Assembly: GCF_001434575.1 (NCBI RefSeq)
Contig: NZ_AZDA01000117.1
Location: 1-64,000 of the forward strand
Direction: 5' to 3'
Source: Loigolactobacillus bifermentans DSM 20003
Lineage (GTDB): Bacteria; Bacillota; Bacilli; Lactobacillales; Lactobacillaceae
DNA length: 64,000 nt
Position 1 is the first letter of the stretch. Each line of letters begins with the position of its first letter. Shown here piece by piece: positions 1 through 64,000 of the stretch. The notes under the pieces are model-generated. The model worked only from the letters and a program-made list of their open reading frames with translations. It was not told the origin of the DNA and did not search any database. The translations under genes were made by a program, and so were the position numbers.

Positions 1-65
1 AGTTTTCAAAGGTCTACCAAAGCTGATAAACAGCTTTTTAAGTATATCAGATAAGTCATACCCTT

Positions 66-238
66 GTCAAGAACTTTTTAAATCAATGAATGTTTATGCA
101 TTTATTAATTTATTTCGTTCAATTGACAACTTTTATATCTTATCAAAATGATTTGTTGTCGTCAAGGACTTTTTAAATCAATTTTGAATGAATCAAATCA
201 ATTCGGTTTGCTCCTTGACAACGAATACTATCTTATCA
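66..238. repeat. two tandem imperfect units of about 93 bp
   Basis: A 22-base block at 66-87 recurs at 161-182 with one mismatch (agaact against aggact), a spacing of 95 bases. A second block, ttgacaac followed by atctt and atca, occurs at 123-145 and again at 215-238, a spacing of 92-93. The middle of each unit has diverged. The repeat is seen directly; its role is unknown. Confidence 0.6.
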
Positions 239-701
239 GCAATCCAGAGCTACGTCAACGGTACTTTCACAACATTTTACAAAAGTCATCAAATCATCAT
301 TCTTCGTGTATTACAAATTCAGAATGTATAATAATCAGATATTTGATTATTCAATCATCTTGTCATGAATTATAGCGAACAAAATTATATGAAATATCAT
401 TAAAGTTCGTTTATTACCGTAAAATCATACTTATTTATCTCAAAATAATTCTTTTTCGTTCTTAGAAGCTTCTCATTTTACATAAAAATCATCGATTGCT
501 TTAAATAGCCATTATCCGTTTCCTACTATAATATGCTAACTAAATATACTTGCATGGCTATTAATTGTCCTGCCTCAACCTAGTCCTTCCGAATAGTACT
601 TCACATGCCAAGGCATCCTACGTTACTTACTTGCAGCAATTAAGCCATTGTCGTTTTCTATTGCTAAGTGTCCCTGGTGAGATAAAGTCATTCCCTTCCA
701 T

Positions 702-752
702 TTGTTTGAAATGAACTAACTTTTATCGCTAAACATCGTTCATTTCAAACAA
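702..752. repeat. 15-bp perfect inverted repeat
   Basis: The arms ttgtttgaaatgaac (702-716) and gttcatttcaaacaa (738-752) are perfect reverse complements with a 21-base loop. No T tract follows on either strand, so a simple intrinsic terminator is unlikely. It could be an operator, a processing hairpin or the remnant of a mobile element. Confidence 0.6.
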
Positions 753-902
753 TTTGTACTGGCCACACTGCATGACCATACCAAATTAGCACACAAAAGT
801 TGCCATTAACGCTAATATCTAAGTCAATCATCGTTACCGCCCACATGCCGATAGCATGAACATCACTCAAAAAGCACGATTCGATCTAGCAGTTACCACT
901 TA

Positions 903-1181
903 TCACCGCCTCACATCACCCGCGTGTACCGGCTCAAACGCCACCTGCAAATGCTGTCCGGTGATGGCGATTCGTTTAAGTAGCGGCAGCGTCGCATCTA
1001 CCGTCCCGTTTTCCAAACCAGTGATCACTTGTGGCAAACACCCAACACGCTGCGCCAACTGGGCTTGCGTCAGGCCTAATTCATAGCGCAATTGAAAAAC
1101 GGCGACGCTGGCATCAAAATTCAGACCCTGTTGGACTAATATTTCGGTGAAAGCTGATTGTTGAACTTGTAATTGTTCCAT
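903..1181 (-). CDS. XRE-family helix-turn-helix protein (antitoxin-like)
   Basis: A 92-residue protein with an XRE-type helix-turn-helix at about residues 30-70 (ELGLTQAQLAQRVG, then VITGLENGTVDATLPLLKRI). This resembles HigA- or phage-repressor-type DNA-binding domains. The start at 1181 has a strong aggaagg ribosome binding site about 7 bases upstream. There is no adjacent toxin gene, so it is either an orphan antitoxin or a free-standing regulator. The domain call is sound; the biological role is inferred only from family resemblance. Confidence 0.75.
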   Translation of the reverse strand: MEQLQVQQSAFTEILVQQGLNFDASVAVFQLRYELGLTQAQLAQRVGCLPQVITGLENGTVDATLPLLKRIAITGQHLQVAFEPVHAGDVRR

Positions 1182-1218
1182 GTGAAACCTTCCTAACCCT
1201 ATTTTTTTGGTTCTATTA

Positions 1219-1407
1219 TTAACTTACGCAACACAACCACATTTCCGTTTTATTCATCCAACTTTTTTGTGCCAGCACCCGGATCTCATTACGTATGTAA
1301 TAGGCTTGACGTTCGCTAACACCCATCCTATCCGCAATTTCAGCGTATGAATGCCCTTTTTGACGTAAGGTTAAAAACCGGTATTATACTGGTTTTAAGC
1401 ACTGCAT
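1219..1407 (-). pseudogene. broken small helix-turn-helix gene
   Basis: Reading the minus strand from an ATG at 1407 gives MQCLKPV, then an in-frame TAA at 1384-1386. The same frame continues for 54 codons with a clear HTH-like segment (SYAEIADRMGVSERQAYYIR) and stops at 1219-1221. The downstream part has no good start codon or ribosome binding site. This looks like the remnant of a small DNA-binding protein inactivated by a nonsense change; its parent family is not certain. Confidence 0.5.
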
Positions 1408-1492
1408 GAAACGGCGACAGCATTATGCCCTAACAATTAGGTGCTATTAGCCGTTACCTAAAATTACAACTATTTAAAGGAAGAATTTTTAG

Positions 1493-1721
1493 ATGAAACC
1501 TTTAGATCTAGCAGTCTTAAACGTAATCGACAAAACCAAACGCTTACGCCAACCAAGACTTAGATGAAGTCACTGTCAAACAAGCCATGGACACCATTGC
1601 TGGCTTGAAAATGTTCGAACAGGACTTGATCAATCCTTACGCCACCCCACGTTCGGCGCAATACATCGAACGGAAGGTCACACCAATTTTTGGTGGTGAT
1701 GGTGAAGCTGTCGCTGAATAA
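1493..1721 (+). pseudogene. frameshifted DUF2922-type small protein
   Basis: An ATG at 1493 follows an aaaggaag ribosome binding site and encodes MKPLDLAVLNVIDKTKRLRQ before running into a stop. From about 1550 another frame continues with DLDEVTVKQAMDTIAGLKMF and AQYIERKVTPIFGG, ending at 1719-1721. The two halves together match the DUF2922 pattern of small Lactobacillales proteins (VKxAMDTIxxLxxF, then SAQYIER). A short deletion near 1543-1550 would explain the break. DUF2922 function is unknown. A sequencing error is possible but cannot be tested here. Confidence 0.55.
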
Positions 1722-1756
1722 GCGTTAGCCAGAACTCTTTCGTTGACGCAACACAA

Positions 1757-1800
1757 AACAAGCCACACGTCCGATTTGGGGCGTGTGGCTTGTTTGTTTT
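1757..1800 (+). terminator. intrinsic terminator
   Basis: The 13-bp stem aacaagccacacg / cgtgtggcttgtt (1757-1769 with 1782-1794) is followed by gttttt. It sits just after the broken DUF2922 gene. Confidence 0.85.
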
Positions 1801-1922
1801 TGGAAGAAAATTAGCAATTTTTGCGAGTTGACTGTTACCGTTTTTGGGGAATCAAAGAGGTACCAGATAAACTGATATTAGGGGCAATTAATCCCCTAAT
1901 AATATAAGGAGGTGATATTGAC

Positions 1923-2195
1923 ATGGCAACAAATCGAACGCGTATCATCGCAATCTGCCTGATACTAGCTAACGGCATCTATTTGCTGGGGACAGCAGCC
2001 ACAGTCGAGGCAATCGGGCCACTAGGCAGTGTCAGCGGTAGTCCACTCGCTAGCCTGCTGACCTGGCTAGTCCCAACTTGGTTGATCACTGGTATCCGTT
2101 GGTGTCTCATGCTGATTTTGATTGGTACAATGGTTGATCTTATTATTTTAATTATTTGGTTGGTCGTGGCTGTTTGCCAGCGGTGGGGGCGATAA
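1923..2195 (+). CDS. small two-helix membrane protein, unknown function
   Basis: A 90-residue hydrophobic protein with likely transmembrane segments near residues 8-30 and 58-84, a short polar loop, and a basic C-terminus (CQRWGR). An excellent ribosome binding site (taaggaggtgat) precedes the ATG by about 8 bases. A terminator follows. I do not recognise the family. The good translation signals and hydrophobic pattern support a real gene. Confidence 0.6.
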   Translation: MATNRTRIIAICLILANGIYLLGTAATVEAIGPLGSVSGSPLASLLTWLVPTWLITGIRWCLMLILIGTMVDLIILIIWLVVAVCQRWGR

Positions 2196-2212
2196 TTCAT
2201 CTACTAGAATCA

Positions 2213-2257
2213 AAAAAGGCAGTTTGTGTCGTTATAAGACTGCAAACTGCTTTTTTT
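2213..2257. terminator. bidirectional intrinsic terminator
   Basis: The stem gcagtttg / caaactgc (2219-2226 with 2243-2250) is flanked by an A tract on one side and a T tract on the other. It can therefore end both the small membrane gene (plus) and the transporter operon (minus). Confidence 0.85.
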
Positions 2258-2291
2258 AGAATCAAGATATGGAGAAATTCAAATTTCAGAT

Positions 2292-3701
2292 TTAAAGTAA
2301 TCCCATAAGCCGCCACATTGGATACATAACAGCGATAAATCCGACAAACATAATAACAAATTTCAAGGACATTTGTTTAAAGAAATCTTTCATAGGCATC
2401 ATTCCGTAACCATACATAATCAAATTACCAGCGGATTCATAGGGTAGAAAGAGTAATTCACACGAGTAAAGCAAACACATACAAGCTACCAAAGGACTGA
2501 TATTTAACGAAACGGCAATTTGAACAAATGGTAACGCCAATCCGCCTAACATCGCATAAGGTGTCATACAAAAATGTGCAATTACCCCAATCACTAAGAA
2601 AGCGATGCAAATGAATAATGGACTTTTACCAGCTAAAACTGGAACCACAAGTTTTGTTAAAAAATCACCAAAACCAACTTGGGCCCCAACAAGTCCAATT
2701 CCTAAACAGGAAGCCACAAAGAAAACCATTGGGAAATTAAGCTTTTTTAGCATTTCGATATTGCCCATACCAATTTTAGGAAGATACATTAAGATTGGCA
2801 CAACCATAAAACCATATGCAGCAGGTAGCTTAATGAAAACTGAGATACAAAGATAAGCCAATAATAAAATGGTTAGTACAATTGCTTTCTTTTCCTTAAC
2901 ACTCAACTGACCTAGTTGACGATATTTATCATTGAACAGTTCTTTATGATCATTAACCTTTAAATTTTTGGTTTTATAAAGCTTCATCAAAATTAACAAC
3001 GCTAGCATGCACCAGATTATGAAGTACCCGTTATAAATGAAAGATGTGAAAAACGACATTTGATAATTTGGTTTCACTTTCGTAATAGCCGATTCAATAA
3101 TGGCGAAGTATCCCGGATCATAAAGGCATACAGTGCAACCAGTCGCACCAATTGTCCCAGCAAAACAAATCAATGAAGCTTCCCGAGACGGTTTTAGATC
3201 CATCGCTTTACAAACGCCATAAACCATTGCACTCGCTACCAGCCAACCATTACTAAATGTCACAATATTTAGAACGATTCCAATGAAAAAGCAGCCAAAC
3301 ACAGCACCCGCATAAGTACCGCCACATTTACAAATAACGTAATAAGCAATCCGTTTCAGTAAACCAATATCATCTAATACATTACTAAAAATCAGGCCAC
3401 CTAATACCATCCAAACTGTGGTGCTTGTCCACGAACCAAATGCAATTTTAAAGGGTACTAAGCCACTCATTAAATAAAGCGATGGCATCAAAATAGCCGA
3501 CACCAATTTGGGCAATAACTCAAGTGCAATAATTACGATCATGAATACTGTAATAACCAAAAACAGACGTAAACTCCTTGTAAAAGTTGTTGAAATCGGC
3601 ACTAGTGCGATTAAAGTTGGTAATGTTAAACTCATTAACCAACCAATTACTGTTTTTTTATCAACATTAAATCCCCTATGGCAAATCCCCATCTTCTCCA
3701 T
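2292..3701 (-). CDS. SLC13/DASS-type anion permease
   Basis: A 469-residue membrane protein with about 12 hydrophobic segments and the layout of the divalent anion:sodium symporter (DASS/SLC13, CitT-like) group. It has two similar halves, each with a hairpin region such as MVLGGLIFSN and GTIGATGCT, and a long charged loop near residues 240-270. A gaggg ribosome binding site precedes the ATG. It is the last gene of the activase-GRE-TSUP-ADH operon. By context it should import the anionic substrate (a sulfonate or small carboxylate) or exchange it for product. Family is fairly sure; substrate is inference. Confidence 0.7.
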   Translation of the reverse strand: MEKMGICHRGFNVDKKTVIGWLMSLTLPTLIALVPISTTFTRSLRLFLVITVFMIVIIALELLPKLVSAILMPSLYLMSGLVPFKIAFGSWTSTTVWMVLGGLIFSNVLDDIGLLKRIAYYVICKCGGTYAGAVFGCFFIGIVLNIVTFSNGWLVASAMVYGVCKAMDLKPSREASLICFAGTIGATGCTVCLYDPGYFAIIESAITKVKPNYQMSFFTSFIYNGYFIIWCMLALLILMKLYKTKNLKVNDHKELFNDKYRQLGQLSVKEKKAIVLTILLLAYLCISVFIKLPAAYGFMVVPILMYLPKIGMGNIEMLKKLNFPMVFFVASCLGIGLVGAQVGFGDFLTKLVVPVLAGKSPLFICIAFLVIGVIAHFCMTPYAMLGGLALPFVQIAVSLNISPLVACMCLLYSCELLFLPYESAGNLIMYGYGMMPMKDFFKQMSLKFVIMFVGFIAVMYPMWRLMGLL

Positions 3702-3743
3702 ATCGCAACCCTCTTATTGTCGGATAAATCTTATTATTCCAAA

Positions 3744-4892
3744 CTACAGTGCTTTTTGATATAACGCAATCACATCTTTAATAGTTGTAAGACGTGGGTT
3801 AACTGCAATGTTAGGACTCTTCATAGCATCTTCGGCCATTTCTTGGAACTTATCTTCGGTGACACCAACTTCAGATAATGTGGTTGGCATTCCTAACGCT
3901 GCACTTAATTTCTTAACTTCATCGACCAACATCTCTGGTTCAAAATTAGCGGCTGGTTGTGCTGAAGTGCGGATATAATTATAGATTTTTTCATAACGTC
4001 CACGATCTGCAATCATGTTATATTCTAAAATCGTTGGTAACAAAATTGCATTAGCAACCCCGTGGACGACATGGAAATAAGCACTTAGAGGATGACTCAT
4101 TGCATGAATATCACCTAATTTCGCCCAGGCAAAGGACATACCCGCAAACGTTGAGCCAACCATCATAGCACAAGCAGCTTCTTTATCTTGCCGGTTCGCA
4201 ACAAACTGACGTAAATTAGGACCAATCAAGGCCATTGCTTTTTCAGCCATTGCATCGGTAAATGGTGATGCGTTCCGTGAGAGATATGCTTCCATTGCAT
4301 GAATTAAAGCATCGATCCCACAAGCAGCCGCGATTGAAGCAGGTGCTGTCATAATCATATCTGGATCTAAAACAGCATATTTCGGCAACATTTCATGGCT
4401 GATCACTGACATTTTATAGTTCCGTGCTTCATCGGTGATCACAGCTGAAGCAGATACTTCACTCCCAGTTCCTGCTGTTGTTGGTACTGCAATGATCGGC
4501 ACAATTGGGCCCGGCACTTTATGTAACCCTTCATAATCTGTAATTTCACCACTATAGGTTGCTAAAACTCCTGTCGTCTTCGCCACATCCATAGCACTAC
4601 CACCGCCGATTGCAACAATGCTAGTCGCACCACTTTCTTGATAGTTTTTAGTGGCATCATTTACTACATCAACAGTTGGATTGGGCACAACCCCTAAATA
4701 AACGGTGCAGGTTAGCCCGTCGGTTTCGATAATATCTTGAATCTTTTTAACAACGCCTAATTTAGCTAATCCTTCATCTGAAATTAAGAAGACGTGTTCA
4801 GATTTATTTTCTTTCAAAATGCCAGGTAACTTTTTTAAACTGCCTAAACCAAACTCAATACTTTGTGGTACTTTAAATGTAAAATCTTGCAT
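3744..4892 (-). CDS. iron-containing alcohol dehydrogenase
   Basis: A 382-residue group III (Fe-type) alcohol dehydrogenase of full family length. Visible motifs are GGGSAMDVAK (nucleotide binding, about residues 96-105), AVPTTAGTGSE (about 135-145) and metal-ligand histidines in HAMSHPLSAYFHVVHG (about 263-278). Gene order suggests it reduces the aldehyde made by the glycyl radical enzyme, regenerating NAD+: acetaldehyde, hydroxyacetone or a sulfo-aldehyde depending on the substrate. Relatives in sulfonate clusters include SarD and HpfD type enzymes. It could also act in the oxidative direction. A gaggaaat ribosome binding site supports the start. Confidence 0.85.
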   Translation of the reverse strand: MQDFTFKVPQSIEFGLGSLKKLPGILKENKSEHVFLISDEGLAKLGVVKKIQDIIETDGLTCTVYLGVVPNPTVDVVNDATKNYQESGATSIVAIGGGSAMDVAKTTGVLATYSGEITDYEGLHKVPGPIVPIIAVPTTAGTGSEVSASAVITDEARNYKMSVISHEMLPKYAVLDPDMIMTAPASIAAACGIDALIHAMEAYLSRNASPFTDAMAEKAMALIGPNLRQFVANRQDKEAACAMMVGSTFAGMSFAWAKLGDIHAMSHPLSAYFHVVHGVANAILLPTILEYNMIADRGRYEKIYNYIRTSAQPAANFEPEMLVDEVKKLSAALGMPTTLSEVGVTEDKFQEMAEDAMKSPNIAVNPRLTTIKDVIALYQKAL

Positions 4893-4910
4893 ATTTATTT
4901 CCTCTACTTT

Positions 4911-5699
4911 CTAAATAGCTGCCATTAAACTAGTCACTAACATGTTGCCACCGACAAATAATAAGACGACATAAACAATCCGTAGAAATTGTTCGCGATT
5001 GATTTTCTTTAAGAAGGCCATTCCTAAGAAGAACCCAATTGCTGCCATTGGTAAACCAATTAATAAAGAACTCCATAAAACTGGTGATGATGCAGTCCCA
5101 CCACGTAATTGCGTGAAAGCATTCCACGTATTTAAGATCACCCAGACCATATTCATTGTATTTCGAAATTTTTCTTTATCTTTAACTGCTTCAATGGTAT
5201 AAACTGTGATCAGCGGACCACCAATCGTAAATGCCCCATGAACAACGCCGCCTAAAATTAAGCAACCATAACGGAAAATCTTTTTGCCAGTGGTATCAGG
5301 TACATTTTCATCATCCGGTTTCTTTAAAATAACGGGTTTAACAATATGTTTATAAATATTCATCAATGCAATCAGCGTTACCATAGCACCAATGAAGATT
5401 TTAGCCATATTCGGATCTAACGCGTGAAATAGGAAGTTCCCAACTAAAATACCAGGTACACATAAACCGATAATTTTGCCTAAGTCTTTCCATGAGACAT
5501 TATGAAATGAACGAATCCCTAAATAATAGAGAAACGGTAACGTTATTAAAGTGCCATAAGGGACCCCAATATTAGTCCCTAATAGCCCGTTAGTAACCGC
5601 AGCCGCAATTACAGTACAGCCAAAACCTGTACAGCCTTGTACGAAGAACCCCACAATTTGCATTAAACCTACAAGTACATAATTGAAATGAAATATCAT
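4911..5699 (-). CDS. TauE/SafE (TSUP) family exporter
   Basis: A 262-residue protein with about 8 transmembrane segments and the TSUP signature near its N-terminus (GFFVQGCTGFGCTVIAA) and middle (GGVVHGAFTIGGPLITVY). Members export sulfite, sulfoacetate, 3-hydroxypropanesulfonate or related anions. Its place between a glycyl radical enzyme and an Fe-alcohol dehydrogenase is the main reason to suspect organosulfur chemistry. Start at 5699 follows gagagggcggtaggg. Family sure; cargo inferred. Confidence 0.8.
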   Translation of the reverse strand: MIFHFNYVLVGLMQIVGFFVQGCTGFGCTVIAAAVTNGLLGTNIGVPYGTLITLPFLYYLGIRSFHNVSWKDLGKIIGLCVPGILVGNFLFHALDPNMAKIFIGAMVTLIALMNIYKHIVKPVILKKPDDENVPDTTGKKIFRYGCLILGGVVHGAFTIGGPLITVYTIEAVKDKEKFRNTMNMVWVILNTWNAFTQLRGGTASSPVLWSSLLIGLPMAAIGFFLGMAFLKKINREQFLRIVYVVLLFVGGNMLVTSLMAAI

Positions 5700-5726
5700 C
5701 CCTACCGCCCTCTCCGCTATGTTTAA

Positions 5727-8207
5727 TTAAAAGCTCAGCTCTGTCCGTTGAATTAAGTCCTTCTGTAATGGCTTGCCAAGCTCTACAAAGTAAGCACTAT
5801 ATCCAGCTACTCGGACCAACATATCTTTGTAGTCTTCCGGTTTCTTCTGTGCTGCCCGCATTGTCTCAGAACTCATAATGTTAAATTGAACATGCATTGG
5901 GCCTTTCGCAATATACGCATCAATGAAGCTTAATAAGTTATTACGTCCTTGAATACCAGCAACTGCATCTTGTGGGAATCGTAAATTCATTAACGTCCCA
6001 TTTGTAGCTAAACTATGATCCACTTTGGCTAATGAATTAACCAGCGCAGTCGGTCCACAAATATCGTGCGAACCAGCATCAGTATGAACCGGCCCCATAT
6101 TATCAGAAATAGCCTCACCTTTTTTACGACCGTCTGCTGAAGCATGGGTGTTCATGCCCATTGCCACGTTAGCATTAACCGAGTAAACACCCGGTCGGAA
6201 GTCACCACCACGTAAATTCTTACGGCCAGTGATATGACGGCAATAGCATTCAAACATATACTTAAATAATTCATCAGCATAGTCATCATCATTGCCATAA
6301 TGATGGACTTTTGAACTATTAACCATTGCGTATAAAACGTCATGACCTTCCCAATTGTCTTTAATGGCTTGCAGTAATTCTGAACCGCTACAATATTTAT
6401 CCTCAAAAACTAATTGCTTGATGGTTGCCAAAGAATCTGCACACGTTGCTGTTCCACTTGCCTGTGGGCCAATACCATTGTACTTAGCACCGCCTTCAGT
6501 TAAATCCTTACCAGAATCCATACAATCTCCGAAGAAGGCTGAAACGTATGGCAATGGCTTTAGTTCACGATGTAAAGCATCGATTATATTCAAGCTACTG
6601 CACATTTGATCAGTCCAATATTCAAACTGTTGATCAACACTGGCTAAGACCTCATCAAAGCTAGTATACGTATCGAGGCTCCCTGTATCTGGCCCTAACT
6701 GCTTACCTGTATTAAAACTACGGCCACCATTTAAGACCATTTCCATCATTTTTGGTGTATTCACATAAGCCGCATCATGCCAGCCATATTCTTTTCCTGG
6801 TAGACTTAATTCAACACAGCCAACGACACAATAATCACGCGCTTCTGCCAATGTCATTCCTTTGCGCATCATTGCTTTAATAGCAGGTGCATCATTATAT
6901 AATTTAGGATGCCCATAACCAGCACGAATACACTCAACAACTTTCATTTTCAGCTCATACGGTGTATTTTCATGCATCCGAACACAAACCCAAGGATTCA
7001 TCATACGTGTATGTGCAGATCCTTCTAACATCAACATGGTTAAATCATTAGTCGCATCATTACCATCACGATCAACCCCACCGATGGTTAAGCTCTCACC
7101 ACCAAAACCTCGACCATTCCGAACAGCCATACTGCCTTGATCTTTCAATTTTGTTGGATTATTCATCTTGACATACTCAACCTCAAGTAATTCCAAGGCA
7201 AAATCTTTCGTCAAAGTGGCTTTCTTCATATCAGCCTCATAATAAGGATATAACCACTGATCCATCCGACCATATGAAATTGAATGGCCATTACTTTCCA
7301 CTTGAATTAAAGCGGTTGCAATATTGAACAATTGCAAGGCCTGCCAAAAAGTCTTCGGTGTCCCATCTGCGATTTGATAACAGTTAGCTGCCATTTCTTC
7401 CAACTCTGTCTGGCGTTGTTGATTTGTTGTTTCTTTTGCGGTAGCCATCGCTAATTTTGCATAGCGTTTAATATAAGTCCGTGCGGCCTCATGCATAATA
7501 ATCATAGCTTGATAAAAATCTCGTTTAGCGGCCCATTCTGGATCACGTTTACTCAACGCCGCTAAATGCTTTTTAGCTTCTTTGATAAGTCCTACATAAC
7601 CAACCTTCATTAGGTTTTTATAATCAATGGCTAAATGTCCAACACCAGCATAATGATAAAGATTCGTTTGAAAAATCTTTTCGCCCACTTCAGAGCCTTT
7701 CAATTGGTCTTCATCAAGACTGGCTTGTAATCGGTCATCAACTGTTTTACCTTGCCACCACTTACATAAATCTAGGATTTCTTGTCGTTCCTCATCATTA
7801 CGAATAAAGAATTTATCATGTTCCCGTTCCTCAAATGGTGAATTTAAAATTTCATCAATGATCCAATTAACTGAAAATTCTGGATAAATCGGCGCCGCTT
7901 TCGCTGGTGCAGCAATTTCACCAACAATTAAATCCTGATCGTAAATATAAAGCTTGGTATTTAACAGTACATTCTCAAAAGCATAGGCGCACTGCATTTT
8001 TTTTGATTCAGTTTGATGCGCTTGATAAGATTCGGTTACTAATCTTAAACGTTCAACATCAATATCATAAGAACGATCCAGAAAATCCTGCCGTAACTTA
8101 TTAACGCGTGAGAAAGGTGACCAATCTGTATGATGAACTTGATACCCAATCCCATAAGTCTTATCAAATGGCTCCGTTCCAATAGCTGTTGTATGTGTAT
8201 TACTCAT
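5727..8207 (-). CDS. glycyl radical enzyme of the dehydratase/lyase type
   Basis: An 826-residue glycyl radical enzyme. The C-terminal glycyl loop RVAGYSAYFVEL is intact, with the radical glycine at about 802. The active-site loop is GCVELS with thiyl cysteine at about 464 and catalytic glutamate at about 466. The Cys-x-Glu arrangement is that of the eliminating enzymes (glycerol and diol dehydratase, choline lyase, isethionate and DHPS sulfite-lyases, HpfG dehydratase). It is not the Cys-Cys motif of pyruvate formate-lyase. Ribosome binding site aaggagg overlaps the end of the activase gene. With the TauE/SafE exporter, Fe-ADH and anion permease, a sulfonate lyase or sulfodiol dehydratase is favoured. 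The exact substrate cannot be read from motifs. Requires anoxia. Confidence 0.85.
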   Translation of the reverse strand: MSNTHTTAIGTEPFDKTYGIGYQVHHTDWSPFSRVNKLRQDFLDRSYDIDVERLRLVTESYQAHQTESKKMQCAYAFENVLLNTKLYIYDQDLIVGEIAAPAKAAPIYPEFSVNWIIDEILNSPFEEREHDKFFIRNDEERQEILDLCKWWQGKTVDDRLQASLDEDQLKGSEVGEKIFQTNLYHYAGVGHLAIDYKNLMKVGYVGLIKEAKKHLAALSKRDPEWAAKRDFYQAMIIMHEAARTYIKRYAKLAMATAKETTNQQRQTELEEMAANCYQIADGTPKTFWQALQLFNIATALIQVESNGHSISYGRMDQWLYPYYEADMKKATLTKDFALELLEVEYVKMNNPTKLKDQGSMAVRNGRGFGGESLTIGGVDRDGNDATNDLTMLMLEGSAHTRMMNPWVCVRMHENTPYELKMKVVECIRAGYGHPKLYNDAPAIKAMMRKGMTLAEARDYCVVGCVELSLPGKEYGWHDAAYVNTPKMMEMVLNGGRSFNTGKQLGPDTGSLDTYTSFDEVLASVDQQFEYWTDQMCSSLNIIDALHRELKPLPYVSAFFGDCMDSGKDLTEGGAKYNGIGPQASGTATCADSLATIKQLVFEDKYCSGSELLQAIKDNWEGHDVLYAMVNSSKVHHYGNDDDYADELFKYMFECYCRHITGRKNLRGGDFRPGVYSVNANVAMGMNTHASADGRKKGEAISDNMGPVHTDAGSHDICGPTALVNSLAKVDHSLATNGTLMNLRFPQDAVAGIQGRNNLLSFIDAYIAKGPMHVQFNIMSSETMRAAQKKPEDYKDMLVRVAGYSAYFVELGKPLQKDLIQRTELSF

Positions 8208-8219
8208 AAAAAAGCCTCC

Positions 8220-9182
8220 TTATTCTTTTGTATCCTCTTGTTCTTTTGTACCAACTAAACAATGAATGCCACGCCGATTAAAATAAGCGGCAATTTCCGC
8301 AACATGTTCCTGAAAGGCCTCACGATCAAGTTCAATCCCTTCCATGCCATATGGAATATTAAGCGACTGATACTTTTCGACACCTAATCGCATAAAACTA
8401 AGTAGTTGCAGGGTTCTAACACGACCATGCAGTTCATTTAAAATAAAATCAGCAGTTGCTTCAATATTGGTTCTATCATCATTAACGTTGGGAATTACTG
8501 GAATTCGTAGAATCAATTCCTGTTTTAGATCCGTTAATCGTTTCAAATTCTCTAGAATAATTTTATTGTCACCGCTGGTATATTGCCGATGAATCATTGG
8601 ATCCATGTGTTTAATATCAGAAATCCAAATATCGGTATACGGGATCAGCGCCTCAACTTTTTTCCAATCTGCATAAAAAGTTGTTTCACAACAGGTTTGA
8701 ATGCCTTCTTTTTGACAGGCCTTAAATAAAGACAACACAAACTCGCTTTGTAGCAACGCCTCACCACCTGAAACTGTTACACCACCACCTGACTGTTCAT
8801 AGTAAGACTTATCTTTACAAATAATTGTCATACACTCTGACACTGACATAGTTTTTCCCCACTGTTTGATAGCATCTGCGGGACATGCTTTTTCGCAATC
8901 GGTGTAATCTACTTGTTTTGAATTATCAATTGCTGTCAATTTATCGCGCTTAAAGTTTAAAATACCTTTAACCGGACAAGCCGGCGTACATAAACCACAT
9001 TTACTCAGTGAAATACACTTTGATTGATAGGCGCCCCATTCAATTGCTGGTGCCCAACTTTCTGGATTACTACACCACTGACATCGTAACGGACAGCCTT
9101 TTAAAAATAGTTCTGTTCTTAATCCTGGTCCATCATGAATTGTGTAGCGCTGAACGTCAAAAACAATTCCTTTATCAGCCAT
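8220..9182 (-). CDS. radical SAM activase of the glycyl radical enzyme
   Basis: A 320-residue activating enzyme. The radical SAM motif CPLRCQWC lies at residues 30-37. A ferredoxin-like insert carries two further cysteine clusters (about residues 56-71, CGLCTPACP, and about 93-98, CEKACP), as in GRE activases larger than PflA. SGGVTVSGGEALLQ is the SAM-binding GGE region. It would install the glycyl radical on the next gene's product. First gene of the operon, 12 bases before the GRE, with a ggggg-type ribosome binding site. Activase is certain; pairing with the neighbour is very likely. Confidence 0.9.
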   Translation of the reverse strand: MADKGIVFDVQRYTIHDGPGLRTELFLKGCPLRCQWCSNPESWAPAIEWGAYQSKCISLSKCGLCTPACPVKGILNFKRDKLTAIDNSKQVDYTDCEKACPADAIKQWGKTMSVSECMTIICKDKSYYEQSGGGVTVSGGEALLQSEFVLSLFKACQKEGIQTCCETTFYADWKKVEALIPYTDIWISDIKHMDPMIHRQYTSGDNKIILENLKRLTDLKQELILRIPVIPNVNDDRTNIEATADFILNELHGRVRTLQLLSFMRLGVEKYQSLNIPYGMEGIELDREAFQEHVAEIAAYFNRRGIHCLVGTKEQEDTKE

Positions 9183-9220
9183 TCTATGCCCCCAATCTGC
9201 CTATCCAAAAGTTAAAAAGC

Positions 9221-9310
9221 TTTTGTATGCTCAAATAATAACAATATCTATTTAATTTAATAATTGGCCACTTGGCTTATTTTGAAATAAGGAATTTTCC
9301 CCAGATTAAA
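9221..9310 (-). promoter_or_regulatory. promoter/operator copy A of the GRE operon
   Basis: Upstream region of the activase. It contains tatgctcaaataataacaa (9226-9244) and a ggaattttcc dyad (about 9291-9300). Both elements recur at the same spacing in copy B, 287 bases further on. No canonical minus 35 box is obvious, which fits activator-dependent transcription, perhaps by the neighbouring LuxR-type protein. The repeat is seen; the function is inferred. Confidence 0.5.
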
Positions 9311-9375
9311 TAAGACAGCTTTACAAAAACATCACAAATATTGGACACATCTATCCTGACATCAGCAAATTAAAC

Positions 9376-9427
9376 AATAAAAAAGACGTTACGCCTAGGT
9401 CTAGTAACACCTAGTCATAACGCCACT
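9376..9427 (-). terminator. terminator behind the LuxR-type gene
   Basis: On the minus strand a 14-bp stem with two mismatches (cgttatgactaggt / acctaggcgtaacg) is followed by tctttttt. It separates the regulator from the GRE operon, so the operon must have its own promoter at copy A. Copy B lies upstream of this hairpin, so a transcript started there would end here after roughly 100 bases. Confidence 0.8.
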
Positions 9428-9507
9428 TGTAGCATAACCTTTATATTCTATGGGTTTCATTAATTTTTCAAATTAAAAATAGTAAGCTAAATCAAATCTT
9501 TTAAAAG

Positions 9508-9600
9508 CGCTTTATGCTCAAATAATAACAAACTAAAAATAAAAATAGCATCGGCCATTCTGTTGATTTTATATCAGGAACATTCCTTATATAAAACCAG
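9508..9600 (-). promoter_or_regulatory. operator-like copy B downstream of the LuxR-type gene
   Basis: An exact 19-base match to copy A at 9513-9531, a common ggcca block, and an aggaacattcct dyad at about 9576-9587. It is placed between the regulator's stop codon and its terminator. See the finding on the duplicated operator. Confidence 0.45.
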
Positions 9601-9612
9601 CCAATTTCAAAA

Positions 9613-10716
9613 TTACTCACGATTATATAATTTATAAAGTTCAAAGCGACTATTGATGCCACATTTACTGTAGATGTTTTGAACGTGCTTTTTGACCGTA
9701 TGATAGCTAATCACCATTTCGGCCGCAATCGCTTTATAAGTTAAACCATTACACATTAAGCGTACTACTTTTTGTTCTGTATTGGTTAACTGCGAATCTG
9801 CCGCCTTAGTACTCACGGTATCCGACTTACGTTCCTTAGCCACTGTAATCCAATGATAGCGATCCACAATACCATTGGAATACGTTTGATCATACGAATA
9901 AATTTTAAACTCATAATTTTTAATGATCCGCGTTCGAACACCGTCTTTTATATCATGTTCATCTTCACTTCCTAAAAGAAATGGTAACCAACTACACGGC
10001 GTTGTACTACTAATTTGTTCAGCAATCGTTGCGCCTAAAATACCTTTCAAACATTCAATCGCTTCCTGGTTATAGCTCATAACATGCATAAAATCATCGG
10101 TGATCAAATATGCTTTTTCACCAGAAGCAATAATCTTATTCTGAATATTTTGAACAATTTTTGCTTGCTCATATTTTTTAAAGTTCTTATAGGAGTTCGC
10201 TAAATAAACATATACTTCTTTGATCTTAGCCATTTCAGCCTCTGTAAAATCACCTTGATCCAGTGTTTTAAAAAGAACAACTTGAATATAAGCGTTAATA
10301 CCAAAAGCCAGTGTAACACTATAATGTGTTTTAAAATTCTCCTCAATAAACTCAACGTAGGCTGAATGCTCATAGTCATTTTCTGGAATGATTTTAGTTG
10401 ACTGATAAAGTCGTGGTTCAGTATTAAAATAAGTTAATTCATCTCGTACCGCATCTTGAAAAACAGTTTGCCGAATCACATCATGCGGCAACAATTGACG
10501 ATAAGGATGCTGATCGCAATCTCCTAAAATACCACGCCAATAGGTCCAAGATAAAAACTGTCCCTGCGTATCATAATAAGAAATCAAAACTTTTTTCCAG
10601 CCAAACGTTTTATCTAAATAATCCAGTAGAACTGTACTAAAAAACTCACGTGCTGAAATTTGATATTCGGATAGCTCAGAAAACAGATTTGCTTGGCTTG
10701 AGTCTTCCTTTTTCAT
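9613..10716 (-). CDS. LuxR-type transcriptional regulator
   Basis: The C-terminal 60 residues are a typical LuxR/GerE helix-turn-helix (LTNTEQKVVRLMCNGLTYKA, then TVKKHVQNIYSKCGI). The N-terminal 290 residues form an unrecognised sensor part, possibly GAF- or PAS-like. The open frame runs further upstream, but the start at 10716 (MKKEDSSQ) has a perfect gggaggaaataaa ribosome binding site, giving 367 residues. Position between the GRE operon and the NCS1 permease suggests it senses the substrate and activates one or both. An extended minus 10 (tgtgatact) lies just upstream. Confidence 0.8.
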   Translation of the reverse strand: MKKEDSSQANLFSELSEYQISAREFFSTVLLDYLDKTFGWKKVLISYYDTQGQFLSWTYWRGILGDCDQHPYRQLLPHDVIRQTVFQDAVRDELTYFNTEPRLYQSTKIIPENDYEHSAYVEFIEENFKTHYSVTLAFGINAYIQVVLFKTLDQGDFTEAEMAKIKEVYVYLANSYKNFKKYEQAKIVQNIQNKIIASGEKAYLITDDFMHVMSYNQEAIECLKGILGATIAEQISSTTPCSWLPFLLGSEDEHDIKDGVRTRIIKNYEFKIYSYDQTYSNGIVDRYHWITVAKERKSDTVSTKAADSQLTNTEQKVVRLMCNGLTYKAIAAEMVISYHTVKKHVQNIYSKCGINSRFELYKLYNRE

Positions 10717-11097
10717 TTTATTTCCTCCCGCTGATACAGTATCACAAACAATTAAACGCTTATTCGCAACCACTCCGCGTATAAATCCGGTTTCATTACA
10801 TCTAGTATACAATTCATTGTCTTTAAATAGCATCAGATTCAGGACAAAAAATGAAAAATTATATTTATTTTCATTCAAATACAAAAACCACGATTGCTGA
10901 ATTAAACTTATTTTCATAAGTGTCCTCCCGTAATAGACTAATTTTATTAGTATCATTACCGTTATCTTATATTTGTATAACGAAATAAAGATATACCAAT
11001 TGACTTTATGATCTGATACGGCTAAATTTATATGTATAGAGATTCACAATATTGAACTGTCGTTTAACAACATTTGCTGTTTTTAGGGGGTTTTATT

Positions 11098-12372
11098 ATG
11101 GATACGGTAACACATGATTGGTCACGTCAAAACTACATTAAGTTATGGTTAAATGTCTCAATGTGTGTACCAACTTTTCTGGTGGTTGAAACATTAGCCG
11201 GTTATCATTGGAATTTATTAACTATTTTGCTAGTCGTTTTAGCTGGATCGGCTATTATGGGGGCCTTGTGTGGCGTGATGGGTGTCTTAGGGAGACGCTC
11301 ACAAAAAAACTTTGTCACATTAATAGGCAACGTCTTTGGTACACGCTATAGTAAAGTATTTTACGTGCTACGCGGTCTTGATTGTGCCGGCTGGTATGGC
11401 ATTAATATCGCTGCTGCAACACAACTCATTATCAATTTATTAGCCCTTACCACCGGCACTAAAATTGGGATGCTACCTTATTTATCCATATTTATCATCT
11501 TACTTATTGCAAATGCGATTATCGCACAAAGCTCCGGTAGCCTACAAAAACTATTATCAATTACACTCATTGTAATGGCAGTAGGCATTATATTAGTTCT
11601 CATTAATATGGGGAGCCGTACCATTTCTGATGCCAACTTTTTAGCAAATGGTCCGCTTCTCAAAACACGAGACATTATTGGTAGTATTTGTGTCGTAGCT
11701 GCTTACTGGAATGGCTTTGCACTAAACATGTTTGACTTCGGCCGTAACGCTGAAACTGATCGAGACGCCTTCTTAGGAAACTTTATCGGTATTATTTGTG
11801 GCATGTTTGCCATGGCTGTTATCGCTGCAATCTTTGCAATTCAGTCCTTTATCGCAACTGGCGCTTATAATTGGAACCTAAGCCATTCTTTATTACATCT
11901 TTCAGCTTCTTTACCAGCACATATTTTTGTTGTCATTATCTTCCTAATGTTTATGATTGCTACTAATTCAGTTGCTAATTACTATCCCGCCATTCAATGT
12001 ATTCAGGCTATTGGTAGCTCCAAACATATCAAACTGAATGCAGCTATCTTTCTTCTGGTCAGTAGTGCTATTACACCTTTCTTTCTTAGTTCATCAACAA
12101 GTGAGTTAGCTTATTATTGGATCAACCTTTGCGGTACTGTCTTAGCACCACTACTTGCTGTACTAGTTTGTTACCTGCTCTTAAATAAGAGCCATACTGT
12201 CAGTATTACGCAATATCGTTGGGCGTACCTGATCTGGACCGGATTATACATTGGTGCCGAACTCGTAACTCGTTCCATCTTAAGCTACCTTTGGATTGTT
12301 TCGATTGCTGGTATCTTTGTGACAGTCTACTTATTACATAAGGTTCAATCAAAACAGGCACTAGCAAACTAA
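11098..12372 (+). CDS. NCS1-type permease (cytosine/purine permease-like)
   Basis: About 424 residues and about 12 transmembrane segments with NCS1 (CodB-like) layout: an N-terminal tryptophan-containing stretch, LRGLDCAGWYGIN, AAYWNGFALNMFDFGR, and C-terminal paired helices. The start at 11098 is preferred over an upstream ATG because aggggg precedes it. Typical cargo is cytosine, purines, allantoin, hydantoin or thiamine-related bases. It is transcribed divergently from the LuxR-type gene, so it may import the substrate of that regulon or an unrelated base. Substrate unknown. Confidence 0.7.
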   Translation: MDTVTHDWSRQNYIKLWLNVSMCVPTFLVVETLAGYHWNLLTILLVVLAGSAIMGALCGVMGVLGRRSQKNFVTLIGNVFGTRYSKVFYVLRGLDCAGWYGINIAAATQLIINLLALTTGTKIGMLPYLSIFIILLIANAIIAQSSGSLQKLLSITLIVMAVGIILVLINMGSRTISDANFLANGPLLKTRDIIGSICVVAAYWNGFALNMFDFGRNAETDRDAFLGNFIGIICGMFAMAVIAAIFAIQSFIATGAYNWNLSHSLLHLSASLPAHIFVVIIFLMFMIATNSVANYYPAIQCIQAIGSSKHIKLNAAIFLLVSSAITPFFLSSSTSELAYYWINLCGTVLAPLLAVLVCYLLLNKSHTVSITQYRWAYLIWTGLYIGAELVTRSILSYLWIVSIAGIFVTVYLLHKVQSKQALAN

Positions 12373-12383
12373 TTATTACTTCA

Positions 12384-12420
12384 CAAAAAAGCTCACTTCT
12401 TCAACTGAAGTGGGCTTTTG
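12384..12420. terminator. bidirectional intrinsic terminator
   Basis: The stem aagctcacttc / gaagtgggctt (12389-12399 with 12407-12417) has A residues before it and T residues after it. It serves the NCS1 permease on plus and the transketolase operon on minus. Confidence 0.85.
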
Positions 12421-12445
12421 TAACCAGCATAAACGTTTGAATCAC

Positions 12446-14440
12446 TTATAACGCCTTAAACTTCGCGACAACATTTTCCACAGTAAATCCAAATTTTTGC
12501 AAATTGGTGTCACCAGGTGCTGACGCACCAAAACGATCAATTCCTAAACTAGCACCTTGGTTCCCGACATATTGAGCCCAACCAAAAGTTGCACCGGCCT
12601 CAATACTCAGTCGCTTAGTCACGCCAGCCGGCAAGACGCTTTCCTGATAGACAGCATCTTGTGCCGCAAAGCGATCAAAGCTTGGCAACGAGACAACACT
12701 AACAGCCTGACCTTCAGCGGCCAATTGGGCTTGTGCTGCTAACGCCAAGTTAACTTCGGACCCAATAGCAATCAGCAAACCATCTGGCGTTTCTTGATTG
12801 GCCGCTTTCACAACATAACCGCCACGAATAACACCTGCTAAAGTCGTACTTGCTGAATTTGGCAAGGTGGCCAACCCTTGTCGACTTAAAACTAAGACTG
12901 TCGGTCGATCTGTGGTGGTTAAGGCCGTAGCCCAAGCCGCTGAAGTTTCATTCCCATCGGCTGGCCGGATAACTTGTACATTAGGCATGCAACGAAGGCT
13001 GGCCAATTGTTCGATTGGTTCATGAGTTGGGCCATCTTCTCCAACGGCAATCGAATCATGGGTCAGCACATAGATCACAGGTTGATGTTGCAATGCTGAA
13101 ACTCGAATGGCTGCCCGCAAATAATCAGTAAACACAAAGAATGTTCCACCGAAAACGCGTGTACCACCATGCAACGAGATACCATTCATGGCTGTGGCCA
13201 TTCCAAATTCACGAACACCAAACCAGATATTACGGCCAGCATAATTATCCGCTTCAAAAGCGGCTTCATCAGCAATTGTTGTCTTGTTAGAACCCGATAA
13301 ATCAGCTGAGCCACCCCAGAAGTTAGGTAAAACTTTTGCTAACGCATTAATGGCCTTACCACTTGCTGCACGTGACGCTAACTTATCATCGGCCATATAA
13401 GTCGGAAGTGATTCAGCCAAGTTAGCTGGTAAAGTTTGTTTGAAGCCAGCTTCAAATTGCTCGGCTAATACTGGGTATGCTGCTGCATACTTTGTAAATA
13501 AGGTATGCCATTGATTCTCTGCGTCGGCACCTTTCATTTGAATAGTCGTTTTAAAACGGGCTGCCACGGTTTCAGGCACCGTAAAATCTGGATAGTTCCA
13601 ACCATAAGCCTTTTTTGCTGCAGCAACACCGTCTTCCCCTAAAGGACTCCCATGAACATCATGAGTACCTTGTTTGGGTGCGCCAAAACCAATCACCGTT
13701 TTGATTTCAATAATTGTTGGCTTACCTGTTTCAGCTTTAGCCGCGCCAATTGCCGCATCAATAGCCGCTAGGTCAGTGCCATCGGCCACCGTCAAATGTT
13801 GCCAACCATAAGCTTCAAATCGTTGACCGACATTTTCAGTAAAAGCCGCTGCTGTTGGTCCGTCTAAGGAAATATGATTGGAATCATATAAAGCAATTAG
13901 TTTGCCTAACTGCAAATGGCCGGCGAGTGATGCCGCTTCATGAGAAATACCTTCCATTAAGTCGCCATCCCCGACTAAGGTGTACGTATAATGATCCATA
14001 ATGGGATAACCAGGCTGATTGTATTGAGCACCTAAATGCGCTTCAGCCATAGCCATGCCAACCGCCATCCCCAGGCCTTGACCTAAAGGCCCAGTGGTTG
14101 CTTCAACACCATCAGTTAAATCATATTCTGGGTGACCTGGGGTCTGACTTCCCCATTGTCGAAATTGTTTGAGATCGGCAATAGACACTTGATAACCCGA
14201 CAAGTGTAACAAACTATATAACAAGGCTGATCCATGACCTGGCGAGAGGACAAAACGATCCCGATTAGGCCATTTTAATGAAGTTGCCGGATTGACCTTT
14301 AAATGCCGCGTCCATAAAACATATGCCATTGGTGCTGCACCTAAAGGTAACCCCGGATGGCCCGAATTAGCTTTTTGAATCATATCCATACTTAATGTTC
14401 GCAATGTATTAACACCTAATTGATCTGTTTCATCAAACAT
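12446..14440 (-). CDS. tkt: transketolase
   Basis: A 664-residue transketolase of full length. The thiamine diphosphate motif is [13 protein letters not shown] (about residues 154-166). HGSPLGEDG and the pyrimidine domain [13 protein letters not shown] follow. It moves two-carbon units between ketose and aldose phosphates. As the last gene of a mannitol-type PTS operon it would connect incoming fructose- or pentulose-phosphate to the pentose phosphate pool used by phosphoketolase. A hairpin lies between it and the EIICB gene, so expression may be lower than that of the upstream genes. Confidence 0.95.
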
Positions 14441-14465
14441 CTATTGTCACTCCTTCTATACTAAA

Positions 14466-14503
14466 AAGTCGAACAAACAGTTTATTAACTGCTCGTTCGG
14501 CCA
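14466..14503 (-). terminator. intercistronic hairpin / weak terminator
   Basis: The imperfect inverted repeat cgaac..acagtt / aactg..gttcg (14470-14499) is followed on the minus strand by actttttag. It is placed between EIICB and transketolase, and probably attenuates or protects the operon message. Confidence 0.5.
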
Positions 14504-14508
14504 AATCG

Positions 14509-15918
14509 TTATTCGTGATGCTCGACGACTTCCTGAGCTAATTCATCAATAACCGGATCCTGTAAATAATTCGTCAGCGTTACAATGCGCATTCCTGGAC
14601 GTGCTTTTTTCATTCGCTCTTCTAAATCTTTGTGTACCACTACAATTTCACTATCGTCTGGCACATCTTCGATTCGATAATTCTTAATTTCAACGTCTTC
14701 AACACCAAGTTTTTTCAATTTGCGTTTAAACGTCGTCGCCCCTAAGGCACTACTTCCCATCCCAGCATCACAAGCAAAGGAGATTTTCTGATAAGGTTCT
14801 GTTTGTGTCACTGTCTTTTTTCCAGCATCATGCATCGCATTTGAAGTCGCAACTGAGGTTTCAAAAGCATCATCACCATCTGATTTATCAGCCTTTAAAA
14901 TAACCGCTGCCACCAAGAATGTCACGACTGTTGCCACAATGACATCAGCAATCATCCCTAGGAAATGGCCTTTAGGCGTTAACGCTAAGTAAGCCAAAAT
15001 CGAGCCTGGACTTGGACCTGCAACTAAACCAGCACCTAAAACTTGGGCGGTTAAGATCCCAGAAGCGGCACCGGCCATCATCGCAATAATTAAAAGCGGT
15101 TTCATTAAAACGTATGGGAAATACATTTCATGGATACCACCTAAGAAATGAATAATCGCTGCACCAGGTGCTGTTCGTTTAGCGGCACCTTTGCCAAAAA
15201 CAGTATAGGCCATCAATAAGCCTAAACCAGGGCCTGGGTTAGAAGCTAGCATAAAGTAAATTGATTTACCGGCTTTTAGCGTTTGTTGCATTCCTAATGG
15301 ATAGTAAACCCCTTGATCAATAACATTATTTAAAAATAGCACTTTTGCAGGCTCATTAATAATAGCAGCTAAAGGTAACATCCCTGTTGAAACCAATGAT
15401 TGAATTGCAATGGTCAGAATATGGTTAAGATATTCAATCGTTGGTCCAATCAATGAATAAGAGGCAAGCATTAAGATAAAGCCAACAATCCCAATTGAAA
15501 AATTATTGACGATCATTTCAAACCCGGCCGGAATTTTATCCTCCAAAAACTTATCTACCTTTTTCATGATCCAGCCGCCTAAAGGTCCAACTAGCATGGC
15601 ACCTAAAAACATTGGTATTTTTGCCCCAATAATCAATCCCATCGTTCCGATACTACCAAGGACTGCGCCACGCCGACCACCAACCATTTTACCGCCTTCA
15701 TAGGCCAGCAATAGTGGCAACAAATATGTGACTGTAGGGGATACTAACTTGTTAAAATCAGCATTGGGAAACCAACCATTTGGAATAAATAGTGCGGTTA
15801 CGATCCCCCATGCAATAAAAGCCCCAATATTAGGCAACACCATATTGGTTAAAAAACCACCAAAGGCCTGCACTTTTGCGCGTGTAGAAACTGTTTTTTC
15901 TTTTGTTTGTGTTGTCAT
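14509..15918 (-). CDS. mtlA: PTS mannitol-type EIICB component
   Basis: 469 residues. The N-terminal EIIC membrane domain (about 1-345) has the mannitol signature GGIHEMYFPYVLMKP. The C-terminal EIIB domain (about 375-469) has phosphorylatable cysteine in FACDAGMGSSALGA. EIIA is a separate gene just upstream, as in other Firmicutes. It takes up a hexitol or pentitol with phosphorylation. The transported substrate may be mannitol or a pentitol, given the pentose-phosphate genes in the operon. Confidence 0.88.
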   Translation of the reverse strand: MTTQTKEKTVSTRAKVQAFGGFLTNMVLPNIGAFIAWGIVTALFIPNGWFPNADFNKLVSPTVTYLLPLLLAYEGGKMVGGRRGAVLGSIGTMGLIIGAKIPMFLGAMLVGPLGGWIMKKVDKFLEDKIPAGFEMIVNNFSIGIVGFILMLASYSLIGPTIEYLNHILTIAIQSLVSTGMLPLAAIINEPAKVLFLNNVIDQGVYYPLGMQQTLKAGKSIYFMLASNPGPGLGLLMAYTVFGKGAAKRTAPGAAIIHFLGGIHEMYFPYVLMKPLLIIAMMAGAASGILTAQVLGAGLVAGPSPGSILAYLALTPKGHFLGMIADVIVATVVTFLVAAVILKADKSDGDDAFETSVATSNAMHDAGKKTVTQTEPYQKISFACDAGMGSSALGATTFKRKLKKLGVEDVEIKNYRIEDVPDDSEIVVVHKDLEERMKKARPGMRIVTLTNYLQDPVIDELAQEVVEHHE

Positions 15919-15924
15919 TGGTTA

Positions 15925-16362
15925 TCACACCTCGCTTTCAAATACTTTCAAAACAGCTGCTTCTGAATCAGCCGATTGTAATGCTTGCACCTTTTCTGGT
16001 TCACTAAGTGCTTCACCAAGCTCCGCCAATAAATCTAGATGCCCATCATTTGATTGGGCGGCTAATGCAATAAATAGCGTTACTGGCGCTTGTTTTGGAA
16101 ATAATACGGGTTGCTTTAACTGCAAGAAACTAAGGCCAGTCGCTAAAGCGCCGTATTCAGGTCGAGCATGCGGCATCGCAACTTCTGGCAAAATAATAAT
16201 GTAATTTCCGTTTTGCTCAACGTTTTGAATAATCGCATCAACATAATTTGGCGTTACAATCTTTTTTTCAACTAAGGGTGTTGTGGCTATGCGAATTCCG
16301 TCCTGCCACGAATTAACCTGGTCTCGGAATTGAATGTTACCTTTCAGATAGTCTTGAAGCAC
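15925..16362 (-). CDS. PTS EIIA component
   Basis: 145 residues, an EIIA of the fructose/mannitol/ascorbate fold (PTS_EIIA_2). The active-site histidine is in VAMPHARPEYGA (about residue 66). The surrounding sequence is closer to ascorbate- or galactitol-type EIIA (UlaC-like) than to the usual MtlF. It lies 6 bases before the EIICB gene and 1 base after the dehydrogenase, so it is surely co-translated. It relays phosphate from HPr to EIIB. Confidence 0.82.
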   Translation of the reverse strand: MLQDYLKGNIQFRDQVNSWQDGIRIATTPLVEKKIVTPNYVDAIIQNVEQNGNYIIILPEVAMPHARPEYGALATGLSFLQLKQPVLFPKQAPVTLFIALAAQSNDGHLDLLAELGEALSEPEKVQALQSADSEAAVLKVFESEV

Positions 16363-16363
16363 C

Positions 16364-17536
16364 TTAATCCCCTACTTTCATAGCTTGTTCTGGGTGTTCT
16401 TGAAATAATGTGTAACGGTCGACTACAGCCTGGGTCAATTCGTCATCAAATTCTGAAATTTTTTGAACCGTGGCGGTGATTCCCTGTGCTTTAATTTGCG
16501 TTTGTAAGGCAACAGCTTCTGTATCTTCTGAATTGTTGAAACAATAACCAGCCGCTAACGCACATTGGCCAGCCACATGTGGTAATCCTAAGTTGGATAA
16601 GGCCTGAACTGGCCCTGCTAACCGATCATGAGCACTTAATTTTCGAATCGGATCCCGGCCTACTCGACGGACATCATCTGCCAAGCGCGGATTTTGTTGC
16701 CGTTTAGCCGTTTTCTCAATAAACTGGGTTAATTCTTGATCGGATAACCCATAATGTTGTCTAAAATACTGTTTATTTTCAGCCATAAATTGACTCACAA
16801 TTTGATGGATCTTCTCGTCCTGAATAGCCTCTTGAACGGTACTGTAGCCGGCTAAAGCGCCTAAATACGCATAAGCGGCGTGTGATGCATTGACTAAATA
16901 CAATTTCCGTTCAATATAAGGTGTTAAATCATCCACCAGTCTGACACCATTTAAATTAAAGGACGTTGCCGGATCCATTTGATCTTCAGCAATAACCCAT
17001 TCATAATAAGGCTCTACCAAAGCAATCTGCCGCTCATGATCCGTTAATGACAATGATTGCCGATCAATCGCTGTGTTAACAAAATAACAATACTGATCCA
17101 ATAAAGCCTGTTCTGCCGTCGTTGCTAACGCATAAACCGCCTGTTTTAAAAGTGAGCTGGCATTGACAATATTTTCATTTGCCAAAATGTTGACCGATTT
17201 TTTCAACTGGCACCGTTGCAGTAACCCTGTTTTCAATACTGGCGCAATCCGACCCAGATTCTTGGCCCCTACAGAAGTACTGATCAAAGTAGCGGCCACG
17301 ATTTGAGCAATGATTTGATCCTGTTCAGTCAAACTATTAAAAGCCTGGACGCGATCAACCGTTAACCGCGTATGATCAGTGTCTAATAATTCAATTTGAT
17401 AACTGTGGTCGGTATTTAATTGTTGAATAATTGCCGTATTGGTATCAACGTAATTTAATTGAAAGCCATTTTCGTGTAAAACATAACCGATGAACCCACG
17501 ACCAATATTCCCCGCACCGAAATGAACTGCTTGCAT
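16364..17536 (-). CDS. mtlD: mannitol-1-phosphate 5-dehydrogenase family
   Basis: 390 residues, a polyol-specific long-chain dehydrogenase. The Rossmann start HFGAGNIGRGFIG is at residues 5-17, and the catalytic-domain lysine region NASHAAYAYLGALAG at about 216-230. It oxidises a polyol phosphate to ketose phosphate with NAD+. Mannitol-1-phosphate to fructose-6-phosphate is the family standard, but a pentitol phosphate such as arabitol phosphate is conceivable here. Ribosome binding site aggtgaaaat precedes the ATG. Confidence 0.88.
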   Translation of the reverse strand: MQAVHFGAGNIGRGFIGYVLHENGFQLNYVDTNTAIIQQLNTDHSYQIELLDTDHTRLTVDRVQAFNSLTEQDQIIAQIVAATLISTSVGAKNLGRIAPVLKTGLLQRCQLKKSVNILANENIVNASSLLKQAVYALATTAEQALLDQYCYFVNTAIDRQSLSLTDHERQIALVEPYYEWVIAEDQMDPATSFNLNGVRLVDDLTPYIERKLYLVNASHAAYAYLGALAGYSTVQEAIQDEKIHQIVSQFMAENKQYFRQHYGLSDQELTQFIEKTAKRQQNPRLADDVRRVGRDPIRKLSAHDRLAGPVQALSNLGLPHVAGQCALAAGYCFNNSEDTEAVALQTQIKAQGITATVQKISEFDDELTQAVVDRYTLFQEHPEQAMKVGD

Positions 17537-17544
17537 ATTTTCAC

Positions 17545-18108
17545 CTACTCCAAATTAGCATGATATTGCCACAAACCTGGCATATCAATTGCCTGATCCT
17601 CAATCATCATTAACGCAACGGTATCGCCTAAAATTAATAATGCTTGTTCAAACAAACTGGTCATCGGTTGGATCGACTTGATCTCACCTGGTAAGCCTAG
17701 CTTTGTCTGAACTGGGATTCGAACAAAGATATCAGTAACTTCTGCCATTGAACTATTTGGATTAGATCCAATGTGCGCTACGGTTGCGTTAAATCCTTTC
17801 GCCTTACGCGCAATATTTAATGGAAAGAGGCTTTCACCACTACCTGAACCAACAATTAACAAATCATTTTCGGTAATCGCTGGTTCCGTAATATCACCAA
17901 CTACATGTGCCTTAATACCGAGATGGACAAAGCGCTTCGCAATCGCTTGTAAGGATAGTAGCACCCGGCCAACACCTACAAAAAATACCTGATCTGCCTG
18001 TTGAATGGCCGCAATCAACGTTTGCACTTGATCATCTGAAACGGCATCAAATGTTTTACCTAGTTCTTGAATAACAGCAGCTTGTTCTCTTGAAAATTTA
18101 GTTGTCAT
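17545..18108 (-). CDS. hxlB: SIS-domain isomerase (6-phospho-3-hexuloisomerase-like)
   Basis: 187 residues, one SIS domain. The phosphosugar-binding segments are FFVGVGRVLLSLQAIAKRF (about 42-60) and LLIVGSGSGES (about 82-92). Length and pattern match HxlB-type 6-phospho-3-hexuloisomerases. These interconvert fructose-6-phosphate and arabino-3-hexulose-6-phosphate, but related proteins act on pentulose phosphates. No hexulose-phosphate synthase gene is visible. The start overlaps the stop of the epimerase gene by 4 bases, so the two are translationally coupled. Confidence 0.75.
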   Translation of the reverse strand: MTTKFSREQAAVIQELGKTFDAVSDDQVQTLIAAIQQADQVFFVGVGRVLLSLQAIAKRFVHLGIKAHVVGDITEPAITENDLLIVGSGSGESLFPLNIARKAKGFNATVAHIGSNPNSSMAEVTDIFVRIPVQTKLGLPGEIKSIQPMTSLFEQALLILGDTVALMMIEDQAIDMPGLWQYHANLE

Positions 18109-18797
18109 TTGGCGGCCTTCCCTTCTGCAATGGCATCTAATACTTTTTGACGGTTTTCTGCTAATGTGGCACCTTTAGCGAATAAACTCGTACTGCCTAA
18201 TACTAAATTATCGGCACCGGCTGCAACTAAATTCGCAATTGTATCTAATGAAACGCGGCCATCTACCTGAATTTTAGTTTTTAGCCCTTTTTGCTTAATT
18301 AATTGGGCCAAAGCACTGATTTTTTGTTGCGCATACGGAATTTGCTTTTCGCCTTTATTGGTAGCAAAGCCTGGATTAATCAGCATCAGACAAACTTGAT
18401 CGAGTTCTGGTAATAAATAATCTAAAATACTCAATGAAGTTGCTGGATTTAGAGCAACACTAACTTTTGTTCCTGTTTGTTTAATTAAGTTGACTTCATG
18501 ATCGAGATGAAGACTTGTTTCAACGTGAAAAGTAATATTTTGAACGCCGATTTTCAGCATTTCCTGAATAAAGAATTCATTATCTGTTGTCATCATATGA
18601 ATATCGAAATCCATATCCGTAACCTCGCGCATACGCTTAATGGTCTCAAGACCCAAAGGCATGCTGGGGCTAAACTTGCCATCAATCACATCAATATGTA
18701 ACGTCGTCAGCCCTAAGCTCTCTAATTGATGAATATCCTGCTCTAAATTCACTAAATCTGCACACATAATGGATGGCGATAAAATAACCTCACTCAT
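18105..18797 (-). CDS. ribulose-/allulose-phosphate 3-epimerase family
   Basis: About 230 residues, a TIM-barrel epimerase. Visible motifs are LSPSIMCADL, HIDVIDGKFSPSMPLG and the phosphate-binding C-terminal NLVLGSTSLF. Metal-ligand His and Asp residues are present. The sequence is nearer to allulose-6-phosphate 3-epimerase (AlsE) than to housekeeping Rpe, in my judgement. ATG at 18797 is chosen because gaggga precedes it by 9 bases. First gene of the operon, downstream of a cre site. Confidence 0.75.
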   Translation of the reverse strand: MSEVILSPSIMCADLVNLEQDIHQLESLGLTTLHIDVIDGKFSPSMPLGLETIKRMREVTDMDFDIHMMTTDNEFFIQEMLKIGVQNITFHVETSLHLDHEVNLIKQTGTKVSVALNPATSLSILDYLLPELDQVCLMLINPGFATNKGEKQIPYAQQKISALAQLIKQKGLKTKIQVDGRVSLDTIANLVAAGADNLVLGSTSLFAKGATLAENRQKVLDAIAEGKAAK

Positions 18798-18819
18798 ACC
18801 GATCACTCCCTCAATTAAT

Positions 18820-18833
18820 TGGTATCGCTTTCA
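18820..18833 (-). promoter_or_regulatory. catabolite-responsive element (cre)
   Basis: On the minus strand TGAAAGCGATACCA fits the cre consensus TGWAANCGNTNWCA, differing only at the W near the end. It lies 23 bases upstream of the epimerase ATG, so CcpA bound there would block the polyol operon. The consensus is known from Bacillus and lactobacilli. Confidence 0.75.
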
Positions 18834-18985
18834 ATAATTGAATCGTAACATCTAAAAACGCACAAGTCAACAAATACACGCATATTTAATGCATATATTT
18901 AACTATATACATGCAAAAACACGCATTTTTTAGTACTCAAATTGACAAACAGGCACTAAAATGCAAAAATGGCATTTAGAAGGGT

Positions 18986-19741
18986 GTGACGAATGTGCTT
19001 AAACTTGAACGTCAACAAAAAATTCTTGCTATTTTAAATAAAGAACAAAAAGTTATTGCCCGAGAACTGAGCATTCGCCTAAACGTCTCTGAAGATACAA
19101 TTCGACGTGACTTAAAAGAACTTGATAATCAAGGACTCTTACGCCGGGTTCACAGTGGTGCATTAAAGGTTGGGCCACCTGTAACTGACTTTAACTACCG
19201 AACAACAGTGGATCAAATGACCAAAAAAGCGCTGGCTAAAAAAGCCTTGCCATTTTTAAAAGAAGATAGTGTCATTCTAGTAGACGGTAGCACCACTAAT
19301 TTAGCCTTGATCGAGCAAATTCCGTTAGACTTTCGTGCGACGATCATTACTAACAGCCCACCAATTGCAATGGCACTAGCCAATCATAAAAATATTAGTG
19401 TCACTAACCTAGGCGGTGATTTTTATAAACGCTCGATGATTGATATTGGTATCACAACCTATCGTCGTTTACTAGACTTTCGTGCTGACTTATATATCAT
19501 GGGCATTTATAATATCGATCTCGAAGCCGGAACCAGTGTTCCTACTATCCAAGAAGCTGAAATCAAAAAACAAATGACACGTATTTCGACAGAAGTACTA
19601 AGCATGGTTTCAACTGATAAGTTTGGTACCGTCAGTCACAGCATTGTCGGACCGATTGAAGATCTGACTTATCTCATTACAACAGATCTTCCTACCGATA
19701 TTCATAAAGCTTATAATCAGAAAAAAGTACTTTTAATCTAG
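18986..19741 (+). CDS. DeoR-family regulator of the mannitol-type operon
   Basis: 251 residues. The N-terminal HTH (LSIRLNVSEDTIRRDLKELD) and C-terminal sugar-phosphate-sensing DeoRC domain with SILVDGSTTN-like and SMVSTDKFG segments are clear. The GTG start at 18986 has a close agaagg; an in-frame GTG three codons on is an alternative. It is divergent from the PTS operon and so likely controls it. Use of a DeoR protein rather than the BglG-like MtlR activator is unusual for mannitol. A possible minus 35 ttgaca lies about 45 bases upstream. Confidence 0.85.
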   Translation: MTNVLKLERQQKILAILNKEQKVIARELSIRLNVSEDTIRRDLKELDNQGLLRRVHSGALKVGPPVTDFNYRTTVDQMTKKALAKKALPFLKEDSVILVDGSTTNLALIEQIPLDFRATIITNSPPIAMALANHKNISVTNLGGDFYKRSMIDIGITTYRRLLDFRADLYIMGIYNIDLEAGTSVPTIQEAEIKKQMTRISTEVLSMVSTDKFGTVSHSIVGPIEDLTYLITTDLPTDIHKAYNQKKVLLI

Positions 19742-19756
19742 CCATCAAACTAACAG

Positions 19757-19833
19757 AGCAATCTATTGTAGGTTGCTTTATTTTTTTGCAAAAAAAGGCC
19801 TCCTCTCGCCTAGTTGAGAGGAAGCCTTTTGGT
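19757..19833. terminator. two adjacent terminators
   Basis: A first stem agcaatcta / taggttgct (19757-19777) is followed by ttattttttt and ends the DeoR gene. A second stem aaaaggcctcctctc / gagaggaagcctttt (19793-19830) is bidirectional and ends the dehydrogenase gene on the minus strand. Confidence 0.85.
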
Positions 19834-19861
19834 AGTTTACCCGCTATAAAATTTAAAGCAA

Positions 19862-20932
19862 TTAATCTTTTAAATCTGGATCATCAGGGTTTGAAGCAAT
19901 AACGACTTTAAGTTCTTGCCCAGCCATCATTGCGTCAAATGCATCACGCCAGTGTTCAAGATCAAATGATGCTGTGATCATCTTTTCTTCATCAATGGCA
20001 CCTTTGCTTTCAAGATGCAAAGCAATTGGCCAGTCATATGGGTTTTGTGAGCGTGAGCCACGGTAAGTGATTTCGTGTTGGATAATAGAACGTTCATCCA
20101 ATTCATTCATTGGCTTTGCGAACAAACCAACTTGTTGGAAAGTACCGCCTTTACGAACTAATGGCAAAGCAGCATTAACAGCTGGTGTGGCACCTGAGCA
20201 ATCGTAAACTTTTGTCACACCAACACCATCAGTTGCGTCCATCACGATTTTTGCTAAGTCTTCTTTTTGCGTATCAACAATAATGTCGGCACCTAATTCT
20301 TTAGCAATTTGCAAACGCTCAGCATCTTTTGTGATCCCAGAAACGATTGTGAATGCGCCAATTTCCTTTGCAATTTGCAAGGAAAGCAAGCCCATAGGTC
20401 CAGGGCCCATGATCAACAATGTGTCATGCAATGTAAATGGTGTCTTTTGATACATGGCATGGACACAAGAAGCCAAAGGTTCTGACATAGCAGCTAACTT
20501 GTAGCTAACGTTGTCTGGTAAAATATGAACACTTTCCTCACGTGTTAACACGTAGTTGGCCATACTACCATTGGCCTTTGTACCAATTCCTTCACGGTTG
20601 TCGCAAAGGTTGTATTCGCCTGCCTTGCAATAAACACAATGGCCACAAGTTGCAAATGTTGTTTCACTTGTTACACGATCGCCTGGCTTAACTTTCGTAA
20701 CGTCATCCCCTACGGCTACGACTTTACCAGAGAATTCATGACCTAATACTAATGGTGTCACTGCATTCGCATATTGACCTTTGAAAGTATGAATATCGGT
20801 TCCACAAATACCGGTATAAGCAACTTTCATTAAAACGTGATTACCTGTAACTTCAGGAATTGGGATTTCCTTTAATACCATATTATCATAGCCGGCGTCA
20901 GTTTTAACAACCGCTTTCATCATTTCTGTCAT
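19862..20932 (-). CDS. zinc-dependent medium-chain dehydrogenase (polyol type)
   Basis: 356 residues. Catalytic zinc region GICGTDIHTF and GHEFSGKV, structural-zinc cysteines CGHCVYCKAGEYNLC (about residues 95-109) and nucleotide-binding MGPGPMGLLSLQIAKEIGA. It belongs with sorbitol/threonine dehydrogenases of the MDR superfamily and should oxidise a polyol or polyol phosphate at the expense of NAD+. It is a separate transcript from the Gat-type operon, with its own promoter containing TTTGCAAA repeats. Confidence 0.85.
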   Translation of the reverse strand: MTEMMKAVVKTDAGYDNMVLKEIPIPEVTGNHVLMKVAYTGICGTDIHTFKGQYANAVTPLVLGHEFSGKVVAVGDDVTKVKPGDRVTSETTFATCGHCVYCKAGEYNLCDNREGIGTKANGSMANYVLTREESVHILPDNVSYKLAAMSEPLASCVHAMYQKTPFTLHDTLLIMGPGPMGLLSLQIAKEIGAFTIVSGITKDAERLQIAKELGADIIVDTQKEDLAKIVMDATDGVGVTKVYDCSGATPAVNAALPLVRKGGTFQQVGLFAKPMNELDERSIIQHEITYRGSRSQNPYDWPIALHLESKGAIDEEKMITASFDLEHWRDAFDAMMAGQELKVVIASNPDDPDLKD

Positions 20933-20984
20933 TATATATACCTCCAGATTTAACTGTCTTAGTAAGCGTAATCATTTCAACAAA

Positions 20985-21035
20985 TACATTGTATCACTTT
21001 GCATTTTATTTGCAAACTATTTATTTGCAAATATT
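20985..21035 (-). promoter_or_regulatory. promoter with TTTGCAAA operators
   Basis: On the minus strand a minus 35-like TTGCAA is followed 16 bases later by TACAAT. The palindromic motif TTTGCAAA occurs at 21009-21016 and 21024-21031. The same motif recurs before the Gat-type operon, suggesting one regulator. A weaker cre-like site lies near 20960-20973. Confidence 0.55.
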
Positions 21036-21064
21036 TGAAAAAATTTTCAATATCGAAATTGTAT

Positions 21065-21105
21065 AAAAAGAGTGTCTGACGAAAAATTGTCAGACACTCT
21101 TTCAG
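21065..21105 (-). terminator. intrinsic terminator of the Gat-type operon
   Basis: On the minus strand the stem agagtgtctgac / gtcagacactct encloses a short loop and is followed by tttttat. It ends the gatD-like gene. Confidence 0.88.
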
Positions 21106-21109
21106 TAGA

Positions 21110-22165
21110 TCAATCTTCAGTTATGCCATTTGGATAAAACATAACCTTATTGAAGGATTCTGAACGCGTTGTAATCATATTAAATGCTTCTTGCATATCC
21201 TTCATTTCATAGCGGTGTGTAATTAAGTCTTTAATTTTAAGACGTCCGCTATTTACTAGATCAATCGAGTTTGTCCATTCGCGGCCAGGGAATGGTGCAG
21301 AGTAAGAGTTCCAGAACCCTTTCAATGTAATTTCATGACGGAAAATATTTTCAAATGCTTTTTGATGCAACATAACATCGGCATAAGCAATCCCGACAAA
21401 ACCCACTTTACCTTCACGCTTCGTGACAAGCAAAGTCTGTTCCTCAGTAATCTTAGAACCGGCACATTCCATCGCAATATCAACGCCTAAACCTTCTGTA
21501 TACTCTTGAATTTTATCTTCCAAAGATTCATTCATAGAGTTAATTACATGAGTACAGCCTTCTTCTAAACCCTTAGCTAGCTTCTTATCATCAATATCAA
21601 TTCCGATAATATTCGTTACACCAGCAGCCATTAATAAACGAACCACTAAATCTCCAACAGTACCTAAACCGAATACAGCTGCTGAATCACCGAGTTCTGG
21701 TTTAATCCCCATTACAGCATGTGCCGCAACAGCCATTGGTTCGATCAATGCACCTTCTTCGAAACTCATATCACCAATATCTAATAGATTACGAGCTGGT
21801 GCAGCAACGTATTGTTCAAAACCACCTGGTTGTTGTTGCCCTAACATTGAATAATGTTCACACATTTGGAAAAGTCCAATTTGACAGTAGTGACATTTGA
21901 AACAAGGAATAAATGGTGCAACAGCGACACGCTGGCCCACTTTAACATCCTTAACATCAGCGCCGAGTTCCGTAACAACACCCGCAAATTCATGGCCCAT
22001 GATAGATGGATAACCATACTTCCAGCCACTTACCATTTTATGACTATCAGACCCACAAGTTCCGGCAGCCATGACTTTAACGATAACTTCGTCAGCCTTA
22101 GGTGTTGGTTTTTCAACTTCTTCAATAACAAACTTATTCAAATCTTTTAGCAAAGCTGCTTGCAT
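21110..22165 (-). CDS. gatD: galactitol-1-phosphate dehydrogenase-like
   Basis: 351 residues, zinc MDR enzyme. GTCGSDSHKM and GHEFAGVV bind catalytic zinc, and CFKCHYCQIGLFQMC (about residues 92-106) is the structural site. FGLGTVGDLVVRLLMAAG binds NAD. It is the last gene of a GatABC-type PTS operon and should oxidise the phosphorylated polyol made by that PTS. For galactitol the product would be tagatose-6-phosphate, but no tagatose kinase or aldolase is nearby. A pentitol substrate feeding phosphoketolase is therefore also possible. Confidence 0.78.
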   Translation of the reverse strand: MQAALLKDLNKFVIEEVEKPTPKADEVIVKVMAAGTCGSDSHKMVSGWKYGYPSIMGHEFAGVVTELGADVKDVKVGQRVAVAPFIPCFKCHYCQIGLFQMCEHYSMLGQQQPGGFEQYVAAPARNLLDIGDMSFEEGALIEPMAVAAHAVMGIKPELGDSAAVFGLGTVGDLVVRLLMAAGVTNIIGIDIDDKKLAKGLEEGCTHVINSMNESLEDKIQEYTEGLGVDIAMECAGSKITEEQTLLVTKREGKVGFVGIAYADVMLHQKAFENIFRHEITLKGFWNSYSAPFPGREWTNSIDLVNSGRLKIKDLITHRYEMKDMQEAFNMITTRSESFNKVMFYPNGITED

Positions 22166-22216
22166 GTATAATGCCCCCAGATTAAATCTAATTATTTCTA
22201 AACTAACTTCTAACGA

Positions 22217-23494
22217 TTAAACAATACCAATACTCTTAACGACTTCACCTAACTTCAACAAGATCCAGTTCAAGAAGTTACCACCCATATCTAATGAAGA
22301 TACTTTGGCAGCACCTGCAGGGAACTTAACAATACCTTGTAACATTTGTGTATGAACGGATGTAAAGTCAGTTGCCATGAATAAGGCGATTGCAACAACA
22401 ATAGCACCAGTAATAACTGAATGAACAATATTACCTTTACGACGTGCAACAATTAAAGAAACATAGAATGGAATAGTAGCTAAATCCCCGAAAGGTAATA
22501 CACGGTTACCAGGTAAGATAACGGCAATAAACAAAGTAATTGGTACTAATAATAAACCAGTTGCTAAAGTAGCTGGTGCCCCAGTTGATAAGGCGGCATC
22601 CATACCTAAGTAAATTTCACGGTCTTCACCATAACGCTTCTGCAATACTTCACGAGCAGATTCTGAAATTGGCATTAAACCTTCCATTAATAACTTAACC
22701 ATGCGTGGCATTAACATCATAACAGCACCCATGTTGATACCTAACTGCAATACTTTAGCAACATCATAACCAGCCAAAATACCAATAACGGCACCGATAA
22801 TGATCCCCATCATCATTGGTTCACCGAAAATACCAAATTTCTTTTGGATTGTTTCAGCATCAGCGTTTAAGTTCTTGATACCTGGGATCCGTGCAACAAC
22901 TGCTGAAATCGGAATACCTAACAAACCAAATGCATCACTTGAACCAGTAGGGAAACTAATACCTTCTAGGCCATAGAATTCTTGAACATCTTTTGCAGTC
23001 CAGTCAGCAATTAACAAACAGAAAATCATGTAAAGGATTGCTGACAGAATACTGAACCACCAGCTCTTAGTTACAATATAAGCAACAGATCCAGCGGCAA
23101 CCATGTGCCAATAGTTCCAAATATCAATATCTAAAGTCTTGGTAACCTTCAACATAATCAAAACAATGTTTGTTACCAATAAGATAGGAATCAAAACAGA
23201 TGAAATTGGTTGACCCCAAGCCCCTGCCGCAGCAGATGGCCAGCCGACATCGACAACTGTTAAATGGAAACCAAACCGTTTAACCATAGCTTGAGCAGCA
23301 GGTCCAATGTTAGTCGTCAATAAATTAATAACTAAGTTAATACCAACCATACCAATACCAATAGTTAAGGCTGAACGTAATGCCTTTGAAACTTTAACTC
23401 TAAAAACAAGAGCGATAATAAAAATCATGATTGGGAGCATTACTGTTGCCCCCATGTTCAGTATGTACTGAACAACGTCATTCACTTTGTCCAT
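22217..23494 (-). CDS. gatC: PTS EIIC component, galactitol family
   Basis: 425 residues, about 10-12 transmembrane segments with Gat-family EIIC features: GWPSAAAGAWGQP, GSSDAFGLLGIPI, and the loop IFGEPMMMGIIIGAVIG. It forms the membrane channel and substrate site. Gat-family EIIC proteins carry galactitol, arabitol, xylitol or ribitol in different Firmicutes. Ribosome binding site gaggagg precedes the ATG. Confidence 0.85.
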   Translation of the reverse strand: MDKVNDVVQYILNMGATVMLPIMIFIIALVFRVKVSKALRSALTIGIGMVGINLVINLLTTNIGPAAQAMVKRFGFHLTVVDVGWPSAAAGAWGQPISSVLIPILLVTNIVLIMLKVTKTLDIDIWNYWHMVAAGSVAYIVTKSWWFSILSAILYMIFCLLIADWTAKDVQEFYGLEGISFPTGSSDAFGLLGIPISAVVARIPGIKNLNADAETIQKKFGIFGEPMMMGIIIGAVIGILAGYDVAKVLQLGINMGAVMMLMPRMVKLLMEGLMPISESAREVLQKRYGEDREIYLGMDAALSTGAPATLATGLLLVPITLFIAVILPGNRVLPFGDLATIPFYVSLIVARRKGNIVHSVITGAIVVAIALFMATDFTSVHTQMLQGIVKFPAGAAKVSSLDMGGNFLNWILLKLGEVVKSIGIV

Positions 23495-23568
23495 ATTAAT
23501 CCTCCTCTAAAATTAACGGGCTAAGTTTTAAAAAATAATGATAAATAATGGCAATAAACAATCAGGAG

Positions 23569-23868
23569 CTAAGCTTCTGATTGAATTTCATGGGCAGTGT
23601 CAACAATTTCTTTCTTCAACTTATCAACGCCAAGACCTGTTAAGAAGCCCATTGCTTTAATAGATGGGATTGAGTAAGTCGTTGGTAATACAGTAGTAGA
23701 AATTAACATATCTGCATCTTCTTGTTTAGAAGCGGCCTCAGCAATCTTAATTTGAATTAAGTTAGCATCAATGTTTTCTTCTTTAAATAAGTCTTCAACC
23801 TTCTTCATAACAACTGTTGATGTTGCAATACCTGCACCACATGCAACCAATACGTTAAGTTTTTTCAT
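23569..23868 (-). CDS. gatB: PTS EIIB component, galactitol family
   Basis: About 99 residues. Phosphorylated cysteine in VLVACGAGIATSTVV (about residue 9 of the chosen start). ATG at 23868 is preferred over the longer frame because gaggaaaag precedes it. It passes phosphate from EIIA to the polyol bound by EIIC. Confidence 0.88.
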   Translation of the reverse strand: MKKLNVLVACGAGIATSTVVMKKVEDLFKEENIDANLIQIKIAEAASKQEDADMLISTTVLPTTYSIPSIKAMGFLTGLGVDKLKKEIVDTAHEIQSEA

Positions 23869-23896
23869 AATCTTTTCCTCATTTCTTTTAGTCTTA

Positions 23897-24361
23897 CTAT
23901 AGAATATCAAAAATATCGTCTATTTTGGAAGCCTTTTCAACTTTATCTAATAATGCATCATCTTGAATGGTTGCCATTAACGTTTGTAACATTTCTAATT
24001 GTGCATGTGGCTGATTAAGCCCTAACACAAAAATTACTTTTGCCGATACATCGGCGTCTGGATCATCCATCCGCTTAAAAGGAACACCATTTTTATCAGT
24101 AATAACTGCGATAAATTCCTTTTTAATTGTATCTGCATCTGTATGCGGAATTGCAACACCGCGCGTTTCTAACTGTAAGCCAGTTGGAAATGTACTTTCT
24201 CGCTGCTTTATTTTTGGTAGGAAACTATCAGTAACAAATCCTTCTGTCGCTGCTTTTTGGGCTACAGCTTCAAATAACTCATCTGTAGACTTAAAATCCT
24301 GGTCTAAGAAAATCATTTGTTGGTTAAGGTAATTACTAATCTTAACTTTCTCTTCTGCCAA
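23897..24361 (-). CDS. gatA: PTS EIIA component, fructose/galactitol family
   Basis: 154 residues, PTS_EIIA_2 fold. The active-site histidine lies in GVAIPHTDAD (about residue 70). A TTG start at 24361 follows gggag by 10 bases. First gene of the Gat-type operon, upstream of EIIB. Confidence 0.85.
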   Translation of the reverse strand: MAEEKVKISNYLNQQMIFLDQDFKSTDELFEAVAQKAATEGFVTDSFLPKIKQRESTFPTGLQLETRGVAIPHTDADTIKKEFIAVITDKNGVPFKRMDDPDADVSAKVIFVLGLNQPHAQLEMLQTLMATIQDDALLDKVEKASKIDDIFDIL

Positions 24362-24693
24362 TTTATATCAACTCCCTTTATATTTGTATAGGCATGTTGG
24401 AAAACGCTTACGTAATCGCTTTCGTTTTAAAGTATAACTATTTTGCGATATGTTTGCAAGCGTTTTATTGCTTGTGATTTTGCAAACAAAAACAAAACAC
24501 TGATTATTGGTATTGTAAGCGTTGCCATTATATAATAACATTTACTTGCAAAGCAATTAAAATGCATTACACTAAATGCTATACTTAATTCCAAACAATA
24601 CCAAACAAGTACAATCAAAAAAACAGTGTTTGCAAAACTCAATTTAATAGTGTAATCATTTCAATTAATAACTAATCAAAGGAAGTATCAACT
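24362..24693. promoter_or_regulatory. divergent control region with cre sites and TTTGCAAA motifs
   Basis: This 330-base gap separates the Gat-type operon and its DeoR gene. Two overlapping cre-like sites (24399-24412 and 24411-24424, each 12 of 14) lie just before gatA. A better cre (TGTAAGCGTTGCCA, 24514-24527) overlaps a tataat at about 24531. TTTGCAAA occurs at 24479-24486 and 24629-24636, with tttgcaag at 24452. Carbon catabolite repression plus DeoR control is the natural reading. Confidence 0.65.
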
Positions 24694-25470
24694 ATGGATA
24701 TTGGACAAAGACAGAAATGGATTATTGACCAGGTCAATAAATTAGAAACCATTAAAATTTCAGATATTAGTAAAAAGCTGAACATCTCGCGTGAAACGAT
24801 TCGAAAAGATATCTACACACTTGATCAACAAGGAATTGTACGTGCAATTCGTGGTGGTGCAACCCTTCCCAATCGGGTAAAAGAAACAAAATATGGTAAA
24901 CGTAAAGAAGAATTTATTACAGAAAAACAGGAAATTGCACGTAATGCTATTCGCTTTATTCACAATGGCGATTCTGTTTTCTTAGACTACGGAAGCTCTG
25001 CTGTTCAAGTTGCAGAGGCTATTAAAAAAAGCAATTTACGTGAATTGACTGTTATCACTAGTTCAACAAATGTTTTAAAGTGTCTCGAATTTTACAATAA
25101 TAATATTCAAATCATCTTTTTAGGTGGCAGCTTTCGACAAAGTGAGGGGTCTGTTTCTGGACCGTTGACATTGAATAATATTTCTAGCATTTACTGTGAT
25201 GTAGGCTTTTTCGGCTGTGGCGGTGTTGATCTTAATGCCGGTATTACTAATCATTATTTTGGTGAAGTAGAGGTTTCTAAAAAAATGATGGAACATTGCA
25301 AAGTTAAAATTGTTTTGGCAGACCATTCTAAATTCAAAAAAAATGCCTTGTATAAGACTTCAGACATTTCAAATGTTGACGTTATCATTAGCGACTGTCA
25401 TATTGACGATGATATTGCAAATCGTATTAGATTAGCTGATACAACAGTCATTTCTGGTGATAAGCACTAA
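24694..25470 (+). CDS. DeoR-family regulator of the galactitol-type operon
   Basis: 258 residues. N-terminal HTH (ISKKLNISRETIRKDIYTLD), C-terminal DeoRC sensor domain with SVFLDYGSSAVQVAEAI and VLADHSKFKKNALYK. It is divergent from gatABC and probably represses it until a polyol phosphate binds. The shared TTTGCAAA motif may be its operator. Ribosome binding site aaaggaag. Confidence 0.87.
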   Translation: MDIGQRQKWIIDQVNKLETIKISDISKKLNISRETIRKDIYTLDQQGIVRAIRGGATLPNRVKETKYGKRKEEFITEKQEIARNAIRFIHNGDSVFLDYGSSAVQVAEAIKKSNLRELTVITSSTNVLKCLEFYNNNIQIIFLGGSFRQSEGSVSGPLTLNNISSIYCDVGFFGCGGVDLNAGITNHYFGEVEVSKKMMEHCKVKIVLADHSKFKKNALYKTSDISNVDVIISDCHIDDDIANRIRLADTTVISGDKH

Positions 25471-25514
25471 CATAAGAAGACAAAAATTAATTCTATTTAT
25501 TTGGCACAAATGGT

Positions 25515-25542
25515 TTGACTTTCACTTCGAAAGCGGTATTAT
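25515..25542 (+). promoter_or_regulatory. phosphoketolase promoter with cre-like site
   Basis: Minus 35 ttgact (25515-25520), 16-base spacer and minus 10 tattat (25537-25542). A cre-like element, cgaaagcggtatta (12 of 14), covers 25528-25541 and would place CcpA on the promoter. Confidence 0.65.
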
Positions 25543-25590
25543 ATTGGTGTAATCAATAAAAGCAAACAATTGCAAAGGGGATTGCCAATT

Positions 25591-27972
25591 ATGAGTGAAG
25601 CACAAACTACTGACTATTCATCTACAGAATATTTAGACAACGTTGATAAATACTGGCGCGCAGCTGACTACCTGTCTGTCGGCCAACTATATTTGAAAGA
25701 TAACCCATTGTTACGTCGGGAATTAAAAGCCTCAGACGTTAAAGTTCATCCAATTGGTCACTGGGGCACGATCTCAGGCCAAAACTTCATTTATGCCCAT
25801 TTAAACCGGGTCATTAACAAGTACAACTTGGATATGCTTTACATTGAAGGCCCAGGTCATGGTGGCCAAGTTATGGTTTCCAATGCTTACCTTGATGGCA
25901 GCTATACGGAAGCTTATTCTAAGATCACTGAAGACACTGAAGGGATGAAGCGTTTATTCAAACAATTCTCATTCCCAGGCGGCGTGGCTTCTCATGCGGA
26001 TCCTAAAACACCAGGTTCCATTCATGAAGGTGGCGAATTAGGTTACTCACTTGTTCACGGTGCTGGTGCAATCTTAGATAACCCAGACTTGATTACAGCC
26101 ACTGTAATCGGTGATGGTGAATCAGAAACTGGCCCATTGGCAACTTCTTGGCATGTTAATAAATTCATCAACCCAATTACAGACGGGACTGTTTTACCAA
26201 TCTTAAACTTAAATGGCTTTAAGATTTCTAATCCAACGGTTCTTTCACGGATGTCACATGAAGAATTGAAAGATTACTTCACTGGCTTAGGCTGGGACCC
26301 TCATTTTGTTGAAGGTACTGATCCTAAGAAGATGCATCCATTAATGGCCAAAGAATTAGATGCTGTCATTGAAGAAATCAAGGCCATTCGTAAGAATGCC
26401 AAGGATAACAATGACGAATCTCGTCCAACATGGCCAATGATCGTCTTCCGCGCACCTAAAGGTTGGGGCGGTCCTAAGGCTTGGGATGGCGAACAAATCG
26501 AAGGTTCATTCCGTGCCCATCAAATTCCAATTCCAGTGGATCAAAACCACATGGAACACGCCGACAAGTTAGTTGCTTGGTTAAAGAGCTACAAGCCTGA
26601 CGAATTATTTGATGAAAACGGCACGATCAAGCCTGAAATCAAAGCTTTAGCACCTAAAGGTGACAAGCGGATGGCGAAGAACCCGAACACCAATGGTGGC
26701 GCCTTAACAAAAGAATTGATCTTGCCAGACGTTAAAGACTACGCGTTGGATAACACTGAACATGGCGCTAAGATGAACCAAGATATGATCATTTTAGGCG
26801 ACTACATTCGTGACGTGATCAAGTTAAATGCTGACAACCATAACTTCCGTGGCTTCGGTCCTGATGAAACGTTATCAAACCGTTTGAATGCAGTCTTTGA
26901 AGACACACGTCGTCAATGGCTTGAACCAATCAAGGATGGTAGCGATGCTTTACTCGCCCCTGAAGGCCGGATCATTGATTCAATGTTGTCAGAACATATG
27001 GACGAAGGCTTGCTTGAAGCCTACACCTTAACTGGTCGTCATGGTTTCTTCGCCAGCTACGAGTCATTCTTACGTGTCGTTGACTCTATGTTGACGCAAC
27101 ACTTCAAGTGGTTACGTAACGCTCATGAAGAAGCTGATTGGCGTGCAGATGTCCCTGCTTTGAACATCATTGCTTCTTCAACGGCTTTCCAACAAGATCA
27201 TAATGGTTATTCTCACCAAGATCCTGGTGTTATCACGCATTTGGCTGAAAAGAAGACCAAGTACATCCGTGAATACTTACCAGCTGATGCCAACTCATTA
27301 GTCGCTGTCTTTGACAAGTCTTTAAAGGCGAAACAAGTCATTAACTTGATCGTTGCCAGCAAACACCCACGCCCACAATGGTTCACCGCAACTGAAGCCC
27401 GTGAACTCGTTGAAAAAGGCTTAGGCATCGTTGACTGGGCTAGCACAGACCAAGGCGCTGAACCTGATGTTGTCTTTGCCGCAGCTGGTTCAGAACCAAC
27501 TTTGGAAAGCTTAGCTGCGATTTCAATCTTGCATGAACAATTACCTGATTTGAAGATTCGCTTTGTCAACGTGGTTGATTTATTGAAGTTGAAAGCTGAT
27601 GACCCTCGTGGTTTGTCAGACGACGAATTCGATATGTACTTCACCAAAGACAAGCCTGTCATCTTCGCTTACCATGGTTACGATGACCTGGTTAAAGACA
27701 TCTTCTTCGACCGTCACAACCATAACTTGCATGTTCACGGCTACCGTGAAGAAGGCGATATTACCACACCATTCGACATGCGTGTGCGTAACGAACTGGA
27801 CCGCTTCCACTTGGTTAAGGAAGCCATCTTAGACACCCCTGCCTTCACTGAAAAAGGTGCCCACACCATCCAACAAATGGATGCCATTTTGCAAAAGCAT
27901 CATGACTTCATTCGTGAAGAAGGCACGGACATCCCAGAAGTTGAAGAATGGGAATGGAAGCCTTTAAAGTAA
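25591..27972 (+). CDS. xfp: phosphoketolase (xylulose-5-P / fructose-6-P)
   Basis: About 793 residues, typical phosphoketolase length. Motifs: [10 protein letters not shown], thiamine diphosphate [15 protein letters not shown] (about residues 174-188) and C-terminal ECH-like [15 protein letters not shown]. It cleaves xylulose-5-phosphate (and often fructose-6-phosphate) to acetyl phosphate plus glyceraldehyde-3-phosphate (or erythrose-4-phosphate), the key step of heterolactic fermentation. ATG at 25591 follows aaagggg; an in-frame upstream start is less likely. It lies next to the polyol island, which would supply its substrate. Codon use looks highly expressed. Confidence 0.95.
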
Positions 27973-28050
27973 CACTCTGATTTTGACACATCCTTATGAA
28001 ACTGTTTCAACACCCAACTGATTATGCCAGTGGTCAGTTGGTTAAACTCA

Positions 28051-28091
28051 AAAAACGCCCTGCCGATGACGTGTCGGTGGGGTGTTTTTTT
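28051..28091 (+). terminator. phosphoketolase terminator
   Basis: A GC-rich imperfect stem (aacgccctgccga / tcggtggggtgtt) is followed by ttttttt. Confidence 0.8.
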
Positions 28092-28160
28092 GTGATCAAA
28101 AGACTTTTAAAAGTTTTTAAAACGTATTAAAATAAGTTTATTAAGAAAGGATGGTTTGCG

Positions 28161-28469
28161 ATGAAAATCTTAGATGTACCGACTGTCAGCACCTCTGAAG
28201 TCAAAAAGAATCCAACTAAAATCGCCAAAATGGCCGCTGAATTAGATACTGGCATCTACGTCCTTAACCGTGGTAAAGCACTTAGCGTGACACTCACACC
28301 GGAGCAATACCAACAATTGGTCGCTGATCAGGAAGCCCTACTCGATTTAAAGACAGAACAGCGTGCTTTAGCGGCCATTCAACAAGATGATGGCACACGA
28401 CTGCACGAAACTGAAGCGATTGGTCATCGACTACCCAACGAAATCGATTCTAACGACGGTTGGGAATAG
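28161..28469 (+). CDS. Phd/YefM-type antitoxin
   Basis: 102 residues. The N-terminus (VPTVSTSEVKKNPTKIAKMA) and VLNRGKALSVTLTPEQYQQL match Phd/YefM/RelB-like DNA-binding antitoxins. The C-terminal acidic tail would bind the toxin. The stop codon is immediately before the next gene's start, so it forms a two-gene module with it. Ribosome binding site agaaagga. Confidence 0.75.
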   Translation: MKILDVPTVSTSEVKKNPTKIAKMAAELDTGIYVLNRGKALSVTLTPEQYQQLVADQEALLDLKTEQRALAAIQQDDGTRLHETEAIGHRLPNEIDSNDGWE

Positions 28470-28470
28470 C

Positions 28471-28794
28471 ATGACGCAAACCGACTATGAACTGCAGTAC
28501 TTTAAATCTGCAGCACAAGATTATCGACATTTAGATGGCGCGCAAAAGGTCTTCGTGGATAAAGGGCTAGCACGCATTAAAAAACTTGGCATGCTCTGTG
28601 GCGAACCCCTTAGCGGACCACTAGCCGGTTATCATAAACTTAAAAATCGTAAAATGGGCTTACGCATTATTTTTGGCGCCACTGAAAATAAAATTCAAAT
28701 TATTAATATTGTGGCAATCGGTAAGCGTGAAGATAAAAAAGTTTACAATCAAGCGACCGAACGCCTAAAACATCCTAAAACTGAATTGGACTAA
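28471..28794 (+). CDS. RelE/ParE-type toxin
   Basis: 107 residues, RelE superfamily: KVFVDKGLARIKKL, then GYHKLKNRKMGLRIIFG and a C-terminal VAIGKREDKKVYNQA that is typical of RelE/YoeB folds. Probably a ribosome-dependent mRNA nuclease. It starts one base after the antitoxin stop. A terminator follows at once. Confidence 0.78.
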   Translation: MTQTDYELQYFKSAAQDYRHLDGAQKVFVDKGLARIKKLGMLCGEPLSGPLAGYHKLKNRKMGLRIIFGATENKIQIINIVAIGKREDKKVYNQATERLKHPKTELD

Positions 28795-28827
28795 ACACCT
28801 TATCGAAATTGATGAGGTGTTTTTTTG
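28794..28827 (+). terminator. toxin-antitoxin terminator
   Basis: The stem aacacct / aggtgtt (28794-28800 with 28815-28821) is followed by a T run. Confidence 0.8.
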
Positions 28828-28869
28828 CATTGCCAGCTCAATGGCTCAACACGCGCTAAAGCCGCCGTT

Positions 28870-29142
28870 TCACTCACTGAACAGTGCTTTCTCCCAGTTC
28901 GGGTCACGATCCAAATCATGAATTGGCGTCGTTTCAATCACCTGTTGCAAGCCAGCATCAATCGTCTGTTGTGTTGTGCGGCCTAATTCAAATGGCAGGC
29001 CTTGCTCAGCGACGATTCGCTTATAGAAAATGGTAATGGCACTAGCCGGTGTTAATCCAATTTCACTTAAAATGGCTGCCACTTCAGTTGCCAACGTTGC
29101 ATCGAGTTGCACCTGAATTTGCTTTTTCGCTTTCTTTTGCAT
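28870..29142 (-). CDS. RelB/DinJ-family antitoxin, apparently orphan
   Basis: About 90 residues. KKQIQVQLDATLATEVAAIL and GLTPASAITIFYKRIVAEQ are the ribbon-helix-helix RelB/DinJ pattern. No YafQ-like toxin is next to it, so it may be an orphan antitoxin or repressor. ATG at 29142 gives aaagg 10 bases upstream, better than the GTG three codons earlier. Confidence 0.75.
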   Translation of the reverse strand: MQKKAKKQIQVQLDATLATEVAAILSEIGLTPASAITIFYKRIVAEQGLPFELGRTTQQTIDAGLQQVIETTPIHDLDRDPNWEKALFSE

Positions 29143-29458
29143 GTGAGTCACACCTTTCAGTGAGGTTGTCTCATGAGCAAGTGATGATGTTCAACTTATC
29201 TGCTGATAACTTCTGCCTGCTTCGTTTCTGTTTCACCTTCCCCCGCTACAGATGCCACAATCATTTTAAACATCACATCCCACCGTAAGTGCTCAAAAAA
29301 AATCAGAGCCCTTATCACAACCAATACCACAGTAAATAAAGCTTTTCAGACTATTTTCATAAAACTAACATGCTCGAAAAGTTGCTAGAATTTTCTGAAG
29401 GTGAGTGCTAAACTAGCGTCATGTTATGAAATGTAACATTTAAGGGAGATGTGAGAGG
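29143..29458. promoter_or_regulatory. gap with EIICBA promoter and dyad
   Basis: No gene is supported here. Near the right end an extended minus 10 (tgctaaact, about 29406-29414) is followed by the inverted repeat atgtta / taacat at 29421-29439, just before the ribosome binding site of the EIICBA gene. The dyad is a likely operator. The rest shows nothing recognisable. Confidence 0.5.
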
Positions 29459-31426
29459 ATGAAAGATTATTTACAGCGCATGGGACGCTCATTGCAGCTA
29501 CCTGTTGCGGTACTACCAGCAGCGGCACTGTTAGTCGGGGTTGGCCATTATCTACCTAGCAAGTGGTTTCTAGCCCAGTTTTTACAAGCCGGTGGCACGG
29601 CTATTCTAAATCAGCTTGCGTTACTCTTTGCAGTTGGTTTAGCGCTAGGCATGGTAAAAGACAAATCTGGTGCGGCGGCTTTAGCGGCTGTTGTAGCCTA
29701 TTATGTACCAGTTTCCATTTTGGCCCCGGCTAGCGTGGCACTGTTAAAAGGGATCAAAGTCAGCCACGTTGCCCCCGCTTTTAGCGCCATTAGTGGCAAC
29801 GTCTTTATTGGGATCGTCGCCGGGCTGATTGCGGCAGCCTTGTATAATCGGTTCCACAACACGCAATTGCCCATGGCGTTATCCTTTTTCAGTGGTAAAC
29901 GGATGATTCCCATTTTGGCCGCGCTGGTCATGTTGGTGTTCACCTTAATTTTAATGGTGATCTGGCCGGCTTTATATGGTGCCTTAGTGGCCTTTGGGAA
30001 GTTATTCGTTCATTTAGGCGCAGTGGGAGCTGGCCTATACGGTTTTTTCAATCGCCTGTTGATTCCCACCGGCTTACATCAGGCGTTAAATCAAGTCTTT
30101 TGGTTTAACACCGCTGGCATCAACGATATTGGCAAGTTTTGGGCCAATGAAGGGGTCAAAGGCATCACAGGCCGCTACCAAGCTGGCTTTTTCCCAGTGA
30201 TGATGTTTGGCTTACCGGCTGGGGCTTTGGCCATTTATCGCAATGCCTTACCTGCGCGTAAAAAAGAAACAGCAGGCCTGATGCTGGCCGGCGCTTTTGC
30301 GGCCTTTTTCACCGGTGTCACGGAACCACTGGAATTCTCGTTTATGTTCGTGGCCTGGCCACTGTATTTATTACACGCGGTGTTCACAGGACTTTCGCTC
30401 GCTTTTGCGGCCTTAATGCACTGGACCGCCGGCTTTACCTTTAGCGCTGGCCTGGTCGATTTCGTGTTAAGCGCCCATTTACCCATTGCCAATCAGCCTT
30501 TGATGTTGCTGGCGCAAGGCGTAGTAATGGCGGTGATCTACTACTTTGGCTTTGATTTCGCCATTAAAAAGTTCAATCTCATGACGCCTGGCCGCGAGCC
30601 GGTCACCGCTGAAGCGCCAGTGGTCACCACCGCGGCTGGTCAAGATAAATACCAAATTAAAGCGCAACAACTTTATCAAGCTTTAGGCGGCGCAGCGAAT
30701 TTAACCGTCGTTGACAATTGCACCACCCGCTTACGGTTGCAGCTTAATGACACTGGCAAAGTAGATCAAACTGCCATCAAAGCGGCTGGTGTTGCAGGCC
30801 TAAACGTGATCAGCAAAACGAACTTGCAAATCATCATCGGCACCGATGTTCAGTTTGTAGCCGACGCCTTAAGCGCCTTGAAAGCCAATCACGCACAGCT
30901 TCAAGCTAATCCCGTCACGCCAATAGCAGCGCCAGTCGAACCTAGCACTACCGGACACACAGCCACTGAGACATTGGTTAGCCCTGCCAGCGGTGAACTG
31001 GTGCCCATTGAACAAGTTGCCGATCCAACCTTTGCGCAAAAGATGCTGGGGGATGGCTTTGCCGTCGAACCAACCGCTGACACCATTGTGGCACCAGTTG
31101 ACGGCGTGATCACCACCATTTTCCCAACGAAACACGCCATTGGTATCACCACACCAGCTGGGGTCGAAATCTTGGTGCATATTGGGATCAATACCGTTGA
31201 ATTAGAAGGCACCCCGTTTGAAGTTTTGGTCAAAACAGACCAACACATTCAAGCTGGCACCCCCTTAGTTAAAACCGACTTAACAGCGATTCAAGCTGCT
31301 GGCAAAGCAACAACCACCATGGTTATTTTAACCAACATGGTCGTGATTGATCACACTTCCTTGGCTCAGCTTCATTCGCAACCCATTCAAGCAGGCGATC
31401 CAGTGGCGACTTTGACCACAAAATAA
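29459..31426 (+). CDS. PTS EIICBA, glucose/N-acetylglucosamine family
   Basis: 655 residues with three fused domains. EIIC (about 1-385) includes FGLPAGALAIYRNA and GVTEPLEFSFMFVAWP. EIIB (about 400-480) has cysteine in VVDNCTTRLRL. EIIA (about 515-640) has histidine in ILVHIGINTVEL. EIIC loop patterns suggest NagE or a glucose-type porter; I cannot separate these. No metabolic genes are adjacent. The message ends at a hairpin (31440-31475). Confidence 0.88.
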   Translation: MKDYLQRMGRSLQLPVAVLPAAALLVGVGHYLPSKWFLAQFLQAGGTAILNQLALLFAVGLALGMVKDKSGAAALAAVVAYYVPVSILAPASVALLKGIKVSHVAPAFSAISGNVFIGIVAGLIAAALYNRFHNTQLPMALSFFSGKRMIPILAALVMLVFTLILMVIWPALYGALVAFGKLFVHLGAVGAGLYGFFNRLLIPTGLHQALNQVFWFNTAGINDIGKFWANEGVKGITGRYQAGFFPVMMFGLPAGALAIYRNALPARKKETAGLMLAGAFAAFFTGVTEPLEFSFMFVAWPLYLLHAVFTGLSLAFAALMHWTAGFTFSAGLVDFVLSAHLPIANQPLMLLAQGVVMAVIYYFGFDFAIKKFNLMTPGREPVTAEAPVVTTAAGQDKYQIKAQQLYQALGGAANLTVVDNCTTRLRLQLNDTGKVDQTAIKAAGVAGLNVISKTNLQIIIGTDVQFVADALSALKANHAQLQANPVTPIAAPVEPSTTGHTATETLVSPASGELVPIEQVADPTFAQKMLGDGFAVEPTADTIVAPVDGVITTIFPTKHAIGITTPAGVEILVHIGINTVELEGTPFEVLVKTDQHIQAGTPLVKTDLTAIQAAGKATTTMVILTNMVVIDHTSLAQLHSQPIQAGDPVATLTTK

Positions 31427-31439
31427 CACTGCACAAACC

Positions 31440-31475
31440 AAACACCCTGTTAGCCAATGTGGCGCCAGGGTGTTT
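31440..31475 (+). terminator. EIICBA terminator
   Basis: The stem aaacaccctg / cagggtgttt is followed by ttgg, with a short T run. Confidence 0.75.
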
Positions 31476-31536
31476 TTGGCGTTGCGCTATCATTCATCAT
31501 TTCGTTTTCTTCCAACAACGATCTATCCCAGTCATT

Positions 31537-31905
31537 TTAAAAAAACTGCTGCACAACCTGCTGAATCATCTTCAAGCCACGACTATTGATCTGACCAACG
31601 GGTTGTAAATCAGATCGAACACTGGGATCGATTGCCCGAACGTGCTGTAACAGTGCTGTCCCAACAATATCCCCTGCTAAAAGATAGGGCTTCAGATCGA
31701 CAAATAATGGCGACAGACGGTACTTTTCCATAGCCCGATATTTTTCGGCTGAGCTGATTGGGACCACGATCACAGTATTAAAAAATTGCTGGTATTGGTC
31801 ATTGCTGATCACAAGGGCGGGACGATATTTTTTCATTTCTGTGCCTTTAGCTGGATTAAATTCAATCATTAAAATATCGCCTGACTGTAATTTCCGCTTG
31901 GTCAT
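31537..31905 (-). CDS. mazF: MazF/PemK-type toxin
   Basis: 122 residues. SGDILMIEFNPAKGTEMKKY, RPALVISNDQYQ and VVPISSAEKY are the MazF/PemK endoribonuclease fold. Start overlaps the antitoxin stop by 4 bases. Most likely an mRNA interferase neutralised by its partner. Confidence 0.88.
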   Translation of the reverse strand: MTKRKLQSGDILMIEFNPAKGTEMKKYRPALVISNDQYQQFFNTVIVVPISSAEKYRAMEKYRLSPLFVDLKPYLLAGDIVGTALLQHVRAIDPSVRSDLQPVGQINSRGLKMIQQVVQQFF

Positions 31906-32168
31906 TCTTCAAACACCTCCGCCCCAACGTCTGAACCCCAATCAACTTCATCGGTGGCATAGCTGCCATATTTCGCTGTTTGTTCAGCGACAATCTCCCA
32001 GAGATTATCCTGAGTCAACGGTTTGCGTTTAACTTGGACGCCTTCAGTTGTAATAACAAATTCCAGTTGCTCATGTTCACGCAACTTCAATGCCTGCCGC
32101 ACCTCTTTCGGAACTGTGATTTGATTTTTAGTTGTCATTTGAGCCGTCACCTTTGCGAGCGTCTTCAT
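31902..32168 (-). CDS. mazE: MazE/AbrB-type antitoxin
   Basis: About 88 residues. MTTKNQITVPKEVRQALKL is a swapped-hairpin AbrB DNA-binding domain; the acidic C-terminus would wrap the toxin. ATG at 32168 follows aaaggacgtgattgc and is preferred over an ATG six codons upstream. Confidence 0.85.
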   Translation of the reverse strand: MKTLAKVTAQMTTKNQITVPKEVRQALKLREHEQLEFVITTEGVQVKRKPLTQDNLWEIVAEQTAKYGSYATDEVDWGSDVGAEVFEE

Positions 32169-32540
32169 GCAATCACGTCCTTTCAAAAACTCCTTACATA
32201 TTCCTTACTATCATTATATAGCAATCGCATTTTTTAACAAGCTAAAGGGCCTTGTCAGATTTTCCAAATACCACCTAAGCATGCGTGACCAAATTTCGAA
32301 ATCATTCAATCAAACTAGGGCTGCAAGCCAACATGAATACCGCTCCAGACTGTTTTTATAAGCTGCTAAACCAATTTAAATTGAATCGGCTTTCTTAATG
32401 AATACCATACCATTATGACACCTAAACCAATTTGAATTTAAAACCTCGTCTATGCTATACTGAACGAAATGAAACAGACCCAAGTTAGCCGGCGCTTCCA
32501 AGTGGGAGTGGCGGCTTATTTGAATGAAAGGACGATTTTT
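32169..32540 (+). promoter_or_regulatory. promoter, twin operators and structured leader of the first MFS pump
   Basis: Minus 35 ttgaat (32432-32437), 18-base spacer, minus 10 tatact (32456-32461). A perfect palindrome, caatttaaattg (32372-32383), and a partial copy, caatttgaattt (32428-32439), both preceded by taaac, may be repressor sites; the second covers the minus 35. The leader 32484-32520 folds as agccg / cggct around gcttcc / ggga-type inner pairing. The gene start lies after it. Confidence 0.55.
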
Positions 32541-33926
32541 TTGCAACAAAAGTTACCACGCAATGTGAGTTTTAGTATTTTGGCCACTGGCTTGCTCAGT
32601 TTTATGGGCATTATGGTGGAAACGTCGTTAAACGTGGCCTTTGTCACGCTGACCAAAACCTTCCACGTGAATTTAGCCACCATTCAGTGGCTGACCACCG
32701 GTAATTTACTGGTGGTCACCATGATCATGCTGACATCCGCCCATTTGATCAAACGTTATCCGGTTAAAAACCTCTTTATTTTCGCAACAGTAGCCTTTAC
32801 CGTTGGTTGTTTGTTAGACGGCTTTGCCCAAAACTTCCCGGTCATGCTGCTAGGCCGCTTGATTCAAGCCCTCGGCACTGGCCTGTCCACCCCGCTGATC
32901 TTTCACATTATTTTATCCTGTGTGCCACGGAATCGAGTGGCCACCTATAACGGTTTGGCAGCCATGTTGATCGCGTTGGCCCCCACTTTAGGGCCCACTT
33001 ATGGCGGCCTGCTTACCTCACTGTTGTCATGGCGCTGGGTGTTCTTCATTCTCCTGCCGTTTATGGTGATCGTTATTTTATTAGGTGTATTCAATTTAGA
33101 CCTGCCACCGTTAAAACCAGATGATCAATTTGACGTGCCCGGCTTTGTGATTTTGGCGATTGCCTTAACGATTTTCGATTTATCATTTACCGCCGCAGCC
33201 AAAGCCGGCTTCAGCTCTTGGCAATTTGGCGGTTTACTGGCCTTAACGGCTGTGCTGGTGGGCCTTTACATCCTTTACAACCGCCATGCCAAGCGGCATT
33301 TAATGGACTTTTCAATTTTCAAAGACCCGCTGATCGTTTGGCATTGGGTCAGCTACTTTATTTTGCAATTTATTAACATTGGCTGTGCCTTTATTTTGCC
33401 GCAAGTGGTCCAGTATGCATTACACCGCTCTGCTTTTACTGCCGGGCTGTTGGTGCTGCCAGGCTGTTTAGTCGGGGCGATCGTCGCCCCATTGGCTGGC
33501 CGTTGGTTTGATAATTGTCACCGACCAGCGCCGCTGGTCGTTGGCCACTTAGTCCTGCTGGCTGGGGCCTTGATTTTCGCCTTGATTGGGGAACACACTA
33601 CAATTTGGACCATTGCGATTTTCTACATTCTCATGCGGGCCGGTTTCGGGTTAGCTTTTGGCAACACGATCAGCGATGCCAGCCGCTATGTCGACCCTTA
33701 TCAAAAGGCCGATCTTAACGCCTCATACAACACCAGTCAGCAGTACGCTGGCTCAGTAGGGACTGGCGTCTTTGCAGCCGTGATCGGTGTTTTTCAAGCA
33801 GGCCACACCAATTTAACCACCAGCACCTTACAAGGCGCCATCGCCGACTTTTGGATCATCGTGGTCCTGGCCACCATTGCATTGCTTGGTGGGTGGTATA
33901 GTTATCGCCACAGCCATTTCATCTAA
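32541..33926 (+). CDS. DHA2-type MFS drug efflux transporter, copy 1
   Basis: About 461 residues, 14 predicted transmembrane segments, DHA2 (EmrB/QacA) family: ETSLNVAF near helix 1, QWLTTGNLLVV, RLIQALGTGLSTPL (motif C-like region) and an SQQYAGSVGTGVFAAVIG segment. The open frame extends further upstream, but a TTG at 32541 with gaaagga 8 bases before aligns with the start of copy 2 (LQQKLPR against LEQRLPR). Then the hairpin leader is non-coding. Substrate unknown. Confidence 0.8.
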   Translation: MQQKLPRNVSFSILATGLLSFMGIMVETSLNVAFVTLTKTFHVNLATIQWLTTGNLLVVTMIMLTSAHLIKRYPVKNLFIFATVAFTVGCLLDGFAQNFPVMLLGRLIQALGTGLSTPLIFHIILSCVPRNRVATYNGLAAMLIALAPTLGPTYGGLLTSLLSWRWVFFILLPFMVIVILLGVFNLDLPPLKPDDQFDVPGFVILAIALTIFDLSFTAAAKAGFSSWQFGGLLALTAVLVGLYILYNRHAKRHLMDFSIFKDPLIVWHWVSYFILQFINIGCAFILPQVVQYALHRSAFTAGLLVLPGCLVGAIVAPLAGRWFDNCHRPAPLVVGHLVLLAGALIFALIGEHTTIWTIAIFYILMRAGFGLAFGNTISDASRYVDPYQKADLNASYNTSQQYAGSVGTGVFAAVIGVFQAGHTNLTTSTLQGAIADFWIIVVLATIALLGGWYSYRHSHFI

Positions 33927-33933
33927 ATTGTGG

Positions 33934-34046
33934 TATACTAATCTTAAATCAAATTGACTCACGTTAACCGTAAATTCCGGGAAGCCTGGCTTCCGTGTTG
34001 GGGATCTGCGGTTTTTTTATTTGATGATATTTTAAATGAAAGTAGT
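33934..34046 (+). promoter_or_regulatory. promoter and structured leader of the second MFS pump
   Basis: Minus 10 tatact (33934-33939). The leader has an outer stem aaccg / cggtt (33966-33970 with 34009-34013) followed by ttttttt, so it resembles an intrinsic terminator, plus an inner ggaagcctggcttcc hairpin (33980-33994). The layout parallels the leader of copy 1. It could be an attenuator that senses the pumped compound. Confidence 0.5.
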
Positions 34047-35438
34047 GTGAACACTTTGGAACAACGCTTACCACGCCGGGTCATTCTCAGCATTATGGCC
34101 ACCGGCTTACTGAGTTTTATGGGCATTTTAGTCGAAACGTCGTTAAACGTGGCCTTTGCCACTTTAACGCATACCATGCACGTCAATCTCGCCACCATTC
34201 AATGGCTGACCACAGGCTATTTACTCGTGGTGACCATGGTGATGCTGGCGTCAGCGCACCTGATCAAACGCTATCCGGTTAAAACGCTTTTTATTTTTGC
34301 GATTACTTGCTTTACCATTGGTTGCTTAATGAACGCCTTGGCACAAAATTTTCTCACCATGTTGATTGGACGCCTGATCCAGGCGTTTGCCACCGGGCTT
34401 TCCACGCCACTGATGTTCCACATTATTTTGGCCAGCGTGCCCCGGCAGCGCATCGCCACCTATAATGGGCTGGCCGCGATGATGATTGCCGCCGCCCCAG
34501 CTTTAGGCCCTACGTATGGTGGTTTGCTCACCTCGCTGTGGTCTTGGCGCTGGATTTTCTTAGTCCTCATGCCATTGATCGTCATCGTCTTTTTCATGGG
34601 CCTGTTCAATTTAGATCTACCAGCTTTGAAACCTGATGATCAATTTGACGGGTTCGGTTTCATCTTATTAGCCGCTGGTTTTACCGCATTAGACCTAGCC
34701 TTTGGGCAAGCTGCGCAGCGCGGCTTTTTGAATTGGCAGTTTGGCGGCTTGTTCCTCCTTACCGTCGTATTGGTCCTTAGCTATAGCGCCTACAATCGGC
34801 AGTCCCAGCGGCATCTGATCGACTTTTCCATTTTCAAAACAAAGTTGATCACTTGGCATTTATTAGGCTACTTCTTATTACAATTTATCAATATTGGTTT
34901 AGCCTTTGTGCTGCCACAGGTCGTGCAATACGTGTTACACCAATCCGCCTTTACCGCCGGTATGCTGGTGCTCCCTGGCTCATTATTAGGCGCCATTGCC
35001 GCACCCTTTGCCGGGCGTTGGCTCGATAATAGTGCCCGCCCTATTCCGATTATCATCGGCCACTGGCTCTTTCTAGCCGGTGCCGCCGCCTTTGCCATTT
35101 GGGGCCATCAACCAACGTTGCTGACGATTGCTTTATTTTACAGCCTGTTACGCATGGGGTTCGCCTTGGCCTTTGGGAACAGCATTAGTGACGCCAGCCG
35201 CTACGTCCAGCCACAACAAAAGGCTGACATTAACGCGGCCTTTAACACCAGCCAACAGTACGCTGGTTCTTTAGGAACAGGTGTCTTCGCAGCCGTCATT
35301 GGCCTCACCCAACAAAGTCACGCTGATGTGGCGGTTACCACACTAACCGGCGCCCAAATTGACTATTGGCTGATCTGCGGCTTAGCTGCCATTGCCTTAT
35401 TCGCCGCTTGGCGCAGCTACCGCCAAACGCAACGTTAA
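34047..35438 (+). CDS. DHA2-type MFS drug efflux transporter, copy 2
   Basis: About 463 residues and strongly similar along its whole length to the gene before it (for example ATGLLSFMGI, HLIKRYPVK, FGNSISDASRYV), so a tandem duplication. 14-segment DHA2 pump. Possible starts are GTG 34047 (gaaag close by) or TTG 34056; both follow the leader hairpin. The frame is open through the leader but the segment there does not resemble copy 1. Confidence 0.78.
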   Translation: MNTLEQRLPRRVILSIMATGLLSFMGILVETSLNVAFATLTHTMHVNLATIQWLTTGYLLVVTMVMLASAHLIKRYPVKTLFIFAITCFTIGCLMNALAQNFLTMLIGRLIQAFATGLSTPLMFHIILASVPRQRIATYNGLAAMMIAAAPALGPTYGGLLTSLWSWRWIFLVLMPLIVIVFFMGLFNLDLPALKPDDQFDGFGFILLAAGFTALDLAFGQAAQRGFLNWQFGGLFLLTVVLVLSYSAYNRQSQRHLIDFSIFKTKLITWHLLGYFLLQFINIGLAFVLPQVVQYVLHQSAFTAGMLVLPGSLLGAIAAPFAGRWLDNSARPIPIIIGHWLFLAGAAAFAIWGHQPTLLTIALFYSLLRMGFALAFGNSISDASRYVQPQQKADINAAFNTSQQYAGSLGTGVFAAVIGLTQQSHADVAVTTLTGAQIDYWLICGLAAIALFAAWRSYRQTQR

Positions 35439-35445
35439 CATTTAA

Positions 35446-35472
35446 AGTCGCCACGAGGCGGCTTTTTTCGTT
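35446..35472 (+). terminator. terminator of the MFS pair
   Basis: The stem gtcgcc / ggcggc with an acga loop is followed by tttttt. Confidence 0.8.
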
Positions 35473-35514
35473 GCATCAAAAAAAGTCCAATCGCGCCAAC
35501 GCAATCGGACTCTA
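35473..35514 (-). terminator. terminator facing left
   Basis: On the minus strand the stem agtccgattgc / gcgattggact is followed by ttttttt. It would end the reductase operon, about 200 bases after its stop codon. A GC-rich palindrome (ggcgcc..ggcgcc, 35515-35542) lies beside it. Confidence 0.75.
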
Positions 35515-35723
35515 GGCGCCTCCGTGCAAGCGGCGCGGCGCCTTTGATCAGCTACAATTGCCTGCAACCGCACCTGATCAATCAGAAAGTTTTGAATCTT
35601 GAGGCCACTCACTACCTCAAGCAGAGTATACCCGAGCCAGCGTCTGAAACACAACTATTCTGCTCGGTAAAAAGTTCAAAAATTTCAGCTTCTAAATTTT
35701 CATGCGACCATTATCAGCCTATT

Positions 35724-36932
35724 TTAGCCAAACTGATCTGCCAAATCATGAATGGGTACCTCGACAGTCAGATCACTTGTTGGATACGTGACACAGGTGT
35801 GAATATAGCCATAGTCCTGATCTGCTTTGCGGCGACCATCTTTAACAATTGGTGCAAAGACCTCTCCCGTCACCAAGCGTGAGCGGCAAATACCACAGTC
35901 CCCACTACGACACAATGATGGTGCGACAATGCCGGCACGCTCCATCGCGACCAAAACAGATTCATCACTTCGAGCAGGAATCGTACGGGTTTTGTCTTGT
36001 AATAAGACTGTCATTTGAAAAACTTTACCTTTGGCTGTCTGTGGATAGCCTGGTAATTGATCTGGAGCACCACCATTACCGCTTAATTCATGCCGTACTC
36101 GGCCGGCAGGTAGCTTCAATTTTAAAACTTCTTGATCAATGAACTGATACATGCCTTCTGGCCCACAAACAAAAATGGAGTAAGGGGTTGTCGGTGCATA
36201 CTTACGGATCAAATCTGCTGTGATAAAACCCGATTCATAGCCGGGGACTTGTTCATCACTCAGAACATGGACTACCTTAATCCGATCACTTTGTTGCACT
36301 AACTGATCAAATTCAGTATCTAATAAAATTTGATCGTGTGTTCGGCTGCCGTAAAGCAAGGTCAGATCGACCGATTCTGTCCCATCCACAATTGCTTGCG
36401 CCAACGCATAGAACGGTGTGATCCCACTCCCACCAGCTAAACCAACGATGGTTGATTGATCACGTAATGGTTGTACGTATAATTCACCTGCTGGTGCCGA
36501 GGTTTCAATCTGTGTCCCGACTTGCCAGTTCTTGAAAATATAAGGGGTCACAAACCCATTTGGGACTAACTTAATGGTTAAAACATACTGATCTTTTAAA
36601 GCCAAAGCGGGTGCCGAGCGAATTGCGTAAGCCCGGGTCACATAGCTTTGCTCAATCTGAAGCCGGACACTCAGATACTGGCCAGCTCGAAAATAGGCCA
36701 AGTGTTGGGTGCCTCGAGTCGTATCTGGTTCTAAAACATAACTTCTAGCATTATCAAAATGTTCAATTACCTTTACAATACGTAAATATTGGCTTTCTGG
36801 ATGCAAGGCTTGTGCTAATTGATTCATGGGTAGCTGTTGTGTCGTTAGTGGCGTTGCTGGTGCTGCTGCAATTTTCGCTGCCCGCATTTGTTTAATTTGA
36901 TCTAATGCCGCCAAACCCGTTTGTTTAGCCAT
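35724..36932 (-). CDS. NAD(P)H oxidoreductase with C-terminal 2Fe-2S ferredoxin domain
   Basis: 402 residues. FAD-binding domain (about 50-165, RAYAIRSAP), NAD-binding domain (about 165-290, GLAGGSGITPFYALAQ, FVCGPEGMY) and a plant-type 2Fe-2S domain (about 310-402) with CRSGDCGICRSRL and a fourth Cys in IHTCVTYP. The order matches Hmp-, VanB- or PaaE-like electron-transfer reductases. It overlaps the desaturase-like gene by 8 bases, so it probably delivers electrons to that flavoprotein. Unusual for lactobacilli. Confidence 0.85.
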   Translation of the reverse strand: MAKQTGLAALDQIKQMRAAKIAAAPATPLTTQQLPMNQLAQALHPESQYLRIVKVIEHFDNARSYVLEPDTTRGTQHLAYFRAGQYLSVRLQIEQSYVTRAYAIRSAPALALKDQYVLTIKLVPNGFVTPYIFKNWQVGTQIETSAPAGELYVQPLRDQSTIVGLAGGSGITPFYALAQAIVDGTESVDLTLLYGSRTHDQILLDTEFDQLVQQSDRIKVVHVLSDEQVPGYESGFITADLIRKYAPTTPYSIFVCGPEGMYQFIDQEVLKLKLPAGRVRHELSGNGGAPDQLPGYPQTAKGKVFQMTVLLQDKTRTIPARSDESVLVAMERAGIVAPSLCRSGDCGICRSRLVTGEVFAPIVKDGRRKADQDYGYIHTCVTYPTSDLTVEVPIHDLADQFG

Positions 36933-38460
36933 GCGTAACCCCTTCTTTCACGATTTCATCACTCACAATTTTTGCTGCAATATAACCTGATTGATAGGCT
37001 GAACTATAGCCATCTAATAAAAAGCCAGCGCCGCCACAGAAATGCAAACCTGGAATTGATTCATCCTCTGCTTTAAAACCCGCAGTTCGGCCTAACAACT
37101 GATCCCACGGCTGACCATAATAACCGTAAATATCACCACCAGGACTACGTAAATAACGTGCAAAAGTAGCTGGCGCTGCAATTTCAATTTCCTCAATGGC
37201 ATCTTGAATGTGCACACCTGTCGCTTGTTCGTACTGTGTTATGACTTCCTGCGCCACTTGCGTTTTCACTTTTTCATATTGGTCGACGGTTACATCATCC
37301 CAAGCACGGTCGCGATAAAGCTTTGTGGCATATAAAATTGAAGTCCCTGCCGGCGAACATTCGGGCAAAACTTTATTCAAGCAATTCATAATTGTAAAAT
37401 TATTATGGGTTCGATTATCCATTTCCGCAAACTGCTGGCGTGAATCCGCTGTATCTGCCATAAATACACTGTAGTCTTCAATACCGAGTTCTTCCGGTGA
37501 TCGGTTCAATCCAAAATAAACCAAAAAACCGCTGGTACCGATCTGCCGGGCATGCGCTAACTGTAACGCTTGCTTGGGCACTGCCGTTGCTGGCAACATT
37601 TTTTGGTAGACCATATGTGGCATGATGTCGCAAATAACTTGTTTTGCAGTGATTTTTCGGTCGCCGATTTGTACCCCGGTCACACGCCCCTGATCGACAG
37701 TCAGTGCGGTTACTTCTGTATTAAACCAAGCATCCCCACCATGATCCAGTACAACTTGAACCAGCGCCGTCGATAGTTCATGCGACCGATTTTCCGGAAC
37801 ATAAGCATCTAGCATCACATAGGCGGCTAACATTGTCGAAAAATAAGCAAACTCAAACTCATCTCCCGGAATCCCCATGTAACACCAATACGCCATCATA
37901 ATTGACTGTGCCTTTTTTGGAATCCCCAAGGTAGCCAATACTTGTTGATAAGGCTGTGTTCCATACAGTAAAAAATGCGGATATTTTTGATCTAACGCCT
38001 GCCAATCTATTTGTTCAGGCGCAGCTTGCAACTCTCGCAGTGCCAGCAAACCTTCACCTGCAATATTAAAAAATGCGGTGACACTGGCACGGCTACCAGG
38101 TACCAAATGTTCCATTTGGTCAATAAAAGCCTGCCGCCCCGCCGGCATTTTAGCATCAAAATGATCAGCGCCTGTATTGATCATCCGATAAACATCCGGA
38201 ACTGGATGAAGCTTAACTTTTAAACCCAACCAGTCGAATAATTGCCGTATATTACCAGGTTGTGTCTTAGGCCCATAACTCGATAATTCATGTAAAGCAG
38301 GTTCAAATTCAAAACGACCACGGGTAAAACTTGTTGCGGCCCCACCAGGTAAATTGTGCCGTTCAATTAAAAGTGTTTTTAACCCTTTTTTAGCTGCTGT
38401 TGCAGCGGCTGCTAAGCCCCCATTGCCAGCACCAACTACAATTACATCATAAGTTGCCAT
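36925..38460 (-). CDS. CrtI/CrtISO-like FAD-dependent oxidoreductase
   Basis: About 511 residues. The N-terminus [20 protein letters not shown] binds FAD; ERHNLPGGAATSF and C-terminal GLHFCGGAGFLLDGYSSAY match the phytoene desaturase / carotenoid isomerase / retinol saturase superfamily. There are no phytoene synthase genes here, so it need not act on carotenoids. ATG at 38460 follows ggaggcaataaaaca. It pairs with the 2Fe-2S reductase and is divergent from a GntR regulator. Substrate unknown. Confidence 0.75.
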   Translation of the reverse strand: MATYDVIVVGAGNGGLAAAATAAKKGLKTLLIERHNLPGGAATSFTRGRFEFEPALHELSSYGPKTQPGNIRQLFDWLGLKVKLHPVPDVYRMINTGADHFDAKMPAGRQAFIDQMEHLVPGSRASVTAFFNIAGEGLLALRELQAAPEQIDWQALDQKYPHFLLYGTQPYQQVLATLGIPKKAQSIMMAYWCYMGIPGDEFEFAYFSTMLAAYVMLDAYVPENRSHELSTALVQVVLDHGGDAWFNTEVTALTVDQGRVTGVQIGDRKITAKQVICDIMPHMVYQKMLPATAVPKQALQLAHARQIGTSGFLVYFGLNRSPEELGIEDYSVFMADTADSRQQFAEMDNRTHNNFTIMNCLNKVLPECSPAGTSILYATKLYRDRAWDDVTVDQYEKVKTQVAQEVITQYEQATGVHIQDAIEEIEIAAPATFARYLRSPGGDIYGYYGQPWDQLLGRTAGFKAEDESIPGLHFCGGAGFLLDGYSSAYQSGYIAAKIVSDEIVKEGVTHG

Positions 38461-38664
38461 TGTTTTTATTGCCTCCAATCGCTAAAATAAGAATCGATCA
38501 ACACCTACATTATTGGCACGCCAGATTATGATGTAAACGTTTAATATCTAAAATACGCACTTTTAACAGCTTTTTTACAAACTGGTTCTTGGTATGACCA
38601 GATTAATAATTTGTAATTTTTTATAAGTAATTCATGACAACTCGCATCCTAACAGGAGGTTCTT

Positions 38665-39375
38665 ATGCATTTCAAACCAATTCAAGCACCTACCTCAGTT
38701 GACCTATTTATGGATCAAATTAAAACTGCCATTTTAACTGGCGCTTTACAACCAGGCGAAAAATTACCTAGTGAACGCGAATTATGCCAACAACTTAAAG
38801 TCAGTCGTGCCGTGATCAACACGGGCTTTCGACGTTTAGCTGCGTTACATTTCATCACAATGCAACCTCGTAAAGGCAACTTTGTGGCAGACTATTGGCT
38901 TGAAGGTGGTCTGGCAACACTAAATGAAATCATCAACTTTCGCAACGGTAACTATCGCCCTTCACTTTTAAAATCGATCTTTGAAGTCCGCTTATCGCTA
39001 GAAATGGCTATTTTTAAACTAGCAACGCAACGACAAGATGCCCACCATTTACAGCAAGCCACACAAATACTTGACCAAATCGAACTCACACAAGACGCTA
39101 CCCAATTAGCCAGCCTATATTTTGATTTTATTCACACAATGGCACTTGCTTCCAGTAACGCCGTTTATCCCATGCTGATCACTAATTTTAAACCGATTTA
39201 CGAAACACTAGGTCGTTGGCTATTTGAAGAAGTAACAATCACTGAAATGAGCCATCATCATCAACAGGAATTAAAAGAATTACAAGATGTGCAAGCTGGT
39301 AATTTATCGGCCGTTGAGCAGGATGTCCAAGCCTTTATTCAGTGGACGTTAACACAACTATTAGCCATCCAATGA
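38665..39375 (+). CDS. GntR/FadR-type transcriptional regulator
   Basis: 236 residues. N-terminal winged HTH (LQPGEKLPSERELCQQLKVS) and an all-helical FCD-type effector domain (about 90-225). It is divergent from the desaturase-like operon and so likely its regulator. FadR relatives bind acyl-CoA or organic acids. Ribosome binding site aacaggagg is strong. Confidence 0.85.
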   Translation: MHFKPIQAPTSVDLFMDQIKTAILTGALQPGEKLPSERELCQQLKVSRAVINTGFRRLAALHFITMQPRKGNFVADYWLEGGLATLNEIINFRNGNYRPSLLKSIFEVRLSLEMAIFKLATQRQDAHHLQQATQILDQIELTQDATQLASLYFDFIHTMALASSNAVYPMLITNFKPIYETLGRWLFEEVTITEMSHHHQQELKELQDVQAGNLSAVEQDVQAFIQWTLTQLLAIQ

Positions 39376-39499
39376 CATATTAGGTCAATTTAGGCCTGAA
39401 TTATTCCAAAAAAAATAGCACCAGATGCCAGGCTTCGCATCTCGTACTATACTTCGTTCATCTTTAACTGCGCAATTATTTTAGACTAATTAACACATA

Positions 39500-39532
39500 A
39501 AAAAGCCAATCGCTACTGCAATAGCAATTGGA
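39500..39532 (-). terminator. left-facing terminator
   Basis: The stem ccaatcgcta / tagcaattgg (39506-39515 with 39522-39531), with an A run before it on the plus strand, is a T tract for minus-strand transcription. There is no protein gene directly upstream. Confidence 0.75.
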
Positions 39533-39840
39533 TCAGTCGTTTGATTCTAAGCACTGAATCTGATTGTGGTTGCCTAGCTTTCGCTTTGCAGGCCATGCAA
39601 GGTCATCTGCGGAATCAGACGAACCTGCTTAGTTCAGTCTACCAAGCAAACTGAGCATACGTCAACACAACAACTTATAACACCTTAAAAGCACTGGCTA
39701 CGTTTAGCCTGATAAAAAATGGCCCTGTAAACGTACTTATCTTCACCGATAAATAAGACAACCAATCGCTGGACAGCCGCCTGAGTCACTATGCTAGACT
39801 AAGGATGCATGAAGCGAATCCGAGTAGTCACATAATCGCT
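39500..39840 (-). ncRNA. candidate structured RNA with its own terminator
   Basis: On the minus strand there are pairings cttat / ataag (about 39740-39760), gcttagtt / aactgagc (about 39628-39657), aatcaga / tctgatt (39613-39619 with 39559-39565) and a ttgca..tgcaa palindrome. They end in ccaattgcta / tagcgattgg (39506-39531) followed by cttttttat. A possible promoter (ttgatt, 18 bases, gattat) lies near 39840-39870. It does not match tmRNA, SRP RNA or RNase P RNA signatures that I know. A 34-codon GTG frame exists but is weak. Confidence 0.3.
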
Positions 39841-39946
39841 TTAAACAATGAACATAATCAACTTCTCAAATAATAACCACCTACTTTTTGCGTAACTTAT
39901 TAATAAGCTGATTTAATTTTATTAATTTGTAAAGGTGGTCTTAATT

Positions 39947-39994
39947 ATGCAATATTATGTTCAAACAAAGCGTCTAGAAGTGATTTGTCTATGA
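39947..39994 (+). CDS. 15-codon reading frame overlapping the next start
   Basis: ATG at 39947 follows aaaggtgg by 8 bases and encodes MQYYVQTKRLEVICL. Its TGA overlaps the ATG at 39991 (ctatgac). This is a layout of translational coupling or the shortened tail of a lost gene. Product unknown. Confidence 0.3.
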   Translation: MQYYVQTKRLEVICL

Positions 39995-40580
39995 CGATAA
40001 TTAAACTCTTTCACGGTACAACTCAAAAAATGCGGATCTAATATTTCAAAATGGGTTTAACGAAATCAATATTCCACAGTTTTATAAAGTCAGCCAAGCT
40101 TTGCTTTCCAAAGATCCCGGATCACTAGGATATGGTTTATATTCTTTTGAGAAGGACGCATACCTCGCAAAACTGTTTGCAAGTAAATTCACATCGCATC
40201 CTGCAGTTATTACATTTAATATTGACTGTCCCGATAATACAATACTCAAACTATTTCCAGGCACTAAAGATACGAAAATATTTGAGATTTGGTTAAGTAA
40301 CGTCATTGAAACACCGGCCATTCGATCAATATTAACTCACTATACAAACTCTAGCTATCAAAAATCATTAGATGGTGCATTAATCGAAGCCTTTATAACA
40401 GATATGGCACCTAAAATGACGAATTCTATCAACTGTATTACGTCCGCCACACATACCTACATCGGCAAACTTTCAAAAATACCTATGAGTTTTCCGAATA
40501 GTATCGAATATTGTATTCGGAGTACGCGCATCATTCAGAATAGTACCATCACAAAAATCGAAGGAAGTGATTTCTTATGA
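39991..40580 (+). pseudogene. frameshifted gene with ADP-ribosyltransferase-like N-terminus
   Basis: From ATG 39991 the frame reads MTIIKLFHGTTQK and then stops. The neighbouring frame takes over at the A6 tract 40025-40030 with NADLIFQNGF, and continues without a break to 40578-40580 (GSLGYGLYSFEKDAYLAKLF and onward). Adding one A restores a single protein of about 196 residues. The FHGTT..A..I..GF....G.GLY arrangement resembles HGT-motif proteins such as DUF3990/ADP-ribosyltransferase folds, but I am unsure. The stop overlaps the next gene's ATG. Confidence 0.45.
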
Positions 40581-40726
40581 AATGGATCGGCACTGAACAG
40601 GAATTACAGCAATACATCGCAAAAATAACCCAACAGAATGCCAAAAAGCTCGAGCAAACTTTAAATTACCTGGGCTTTCAAACCCCACAAAATACCAAAC
40701 CAGCCCCATCAAAGCCTCACGACTAA
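40577..40726 (+). CDS. small protein of 49 residues, unknown
   Basis: ATG overlaps the preceding stop (ttatga). It encodes a polar helical peptide starting MKWIGTEQELQQYIAKITQQ and ending with a proline-rich tail. It is probably co-translated with the gene before it and may be its partner or antidote. A terminator follows. No family recognised. Confidence 0.5.
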   Translation: MKWIGTEQELQQYIAKITQQNAKKLEQTLNYLGFQTPQNTKPAPSKPHD

Positions 40727-40738
40727 CCGTCAAGCTCC

Positions 40739-40780
40739 CCCATTAAAGCGCGCAACATTGCCCTTTAATGGGATTTTTTA
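40739..40780 (+). terminator. intrinsic terminator
   Basis: The stem cccattaaag / ctttaatggg is followed by attttttaa. Confidence 0.85.
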
Positions 40781-40782
40781 AT

Positions 40783-41730
40783 TTAACGCCAAATAATCTC
40801 CGACTGCACCGGCAATTGTTTTAACTGCCCGTTATAGGCCAGTTGAAACGCCAGCTGGCCGACTTCCTTAAAATGATGGTCAATGGTGGGCAACTTTAGC
40901 AGCTGGCCAGACAATTGATTTTCTTGGCCCATCATCGGTGGCACAGGTCGGTTTGCATCTTGGTAACGCTGTATAATCGCTGCGGCAATGTCGTCACTGT
41001 TAGCAAAAATAAAATCAGGCTGCTGGGCCAACTGAACAAAGGCAGCAGCTGCTTGATAGCCATCCGCGTAATTGGCCACGCCAGTTTGAATCAACTCTGG
41101 TGCAGGAGAAGTGCCAAAGACTTGGCGATAACTGGCCATGGTGGCTTGGCTGGTTAAGCTTACAGGTTCCGGTCGGCTTAAGGTCATGGCGATCCGGCGG
41201 TACCCTTTTTGTTGCAGTAACCGAAAAGCGTCTAAATAAATTTCTTGCCGCAACGTATAGGCCGCTGCGATCTTCACCCCACGCGGATCTTCACAGCAGA
41301 TCACCGGACCATATTTTTGATAAGCCGCCAGCTGTGTTAACGGAATCCCATGGGACGTAAAAATCAACCCGTCATACGCTTTACGGTGTAATTGTTCCAA
41401 ATATTGTACCTCAAGCTGCGCATCGTATTTTGATTGCAACATCACCACATGATCATTCACCGCAAAGGCCGCTTCCATAATGCTGGTCATCAATTGCATG
41501 AAATAAGGATGTCGTAAATGCGGCACCACCACGCCAATCGTTGATGTATGGCCTTTGCTGAGATCCCGCGCAATATCATTGGGCACATAGTCCATTTCTG
41601 TGATCACCTGCTGAATTTCCTCAGCGGCGATTTTCGACACGTAGCCACTTTGATTTAAATACCGCGAAACCGTTGAGATCGAATACCCGGCCCGTTTGGC
41701 AATATCACGAATTGTTGCCACCTTTGACAC
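40783..41730 (-). CDS. LacI-family transcriptional regulator
   Basis: 315 residues. N-terminal LacI HTH (ATIRDIAKRAGYSISTVSRY) with hinge YVPNDIARDLSKG, then a periplasmic-binding-protein-like effector domain. It directly follows the HAD gene (adjacent coordinates) and is probably co-transcribed. Two LacI-style dyads lie upstream of the HAD gene. Confidence 0.9.
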   Translation of the reverse strand: MSKVATIRDIAKRAGYSISTVSRYLNQSGYVSKIAAEEIQQVITEMDYVPNDIARDLSKGHTSTIGVVVPHLRHPYFMQLMTSIMEAAFAVNDHVVMLQSKYDAQLEVQYLEQLHRKAYDGLIFTSHGIPLTQLAAYQKYGPVICCEDPRGVKIAAAYTLRQEIYLDAFRLLQQKGYRRIAMTLSRPEPVSLTSQATMASYRQVFGTSPAPELIQTGVANYADGYQAAAAFVQLAQQPDFIFANSDDIAAAIIQRYQDANRPVPPMMGQENQLSGQLLKLPTIDHHFKEVGQLAFQLAYNGQLKQLPVQSEIIWR

Positions 41731-42528
41731 CTACTTTCTAGCGCCCACCGCTCCAATAAAGTGCGTCACGCCATACGCCACGCCGTCTTCATCATTGGTT
41801 TTGGTCACGAATTTTCCCGCCGCTTGAATGGCTGGTAGCGCGTTGCCCATGACGATCGGCGTGCCAACTGCTTGCAACATTGGCAAGTCGTTATGACCAT
41901 CCCCAAAGGCCGCCATTTCAGTTGTTTTCAGCTGACGCTGGCGCTTGATTTGGGCGATACCGGCTGATTTTTTGGCCAAATGACTGGTGAGCTCTAAATA
42001 CAGTGTACCAGATTGTTGAATACTGACGTCAGTCAAGTGTAAAGCTTGTAACGTTGCCTGTAATTTCAACATGACTTGTGGCTCAAAAACGATCAGCATG
42101 ATTTTGAAAATCGGCTGCTCACTGATTGCGGTGCTTAAAGTCGGCTCCCAATCATTAATGGCCATTTCTGCTTTGATGCCCCGGTCGATCTGGGCAGTGT
42201 ACCAATGGTCCGCCGTGTAATAACTCAGACTCACCGTTGGAAATGCTGTTTTTAACAGCTGCAACAAGCGCCGACTGGTGCGCTGTGCCAAGGGCTGCGC
42301 CGTTAAAGGCGCCCCTTGGGGTTGAAATACCAAGCCACCATTAAAGGCGATCTGAGGCGTTTTCAAATCCAGCGCTTGAATGGCGCTTCGCATTTCCATC
42401 GGCGCTCGAGCGGACACCAACGTGACGGGAATCCCACAACTTTTCAGCACCCTGGCATTTTCAGCGCTAACTTGGCCTTGACGATTTAATAACGTACCAT
42501 CCATGTCTAAAAACAATTGTTTGATCAT
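41731..42528 (-). CDS. Cof-type HAD hydrolase
   Basis: About 265 residues. HAD motif I LFLDMDGTLLN (residues 4-14), motif II VTLVSARAP, motif IV FGDGHNDLPMLQAVG near the C-terminus. Cof-type sugar-phosphate or flavin-phosphate phosphatase. ATG at 42528 gives aaagga at 9 bases; the longer frame is not supported. Substrate unknown. Confidence 0.87.
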   Translation of the reverse strand: MIKQLFLDMDGTLLNRQGQVSAENARVLKSCGIPVTLVSARAPMEMRSAIQALDLKTPQIAFNGGLVFQPQGAPLTAQPLAQRTSRRLLQLLKTAFPTVSLSYYTADHWYTAQIDRGIKAEMAINDWEPTLSTAISEQPIFKIMLIVFEPQVMLKLQATLQALHLTDVSIQQSGTLYLELTSHLAKKSAGIAQIKRQRQLKTTEMAAFGDGHNDLPMLQAVGTPIVMGNALPAIQAAGKFVTKTNDEDGVAYGVTHFIGAVGARK

Positions 42529-42626
42529 TTGATTCATTCCTTTAATTTGACATAGGTTTAGCTTACCTGCTGAAACGCGTTCCATAGCAAGAGCTGATTG
42601 AAATTTAAAATAGACCAATTTCAATG

Positions 42627-42673
42627 TGGAATGGGTTCCACATCATTTAAGGCTTGTGCTGGAACCCGTTTCA
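42627..42673. promoter_or_regulatory. two LacI-type dyads in a divergent promoter
   Basis: TGGAATGGGTTCCA (42627-42640) and TGGAACCCGTTTCA (42660-42673) share the TGGAAnnnnTTCCA form, 33 bases apart. They lie between the HAD-LacI operon and a divergent small gene, so autoregulation by the LacI protein is likely. A 33-base spacing is about three helical turns. Confidence 0.6.
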
Positions 42674-42703
42674 CACGGTAGTATCTGGGATGAGGTGATC
42701 GAA

Positions 42704-43012
42704 ATGAATACTTATTTAGAAATTATTGAAAATCAGCAGGCACAATTTTGCTATACCAATCTTTATTTTACGGCAGACAGTTTGCAGCTGACGTACACAG
42801 CTGGCAAACAATCAACCCGGCGCGATACCTTGGATCTCACCCAAATCAAACAGGGCATCCAAGATGAATTTCTAGGTGCCACCCGCATCAGTTTCCACTA
42901 CGGCGACCGCGAATATGTTTTCTTCAGCCAAGGCAACGGCATCATCGAATATTTAACCGACCATTTAGGTGATCAGCTGGTGAAAATCGCCCGCACAGAA
43001 AATGCCTCATAA
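42704..43012 (+). CDS. hypothetical protein, 102 residues
   Basis: Soluble protein, mixed alpha/beta by appearance, starting MNTYLEIIENQQAQFCYTNL. No domain recognised. ATG at 42704 has gaggtga 7 bases upstream. It is divergent from HAD-LacI and shares the operator region. A terminator follows. Confidence 0.65.
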   Translation: MNTYLEIIENQQAQFCYTNLYFTADSLQLTYTAGKQSTRRDTLDLTQIKQGIQDEFLGATRISFHYGDREYVFFSQGNGIIEYLTDHLGDQLVKIARTENAS

Positions 43013-43024
43013 GGTCCCTATCAC

Positions 43025-43058
43025 ACACCTATCGGCACCAGTCGATAGGTGTTTTTAG
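43025..43058 (+). terminator. intrinsic terminator
   Basis: The stem acacctatcg / cgataggtgt (43025-43034 with 43043-43052) is followed by tttta. Confidence 0.85.
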
Positions 43059-43364
43059 GTGCCTTATCCAGTAACAACCTGACCGGCAGGGGCACCGCAA
43101 TTCACTTGTTTCAAGACCGACCTGATCGTAAATGGTAAATCATTAGCGATCATTTTACGATTGAGCCAGTTGTTACTTCCGGACTAGAATTTGCGCTTAT
43201 CATTTAGTGACCGGAATATAAACTAAACAACGCCCGATCCTACTTAGGTCACAGCATTTAAGTCTTTAAATTTAAAGGGCAATGTCTTAATTATTTTAGC
43301 GTGTCACAAGTACCAATCATGTTACGTCCAAATAACCAAATCATGATGACAATACTAGTCCGTA

Positions 43365-43487
43365 GGCAACAGTGGGCTCAGCCGTGAAATTGTCGTTGCG
43401 GTTTACCGCTTACGACAAGGTCGAGCTTTGAAACAAGTGATTTTCTTGGTTCAAAGTCGGCCCACAGCGTTCCAGCCCACTGTTGCC
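43365..43487. repeat. nested inverted repeat folding as a three-way junction
   Basis: Closing stem ggcaacagtgggct / agcccactgttgcc (43365-43378 with 43474-43487) is 14 bp and perfect. Inside are two hairpins: ttgtcgt..gcgg / ccgc..acgacaa (43390-43418) and ctttgaaacaag / cttggttcaaag (43426-43437 with 43445-43456). Could be a dispersed palindromic repeat, a small transposable element or a structured RNA. Confidence 0.65.
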
Positions 43488-43506
43488 GGAGGACGGCCCA
43501 ACAACG

Positions 43507-43546
43507 CAAAAAAAGCGCCGCTCCCAACAGGTTACGACGCTTTACA
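43507..43546 (-). terminator. mnmG terminator
   Basis: On the minus strand the stem aagcgtcg / gcggcgctt (with a bulge) is followed by ttttttt, just after the mnmG stop. Confidence 0.7.
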
Positions 43547-43551
43547 GTCAA

Positions 43552-45459
43552 CTAGCCTTGCACTTTGGCAATGCGGCCTTGTTCGATATAAACGGACAAA
43601 ATCGCAATATCAGCTGGGTTGACCCCACTGATCCGCGTGGCTTGGGCTAAGGTTTCTGGTTGGATCTGCTTTAATTTTTGATGTGCTTCAGTGGCTAAAC
43701 CGTTAATCGCATCGTAGTCAATGTTGGCGGGAATCTTTTTCGCTTCCATGCGCTTTAACTTGGCCACGCGGTCTTCAGCTTTTTTAATATAACCGGCGTA
43801 CTTGATTTGAATTTCGACTTGTTCAATCACCCGGCGATCCAAGGTTTCTGGTGCCGCTGGAATAAATTGCAATAGGTCTTGATAGCTGATTTCTGGGCGT
43901 TTCAAGAAATCACTGGCCAACACGCCATCTTTCAGCGGTGCCGTGCCTTTGGCTGTTAAAAAGGCGTTGACTTGATCATTTGGCTTAATGCGATAGGTAC
44001 CTAAGCGGTCTAATTCAGCTTGAATCGCAGCTTTTTTAGCTAAAAAGGCTTGGTAACGTTCATCTGAGATCATCCCTAAGTCATGGCCGCGTTCCGTTAA
44101 CCGCAAATCAGCATTGTCATGGCGTAAGATCAGACGATATTCTGCCCGGCTGGTTAACAGGCGATAGGGTTCGTTAGTGCCTTTGGTGACCAAATCATCC
44201 ACCATGACGCCAATATAAGCATCGCTACGCTTCAAAATAAACGGTTCTGTTTTGCCTAATGCCCGCAAACCAGCGTTGATGCCGGCTAAAATGCCTTGCC
44301 CGGCAGCTTCTTCATAGCCAGAAGTGCCGTTCATTTGCCCGGCGGTGAATAAGTTTTTCACCACTTTAGTTTCCAACGTTGGCCGTAATTGCCAAGGTTC
44401 AACCACGTCATATTCAATGGCGTAGCCTGGCCGCATCATTTGCGCGTTTTCTAAGCCCGCAATCGAATGCAAGATCCGTTGTTGCACTTCTTCTGGCATC
44501 GACGTAGACAACCCTTGGACGTACCATTCTTCAGTATCGCGGCCTTCTGGTTCTAAGAACAACTGATGGCGATCTTTATCCGCAAAACGCACGATTTTAT
44601 CCTCAATAGATGGGCAATACCGAGGGCCCACCCCTTTGATCAAGCCGGAGAACATAGGCGCACGGTCTAAATTATCCCGAATGATTTTGTGGGTCGCTGG
44701 ATTGGTGTACGTTAACCAGCATGAGATCTGATCTTTCAAATAAATCGAATCAGACGTGGTGTAACTGAAATGATTCACATCAGCATCCCCAGGTTGTTCT
44801 TCGGTGGCACTGTAATCAATGGTGGTGCCATCCACCCGTGGTGGCGTCCCAGTTTTAAACCGCCGTAGCTTCAAGCCTTGTTTCATCAAATCTTCTGACA
44901 AATAGTTGGAAGGTTGTGAGTTGTTGGGACCCGATGAATATTGTAATTCACCGATAATGATCTTACCGCGTGAGGCCGTGCCAGCAGCTAAGACCACACT
45001 TTTGGCATGGTACCGGGCACCGGTGTTGGTGACGATGCCTACACAAGCGTCACCGTCCATTAACAAACGATCGGCGATGCCCTGACGCAAGGTTAAATGC
45101 GGTGTGCGTTCAATGGTGTCTTTCATGGCGCGATGGTAGGCGTGCTTGTCCGCTTGGGCCCGCAGAGCCCGGACGGCAGGGCCTTTCCCGGTATTTAGCA
45201 TCCGCATTTGAATGTAAGTTTTATCAATGTTCCGACCCATTTCGCCACCTAACGCGTCGATTTCGCGGACTACAATGCCTTTGGCAGGACCGCCGACAGA
45301 CGGGTTACACGGCATAAAAGCGACCATATCTAAATTAATGGTTAACAGTAAGGTTTCATTGCCCATCCGCGCGGCGGCTAAAGCTGCTTCACAGCCGGCG
45401 TGGCCTGCGCCAACCACGATCACATCGTAATCTTGCGCGTCATATTCTCTAACTTGCAT
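43552..45459 (-). CDS. mnmG: tRNA uridine-34 5-carboxymethylaminomethyl modification enzyme MnmG
   Basis: 635 residues. FAD-binding [21 protein letters not shown] at the N-terminus, the GidA signature [20 protein letters not shown] and [19 protein letters not shown]. With MnmE it modifies U34 of tRNAs. It lies 45 bases after mnmE, the usual Firmicutes origin order. Confidence 0.97.
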
Positions 45460-45504
45460 GCTAAACTTCCTTTATTTTGATTTCAAGCGCGCTTCACTTG
45501 GCGC

Positions 45505-46893
45505 TTATTTGCCTAAACAGAACTGACTAAATAATTGGTTCAATAACTCATCTTGATAGGAATCTCCGGTGATCTCACCTAATAAGTCCCAGGCTCGGGT
45601 CATGTCGATTTGGACCAAGTCCACTGGCATCCCGTCAGCGATACCTTGTAGCACATCCCCTAAAGCCTGATCCGCTTGATGAAGCAAGCCGATTTGGCGG
45701 GCATTGGACACCAGCGTGGTGCTTTGACTATTATCGATCCCACCCCAGAACAACTGGGCGATTCGGCCTTCCAACTGATCAATCCCGTTGGTAGTTAACG
45801 CCGAAATGGCAATCACATCGTCCGCTGGTACTTTTTGTTTCAACGCAGCGTCGTCTAACTGCACGGGCAGATCTGTTTTGTTTAAAATGACGATTCGCTT
45901 TTTATTAGCGGTTAAATTTAATAGTTCCTGATCTTCTGCCGTTAACGGTTCACTGTTGTTTAACACCAACAGCACCAGATCCGCGGCGGTGATTGCCTGC
46001 CGCGACCGTTCGACACCAATTTTTTCAACTTTATCATCGGTGTCCCGAATACCAGCCGTATCCACCAGCTTCAACGGCACATCCCGGACGTTAACGTATT
46101 CTTCGATCACGTCGCGAGTGGTGCCGGCTACGTCGGTGACAATGGCCTTATCTTCATGTAACAAGTGGTTTAGCAAACTTGACTTGCCCACATTGGGCCG
46201 CCCGACAATTGCCGTGGCCAATCCTTCACGCAACACCTTGCCTTGATTCGCGGTGGCCAATAATTGTTGCACTTGTTTGCGCACCGTGGTGGCTTTTTCC
46301 AGCAACATTTTTGTGGTCATGGTTTCCACAGCATCATATTCTGGATAGTCAATGTTGACCTCGACCTGCGCCAGCGCGTCTAAAATCTCTTGGCGAATAT
46401 TTTTGATCAAGTGCGACAAGTTACCATCTAACTGGTTCACGGCCACTTGCATGGCCCGATCAGTTTTCGCACGGATCAGATCCATGACAGATTCGGCCTG
46501 TGTTAAGTCGATGCGGCCGTTTAGAAAGGCCCGCTTGGTAAATTCACCTGGTTCCGCTAAACGCGCGCCATGGCTTAATAACAGCTGTAGCACATGATTC
46601 GTCGCCACAATGCCACCGTGGGTGTTGATCTCAACCATATCTTCACGGGTGTAAGTTTTCGGCGCCTTTAAAACGGAAACCATCACTTCATCCACCACGT
46701 TTTGGGTTTGCGGATCCACCACATGACCATAATTAATGGTGTGACTAGCGCATTGACTTAACGCTTTGCCTTTAAAGATTTGTTGCGCAACGGTTAAAGC
46801 TTGTTCACCTGACAGCCGCACAATGGAAATGGCACCTTCACCAGGTGGCGTTGAAATCGCCGCAATGGTATCAAATTCAGTTGTTTCCGTCAC
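45505..46893 (-). CDS. mnmE: tRNA modification GTPase MnmE
   Basis: 462 residues. N-terminal tetrahydrofolate-binding domain, helical domain, G domain with [11 protein letters not shown] (about residues 228-238) and DVAGTT, NKTD, and the C-terminal CLGK motif. Complete. Partner of MnmG. Confidence 0.97.
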
Positions 46894-46917
46894 AGAAATC
46901 GTCCTTTCTTTTTGGCA

Positions 46918-46968
46918 TAAAAAAAGTGCCTACACCACGCCACTGGTTTGGCGTGGAAAGCACTTTGA
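46918..46968 (-). terminator. terminator between jag and mnmE
   Basis: On the minus strand a long stem (aaagtgc..ccacgcca / tggcgtgg..gcacttt) is followed by ttttt. It splits the usual yidC-jag-mnmE run, so mnmE needs a promoter or read-through. Confidence 0.8.
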
Positions 46969-47050
46969 CTACTTTACCGCTATCATAATAGCCCTAATAT
47001 AAATCAGAACCGCGTGGCTTGTCAACCGTTTTGGCACCGACCACTGCGAT

Positions 47051-47821
47051 TTAAACCCCAGCCCGTGGCGTGATCACCAAATAACGATGGGGTTCTTCCC
47101 CTTCTGAATGAGTGGTCACATAGCGATTGTGGGCCAAGTAAGCATGGACTTGTTTGCGTTCAAAAGCGGGCATTGGATCCAGCATTTGTGGCTGGCCGGT
47201 GGCAATCACATCTTGTAAGGCCTGTTTGGCCAACCGCTTTAAAATCTCTTGGCGATGCTGCCGGTATTCACCGACATTTAACAACAAGGTAAACCGTGAA
47301 TGAGCTTGATGATTCACATACACTTGCCCCAAATATTGTAAGGCGTTTAAGGTGCGGCCATGCCGGCCAATCAGGCGCCCAGGGTGCTGCGTCTGCAATT
47401 GGACCCGTAATTCATGGTGTGGCGCGCGTTTCAAGGTTAAGCCTTCTGGTTGCCCGAGACTTTTTAAAATCGCTTGTAAATAAGTTTGGAGCGCTTTTAG
47501 CGCCTGTTCATCTTGGGCCCGATTAGCAGGCCGCATGGTTTGCGGCTGGGTAGCTGCTTGTTTGTTGACCGTTGCGATAGATGATGCGGCTGGTTGCGGC
47601 TTTGCTGGCGTTGTTGCTTGGCGTGGTGTTTCGGCCTTGGCAGGCATGGCTGGCACCGGCTTGGGTTCAATTTTTACTTGTGCCAACTGACGTCCAATGC
47701 CTAAAAAGCCCCGTTTACCAGCCTTGATCACCGTGATCGTGGCGGTGTTTTGCTCTAATTTCAAAGCGGCTAAACCTGCCACCACTGCCTCTGGCACCGT
47801 TTTAGCTGTAAAAATTGGCAT
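47051..47821 (-). CDS. jag: RNA-binding protein KhpB/Jag (EloR)
   Basis: About 256 residues. N-terminal Jag domain (MPIFTAKTVPEAV, GKRGFLGIG), an Ala/Pro/Gln-rich linker (about 65-115), a KH domain (GRLIGRHGRTLNALQYL) and a C-terminal R3H domain (VTTHSEGEEPHRYL). In streptococci and lactobacilli it works with KhpA in elongation and envelope control. ATG at 47821 follows aaaggaag. Confidence 0.93.
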   Translation of the reverse strand: MPIFTAKTVPEAVVAGLAALKLEQNTATITVIKAGKRGFLGIGRQLAQVKIEPKPVPAMPAKAETPRQATTPAKPQPAASSIATVNKQAATQPQTMRPANRAQDEQALKALQTYLQAILKSLGQPEGLTLKRAPHHELRVQLQTQHPGRLIGRHGRTLNALQYLGQVYVNHQAHSRFTLLLNVGEYRQHRQEILKRLAKQALQDVIATGQPQMLDPMPAFERKQVHAYLAHNRYVTTHSEGEEPHRYLVITPRAGV

Positions 47822-47890
47822 TGCGTTCACTTCCTTTATTGTTGTCATGCAGCTTTAGTTTAACAAATTTCAGCTTGAAATGATGGTAAT

Positions 47891-47925
47891 CAAAAAACGT
47901 TGAGAACAACTCCCAACGTTTCACG
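47891..47925 (-). terminator. yidC terminator
   Basis: On the minus strand the stem aaacgttg / caacgttt is followed by ttttgatt, just after the yidC stop. Confidence 0.75.
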
Positions 47926-47928
47926 AAT

Positions 47929-48753
47929 TTAGCGTTTGCGCTTTTTCCCACGTTTGGCCTTGGCGACCTTCCGTTGAATGGCACGCTGTGCAGCTTCTTT
48001 TTCTGCGCGTTCAGCCCGAATCTTAAATGGATTCATCAGTAACATGGTTTGACCAACTGAAAAAGCGTTGGTGATCACCCAGTAAACGGCTAAAGCAGAT
48101 GGTAAATTAATGGCGGTGAACAAGATAATGATGGGCATGCCCCAAACCATCACCGTGTTCATCCCGTTTTGTTGGACTTGACTCATCGTTGTCAATTTAG
48201 AAGTGGCCCAAGTGAAAATCGCCGCTAAAATTGGCAAAATAAAGTATGGATCTGGCTTGCCTAATTGCATCCATAAGAAGGTACCCGCCCGTAAAGCAGA
48301 TGTCCGTTGAATCCCTTGATACAAGGCAATCAAAACTGGCATTTGGACGATCAGTGGCAACATACTGGCAAATGGGTGCACCCCATTTTCAGAATACAAT
48401 TTCGACATTTCTGCCTGCAATTTTTGTTGCGTTTCCATATCTTTAGATGAATATTTGGCTTGAATGGCCTTCATCTCTGGTTGCAAGTCCATCATTTTCC
48501 GAGAACTATTCATCTGATACTGCATCAGCGGCAAGATGATGATCCGGATAATAATGGTGAAGACGATGATCCCGACGCCGAAGCTGCCACCAAATAAATT
48601 GGACAGCCAGATAATGGCTCGCGAGAAATTCCAAATAATGTAGTGATCCCAAATACCGGTGCTATTGGCGGTAACGGGTTTGGTACTACAACCGGCTAAT
48701 AATAGGAGCAAGGCGCCCATGCCGGCCGTGCCAAAAAGTTTTTTATGCTTCAC
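47929..48753 (-). CDS. yidC: membrane protein insertase YidC/SpoIIIJ
   Basis: 274 residues. Lipoprotein signal with lipobox LLAGC (Cys 22), then five transmembrane segments, the conserved hydrophilic-groove arginine in [18 protein letters not shown], and a very basic C-terminal tail for ribosome contact. The stop side follows rnpA with a 4-base overlap. This is the housekeeping paralogue by location. Confidence 0.94.
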
Positions 48754-49112
48754 TCTGTTTCCCCCACTTCAGCGTCTTTCAGCAAACCAGCCAAATTTAA
48801 AACATGCTGCAAATTTTTCTTTGCCCCGGCCTGATCGAGCTGATCGGCATGTGGTCGGGCAATCACCAAGAAATCTACCTCAGTGAGGAGCTCTGGCTTT
48901 AATTCTTGCAAACTTTGTCGGATCCGGCGTTTCACTTGATTACGGTGGACGGCATTGCCCACCTTTTTCCCAACTGAAATGCCTACCCGAAAATGCTTCT
49001 GCCCAGGCTTATCCATTCGGTACACCACATAATTGCGGTTGGCCTTGGAATTGCCTAACTGAAACACGGTTTGGAAGTCTGCTTCTTTTTTAACTCGGTA
49101 CGATTTTCTCAT
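48750..49112 (-). CDS. rnpA: ribonuclease P protein component
   Basis: About 120 residues. Starts [13 protein letters not shown] and carries the RNP signature [22 protein letters not shown] at 49112 is chosen (gtggag upstream, and family start) over an ATG eight codons earlier. Confidence 0.95.
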
Positions 49113-49143
49113 AACTACTCCACATTTTAAATTCAAAGAAAAA

Positions 49144-49195
49144 GGCTAGCCCCTCGCCTTCCGTTGATTTGGACTAGCCCTAGCGAGGATAATGA
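49144..49195 (-). terminator. hairpin between rpmH and rnpA
   Basis: The inverted repeat ggctag..cctagcc-type pairing at 49144-49185 is followed on the minus strand by cttttt. It is probably an attenuator that lowers rnpA relative to rpmH. Confidence 0.5.
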
Positions 49196-49227
49196 CGCGG
49201 CTCGCCTATTCACACTGCATGACTTTT

Positions 49228-49258
49228 TCAAAAAAAGACCACTGAGGGTCAGTGGCCT
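49228..49258 (-). terminator. rpmH terminator
   Basis: On the minus strand the stem ggccactgaccctcagtggtc is followed by ttttttt, overlapping the rpmH stop. Confidence 0.8.
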
Positions 49259-49397
49259 ATGCAGATAATACTTTTCTACCTTTACGACGGCGGTTTGCTA
49301 AAACCTTGCGGCCGTTGCTAGTGCTCATACGTTTCATGAAACCATGAACGCGTTCGCGATGACGCTTCTTTGGTTGATATGTGCGTTTCATTGCCAT
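49257..49397 (-). CDS. rpmH: 50S ribosomal protein L34
   Basis: 46 residues, starting [20 protein letters not shown] and ending [11 protein letters not shown], the full L34 length. A perfect aaggaggtgg precedes the ATG. It defines the left side of the replication origin region. Confidence 0.97.
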
Positions 49398-50016
49398 TAT
49401 TGTGCCACCTCCTTGACGATTATTCTTGTTGCTTATCTTCTTAAAGACATTTCAATCAATTACAAAAACATATTACATTATAACGGACCAAACAGTCCTT
49501 CGTCAAACAGCAATTACTCGGATATAGTAGCATAATTCACCACTAAAAGAAACCTTCTCTTGAAAAAAACTGTTCACATTTCTAGCGGCGCCGACCCGTT
49601 TTGTTGTGGATAACCGAAAAATCGGCAGCGGCGCTCCAGCGAGATAATTCACACGCTTGCCCACCGCTTACCCACATAATCCCAGGGTGTGATTCGTTTT
49701 TGCACATAGCGCCGCTTACCTGTTGATAACGTGTGAAACACTTGTTGTTATTGAGACGCTTATTAACATTTTCCTGTTGATAACTTTTGTTTCACACGCT
49801 CGATTTAGAATTGCGCCCAGAAAGTGAAAAACACAATTCACAAGCATGTGGATTTTGAGGATAAGATTTCAACAGTTTATCAAAAGTTGTGGAAAACTTT
49901 TTTTGAGAATGCTAAACTAGAGATACATTTTTGTGGCTGATTCATGTGGATTAACAACAAAAACCGCGGGTGTTTTTTGAAAACACCACGTATCACGTTA
50001 AAAAGGAGGCTTTTTT
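49398..50016. other. origin of replication, left part (oriC)
   Basis: The 620-base gap between rpmH and dnaA holds no gene. DnaA boxes or close relatives (rc of TTATNCACA): tgtggataa 49605-49613, tgttgataa 49721-49729 and 49775-49783, tgtggattt 49847-49855, tgtggatta 49945-49953. An AT-rich tract with ttttttt follows near 49890-49905. The dnaA promoter likely includes tgctaaact near 49909-49918. Same layout as Bacillus and other lactobacilli. Confidence 0.85.
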
Positions 50017-51372
50017 GTGTCTGAATTAAACGATTTATGGGCTTATCTTGAAAAAAAATTCCACGATACAGAAGCCCCAGTTGGGTATTCCACCTGGATC
50101 GCGACTGCTAAACCTGTGGCCTTAACCAAAGATCAACTCGTAATCGATGTTCCATCAAAACTGCACCAAGACTATTGGAACAAACGACTCGTCACAAAAG
50201 TTGTTGAAGGCGCTTATCAATTCGCCAACTTGGAAATCACGCCGGTGATCCGTGTGGCCGATGAGAAACCAAAAACAACTACCACAATGCCTAAAAAACC
50301 CCAGTCTGACGGGGCCGACGACGATGAGCAAATGCCCACCTTCATGCGCCCAACGCATCTCAATAATAAGTACACGTTTGAAACCTTTGTCACCGGTAAA
50401 GGTAACCAAATGGCACACGCTGCCGCATTGGTGGTTTCTGAAGAACCTGGGATGATGTACAACCCACTGTTTTTTTATGGTGGCGTCGGTTTAGGCAAAA
50501 CACACTTAATGCACGCCATTGGTCACCAGCTGTTAGCGGCGCAACCAAATGCGAAAGTGAAGTACGTCACGTCAGAGGCCTTTGCCAATGACTTCATTAA
50601 TTCAATTCAAACCAAGCAACAGGAACGGTTCCGTCAGGAATACCGCGGTGTGGATCTATTATTAGTGGATGACATTCAGTTTTTTGCCGACAAAGAAGGG
50701 ACTCAGGAAGAATTCTTCCACACCTTCAACGCTTTATATGAAGATAAAAAACAAATCGTGTTAACTTCTGATCGCTTACCCAATGAAATTCCCAAGCTAC
50801 AAGAGCGCTTGATCTCCCGGTTTAAATGGGGTTTATCCGTGGATATTACACCGCCAGACTTGGAAACACGGATCGCAATCTTGCGTAACAAAGCGGACGC
50901 TGAGCGAGTGGACATTCCAGACGACACCCTCAGCTATATTGCTGGGCAAATCGACTCCAACATTCGCGAATTAGAGGGCGCTTTATTGCGGGTTCAAGCG
51001 TACGCTAACCTTAAAAAAACGCCGATCACCACCAGTTTGGCAGCGGACGCGCTGAAGAACTTAAAACTTGACGGGAAAACCATGGGTTTAACCATCACCA
51101 CCATCCAAAACGCCGTTTCAAAATACTATAATGTGACCGTCGCGGATCTGAAAGGTAAAAAACGGGTCAAACAAATTGTTTATCCCCGCCAAATTGCCAT
51201 GTATCTTTCCCGGGAAATGACTGATAATTCCTTACCAAAAATCGGTAAATCCTTTGGTGGGAAAGATCATACCACTGTTATTCACGCCCATGAAAAGATC
51301 GGTCAAGAGTTGAAAACAGATGATCAACTGCAAACCGATATTCGCGAACTTAAAAATATTCTCAAAGCTTAA
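50017..51372 (+). CDS. dnaA: chromosomal replication initiator DnaA
   Basis: 451 residues. Domain I (1-80), short linker with acidic stretch, AAA+ domain with Walker [10 protein letters not shown] (about residues 149-157) and Walker [10 protein letters not shown], and domain IV with the DnaA signature [18 protein letters not shown] start at 50017 with aaaggaggc. Complete. Confidence 0.98.
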
Positions 51373-51403
51373 CTTGTGGAAAAGTTCAAAGATATCCCCA
51401 ACG

Positions 51404-51432
51404 TTATCCAGAAGTTATCCACATGTGAATAA
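51404..51432. other. origin of replication, right DnaA box cluster
   Basis: ttatccaga (51404-51412), a perfect TTATCCACA (51415-51423) and an inverted tgtgaataa (51424-51432) lie directly after dnaA. With the left cluster this makes a bipartite origin. dnaN follows about 150 bases later, with a gagcagc..gctgctc hairpin (51525-51548) in its leader. Confidence 0.8.
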
Positions 51433-51577
51433 GCGCTTGTTCGTAGGTTTCACTGGGTTTTCCCCAGTATTAACAGGGCCTACTACTATTACTTAAAGTT
51501 CTTTATACTTAATTAAAATAAAAAGAGCAGCCGCCTGCGGCGCTGCTCATTTAAAATTTAAGGAGGCATTTTCGTTT

Positions 51578-52717
51578 ATGCAATTCACGATCAACCGGCC
51601 TGACTTCGTCCGCCGTCTTAATGACGTCCAACGGGCAATCTCTTCTAAAACCACAATTCCAATTTTAACGGGGATCAAACTGGTCCTTACTGATAACGGC
51701 CTGACCTTAACCGGGAGCAATGCTGATATTTCCATCGAGTCTTTTATTCCTGTCACCGATGAGGAAGCAGAGCTGAGTGTTGTCTCCACAGGGGCCATTG
51801 TGTTACAAGCACGTTTCTTTAGCGAAATCGTTAAACGCTTGCCTGAAAAAACATTATCGTTTGAAGTCAAAGATAATTTCCAAACCGAACTGTGCTCAGG
51901 CGCAGCGGCCTTTACCATCAAAGGCCAAGACGCCAATAATTATCCACGGCTACCAGAAATTGAAACAGACGATCAACTGATGCTCGACGTCCCTGTGTTA
52001 CGGCAATTGATCGCACAAACCGTGATCGCCGTTTCAACCCAAGAAAGTCGGCCTATTTTAACTGGGGTCCATTTGGTATTAGCTGGCGGTGAACTTTTAG
52101 CAGTGGCCACGGACTCACATCGTTTGGCCCAACGTAAAATTAACTTAGACATTAACCCTAATATTCGCTATGACGTGATCATTCCTGGGAAGAGCCTGGT
52201 TGAACTATCACGGACCTTAGGCGAAGATTTTGATCAAGTTGAAATGCGCGTTGCCGACAATCAAGTATTGTTCTTAGCTGGAAATACGGCGTTTTATTCC
52301 CGCTTACTTGAAGGCAACTATCCAGAAACATCGCGCTTGATTCCCACCACTTCAAGCACCAAAGCGGAGTTTAATGCACCCAGTTTGTTAGCTGCCATCG
52401 AGCGGGCTTCCTTACTGTCACACGAAAGTCACAACAACGTGGTGAAATTAGCGTTAACGCCGGAAGATGGTAACGTGATGATCTCCAGTAATTCACCGGA
52501 TGTGGGGAATGTGGAAGAAGCGCTGAATACTGAGTCGGTTAGTGGTGAAGCGTTGGAAATTTCCTTTAACCCTGATTACATGAAAGATGCGTTACGCTCT
52601 TTCGGCCAAACGCAAATTCGGATTGCGTTTACCTCCGCGTTGCGGCCGTTTACCCTTGTGCCAACTGAAGATGATGACCAATTCATTCAGTTGATCACAC
52701 CTGTACGCACATTTTAA
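51578..52717 (+). CDS. dnaN: DNA polymerase III beta sliding clamp
   Basis: 379 residues, starts MQFTINRPDFVRRLNDVQRA and ends with PVRTF, the expected beta-clamp end. Three repeated clamp folds by length. Ribosome binding site taaggaggc. Confidence 0.98.
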   Translation: MQFTINRPDFVRRLNDVQRAISSKTTIPILTGIKLVLTDNGLTLTGSNADISIESFIPVTDEEAELSVVSTGAIVLQARFFSEIVKRLPEKTLSFEVKDNFQTELCSGAAAFTIKGQDANNYPRLPEIETDDQLMLDVPVLRQLIAQTVIAVSTQESRPILTGVHLVLAGGELLAVATDSHRLAQRKINLDINPNIRYDVIIPGKSLVELSRTLGEDFDQVEMRVADNQVLFLAGNTAFYSRLLEGNYPETSRLIPTTSSTKAEFNAPSLLAAIERASLLSHESHNNVVKLALTPEDGNVMISSNSPDVGNVEEALNTESVSGEALEISFNPDYMKDALRSFGQTQIRIAFTSALRPFTLVPTEDDDQFIQLITPVRTF

Positions 52718-53134
52718 TCACAAGCGTGTTATCCACCTGGGTAACACGCTTTTTTTTGTGCGCTTAAACGTGCAGCCTTGGGGATAACGGTGGGTTAAAC
52801 AGCAGTTAGCGCTGGTTTATACACCGTTTTAGTCATTATCCACAAAAGAACTGTGAATTGTAGCCTTTCATGTATGCGCTGAGGCGTTAAAAATCGGCGC
52901 TATGATTTTTAAGCGCGCTAGGACCTGAGTTGTGCACAGATTTTAGGCCAAATTTGTTTAAAACCGCATATTTTTTTATTTGCGCCATTTTAAGCAAAAA
53001 AGGTCTTTTTTATCTGGAGGGGTATTTCGTGGCTGAAAATGGCTTTTAAACCATGATCCGTTGTTTTTGGCTTTCAGAAAGGGTATAATATACATAAGAA
53101 ATTAAATCGATCATGAAGTGAGGGATGAGTTTTC
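52718..53134 (+). promoter_or_regulatory. dnaN-yaaA gap: terminator, DnaA box and promoter
   Basis: dnaN terminator: agcgtgtta / taacacgct then ttttttt (52723-52757). A perfect TTATCCACA at 52836-52844 and an inverted ctgtgaatt near it. A strong promoter for yaaA-recF has ttgttt (53061-53066), a 17-base spacer and tataat (53084-53089). Otherwise nothing seen. Confidence 0.75.
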
Positions 53135-53377
53135 GTGAAAAAAATCGTATATCTTGATAGTGCGGCAATCACTTTAGGGCAACTGCTAAAAGAGCAAGCC
53201 TTGATCGATTCCGGTGGCCAAGCCAAATGGTTTTTGCGGGAGCAAACGGTTTTGGTAAACGGCACAGAAGAACAGCGCCGTGGTCGGAAGTTAGTACCTG
53301 GTGACCAAGTTGAGATTCCTGACGCTGGTTACTTTTTTTTACGGTCAAAAGCCGATGCACCAAGTGATGATGCCTAA
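53135..53377 (+). CDS. yaaA: S4-domain protein YaaA (RlbA)
   Basis: 80 residues, S4-type RNA-binding fold: ITLGQLLKEQALIDSGGQAK and VLVNGTEEQRRGRKLVPGD. Always found before recF in Firmicutes. GTG start at 53135. The stop overlaps the recF start. Confidence 0.92.
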   Translation: MKKIVYLDSAAITLGQLLKEQALIDSGGQAKWFLREQTVLVNGTEEQRRGRKLVPGDQVEIPDAGYFFLRSKADAPSDDA

Positions 53378-54495
53378 TGTATGTGGAGCACTTAGCGCTG
53401 ACCAATTACCGTAATTATCAACAGGTGACAGTGGATTTCTCGCCTGATATTAACGTGTTACTTGGTGAAAATGCCCAAGGTAAAACGAACTTGCTCGAGT
53501 CGCTGTATGTTCTGGCCTTAACGAAAAGCCATCGAACAAACAACGAAAAAGACTTGATCAATTGGCAAGCGGCTTTTGCCAAAATCGAGGCGGTTGTGCG
53601 TAAAAGCAGTGGCAAGGTTCCCTTGGAATTGGTGGTCAGTCGTAAAGGTAAAAAGGCCAAGGTCAATCATTTGGAGCAGGCCAAGCTATCCCAATACTTA
53701 GGGCAATTAAATGTCATTTTATTTGCACCTGAAGACTTGGCACTGGTCAAAGGTGCACCGGCAGTACGCCGGCGCTTTATTGACATGGAATTTGGCCAAA
53801 TGAGCCCGCGTTATTTATACAACATTAGCCAATACAAATTGTGCTTAAAGCAACGCAATCAGTACTTAAAACAGTTGAAATATAAACAAGCTAAGGACCG
53901 CTTATACTTAGACGTCTTGTCCGAACAACTCGCCCAATTTGGGGGGATGATCGTTGCCCAGCGGTTGCAGTTTTTGAAGAAGCTAGAAGGCTGGGCCCAA
54001 GTGTTGCATCAAGGCATCACCAAAGGTGCGGAAACACTGACCTTTGATTATTTAACGAATTTGGACTTAACGGACACTGGCGCTGAGGGCCTACAAATGG
54101 CTTTACAAACAGCGTTCACCGCCGAAGTAGACCGTGAGATCGAGCAAGGGACGACGTTAAATGGTCCCCATCGTGATGATGTGCGTTTTTTAGTCAATGA
54201 CAAAAATGTGCAAACTTTTGGCTCACAAGGCCAGCAGCGGACCACAGCCTTGTCAGTGAAATTGGCGGAAATCGACTTGATGAAAGAACAAACCGGTGAG
54301 TATCCGATTTTGTTACTCGATGATGTTTTGTCTGAGCTAGATGATGCCCGGCAAACGCATTTACTTAAAGTGATCCAAAATAAAGTGCAGACTTTTATCA
54401 CCACCACTAGTTTAAGTGGTGTCGCACGCACCCTCATTCAAGCACCACGTATTTTTAGAATTCAATCCGGAACGTTAACCGTTAGTGACGAATAG
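53377..54495 (+). CDS. recF: DNA replication and repair protein RecF
   Basis: 372 residues. Walker A GENAQGKTNLLES (about residues 30-42), ABC-type signature region TFGSQGQQRTTALSVKLAE and Walker B ILLLDDVLSELD. SMC-like ATPase of gap repair and RecA loading. The start overlaps the yaaA stop. Confidence 0.97.
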   Translation: MYVEHLALTNYRNYQQVTVDFSPDINVLLGENAQGKTNLLESLYVLALTKSHRTNNEKDLINWQAAFAKIEAVVRKSSGKVPLELVVSRKGKKAKVNHLEQAKLSQYLGQLNVILFAPEDLALVKGAPAVRRRFIDMEFGQMSPRYLYNISQYKLCLKQRNQYLKQLKYKQAKDRLYLDVLSEQLAQFGGMIVAQRLQFLKKLEGWAQVLHQGITKGAETLTFDYLTNLDLTDTGAEGLQMALQTAFTAEVDREIEQGTTLNGPHRDDVRFLVNDKNVQTFGSQGQQRTTALSVKLAEIDLMKEQTGEYPILLLDDVLSELDDARQTHLLKVIQNKVQTFITTTSLSGVARTLIQAPRIFRIQSGTLTVSDE

Positions 54496-54510
54496 GCCGC
54501 TATGTATTTG

Positions 54511-56678
<2,168 letters not shown>

Positions 56679-56704
56679 AAACTTTGTGAGCGCAAAATAG
56701 ACAG

Positions 56705-56914
56705 TAGCTATAGGAGGCCATGTGTCCTGCGGAGTGGTTTGACCCTACAGGACTGGTGATCCTTCGGAAATGAGATTTTGCGGAAGCAAAATAGTCCTTA
56801 GCGTATTTAGGAGGAGCCATGTTTCTATCGTGGCGGGGTTCGCCCGAGAGAATGGACATCCTCCGGAAATAAGATTTTTGCGGAAGCAAAATAGTCCTTA
56901 GAGTATTTAGGAGG
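56705..56914 (+). repeat. two structured leader repeats before gyrA
   Basis: Units 3 (about 56710-56812) and 4 (about 56809-56914). Each begins aggagg..ccatg, has a stem-loop, then ggaaa(t)..gattttgcggaagcaaaatagtccttag and ends tatttaggagg. Each holds a 17-codon frame: ATG 56720 to TGA 56771 (MCPAEWFDPTGLVILRK) and ATG 56819 to TAA 56870 (MFLSWRGSPERMDILRK). The last aggagg is the gyrA ribosome binding site. Confidence 0.75.
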
Positions 56915-56924
56915 TACATGCAAA

Positions 56925-59399
56925 ATGGCAGACGAACCACAAAATAGCCGGATCAAGGACGTGAATCTGGCAACCACCATGCGGACATCCTTCTTGGATT
57001 ACGCCATGAGTGTCATTGTTGCCCGGGCTTTGCCTGACGTGCGTGATGGTTTAAAGCCCGTTCATCGGCGGATTCTTTATGGTATGAATGAACTGGGTGT
57101 CACACCAGATAAGCCTTATAAAAAATCAGCCCGGATCGTTGGGGACGTTATGGGGAAGTATCATCCCCATGGTGACTCTGCGATTTATGAATCCATGGTA
57201 CGGATGGCCCAAGATTTCAGTTACCGTTACCTATTAGTGGATGGTCACGGGAACTTTGGGTCTGTGGATGGCGACGGTGCCGCCGCCATGCGGTATACCG
57301 AAGCGCGAATGAGTAAAATTGCCACTGAAATGTTGCGTGATATCAACAAAGATACCATCGACTATCAGCCCAACTATGATGGTACTGAAAAGGAACCAAC
57401 TGTCTTACCAGCCCGTTTCCCGAACTTATTGGTAAACGGCGCTACTGGGATTGCCGTTGGGATGACCACTAATATTCCACCGCATAACTTGTCAGAAGTC
57501 ATCAGTGCGTTGCACATTTTAATGGACAATCCAGAGGCGACCACCGCGGATTTGATGGAAGCTGTACCAGGGCCAGATTTTCCAACTGGTGGGTTAGTCA
57601 TGGGCAAGTCGGGCATTCGTCGAGCTTATGAAACCGGTAAGGGTACGATTACCTTACGCGCTAAAACCGAGATCGTCACTGAAAAGAATGGCAAAGAACG
57701 GATCATTGTGACGGAATTGCCATACATGGTGAACAAGGCGAAGTTGGTGGAACGCATTGCCGATTTGGCTCGGGATAAGCGGATCGAAGGCATCACTGAT
57801 CTAAATGATGAATCAGACCGTGAAGGCATGCGGATCACAATCGATATTCGTCGGGATATGTCCGCGTCAGTGGTCTTGAACAACTTATTTAAAAACACGT
57901 TGATGCAAACGTCATTTGGCTTTAACATGTTAGCGATTGTTAAAGGCACGCCACGTTTATTGTCGCTTAAGGAAATTCTTGAATATTATCTGGAACATCA
58001 AGAAGAAGTGATTCGGCGGCGGACTGCTTTTGATTTGAAGAAAGCACAAGCACGGGCTCATATTTTGGCTGGATTGCGGATTGCGTTAGACCACATTGAT
58101 GAGATCATTCGCATCATTCGCAGTTCAAAAACTGGTGAAGTGGCCAAAGCGATTTTAATGGATCGTTATGACCTTGATGACAAGCAATCGCAAGCCATTT
58201 TGGACATGCGTCTGGTACGGTTAACCGGTTTGGAACGGGACAAGATTGAAAGTGAATACGCAGAATTGATGAAGAAAATTGCGGATTTCCAAGACATCTT
58301 GGCGAAGCCAGAACGGATCCACGAGATTATTTATCAAGAATTACTCGATATTCAGCATAAATTTGGTGACAAGCGGCGTACGGAATTGCTAGTCGGTGAA
58401 GTGTTAAGTTTGGAAGACGAAGATTTGATCGAAGAAGAAGACGTTGTGATCACATTGACGCACAATGGCTACATCAAGCGCTTGCCAGCAGCTGAATTCA
58501 AGACACAAAATCGTGGTGGTCGTGGGATCCAAGGCATGGGCATGCATGATGATGACTTTATTGAGCACTTAGTCTTCACCTCGACCCATGATATGTTGCT
58601 CTTCTTTACCAATACTGGGAAAGTTTATCGGGCAAAAGGTTACGAGATCCCAGAATATGGCCGGACTGCCAAAGGGATTCCTGTGATCAATTTATTGCAA
58701 ATTGATTCCGGTGAAACAATTCAAACGGTGATCAATGTGTCAGCTGACGCGGCGGATCAATACTTGTTCTTCACCACCCGTTTAGGGGTTGTGAAGCGGA
58801 CACCTGTCAGTGAATTCCATAACATTCGCAGCAATGGTTTAAAGGCTATTACCTTGAAAGAAAATGACCAATTGATCCAAGTCAGCCTAACTGATGGGCA
58901 ACAAAATTTGATCATTGGCACGCATTTAGGCTATGCCGTTAGCTTCGCAGAGGCCGCTGTTCGCTCTATGGGCCGCTCTGCCAGTGGGGTTCGCGGGATC
59001 CGGTTACGTGACGACGATTATGTGGTTGGCGCCGATCTATTGACGGCCGATAATAAAGTGTTAGTCATTTCCGAAAAAGGTTATGGCAAACAAACCCCAT
59101 CCGACCAATACCCAATTAAAGGGCGTGGCGGTAAAGGGGTCAAAACCAGTAACGTGACAGCTAAAAACGGGCCATTGACGGGCTTAGTCACCGTCAATGG
59201 TGATGAGGATGTCATGTTAATGACCGATACCGGCGTTGCCATTCGTTTCCACGTGAAAGACGTTTCTGAAACCAGCCGGGCTACCCTAGGGGTACGCTTG
59301 ATTCGCGTCGACGATAATGCTAAAGTCGCCACAATTGCGAAGGTTCAACCTGACGACGAAGAAGCAGTGGCCACACCAGAAGAAACACCAGAAGCTTAA
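56925..59399 (+). CDS. gyrA: DNA gyrase subunit A
   Basis: 824 residues. Starts with the usual [20 protein letters not shown]; quinolone region [19 protein letters not shown] with active-site tyrosine in MRYTEARMS (about residue 125). The C-terminal beta-pinwheel includes the GyrA box-like [11 protein letters not shown]. Ends in an acidic tail. The quinolone-determining serine is present, so no classical resistance change is seen. Confidence 0.98.
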
Positions 59400-59409
59400 T
59401 TAAAACGTA

Positions 59410-59440
59410 CGAAAACGACCATTTTACGGTCGTTTTTTTG
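59410..59440 (+). terminator. gyrA terminator
   Basis: The stem aaacgacc / ggtcgttt is followed by ttttt. Confidence 0.85.
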
Positions 59441-59784
59441 TTAAGTGTTGAGCTAAAGCAAAAGTGTTGAGCTTGAATCAATTAAACGCATCAATGGCCG
59501 TTATGAGACGAAAAGAAAGTGTTGCGCTGGGCGAGTCATGGTTGAGTTCATGAAAGGATTCATTCGCAGCTTTATTTAAAACGACTTTTTTAACAGAATC
59601 GTCGTTCATTTGCATAACTTATTAATAAGCCGCGACGGCGATGGGGATTGGTTCTTGAGACAAAAACTGCTTGAAATACAAGTTATATCATGCTATACTC
59701 TTAATTTGTGAGTATCTAAGTTATTTTAGATTCTCCTTGTCCTCGGAGAGAGGACCTTAAAGACCATAAGGAGGTGAACAGTCA
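59441..59784 (+). promoter_or_regulatory. rpsF promoter and leader
   Basis: Minus 35 ttgaaa (59671-59676), 17-base spacer, minus 10 tatact (59694-59699). The leader has a gtcctc / gaggac hairpin (about 59739-59755) and pairing near the ribosome binding site, which fits the known S6:S18 autoregulatory leader of this operon, though I cannot confirm the binding motif. Upstream are three copies of aagtgttg(a/c)gct (from 59443, 59462, 59517) and the 21-base motif shared with 39888. Confidence 0.65.
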
Positions 59785-60084
59785 ATGGCTCAATCAAAAA
59801 AATATGAAATTCTTTACATCATCCGTCCTGATATCGATGAAGAAAGCAAAGCTGCTTTGGTAGAACGCTTCGATAACATCTTAAAGGATAATGGTGCTGA
59901 AGTGATTGAATCGAAGGACTGGTCAAAACGTCGCTTAGCGTACGAAATCAAGAACTACCGTGAAGGTTTGTACCACTTGGTTCGTGTTGCAACAACCGAC
60001 GATGCACCATTAGGTGAATTTGACCGTCTTTCAAAGATCAATGACGACATTATTCGTCACATGATCACAGTTGAAGAAGGCTAA
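59785..60084 (+). CDS. rpsF: 30S ribosomal protein S6
   Basis: 99 residues. [15 protein letters not shown] at the N-terminus and [19 protein letters not shown] in the middle are typical S6. Start with aaggaggtgaac. First gene of rpsF-ssb-rpsR. Confidence 0.97.
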
Positions 60085-60145
60085 TAATCCAAAAGCTTGG
60101 TTTGAACAAGCTATCTAAAAATTATATTGGGAAAGGGGAGCTATC

Positions 60146-60694
60146 ATGATCAATCGGGTCGTTTTAATTGGTCGCTTAACGCGCGATGTTGAATTACGTT
60201 ATACGGGAAGTGGCACAGCTGTTGGTCAGTTTACATTAGCCGTTAACCGTTCATTTACGAACCGCAACGGTGAACGTGAAGCTGATTTCATCACGTGTGT
60301 CATTTGGCGTAAATCAGCTGAAAACTTTGCAAATTTCACCCACAAGGGTTCACTTGTGGGGATCGAAGGCCGAATTCAAACTCGAAATTACGATAACGCG
60401 GAAGGTCAACGGGTTTATGTGACCGAAGTGGTTGTCGATAATTTCTCATTACTTGAATCACGCAATCAAGGTGAACAGCGGGCTAACCAAGGTGGTTATC
60501 AAGCCAACAACAATAGTTTTGGTGGTAATAATAGCCAACCACAAGCACCAACACAACCACGCAGTCAGGCTCCTCAAGGACCAAGCAATCCAGCACCAAC
60601 TCAGAATAACAGTCAACCGGCTAGTAACCCGAATGATCCATTTGCCGCTAATGGCGACTCAATTGATATTTCGGATGACGATTTACCATTCTAA
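60146..60694 (+). CDS. ssb: single-stranded DNA-binding protein
   Basis: 182 residues. OB fold about 1-105 ([37 protein letters not shown]), a Gln/Asn/Pro-rich linker (about 112-170) and the protein-interaction tip DISDDDLPF. Ribosome binding site aaaggggag. Confidence 0.97.
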
Positions 60695-60737
60695 GTGTGT
60701 GAATTGCGATTAATGTTCGACAAAGGAGGACAATAAT

Positions 60738-60977
60738 ATGGCTCAACAACGTCGCGGTGGCCGTCGTCGTCGTAAGGTCGATTTTATCGCTGCTAATCAT
60801 ATTGAACATATTGATTACAAAGATATCGACTTATTACGTCGCTTCGTTTCAGAACGTGGTAAGATTTTACCTCGTCGTGTGACTGGTACAAGCGCCAAGA
60901 ACCAACGTAAGATCACAATTGCGATCAAACGTGCACGGATCATGGCTTTACTACCATTCGTATCTGAAGAAGGCTAA
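60738..60977 (+). CDS. rpsR: 30S ribosomal protein S18
   Basis: 79 residues, basic. [20 protein letters not shown] and [20 protein letters not shown] are the S18 pattern. Ribosome binding site aaaggagga. Partner of S6. Confidence 0.97.
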
Positions 60978-60985
60978 ACAAGCTT

Positions 60986-61026
60986 AAAACAGCCTACTAG
61001 CAATTGCTAGTAGGCTGTTTTTTTTA
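60986..61026. terminator. rpsR terminator
   Basis: The stem aacagcctactagc / gctagtaggctgtt is followed by tttttt. It can also stop the minus-strand folT-like gene poorly, since few T residues lie on that side. Confidence 0.9.
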
Positions 61027-61030
61027 CGTT

Positions 61031-61552
61031 TTAGTGCAGGGCACGCCGCGTGAGTTGGGACAAAGGCAAAACCTTCAATACCAGTTGGATCAGGCCCACA
61101 TAGATCACAAAACTCACAAGTTCTTGTGGGATACGAGTACTGAATAGAACGGCCCATTTTAAGCCGTACATCCAGTGGAGCCATAGGCTGTTCAAAAATA
61201 AATTATACCCAAAAGTTACCAATGCTGAAGCAGCGGCAACGCGCCACCATTTGAGCGGTTGTTGATAGAGAAAATAGGCATAAGTCCAGCCGGTTAAGCC
61301 AGCTGTTAGCGCAAAGCCGATAAAAAAGCTAAACTTAGGAAATAATAGCATGCCTAAAATACTCGAAAGTGCACTGGCACCAGCTGTGAGATGTGGTGGG
61401 AATAACCGAGCCATAATTGCTGTGACAATAAATGAAAATGTGATCTTGGTGATTAAAAATTGAATGCTGAAGAAACTGCCTAACAGGACTTGCATGGCGA
61501 TCAATACCCCTAAGATCGCCACTGTCCAAGCTTTTGAGCGTGTTGCTAACAT
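61031..61552 (-). CDS. folT: ECF transporter S component, folate type (FolT-like)
   Basis: 173 residues with 5-6 transmembrane segments. The N-terminal basic AWTVAILGVLIAMQVLLG-type helix, then TFSFIVTAIMARLFPPH and FLNSLWLHWMYGLKW, resemble the folate-family substrate-binding subunit of energy-coupling-factor transporters. It would dock on a shared EcfAAT module encoded elsewhere. No folate riboswitch is seen in the short leader. Pantothenate or another vitamin is possible. Confidence 0.7.
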   Translation of the reverse strand: MLATRSKAWTVAILGVLIAMQVLLGSFFSIQFLITKITFSFIVTAIMARLFPPHLTAGASALSSILGMLLFPKFSFFIGFALTAGLTGWTYAYFLYQQPLKWWRVAAASALVTFGYNLFLNSLWLHWMYGLKWAVLFSTRIPQELVSFVIYVGLIQLVLKVLPLSQLTRRALH

Positions 61553-61613
61553 GAATCTACCCCCTTTTTCATTGGCTTATAGGCTACACGGAAAAGCACA
61601 AGAAGGCAAATGA

Positions 61614-61630
61614 TTCTTAAAGTTAGTCTT
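61614..61630 (+). promoter_or_regulatory. shared operator-like motif, copy 1
   Basis: ttcttaaagttagtctt, 17 bases, recurs with one mismatch at 62580-62596 before the ABC permease gene. Located about 75-90 bases before the metalloprotease start. Confidence 0.4.
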
Positions 61631-61705
61631 AAGTCCCTTGTTTATTGGGGGAAGATTCGGTAATGTAAAAACAATTTCGTTTACTGATTGGAAAGAAGGT
61701 GCAGC

Positions 61706-62437
61706 ATGAAACGCTTGATTCACTGGATTATTTTTGTGGCACTATTAGCTGGTGTTTACGTGTATCGCCAGCCGCTACAGCAAAAATTAACGCCTGTTTT
61801 AACCACTTGGGCGACGCGCATCAACGCCACCTTGCGCGCAAAAGGATTGATCCAACCCGTTAAAGTGAATTCTGATCAAACAACGGAGACGCAATCACAA
61901 CAAGATCTGGTGCAAACCAAAAGTACGATGACGTACTATATTGGTCATTATAAAAACTTTCAAACGGATCAGTCGCAGCCGCAAACGAATTTAACCAGTG
62001 TGTGGCAAGCTGCCGTTGCGGCCTGGAATCGGCAAGGCGTGGTCAAACTGGTTCAAACCACCGATCAAAGTAAAGCCGATATTATTTTAGAAACACGACC
62101 GCAAACGATTGCCAATAATGCGGTTGGATTGACCCAAGAGCGTTCACAGACCATCACGACGAAAAGTGCTGTGAAGACCACGACAGAAACCACCACTCAG
62201 GCTGTTTGTAAGTTGGATTTACAGCGCATCACGGCAGGTGGCTATACGGCTGTGGAAGAAACCAACGTGGCTGAGCATGAAATGGGGCACGCATTAGGTT
62301 TAAGTCACAGTAGTCGCGTGGCGTCGGTGATGAATCCTTCTAATCGGGAATATTCGATTCAACCTTATGACGTGGCCAAGTTAAAGCAATTGCTTGAAAA
62401 GGAGACCCAAAAGGCCCAAGCCAACAGTCAATCATAA
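61706..62437 (+). CDS. exported zinc metalloprotease, matrixin-like
   Basis: About 243 residues. N-terminal membrane anchor or signal (LIHWIIFVALLAGVYV, residues 4-19), a Gln/Thr-rich stretch and a C-terminal catalytic part with HEMGHALGLSH (about 191-201), the HExGHxxGxxH zinc motif, then a conserved Met-turn in VASVMNPS. Pattern of M10/M57 metzincins. Extracytoplasmic by topology. ATG at 61706 follows agaaggtg. Target unknown; may process surface or envelope proteins. Confidence 0.8.
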   Translation: MKRLIHWIIFVALLAGVYVYRQPLQQKLTPVLTTWATRINATLRAKGLIQPVKVNSDQTTETQSQQDLVQTKSTMTYYIGHYKNFQTDQSQPQTNLTSVWQAAVAAWNRQGVVKLVQTTDQSKADIILETRPQTIANNAVGLTQERSQTITTKSAVKTTTETTTQAVCKLDLQRITAGGYTAVEETNVAEHEMGHALGLSHSSRVASVMNPSNREYSIQPYDVAKLKQLLEKETQKAQANSQS

Positions 62438-62446
62438 CAGATCAGT

Positions 62447-62482
62447 TAAGCCACTGTGCACAAATGCACAGTGGCTTTTTTT
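62447..62482 (+). terminator. metalloprotease terminator
   Basis: The stem aagccactgtgca / tgcacagtggctt with a caaa loop is followed by ttttt. Confidence 0.9.
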
Positions 62483-62579
62483 GGTCTGAAATCCAGTATT
62501 TGCGCCGGTTACACCCCATTTTCATTCAAAAAGAATTCACAAAAAGACCACATTTTATTAAGTTGACTTTAAGTTGATT

Positions 62580-62596
62580 TTCTTAAAGTTAGACTT
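62580..62596 (+). promoter_or_regulatory. shared operator-like motif, copy 2
   Basis: ttcttaaagttagactt, one mismatch from the copy at 61614. It overlaps a region with ttgactttaag and ttgatttt repeats that could hold the promoter of the ABC genes. Confidence 0.4.
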
Positions 62597-62638
62597 GTTC
62601 AATTCAAACAAATCAAAAAAATGAGGTAGGCGATTGAA

Positions 62639-63457
62639 ATGGAAAGTACCACGGAACTGATGCATGGGCATCAATTACCAAAACCAAAAATGCATTTTCG
62701 GATGCAACGTTTATTACCGTGGTTGATTCCAGCCGCGATCGTAATTGGCTGGCAATTAAGCAGTCAAGTCGGCTGGATCAGCAGCGCCACATTACCATCA
62801 CCTGTAGCGGTTTTACAAGATGGTGTGAGCTTGTGGCAATCAGGGGAATTACAAAAGAATTTAAGTGTTAGCCTTTATCGGGCCACAACCGGCTTGTTAA
62901 TTGGCGGCAGTTTAGGCTTTATCTTAGGCTTTGTCAACGGTCTGTCCAAAGTATGTCGCGGGTTATTTGATACCTCGATCCAAATGTTGCGGAACATTCC
63001 GCATTTATCGTTGATTCCGTTGGTGATCATCGCCTTAGGTATTGGTGAAACGGCGAAGATTTCATTAGTAGCCATTGGCGTCTTGTTCCCGGTTTACATC
63101 AATACGTTCCACGGCATTCGCTCAGTGGATCCAGAACTTATCGAAATGGGCCATTCTTACGGTTTAAGCCGGTGGCAATTGTTCACGAAGATCATTTTAC
63201 CTGGCGCACTGCCAACGATTCTCATGGGCTTCCGGTATGCCTTAGGTGTCATGTGGACCACCTTGATCGTCGCTGAAACCATTTCAGCCAGCTCCGGTAT
63301 CGGCTACTTAGCCACGAATGCTGAAGAATTTATGGATATGAAAACTGTGATTTTCTGTATCATCGTTTATGCCGTCTTAGGTAAAGTGTCCGACCTATTA
63401 GCCAAAATGTTGGAAGATCTTTGCCTTGAATGGCGCCAAGCAGAAAGTAGGTCTTAA
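62639..63457 (+). CDS. ABC transporter permease, SsuC/TauC-like
   Basis: 272 residues, six transmembrane segments. The EAA-type loop is DPELIEMGHSYGLSRWQLFTK (about 165-185), and the N-terminal half (GSLGFILGFVNGLSKVCRGL) fits the nitrate/sulfonate/taurine permease family. Such systems carry alkanesulfonates, taurine, riboflavin or hydroxymethylpyrimidine. The substrate-binding protein should lie beyond the window edge. Confidence 0.85.
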   Translation: MESTTELMHGHQLPKPKMHFRMQRLLPWLIPAAIVIGWQLSSQVGWISSATLPSPVAVLQDGVSLWQSGELQKNLSVSLYRATTGLLIGGSLGFILGFVNGLSKVCRGLFDTSIQMLRNIPHLSLIPLVIIALGIGETAKISLVAIGVLFPVYINTFHGIRSVDPELIEMGHSYGLSRWQLFTKIILPGALPTILMGFRYALGVMWTTLIVAETISASSGIGYLATNAEEFMDMKTVIFCIIVYAVLGKVSDLLAKMLEDLCLEWRQAESRS

Positions 63458-63458
63458 G

Positions 63459-64000
63459 ATGACAACTGACTTTTTAACCTTACAAAATATTCGCAAACAA
63501 TACGGCGCCACTACAGCGTTGCATGACGTTAATTTTAATTTAAAACAAGGTGAATTTTTAGCCCTGGTTGGCATGAGTGGTGGCGGTAAAAGTACCACAC
63601 TCCGTTTAATTGCTGATTTGGAGCAACCGACCAGTGGCACAATCGACTATGCCGAGGCGCAGCCGGTGGTGCGGGTGATGTTTCAAAACGATCGCTTGTT
63701 ACCTTGGTTAAAAGTACTGGAAAATGTGTCGTTTAAAAGCCGTGACCCACAAGTTCAAGTTCAAGCTGCAACCATGTTGGACCTGGTGGGATTAACCGAC
63801 TTTGCCAGCGTTTATCCCAGCCAATTATCCGGCGGGCAAAAGCAGCGGGTAGCGTTAGCACGGGCCTTAATGGCCAAGCCCCAGCTGTTACTCCTAGATG
63901 AACCGTTAGGCGCGCTAGACGCCCTGACCCGACGTAAAATGCAGGATCTGATTTTAGACATTTGTCACAAACAACACTTAACCACTATTTTAGTCACCCA
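63459..64000 (+). CDS. ABC transporter ATP-binding protein, SsuB/TauB-like (partial)
   Basis: Runs off the right end of the window after about 180 codons. Walker [10 protein letters not shown] (residues 39-47; Ser-Gly-Gly rather than the usual Ser-Gly-Cys/Ser), Q-loop, signature LSGGQKQR, Walker B LLLLDEP, and the H-loop near the end. Starts one base after the permease stop. Energises the preceding permease. Confidence 0.88.

Follow-up and report, generated by a model that had tools for sequence, protein, structure and literature searches.

A probable HpfG-type DHPS-fermentation cassette with a candidate dedicated regulator in Loigolactobacillus bifermentans DSM 20003

Which compound might a lactobacillus ferment with a glycyl radical enzyme encoded beside a TauE/SafE-type membrane protein and an anion permease? 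This question is raised by the window analysed here, the whole 64,000-nucleotide stretch of contig NZ_AZDA01000117.1 (positions 1 to 64,000) of L. bifermentans DSM 20003. On its minus strand, positions 2292-9182 hold five open reading frames in one direction, and the ORF coordinates and Pfam domains bear out an earlier note, which had described them as an activase, a glycyl radical enzyme, a TSUP protein, an Fe-type alcohol dehydrogenase and a DASS permease. They are hpfH (8220..9182, 320 aa), for the predicted radical-SAM activating enzyme of (2S)-3-sulfopropanediol (DHPS) dehydratase; hpfG (5727..8207, 826 aa), for the predicted dehydratase itself; a gene for a TSUP (TauE/SafE) membrane protein (4911..5699, 262 aa; PF01925, 78 bits against a cut-off of 32.6); hpfD, for an Fe-type alcohol dehydrogenase (3744..4892, 382 aa; PF00465/PF25137); and a gene for a DASS-family anion permease (Na_sulph_symp; 2292..3701, 469 aa; PF00939, 94 bits against a cut-off of 27), which reaches 92.5 bits on TIGR00785, under the cut-off of 198.6. 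A sixth co-directional gene directly upstream, also on the minus strand (9613..10716, 367 aa), encodes a regulator with a LuxR-type HTH (PF00196, 50 bits), provisionally HpfR; it is part of the cassette unit and was missing from the earlier note. A purine-rich stretch lies 5' of the start of each cassette gene, and Rfam and tRNA scans of the 64-kb window gave no matches. That no microcompartment gene is present, as had been noted before, extends to the whole genome, in which PF00936 has no match (2 of 14 control genomes have one).

Sequence comparisons indicate that the locus is very probably an HpfG-type DHPS-fermentation cassette, which would serve as an NADH sink yielding 3-hydroxypropanesulfonate (3-HPS). 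HpfG passes the curated equivalog NF048009 with 1643.2 bits against a cut-off of 1000 and reaches no competing equivalog cut-off. On the same NF048009 model, the glycyl radical enzymes of the genome that rank second and third reach 528 and 448 bits; one of the two is HypD (1292 bits against 1100 on its own model). The adjoining HpfH passes NF048008 (558.4 bits, cut-off 500) and the broad subfamily TIGR02494, and no other equivalog. The catalytic Cys464 and Glu466 named in the earlier note are found in the motif GCVE at 463-466, and its glycyl radical motif is RVAGYSAYF at 799-807 (Gly802), within PFL-like and Gly_radical domains. The protein is 79.8% identical to HpfG of Hungatella hathewayi and 79.5% to that of Klebsiella spallanzanii. 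Clear clustering with a non-sulfonate family, which the earlier note had considered fatal to its reading, is not what the tree gave: the window enzyme groups with HpfG, apart from six other glycyl radical enzymes, in a tree of 84 rows built by a quick method in which those six stand on long, in some cases very long, branches. Within it, the window HpfG is sister to that of Secundilactobacillus pentosiphilus (support 100), and the clade around this pair also holds six sequences from Enterococcus (97).

The earlier note had left open whether this sulfonate enzyme is a lyase or a dehydratase. The part of its proposal that holds is an HpfG-type dehydratase followed by an Fe-type alcohol dehydrogenase, as the equivalog score indicates, and with it we take its external electron-acceptor pathway to be right; the part that finds no support is isethionate cleavage with release of sulfite. 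A lyase acting on isethionate or DHPS would cleave the C-S bond, pass sulfite out through the TSUP protein and leave an aldehyde or ketone to be reduced, and the gene for that protein does adjoin hpfG in a Pfam family whose name refers to sulfite export. However, the enzyme scores 505.3 bits against a cut-off of 1000 on the model of the DHPS sulfolyase HpsG (NF048011); the isethionate lyase 7kq3 is 28th of its 37 PDB matches, with 321 bits, far under the 613 bits of glycerol dehydratase, the best match; and the motifs that contain His191 and Asp478, GVGH and GWHD, are each aligned with an identical motif in glycerol dehydratase 1r8w. On these scores we rejected the lyase, which we consider extremely improbable. 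HpsG and IslA are thus alike to the window enzyme in being glycyl radical enzymes on small sulfonates, but differ from it as sulfite-releasing lyases. No solved structure scores higher than glycerol dehydratase, and several groups of HpfG-like loci have no HpfD at the identity cut used. Both points could instead suggest that the physiological substrate is not DHPS but a different small diol or sulfonate, such as glycerol, propanediol or a C4 sulfonate. This appears very unlikely in view of the equivalog score, the 80% identity to H. hathewayi HpfG and the identical cassette with its DASS anion permease. Arg363, Arg366, Arg401 and Lys550 are invariant in an alignment of 78 HpfG sequences and, among the six other glycyl radical enzymes, missing from 5, 6, 5 and 6, respectively, a conservation that would fit an anionic substrate and also speaks against this alternative.

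Enterococcus provides the nearest relatives outside the lactobacilli in the tree, and a bifurcated pathway is present in E. gilvus according to part of the source describing it, in which some of the aldehyde is oxidised to 3-sulfopropionate through HpfXYZ, yielding ATP; the TauE protein there is proposed, in the same excerpt, for 3-sulfopropionate and not for 3-HPS. Were this the case here, the TSUP protein would export 3-sulfopropionate, but we give the idea almost no credence. The cassette holds no such gene, and the ATP-grasp_2 domain (PF08442) has no match in the whole genome, although 11 of the 14 control genomes match; there is therefore no ADP-forming CoA ligase HpfYZ, and the HpfXYZ branch was rejected. 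E. gilvus differs further in its sulfoglycolysis genes, as far as that account goes. The GH31 sulfoquinovosidase marker PF01055 likewise has no match in the genome, so that release of sulfoquinovose by a GH31 enzyme of its own was rejected and DHPS would need an outside source. Two TAL_FSA proteins are present in the genome, from which the model does not tell a sulfofructose transaldolase apart. For the dehydratase reading preferred here, HpfD is a probable NADH-dependent 3-sulfopropionaldehyde reductase, 72% identical to the gene at the same cassette position in H. hathewayi; neither protein passes any NCBIfam cut-off, so no curated model tests HpfD. The TSUP protein, whose gene keeps its position across 12 full cassettes, is a probable 3-HPS exporter that may correspond to the one named HpfE, and the DASS permease, encoded by the last gene in all 12, is a probable DHPS importer.

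Other bacteria have already been described with such a pathway; what may be new is the lactobacillus host. The HpfG/HpfH/HpfD pathway of H. hathewayi and Klebsiella oxytoca was reportedly described by Liu and colleagues in PNAS in 2020. It is also treated in portions of PMC12890257, PMC12330013 and PMC9594981, the first two of which describe H. hathewayi as reducing DHPS to 3-HPS via this pathway, and a section of PMC11489063 presents HpfDEGH as an NADH sink. The H. hathewayi locus has the same gene order as the window, with identities of 80% for HpfG, 68% for HpfH, 72% for HpfD, 77% for TSUP, 64% for DASS and 64% for the regulator, but only one operator site over threshold, whereas the window, in a lactobacillus host, has two operator-promoter modules between the regulator gene and hpfH. 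The hpf clusters of E. pallens, E. florum, E. hulanensis and three further Enterococcus species share the identical six-gene order and have HpfG 81-84% identical to that of the window, but carry a single operator 117-118 bases before hpfH. Closest is S. pentosiphilus IWT25 (NZ_BCMI01000023.1), which has the whole cassette with HpfG 89.5% identical, and a likewise long regulator-hpfH interval (425 bases) that holds, 119 bases upstream of hpfH, a weaker second palindrome.

These modules, all on the minus strand, consist of predicted operator 1 (9571..9592), 20 bases after the regulator stop codon, with an extended -10 box TGT-TATTAT (9522..9527) 43 bases after it, and predicted operator 2 (9285..9306), 103-124 bases before the hpfH start, with a box of the same type, belonging to the presumed hpfH promoter (9235..9240), 44 bases after it. 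Between them lies a terminator-like hairpin with a U run (9385..9424; -21.3 kcal/mol, z -3.05), which none of 200 shuffles equalled and part of which a terminator scan flagged. Scored with a matrix from other genomes, operators 1 and 2 are the best and second-best sites of the 64 kb (16.8 and 16.6), with rank 3 at only 6.4; of 20 Markov sequences 64 kb long, 19 had no site above 9.3 and one reached 16.0. Because the 18 training sites of the matrix were chosen by a fixed pattern, these 18 among the 40 upstream sites are bound to match it; the other 22, both window sites included, were held out. A genome-wide pattern search returned just the two window sites, but a reversed control pattern gave equally many rows, and this search alone thus proves nothing; the evidence is the joint position of the sites. 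Sigma-70 and terminator scans showed no excess over shuffles (30 vs 33.0 and 7 vs 6.7).

The palindrome before hpfH is conserved and accompanies the regulator, being present in 32 of 34 loci with an adjacent regulator gene (all except L036 and L082) and in 2 of 32 without one; where the regulator lies elsewhere in the stretch, two of seven loci (L028 and L065) have no site over threshold. Of the two site-bearing loci counted as lacking a regulator, L038 belongs to a bin in which a different contig carries one (L075), and in L068 a stretch resembling the regulator, at 38% identity, fell under the identity cut. The distance from operator to -10 box is near-fixed in 28 of the 40 sites and off the common distance in 12. 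As for the regulator itself, a longer ORF (9613-10956) is listed, but 10716 is likely its true start, chosen from a GGGAGGA before the ATG at 10716 and an alignment of 31 sequences. Its structure model (mean pLDDT 85.7) found weak whole-chain matches, with query-normalised TM of at most 0.33 among the best 50 matches listed, including PAS-HTH proteins such as VqmA and EL222. From these and the order of secondary structure elements we read the modelled N-terminus as GAF/PAS-like. Literature matches listed for the name HpfR include no title on sulfonates, and the string carries other meanings.

Our proposal for how these parts work together is as follows. The regulator, sensing DHPS or the redox or anaerobic state, would bind a palindrome whose centre lies some 65 bases upstream of the presumed transcription start and activate hpfH-hpfG-TSUP-hpfD-DASS. 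DHPS would enter via the DASS permease; HpfH would place a radical on Gly802 of HpfG; and Cys464 would then abstract hydrogen, with loss of water from DHPS to give 3-sulfopropionaldehyde, as expected from the enzyme family. HpfD would reduce this with NADH to 3-HPS, again by family, and the product would leave through the TSUP protein. The benefit would be regeneration of NAD+. Sulfite is not an expected product, and from this genome we do not expect 3-sulfopropionate and ATP either. More broadly, and with slightly less than even confidence, we suggest that one dedicated activator with an N-terminal GAF/PAS-like sensor and a LuxR-type HTH may control the use of DHPS under anaerobic conditions by many Firmicutes and some enterobacteria, binding ATAGGGAANNTTCCCTAT about 65 bases before the transcription start. 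Switch and pathway would travel as one unit, and in this way two lactobacilli from separate genera may have gained a sulfonate as external electron acceptor. An additional module of operator, promoter and terminator would produce, upstream of the operon, a short RNA about 130 bases long; transcription is predicted to start near 9228 and 9515, and the short RNA to end near 9380. The regulator-operator pair predicts which of the many HpfG-like clusters have common control and could help locate further pathway genes.

Such a reading would add lactobacilli to the bacteria that ferment DHPS, a sulfonate derived from plants and algae, under anaerobic conditions. Lactobacilli live in fermented plant material, in which sulfonates from sulfolipids should be available. 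Given DHPS, these strains are predicted to form 3-HPS and more acetate. We found no report of an HpfG-type DHPS pathway in lactobacilli in the literature searched, which agrees with the earlier note that no such make-up was known from a lactobacillus. The make-up itself is not new, since this gene set is found in an identical order in Enterococcus, Hungatella, Fournierella, Caloramator and Proteiniclasticum, and 12 of 79 related loci, H. hathewayi DSM 13479 among them, have this order together with the LuxR-type regulator. Only 2 of 397 lactobacilli genomes pass the HpfG cut-off, 1 of 8 and 1 of 15 within the genera of the two hosts. Similarity between the window and S. pentosiphilus DNA is limited to 2337-10673, so that the cassette surroundings differ in the stretches compared. 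The cassette was probably acquired horizontally. The transketolase neighbours in the genus are 49-63% identical, too diverged for an empty-site comparison, except for one within this genome that is 88% identical. The 15 of 27 records listed from a plasmid search with 12446-37000 showed genes for phosphoketolase and PTS from other lactobacilli.

ORF calls and profile matches bear out the order and common strand that the earlier note gave for the five genes hpfH, hpfG, TSUP, hpfD and DASS (2292-9182, minus strand), alignment confirms the claimed motif positions of the glycyl radical enzyme (GRE), and microcompartment shell genes are indeed absent. Next to them on the upstream side, at 9613-10716, is a sixth co-directional gene; it encodes a LuxR-type HTH regulator and is counted in the unit because it is found at that place in relatives too. 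In the NCBIfam search the GRE scores 1643 bits against NF048009, (2S)-3-sulfopropanediol dehydratase HpfG (cut-off 1000), and apart from this model it misses every equivalog cut-off listed, while the broad subfamily model TIGR01774 is narrowly passed (688 vs cut-off 678). HpsG was rejected at 505 of the required 1000 bits, and choline lyase, hydroxyproline dehydratase and pyruvate formate-lyase were rejected because the enzyme falls below each cut-off. On the HpfG model, the proteins of H. hathewayi, Klebsiella spallanzanii and S. pentosiphilus reach 1720, 1722 and 1638 bits, and the next two GREs of the window's genome 528 and 448, one of these two being a hydroxyproline dehydratase (1292 bits vs cut-off 1100). 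The activase exceeds the HpfH cut-off (558 vs 500) and also passes the broad TIGR02494. A maximum-likelihood tree made by a quick method from 78 HpfG sequences and six further GREs, used solely for placement within HpfG because the non-HpfG rows are on long branches, reveals S. pentosiphilus as the partner of the window enzyme (support 100), with six Enterococcus sequences joining next (97). The same genome carries a further GRE on contig C84, for which the broad TIGR01774 is the sole match at the strict threshold (917 bits) and which is adjoined by an activase-like ORF.

According to the accessible text of PMC11489063, HpfG dehydrates dihydroxypropanesulfonate (DHPS) to 3-sulfopropionaldehyde, HpfD reduces this with NADH to 3-hydroxypropanesulfonate (3-HPS), making the pathway an NADH sink, and HpfE is the 3-HPS exporter. 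DHPS reduction to 3-HPS is described for K. oxytoca and H. hathewayi in the accessible parts of PMC12330013 and PMC12890257. Judged by family and position, the TSUP protein would be the exporter and the DASS protein the importer. Profile searches of the window's genome found no ATP-grasp_2 protein, and therefore no HpfYZ branch, and no GH31 enzyme, and therefore no sulfoquinovosidase of known kind; two TAL_FSA proteins are present, one of which adjoins the second transketolase. The simplest reading is that the cell receives DHPS from an outside source. The two transketolase genes of this genome, at 12446-14440 of the window and at 25595-27586 of contig C19, are 88% identical, and a small transaldolase adjoins the latter. 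Loigolactobacillus bifermentans is known to form hydrogen from lactate. Contig C97 of this genome carries the gene for an [FeFe] hydrogenase of some 609 aa (52239-54068, corresponding to 7240-9069 of the compared stretch L130; PF02906, 270 bits), and 3.6 kb from it lies the gene for a 1439-aa protein, a putative activator of 2-hydroxyacyl-CoA dehydratases.

Among the stretches compared, 99 were confirmed in named genomes and 79 distinct loci were kept, for which gene presence is a lower bound because contig ends cut several loci. At the identity cuts used, the full order regulator-hpfH-hpfG-TSUP-hpfD-DASS is found in 12 of the 79: S. pentosiphilus, six Enterococcus, Fournierella massiliensis, two Hungatella (in one of which, L019, the regulator is 4.6 kb off), Caloramator quimbayensis and Proteiniclasticum ruminis. 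The remaining loci have partial sets or different orders, such as hpfD-regulator-hpfH-hpfG-TSUP in three enterobacteria. At the same cuts, 11 loci have hpfG ahead of hpfH and lack hpfD, TSUP and regulator; these belong to Vibrio and one Alginatibacterium (L048, L051, L052, L055, L057, L058, L063, L064, L067, L073 and L081) and perhaps have a different reductase or use. In Clostridium sp. cel8 (L080, 7231-9598) the hpfG alignment falls into two pieces, as though a frame change interrupts it.

Among 397 Lactobacillaceae genomes, evenly drawn out of a larger group, the HpfG model matched at E 0.001 or better in 107 and its cut-off was exceeded in two, the window's genome and G220, which is 100% identical to S. 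pentosiphilus across 20 kb. The window's genome stands alone among eight of its genus in exceeding the cut-off, and G220 among 15 of its genus in having a match. At the DNA level the two lactobacilli resemble each other over 2337-9170 and 9627-10673 of the window and nowhere beyond. The G+C content of the cassette is 37.8%, compared with 42.8% for the whole window, a contrast that is only modest because the immediate right and left flanks have 41.3% and 39.5%. HpfG relatives of 84% are found in two Enterococcus raffinosus plasmid records, each above 1.1 Mb, and one of 73% on a 92-kb fusobacterial plasmid, where activase, TauE and Fe-ADH genes adjoin. The cassette was likely gained by horizontal transfer; an empty insertion site was looked for and not found. 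A literature search without most subscription journals returned, among the matches listed, no report of the HpfG/DHPS pathway in lactobacilli. The string lactobac- has no occurrence in the accessible text of PMC11489063, PMC9594981, PMC12890257 and PMC12330013. As far as partial texts allow, co-mentions of lactobacill- with dihydroxypropanesulfonate concern only salvianic acid production and a general glycolysis review, and with HpfG, among the matches listed, only a metallic-nanoparticle review. The locus is ordinary in kind, its host is new within the scope of these searches, and the regulatory finding exceeds the original observation.

In the structure model of the regulator (mean pLDDT 85.7) the N-terminal domain is of alpha/beta type; also present are a helix of 40 residues, a PAS-like domain and the HTH. 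Its Foldseek matches include proteins of PAS-HTH and phytochrome type, at low TM-scores. No earlier description of the regulator or its operator was among the literature matches listed. Between regulator and hpfH in other genomes lies the palindrome ATAGGGAANNTTCCCTAT, and a matrix built from 18 such sites scores 16.8 at 9571-9592 and 16.6 at 9285-9306 in the window, where the third best site has 6.4; among 20 Markov sequences, each 64 kb long, 19 had a top score of at most 9.3 and one of 16.0. Across 80 sequences (the 79 loci and window 1-20000; 1.48 Mb), 40 of the 46 above-threshold sites are within 600 bases ahead of hpfH, 18 of those 40 being the training sites. Such a site precedes hpfH in 32 of 34 loci with an adjacent regulator, in five of seven with the regulator elsewhere in the stretch and in two of 32 without one, seven more loci being cut in the hpfH upstream region. 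For the two regulator-less loci with a site, L038 has its regulator on another contig of the same bin (L075), and L068 has a regulator-like stretch of 38% identity, under the cut used.

An extended -10 box starts 42-44 bases past the 22-base site in 28 of the 40 sites, including both in the window; excluding the window, this holds for 26 of 38, vs 3.1 on average and at most 10 in 1000 spacer rotations. This spacing puts the operator near -65, from which we infer the geometry of an activator touching RNA polymerase from upstream. The window interval contains two complete modules of operator and -10 box with a strong terminator-like hairpin in between, so the first promoter should give only a short RNA, barring read-through; the extra module and the strong terminator after it (9370-9612) are thus predicted to yield a short transcript that precedes the operon. 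S. pentosiphilus has a similarly long interval, with one over-threshold site at -391 and a weaker second palindrome at -119 that precedes a comparable -10 region. Further operator-like sites are found between hpfH and hpfG in L045 (9897) and about 4.3-4.5 kb ahead of hpfH in three enterobacteria (L015, L017 and L021), which suggests that more genes are under common control.
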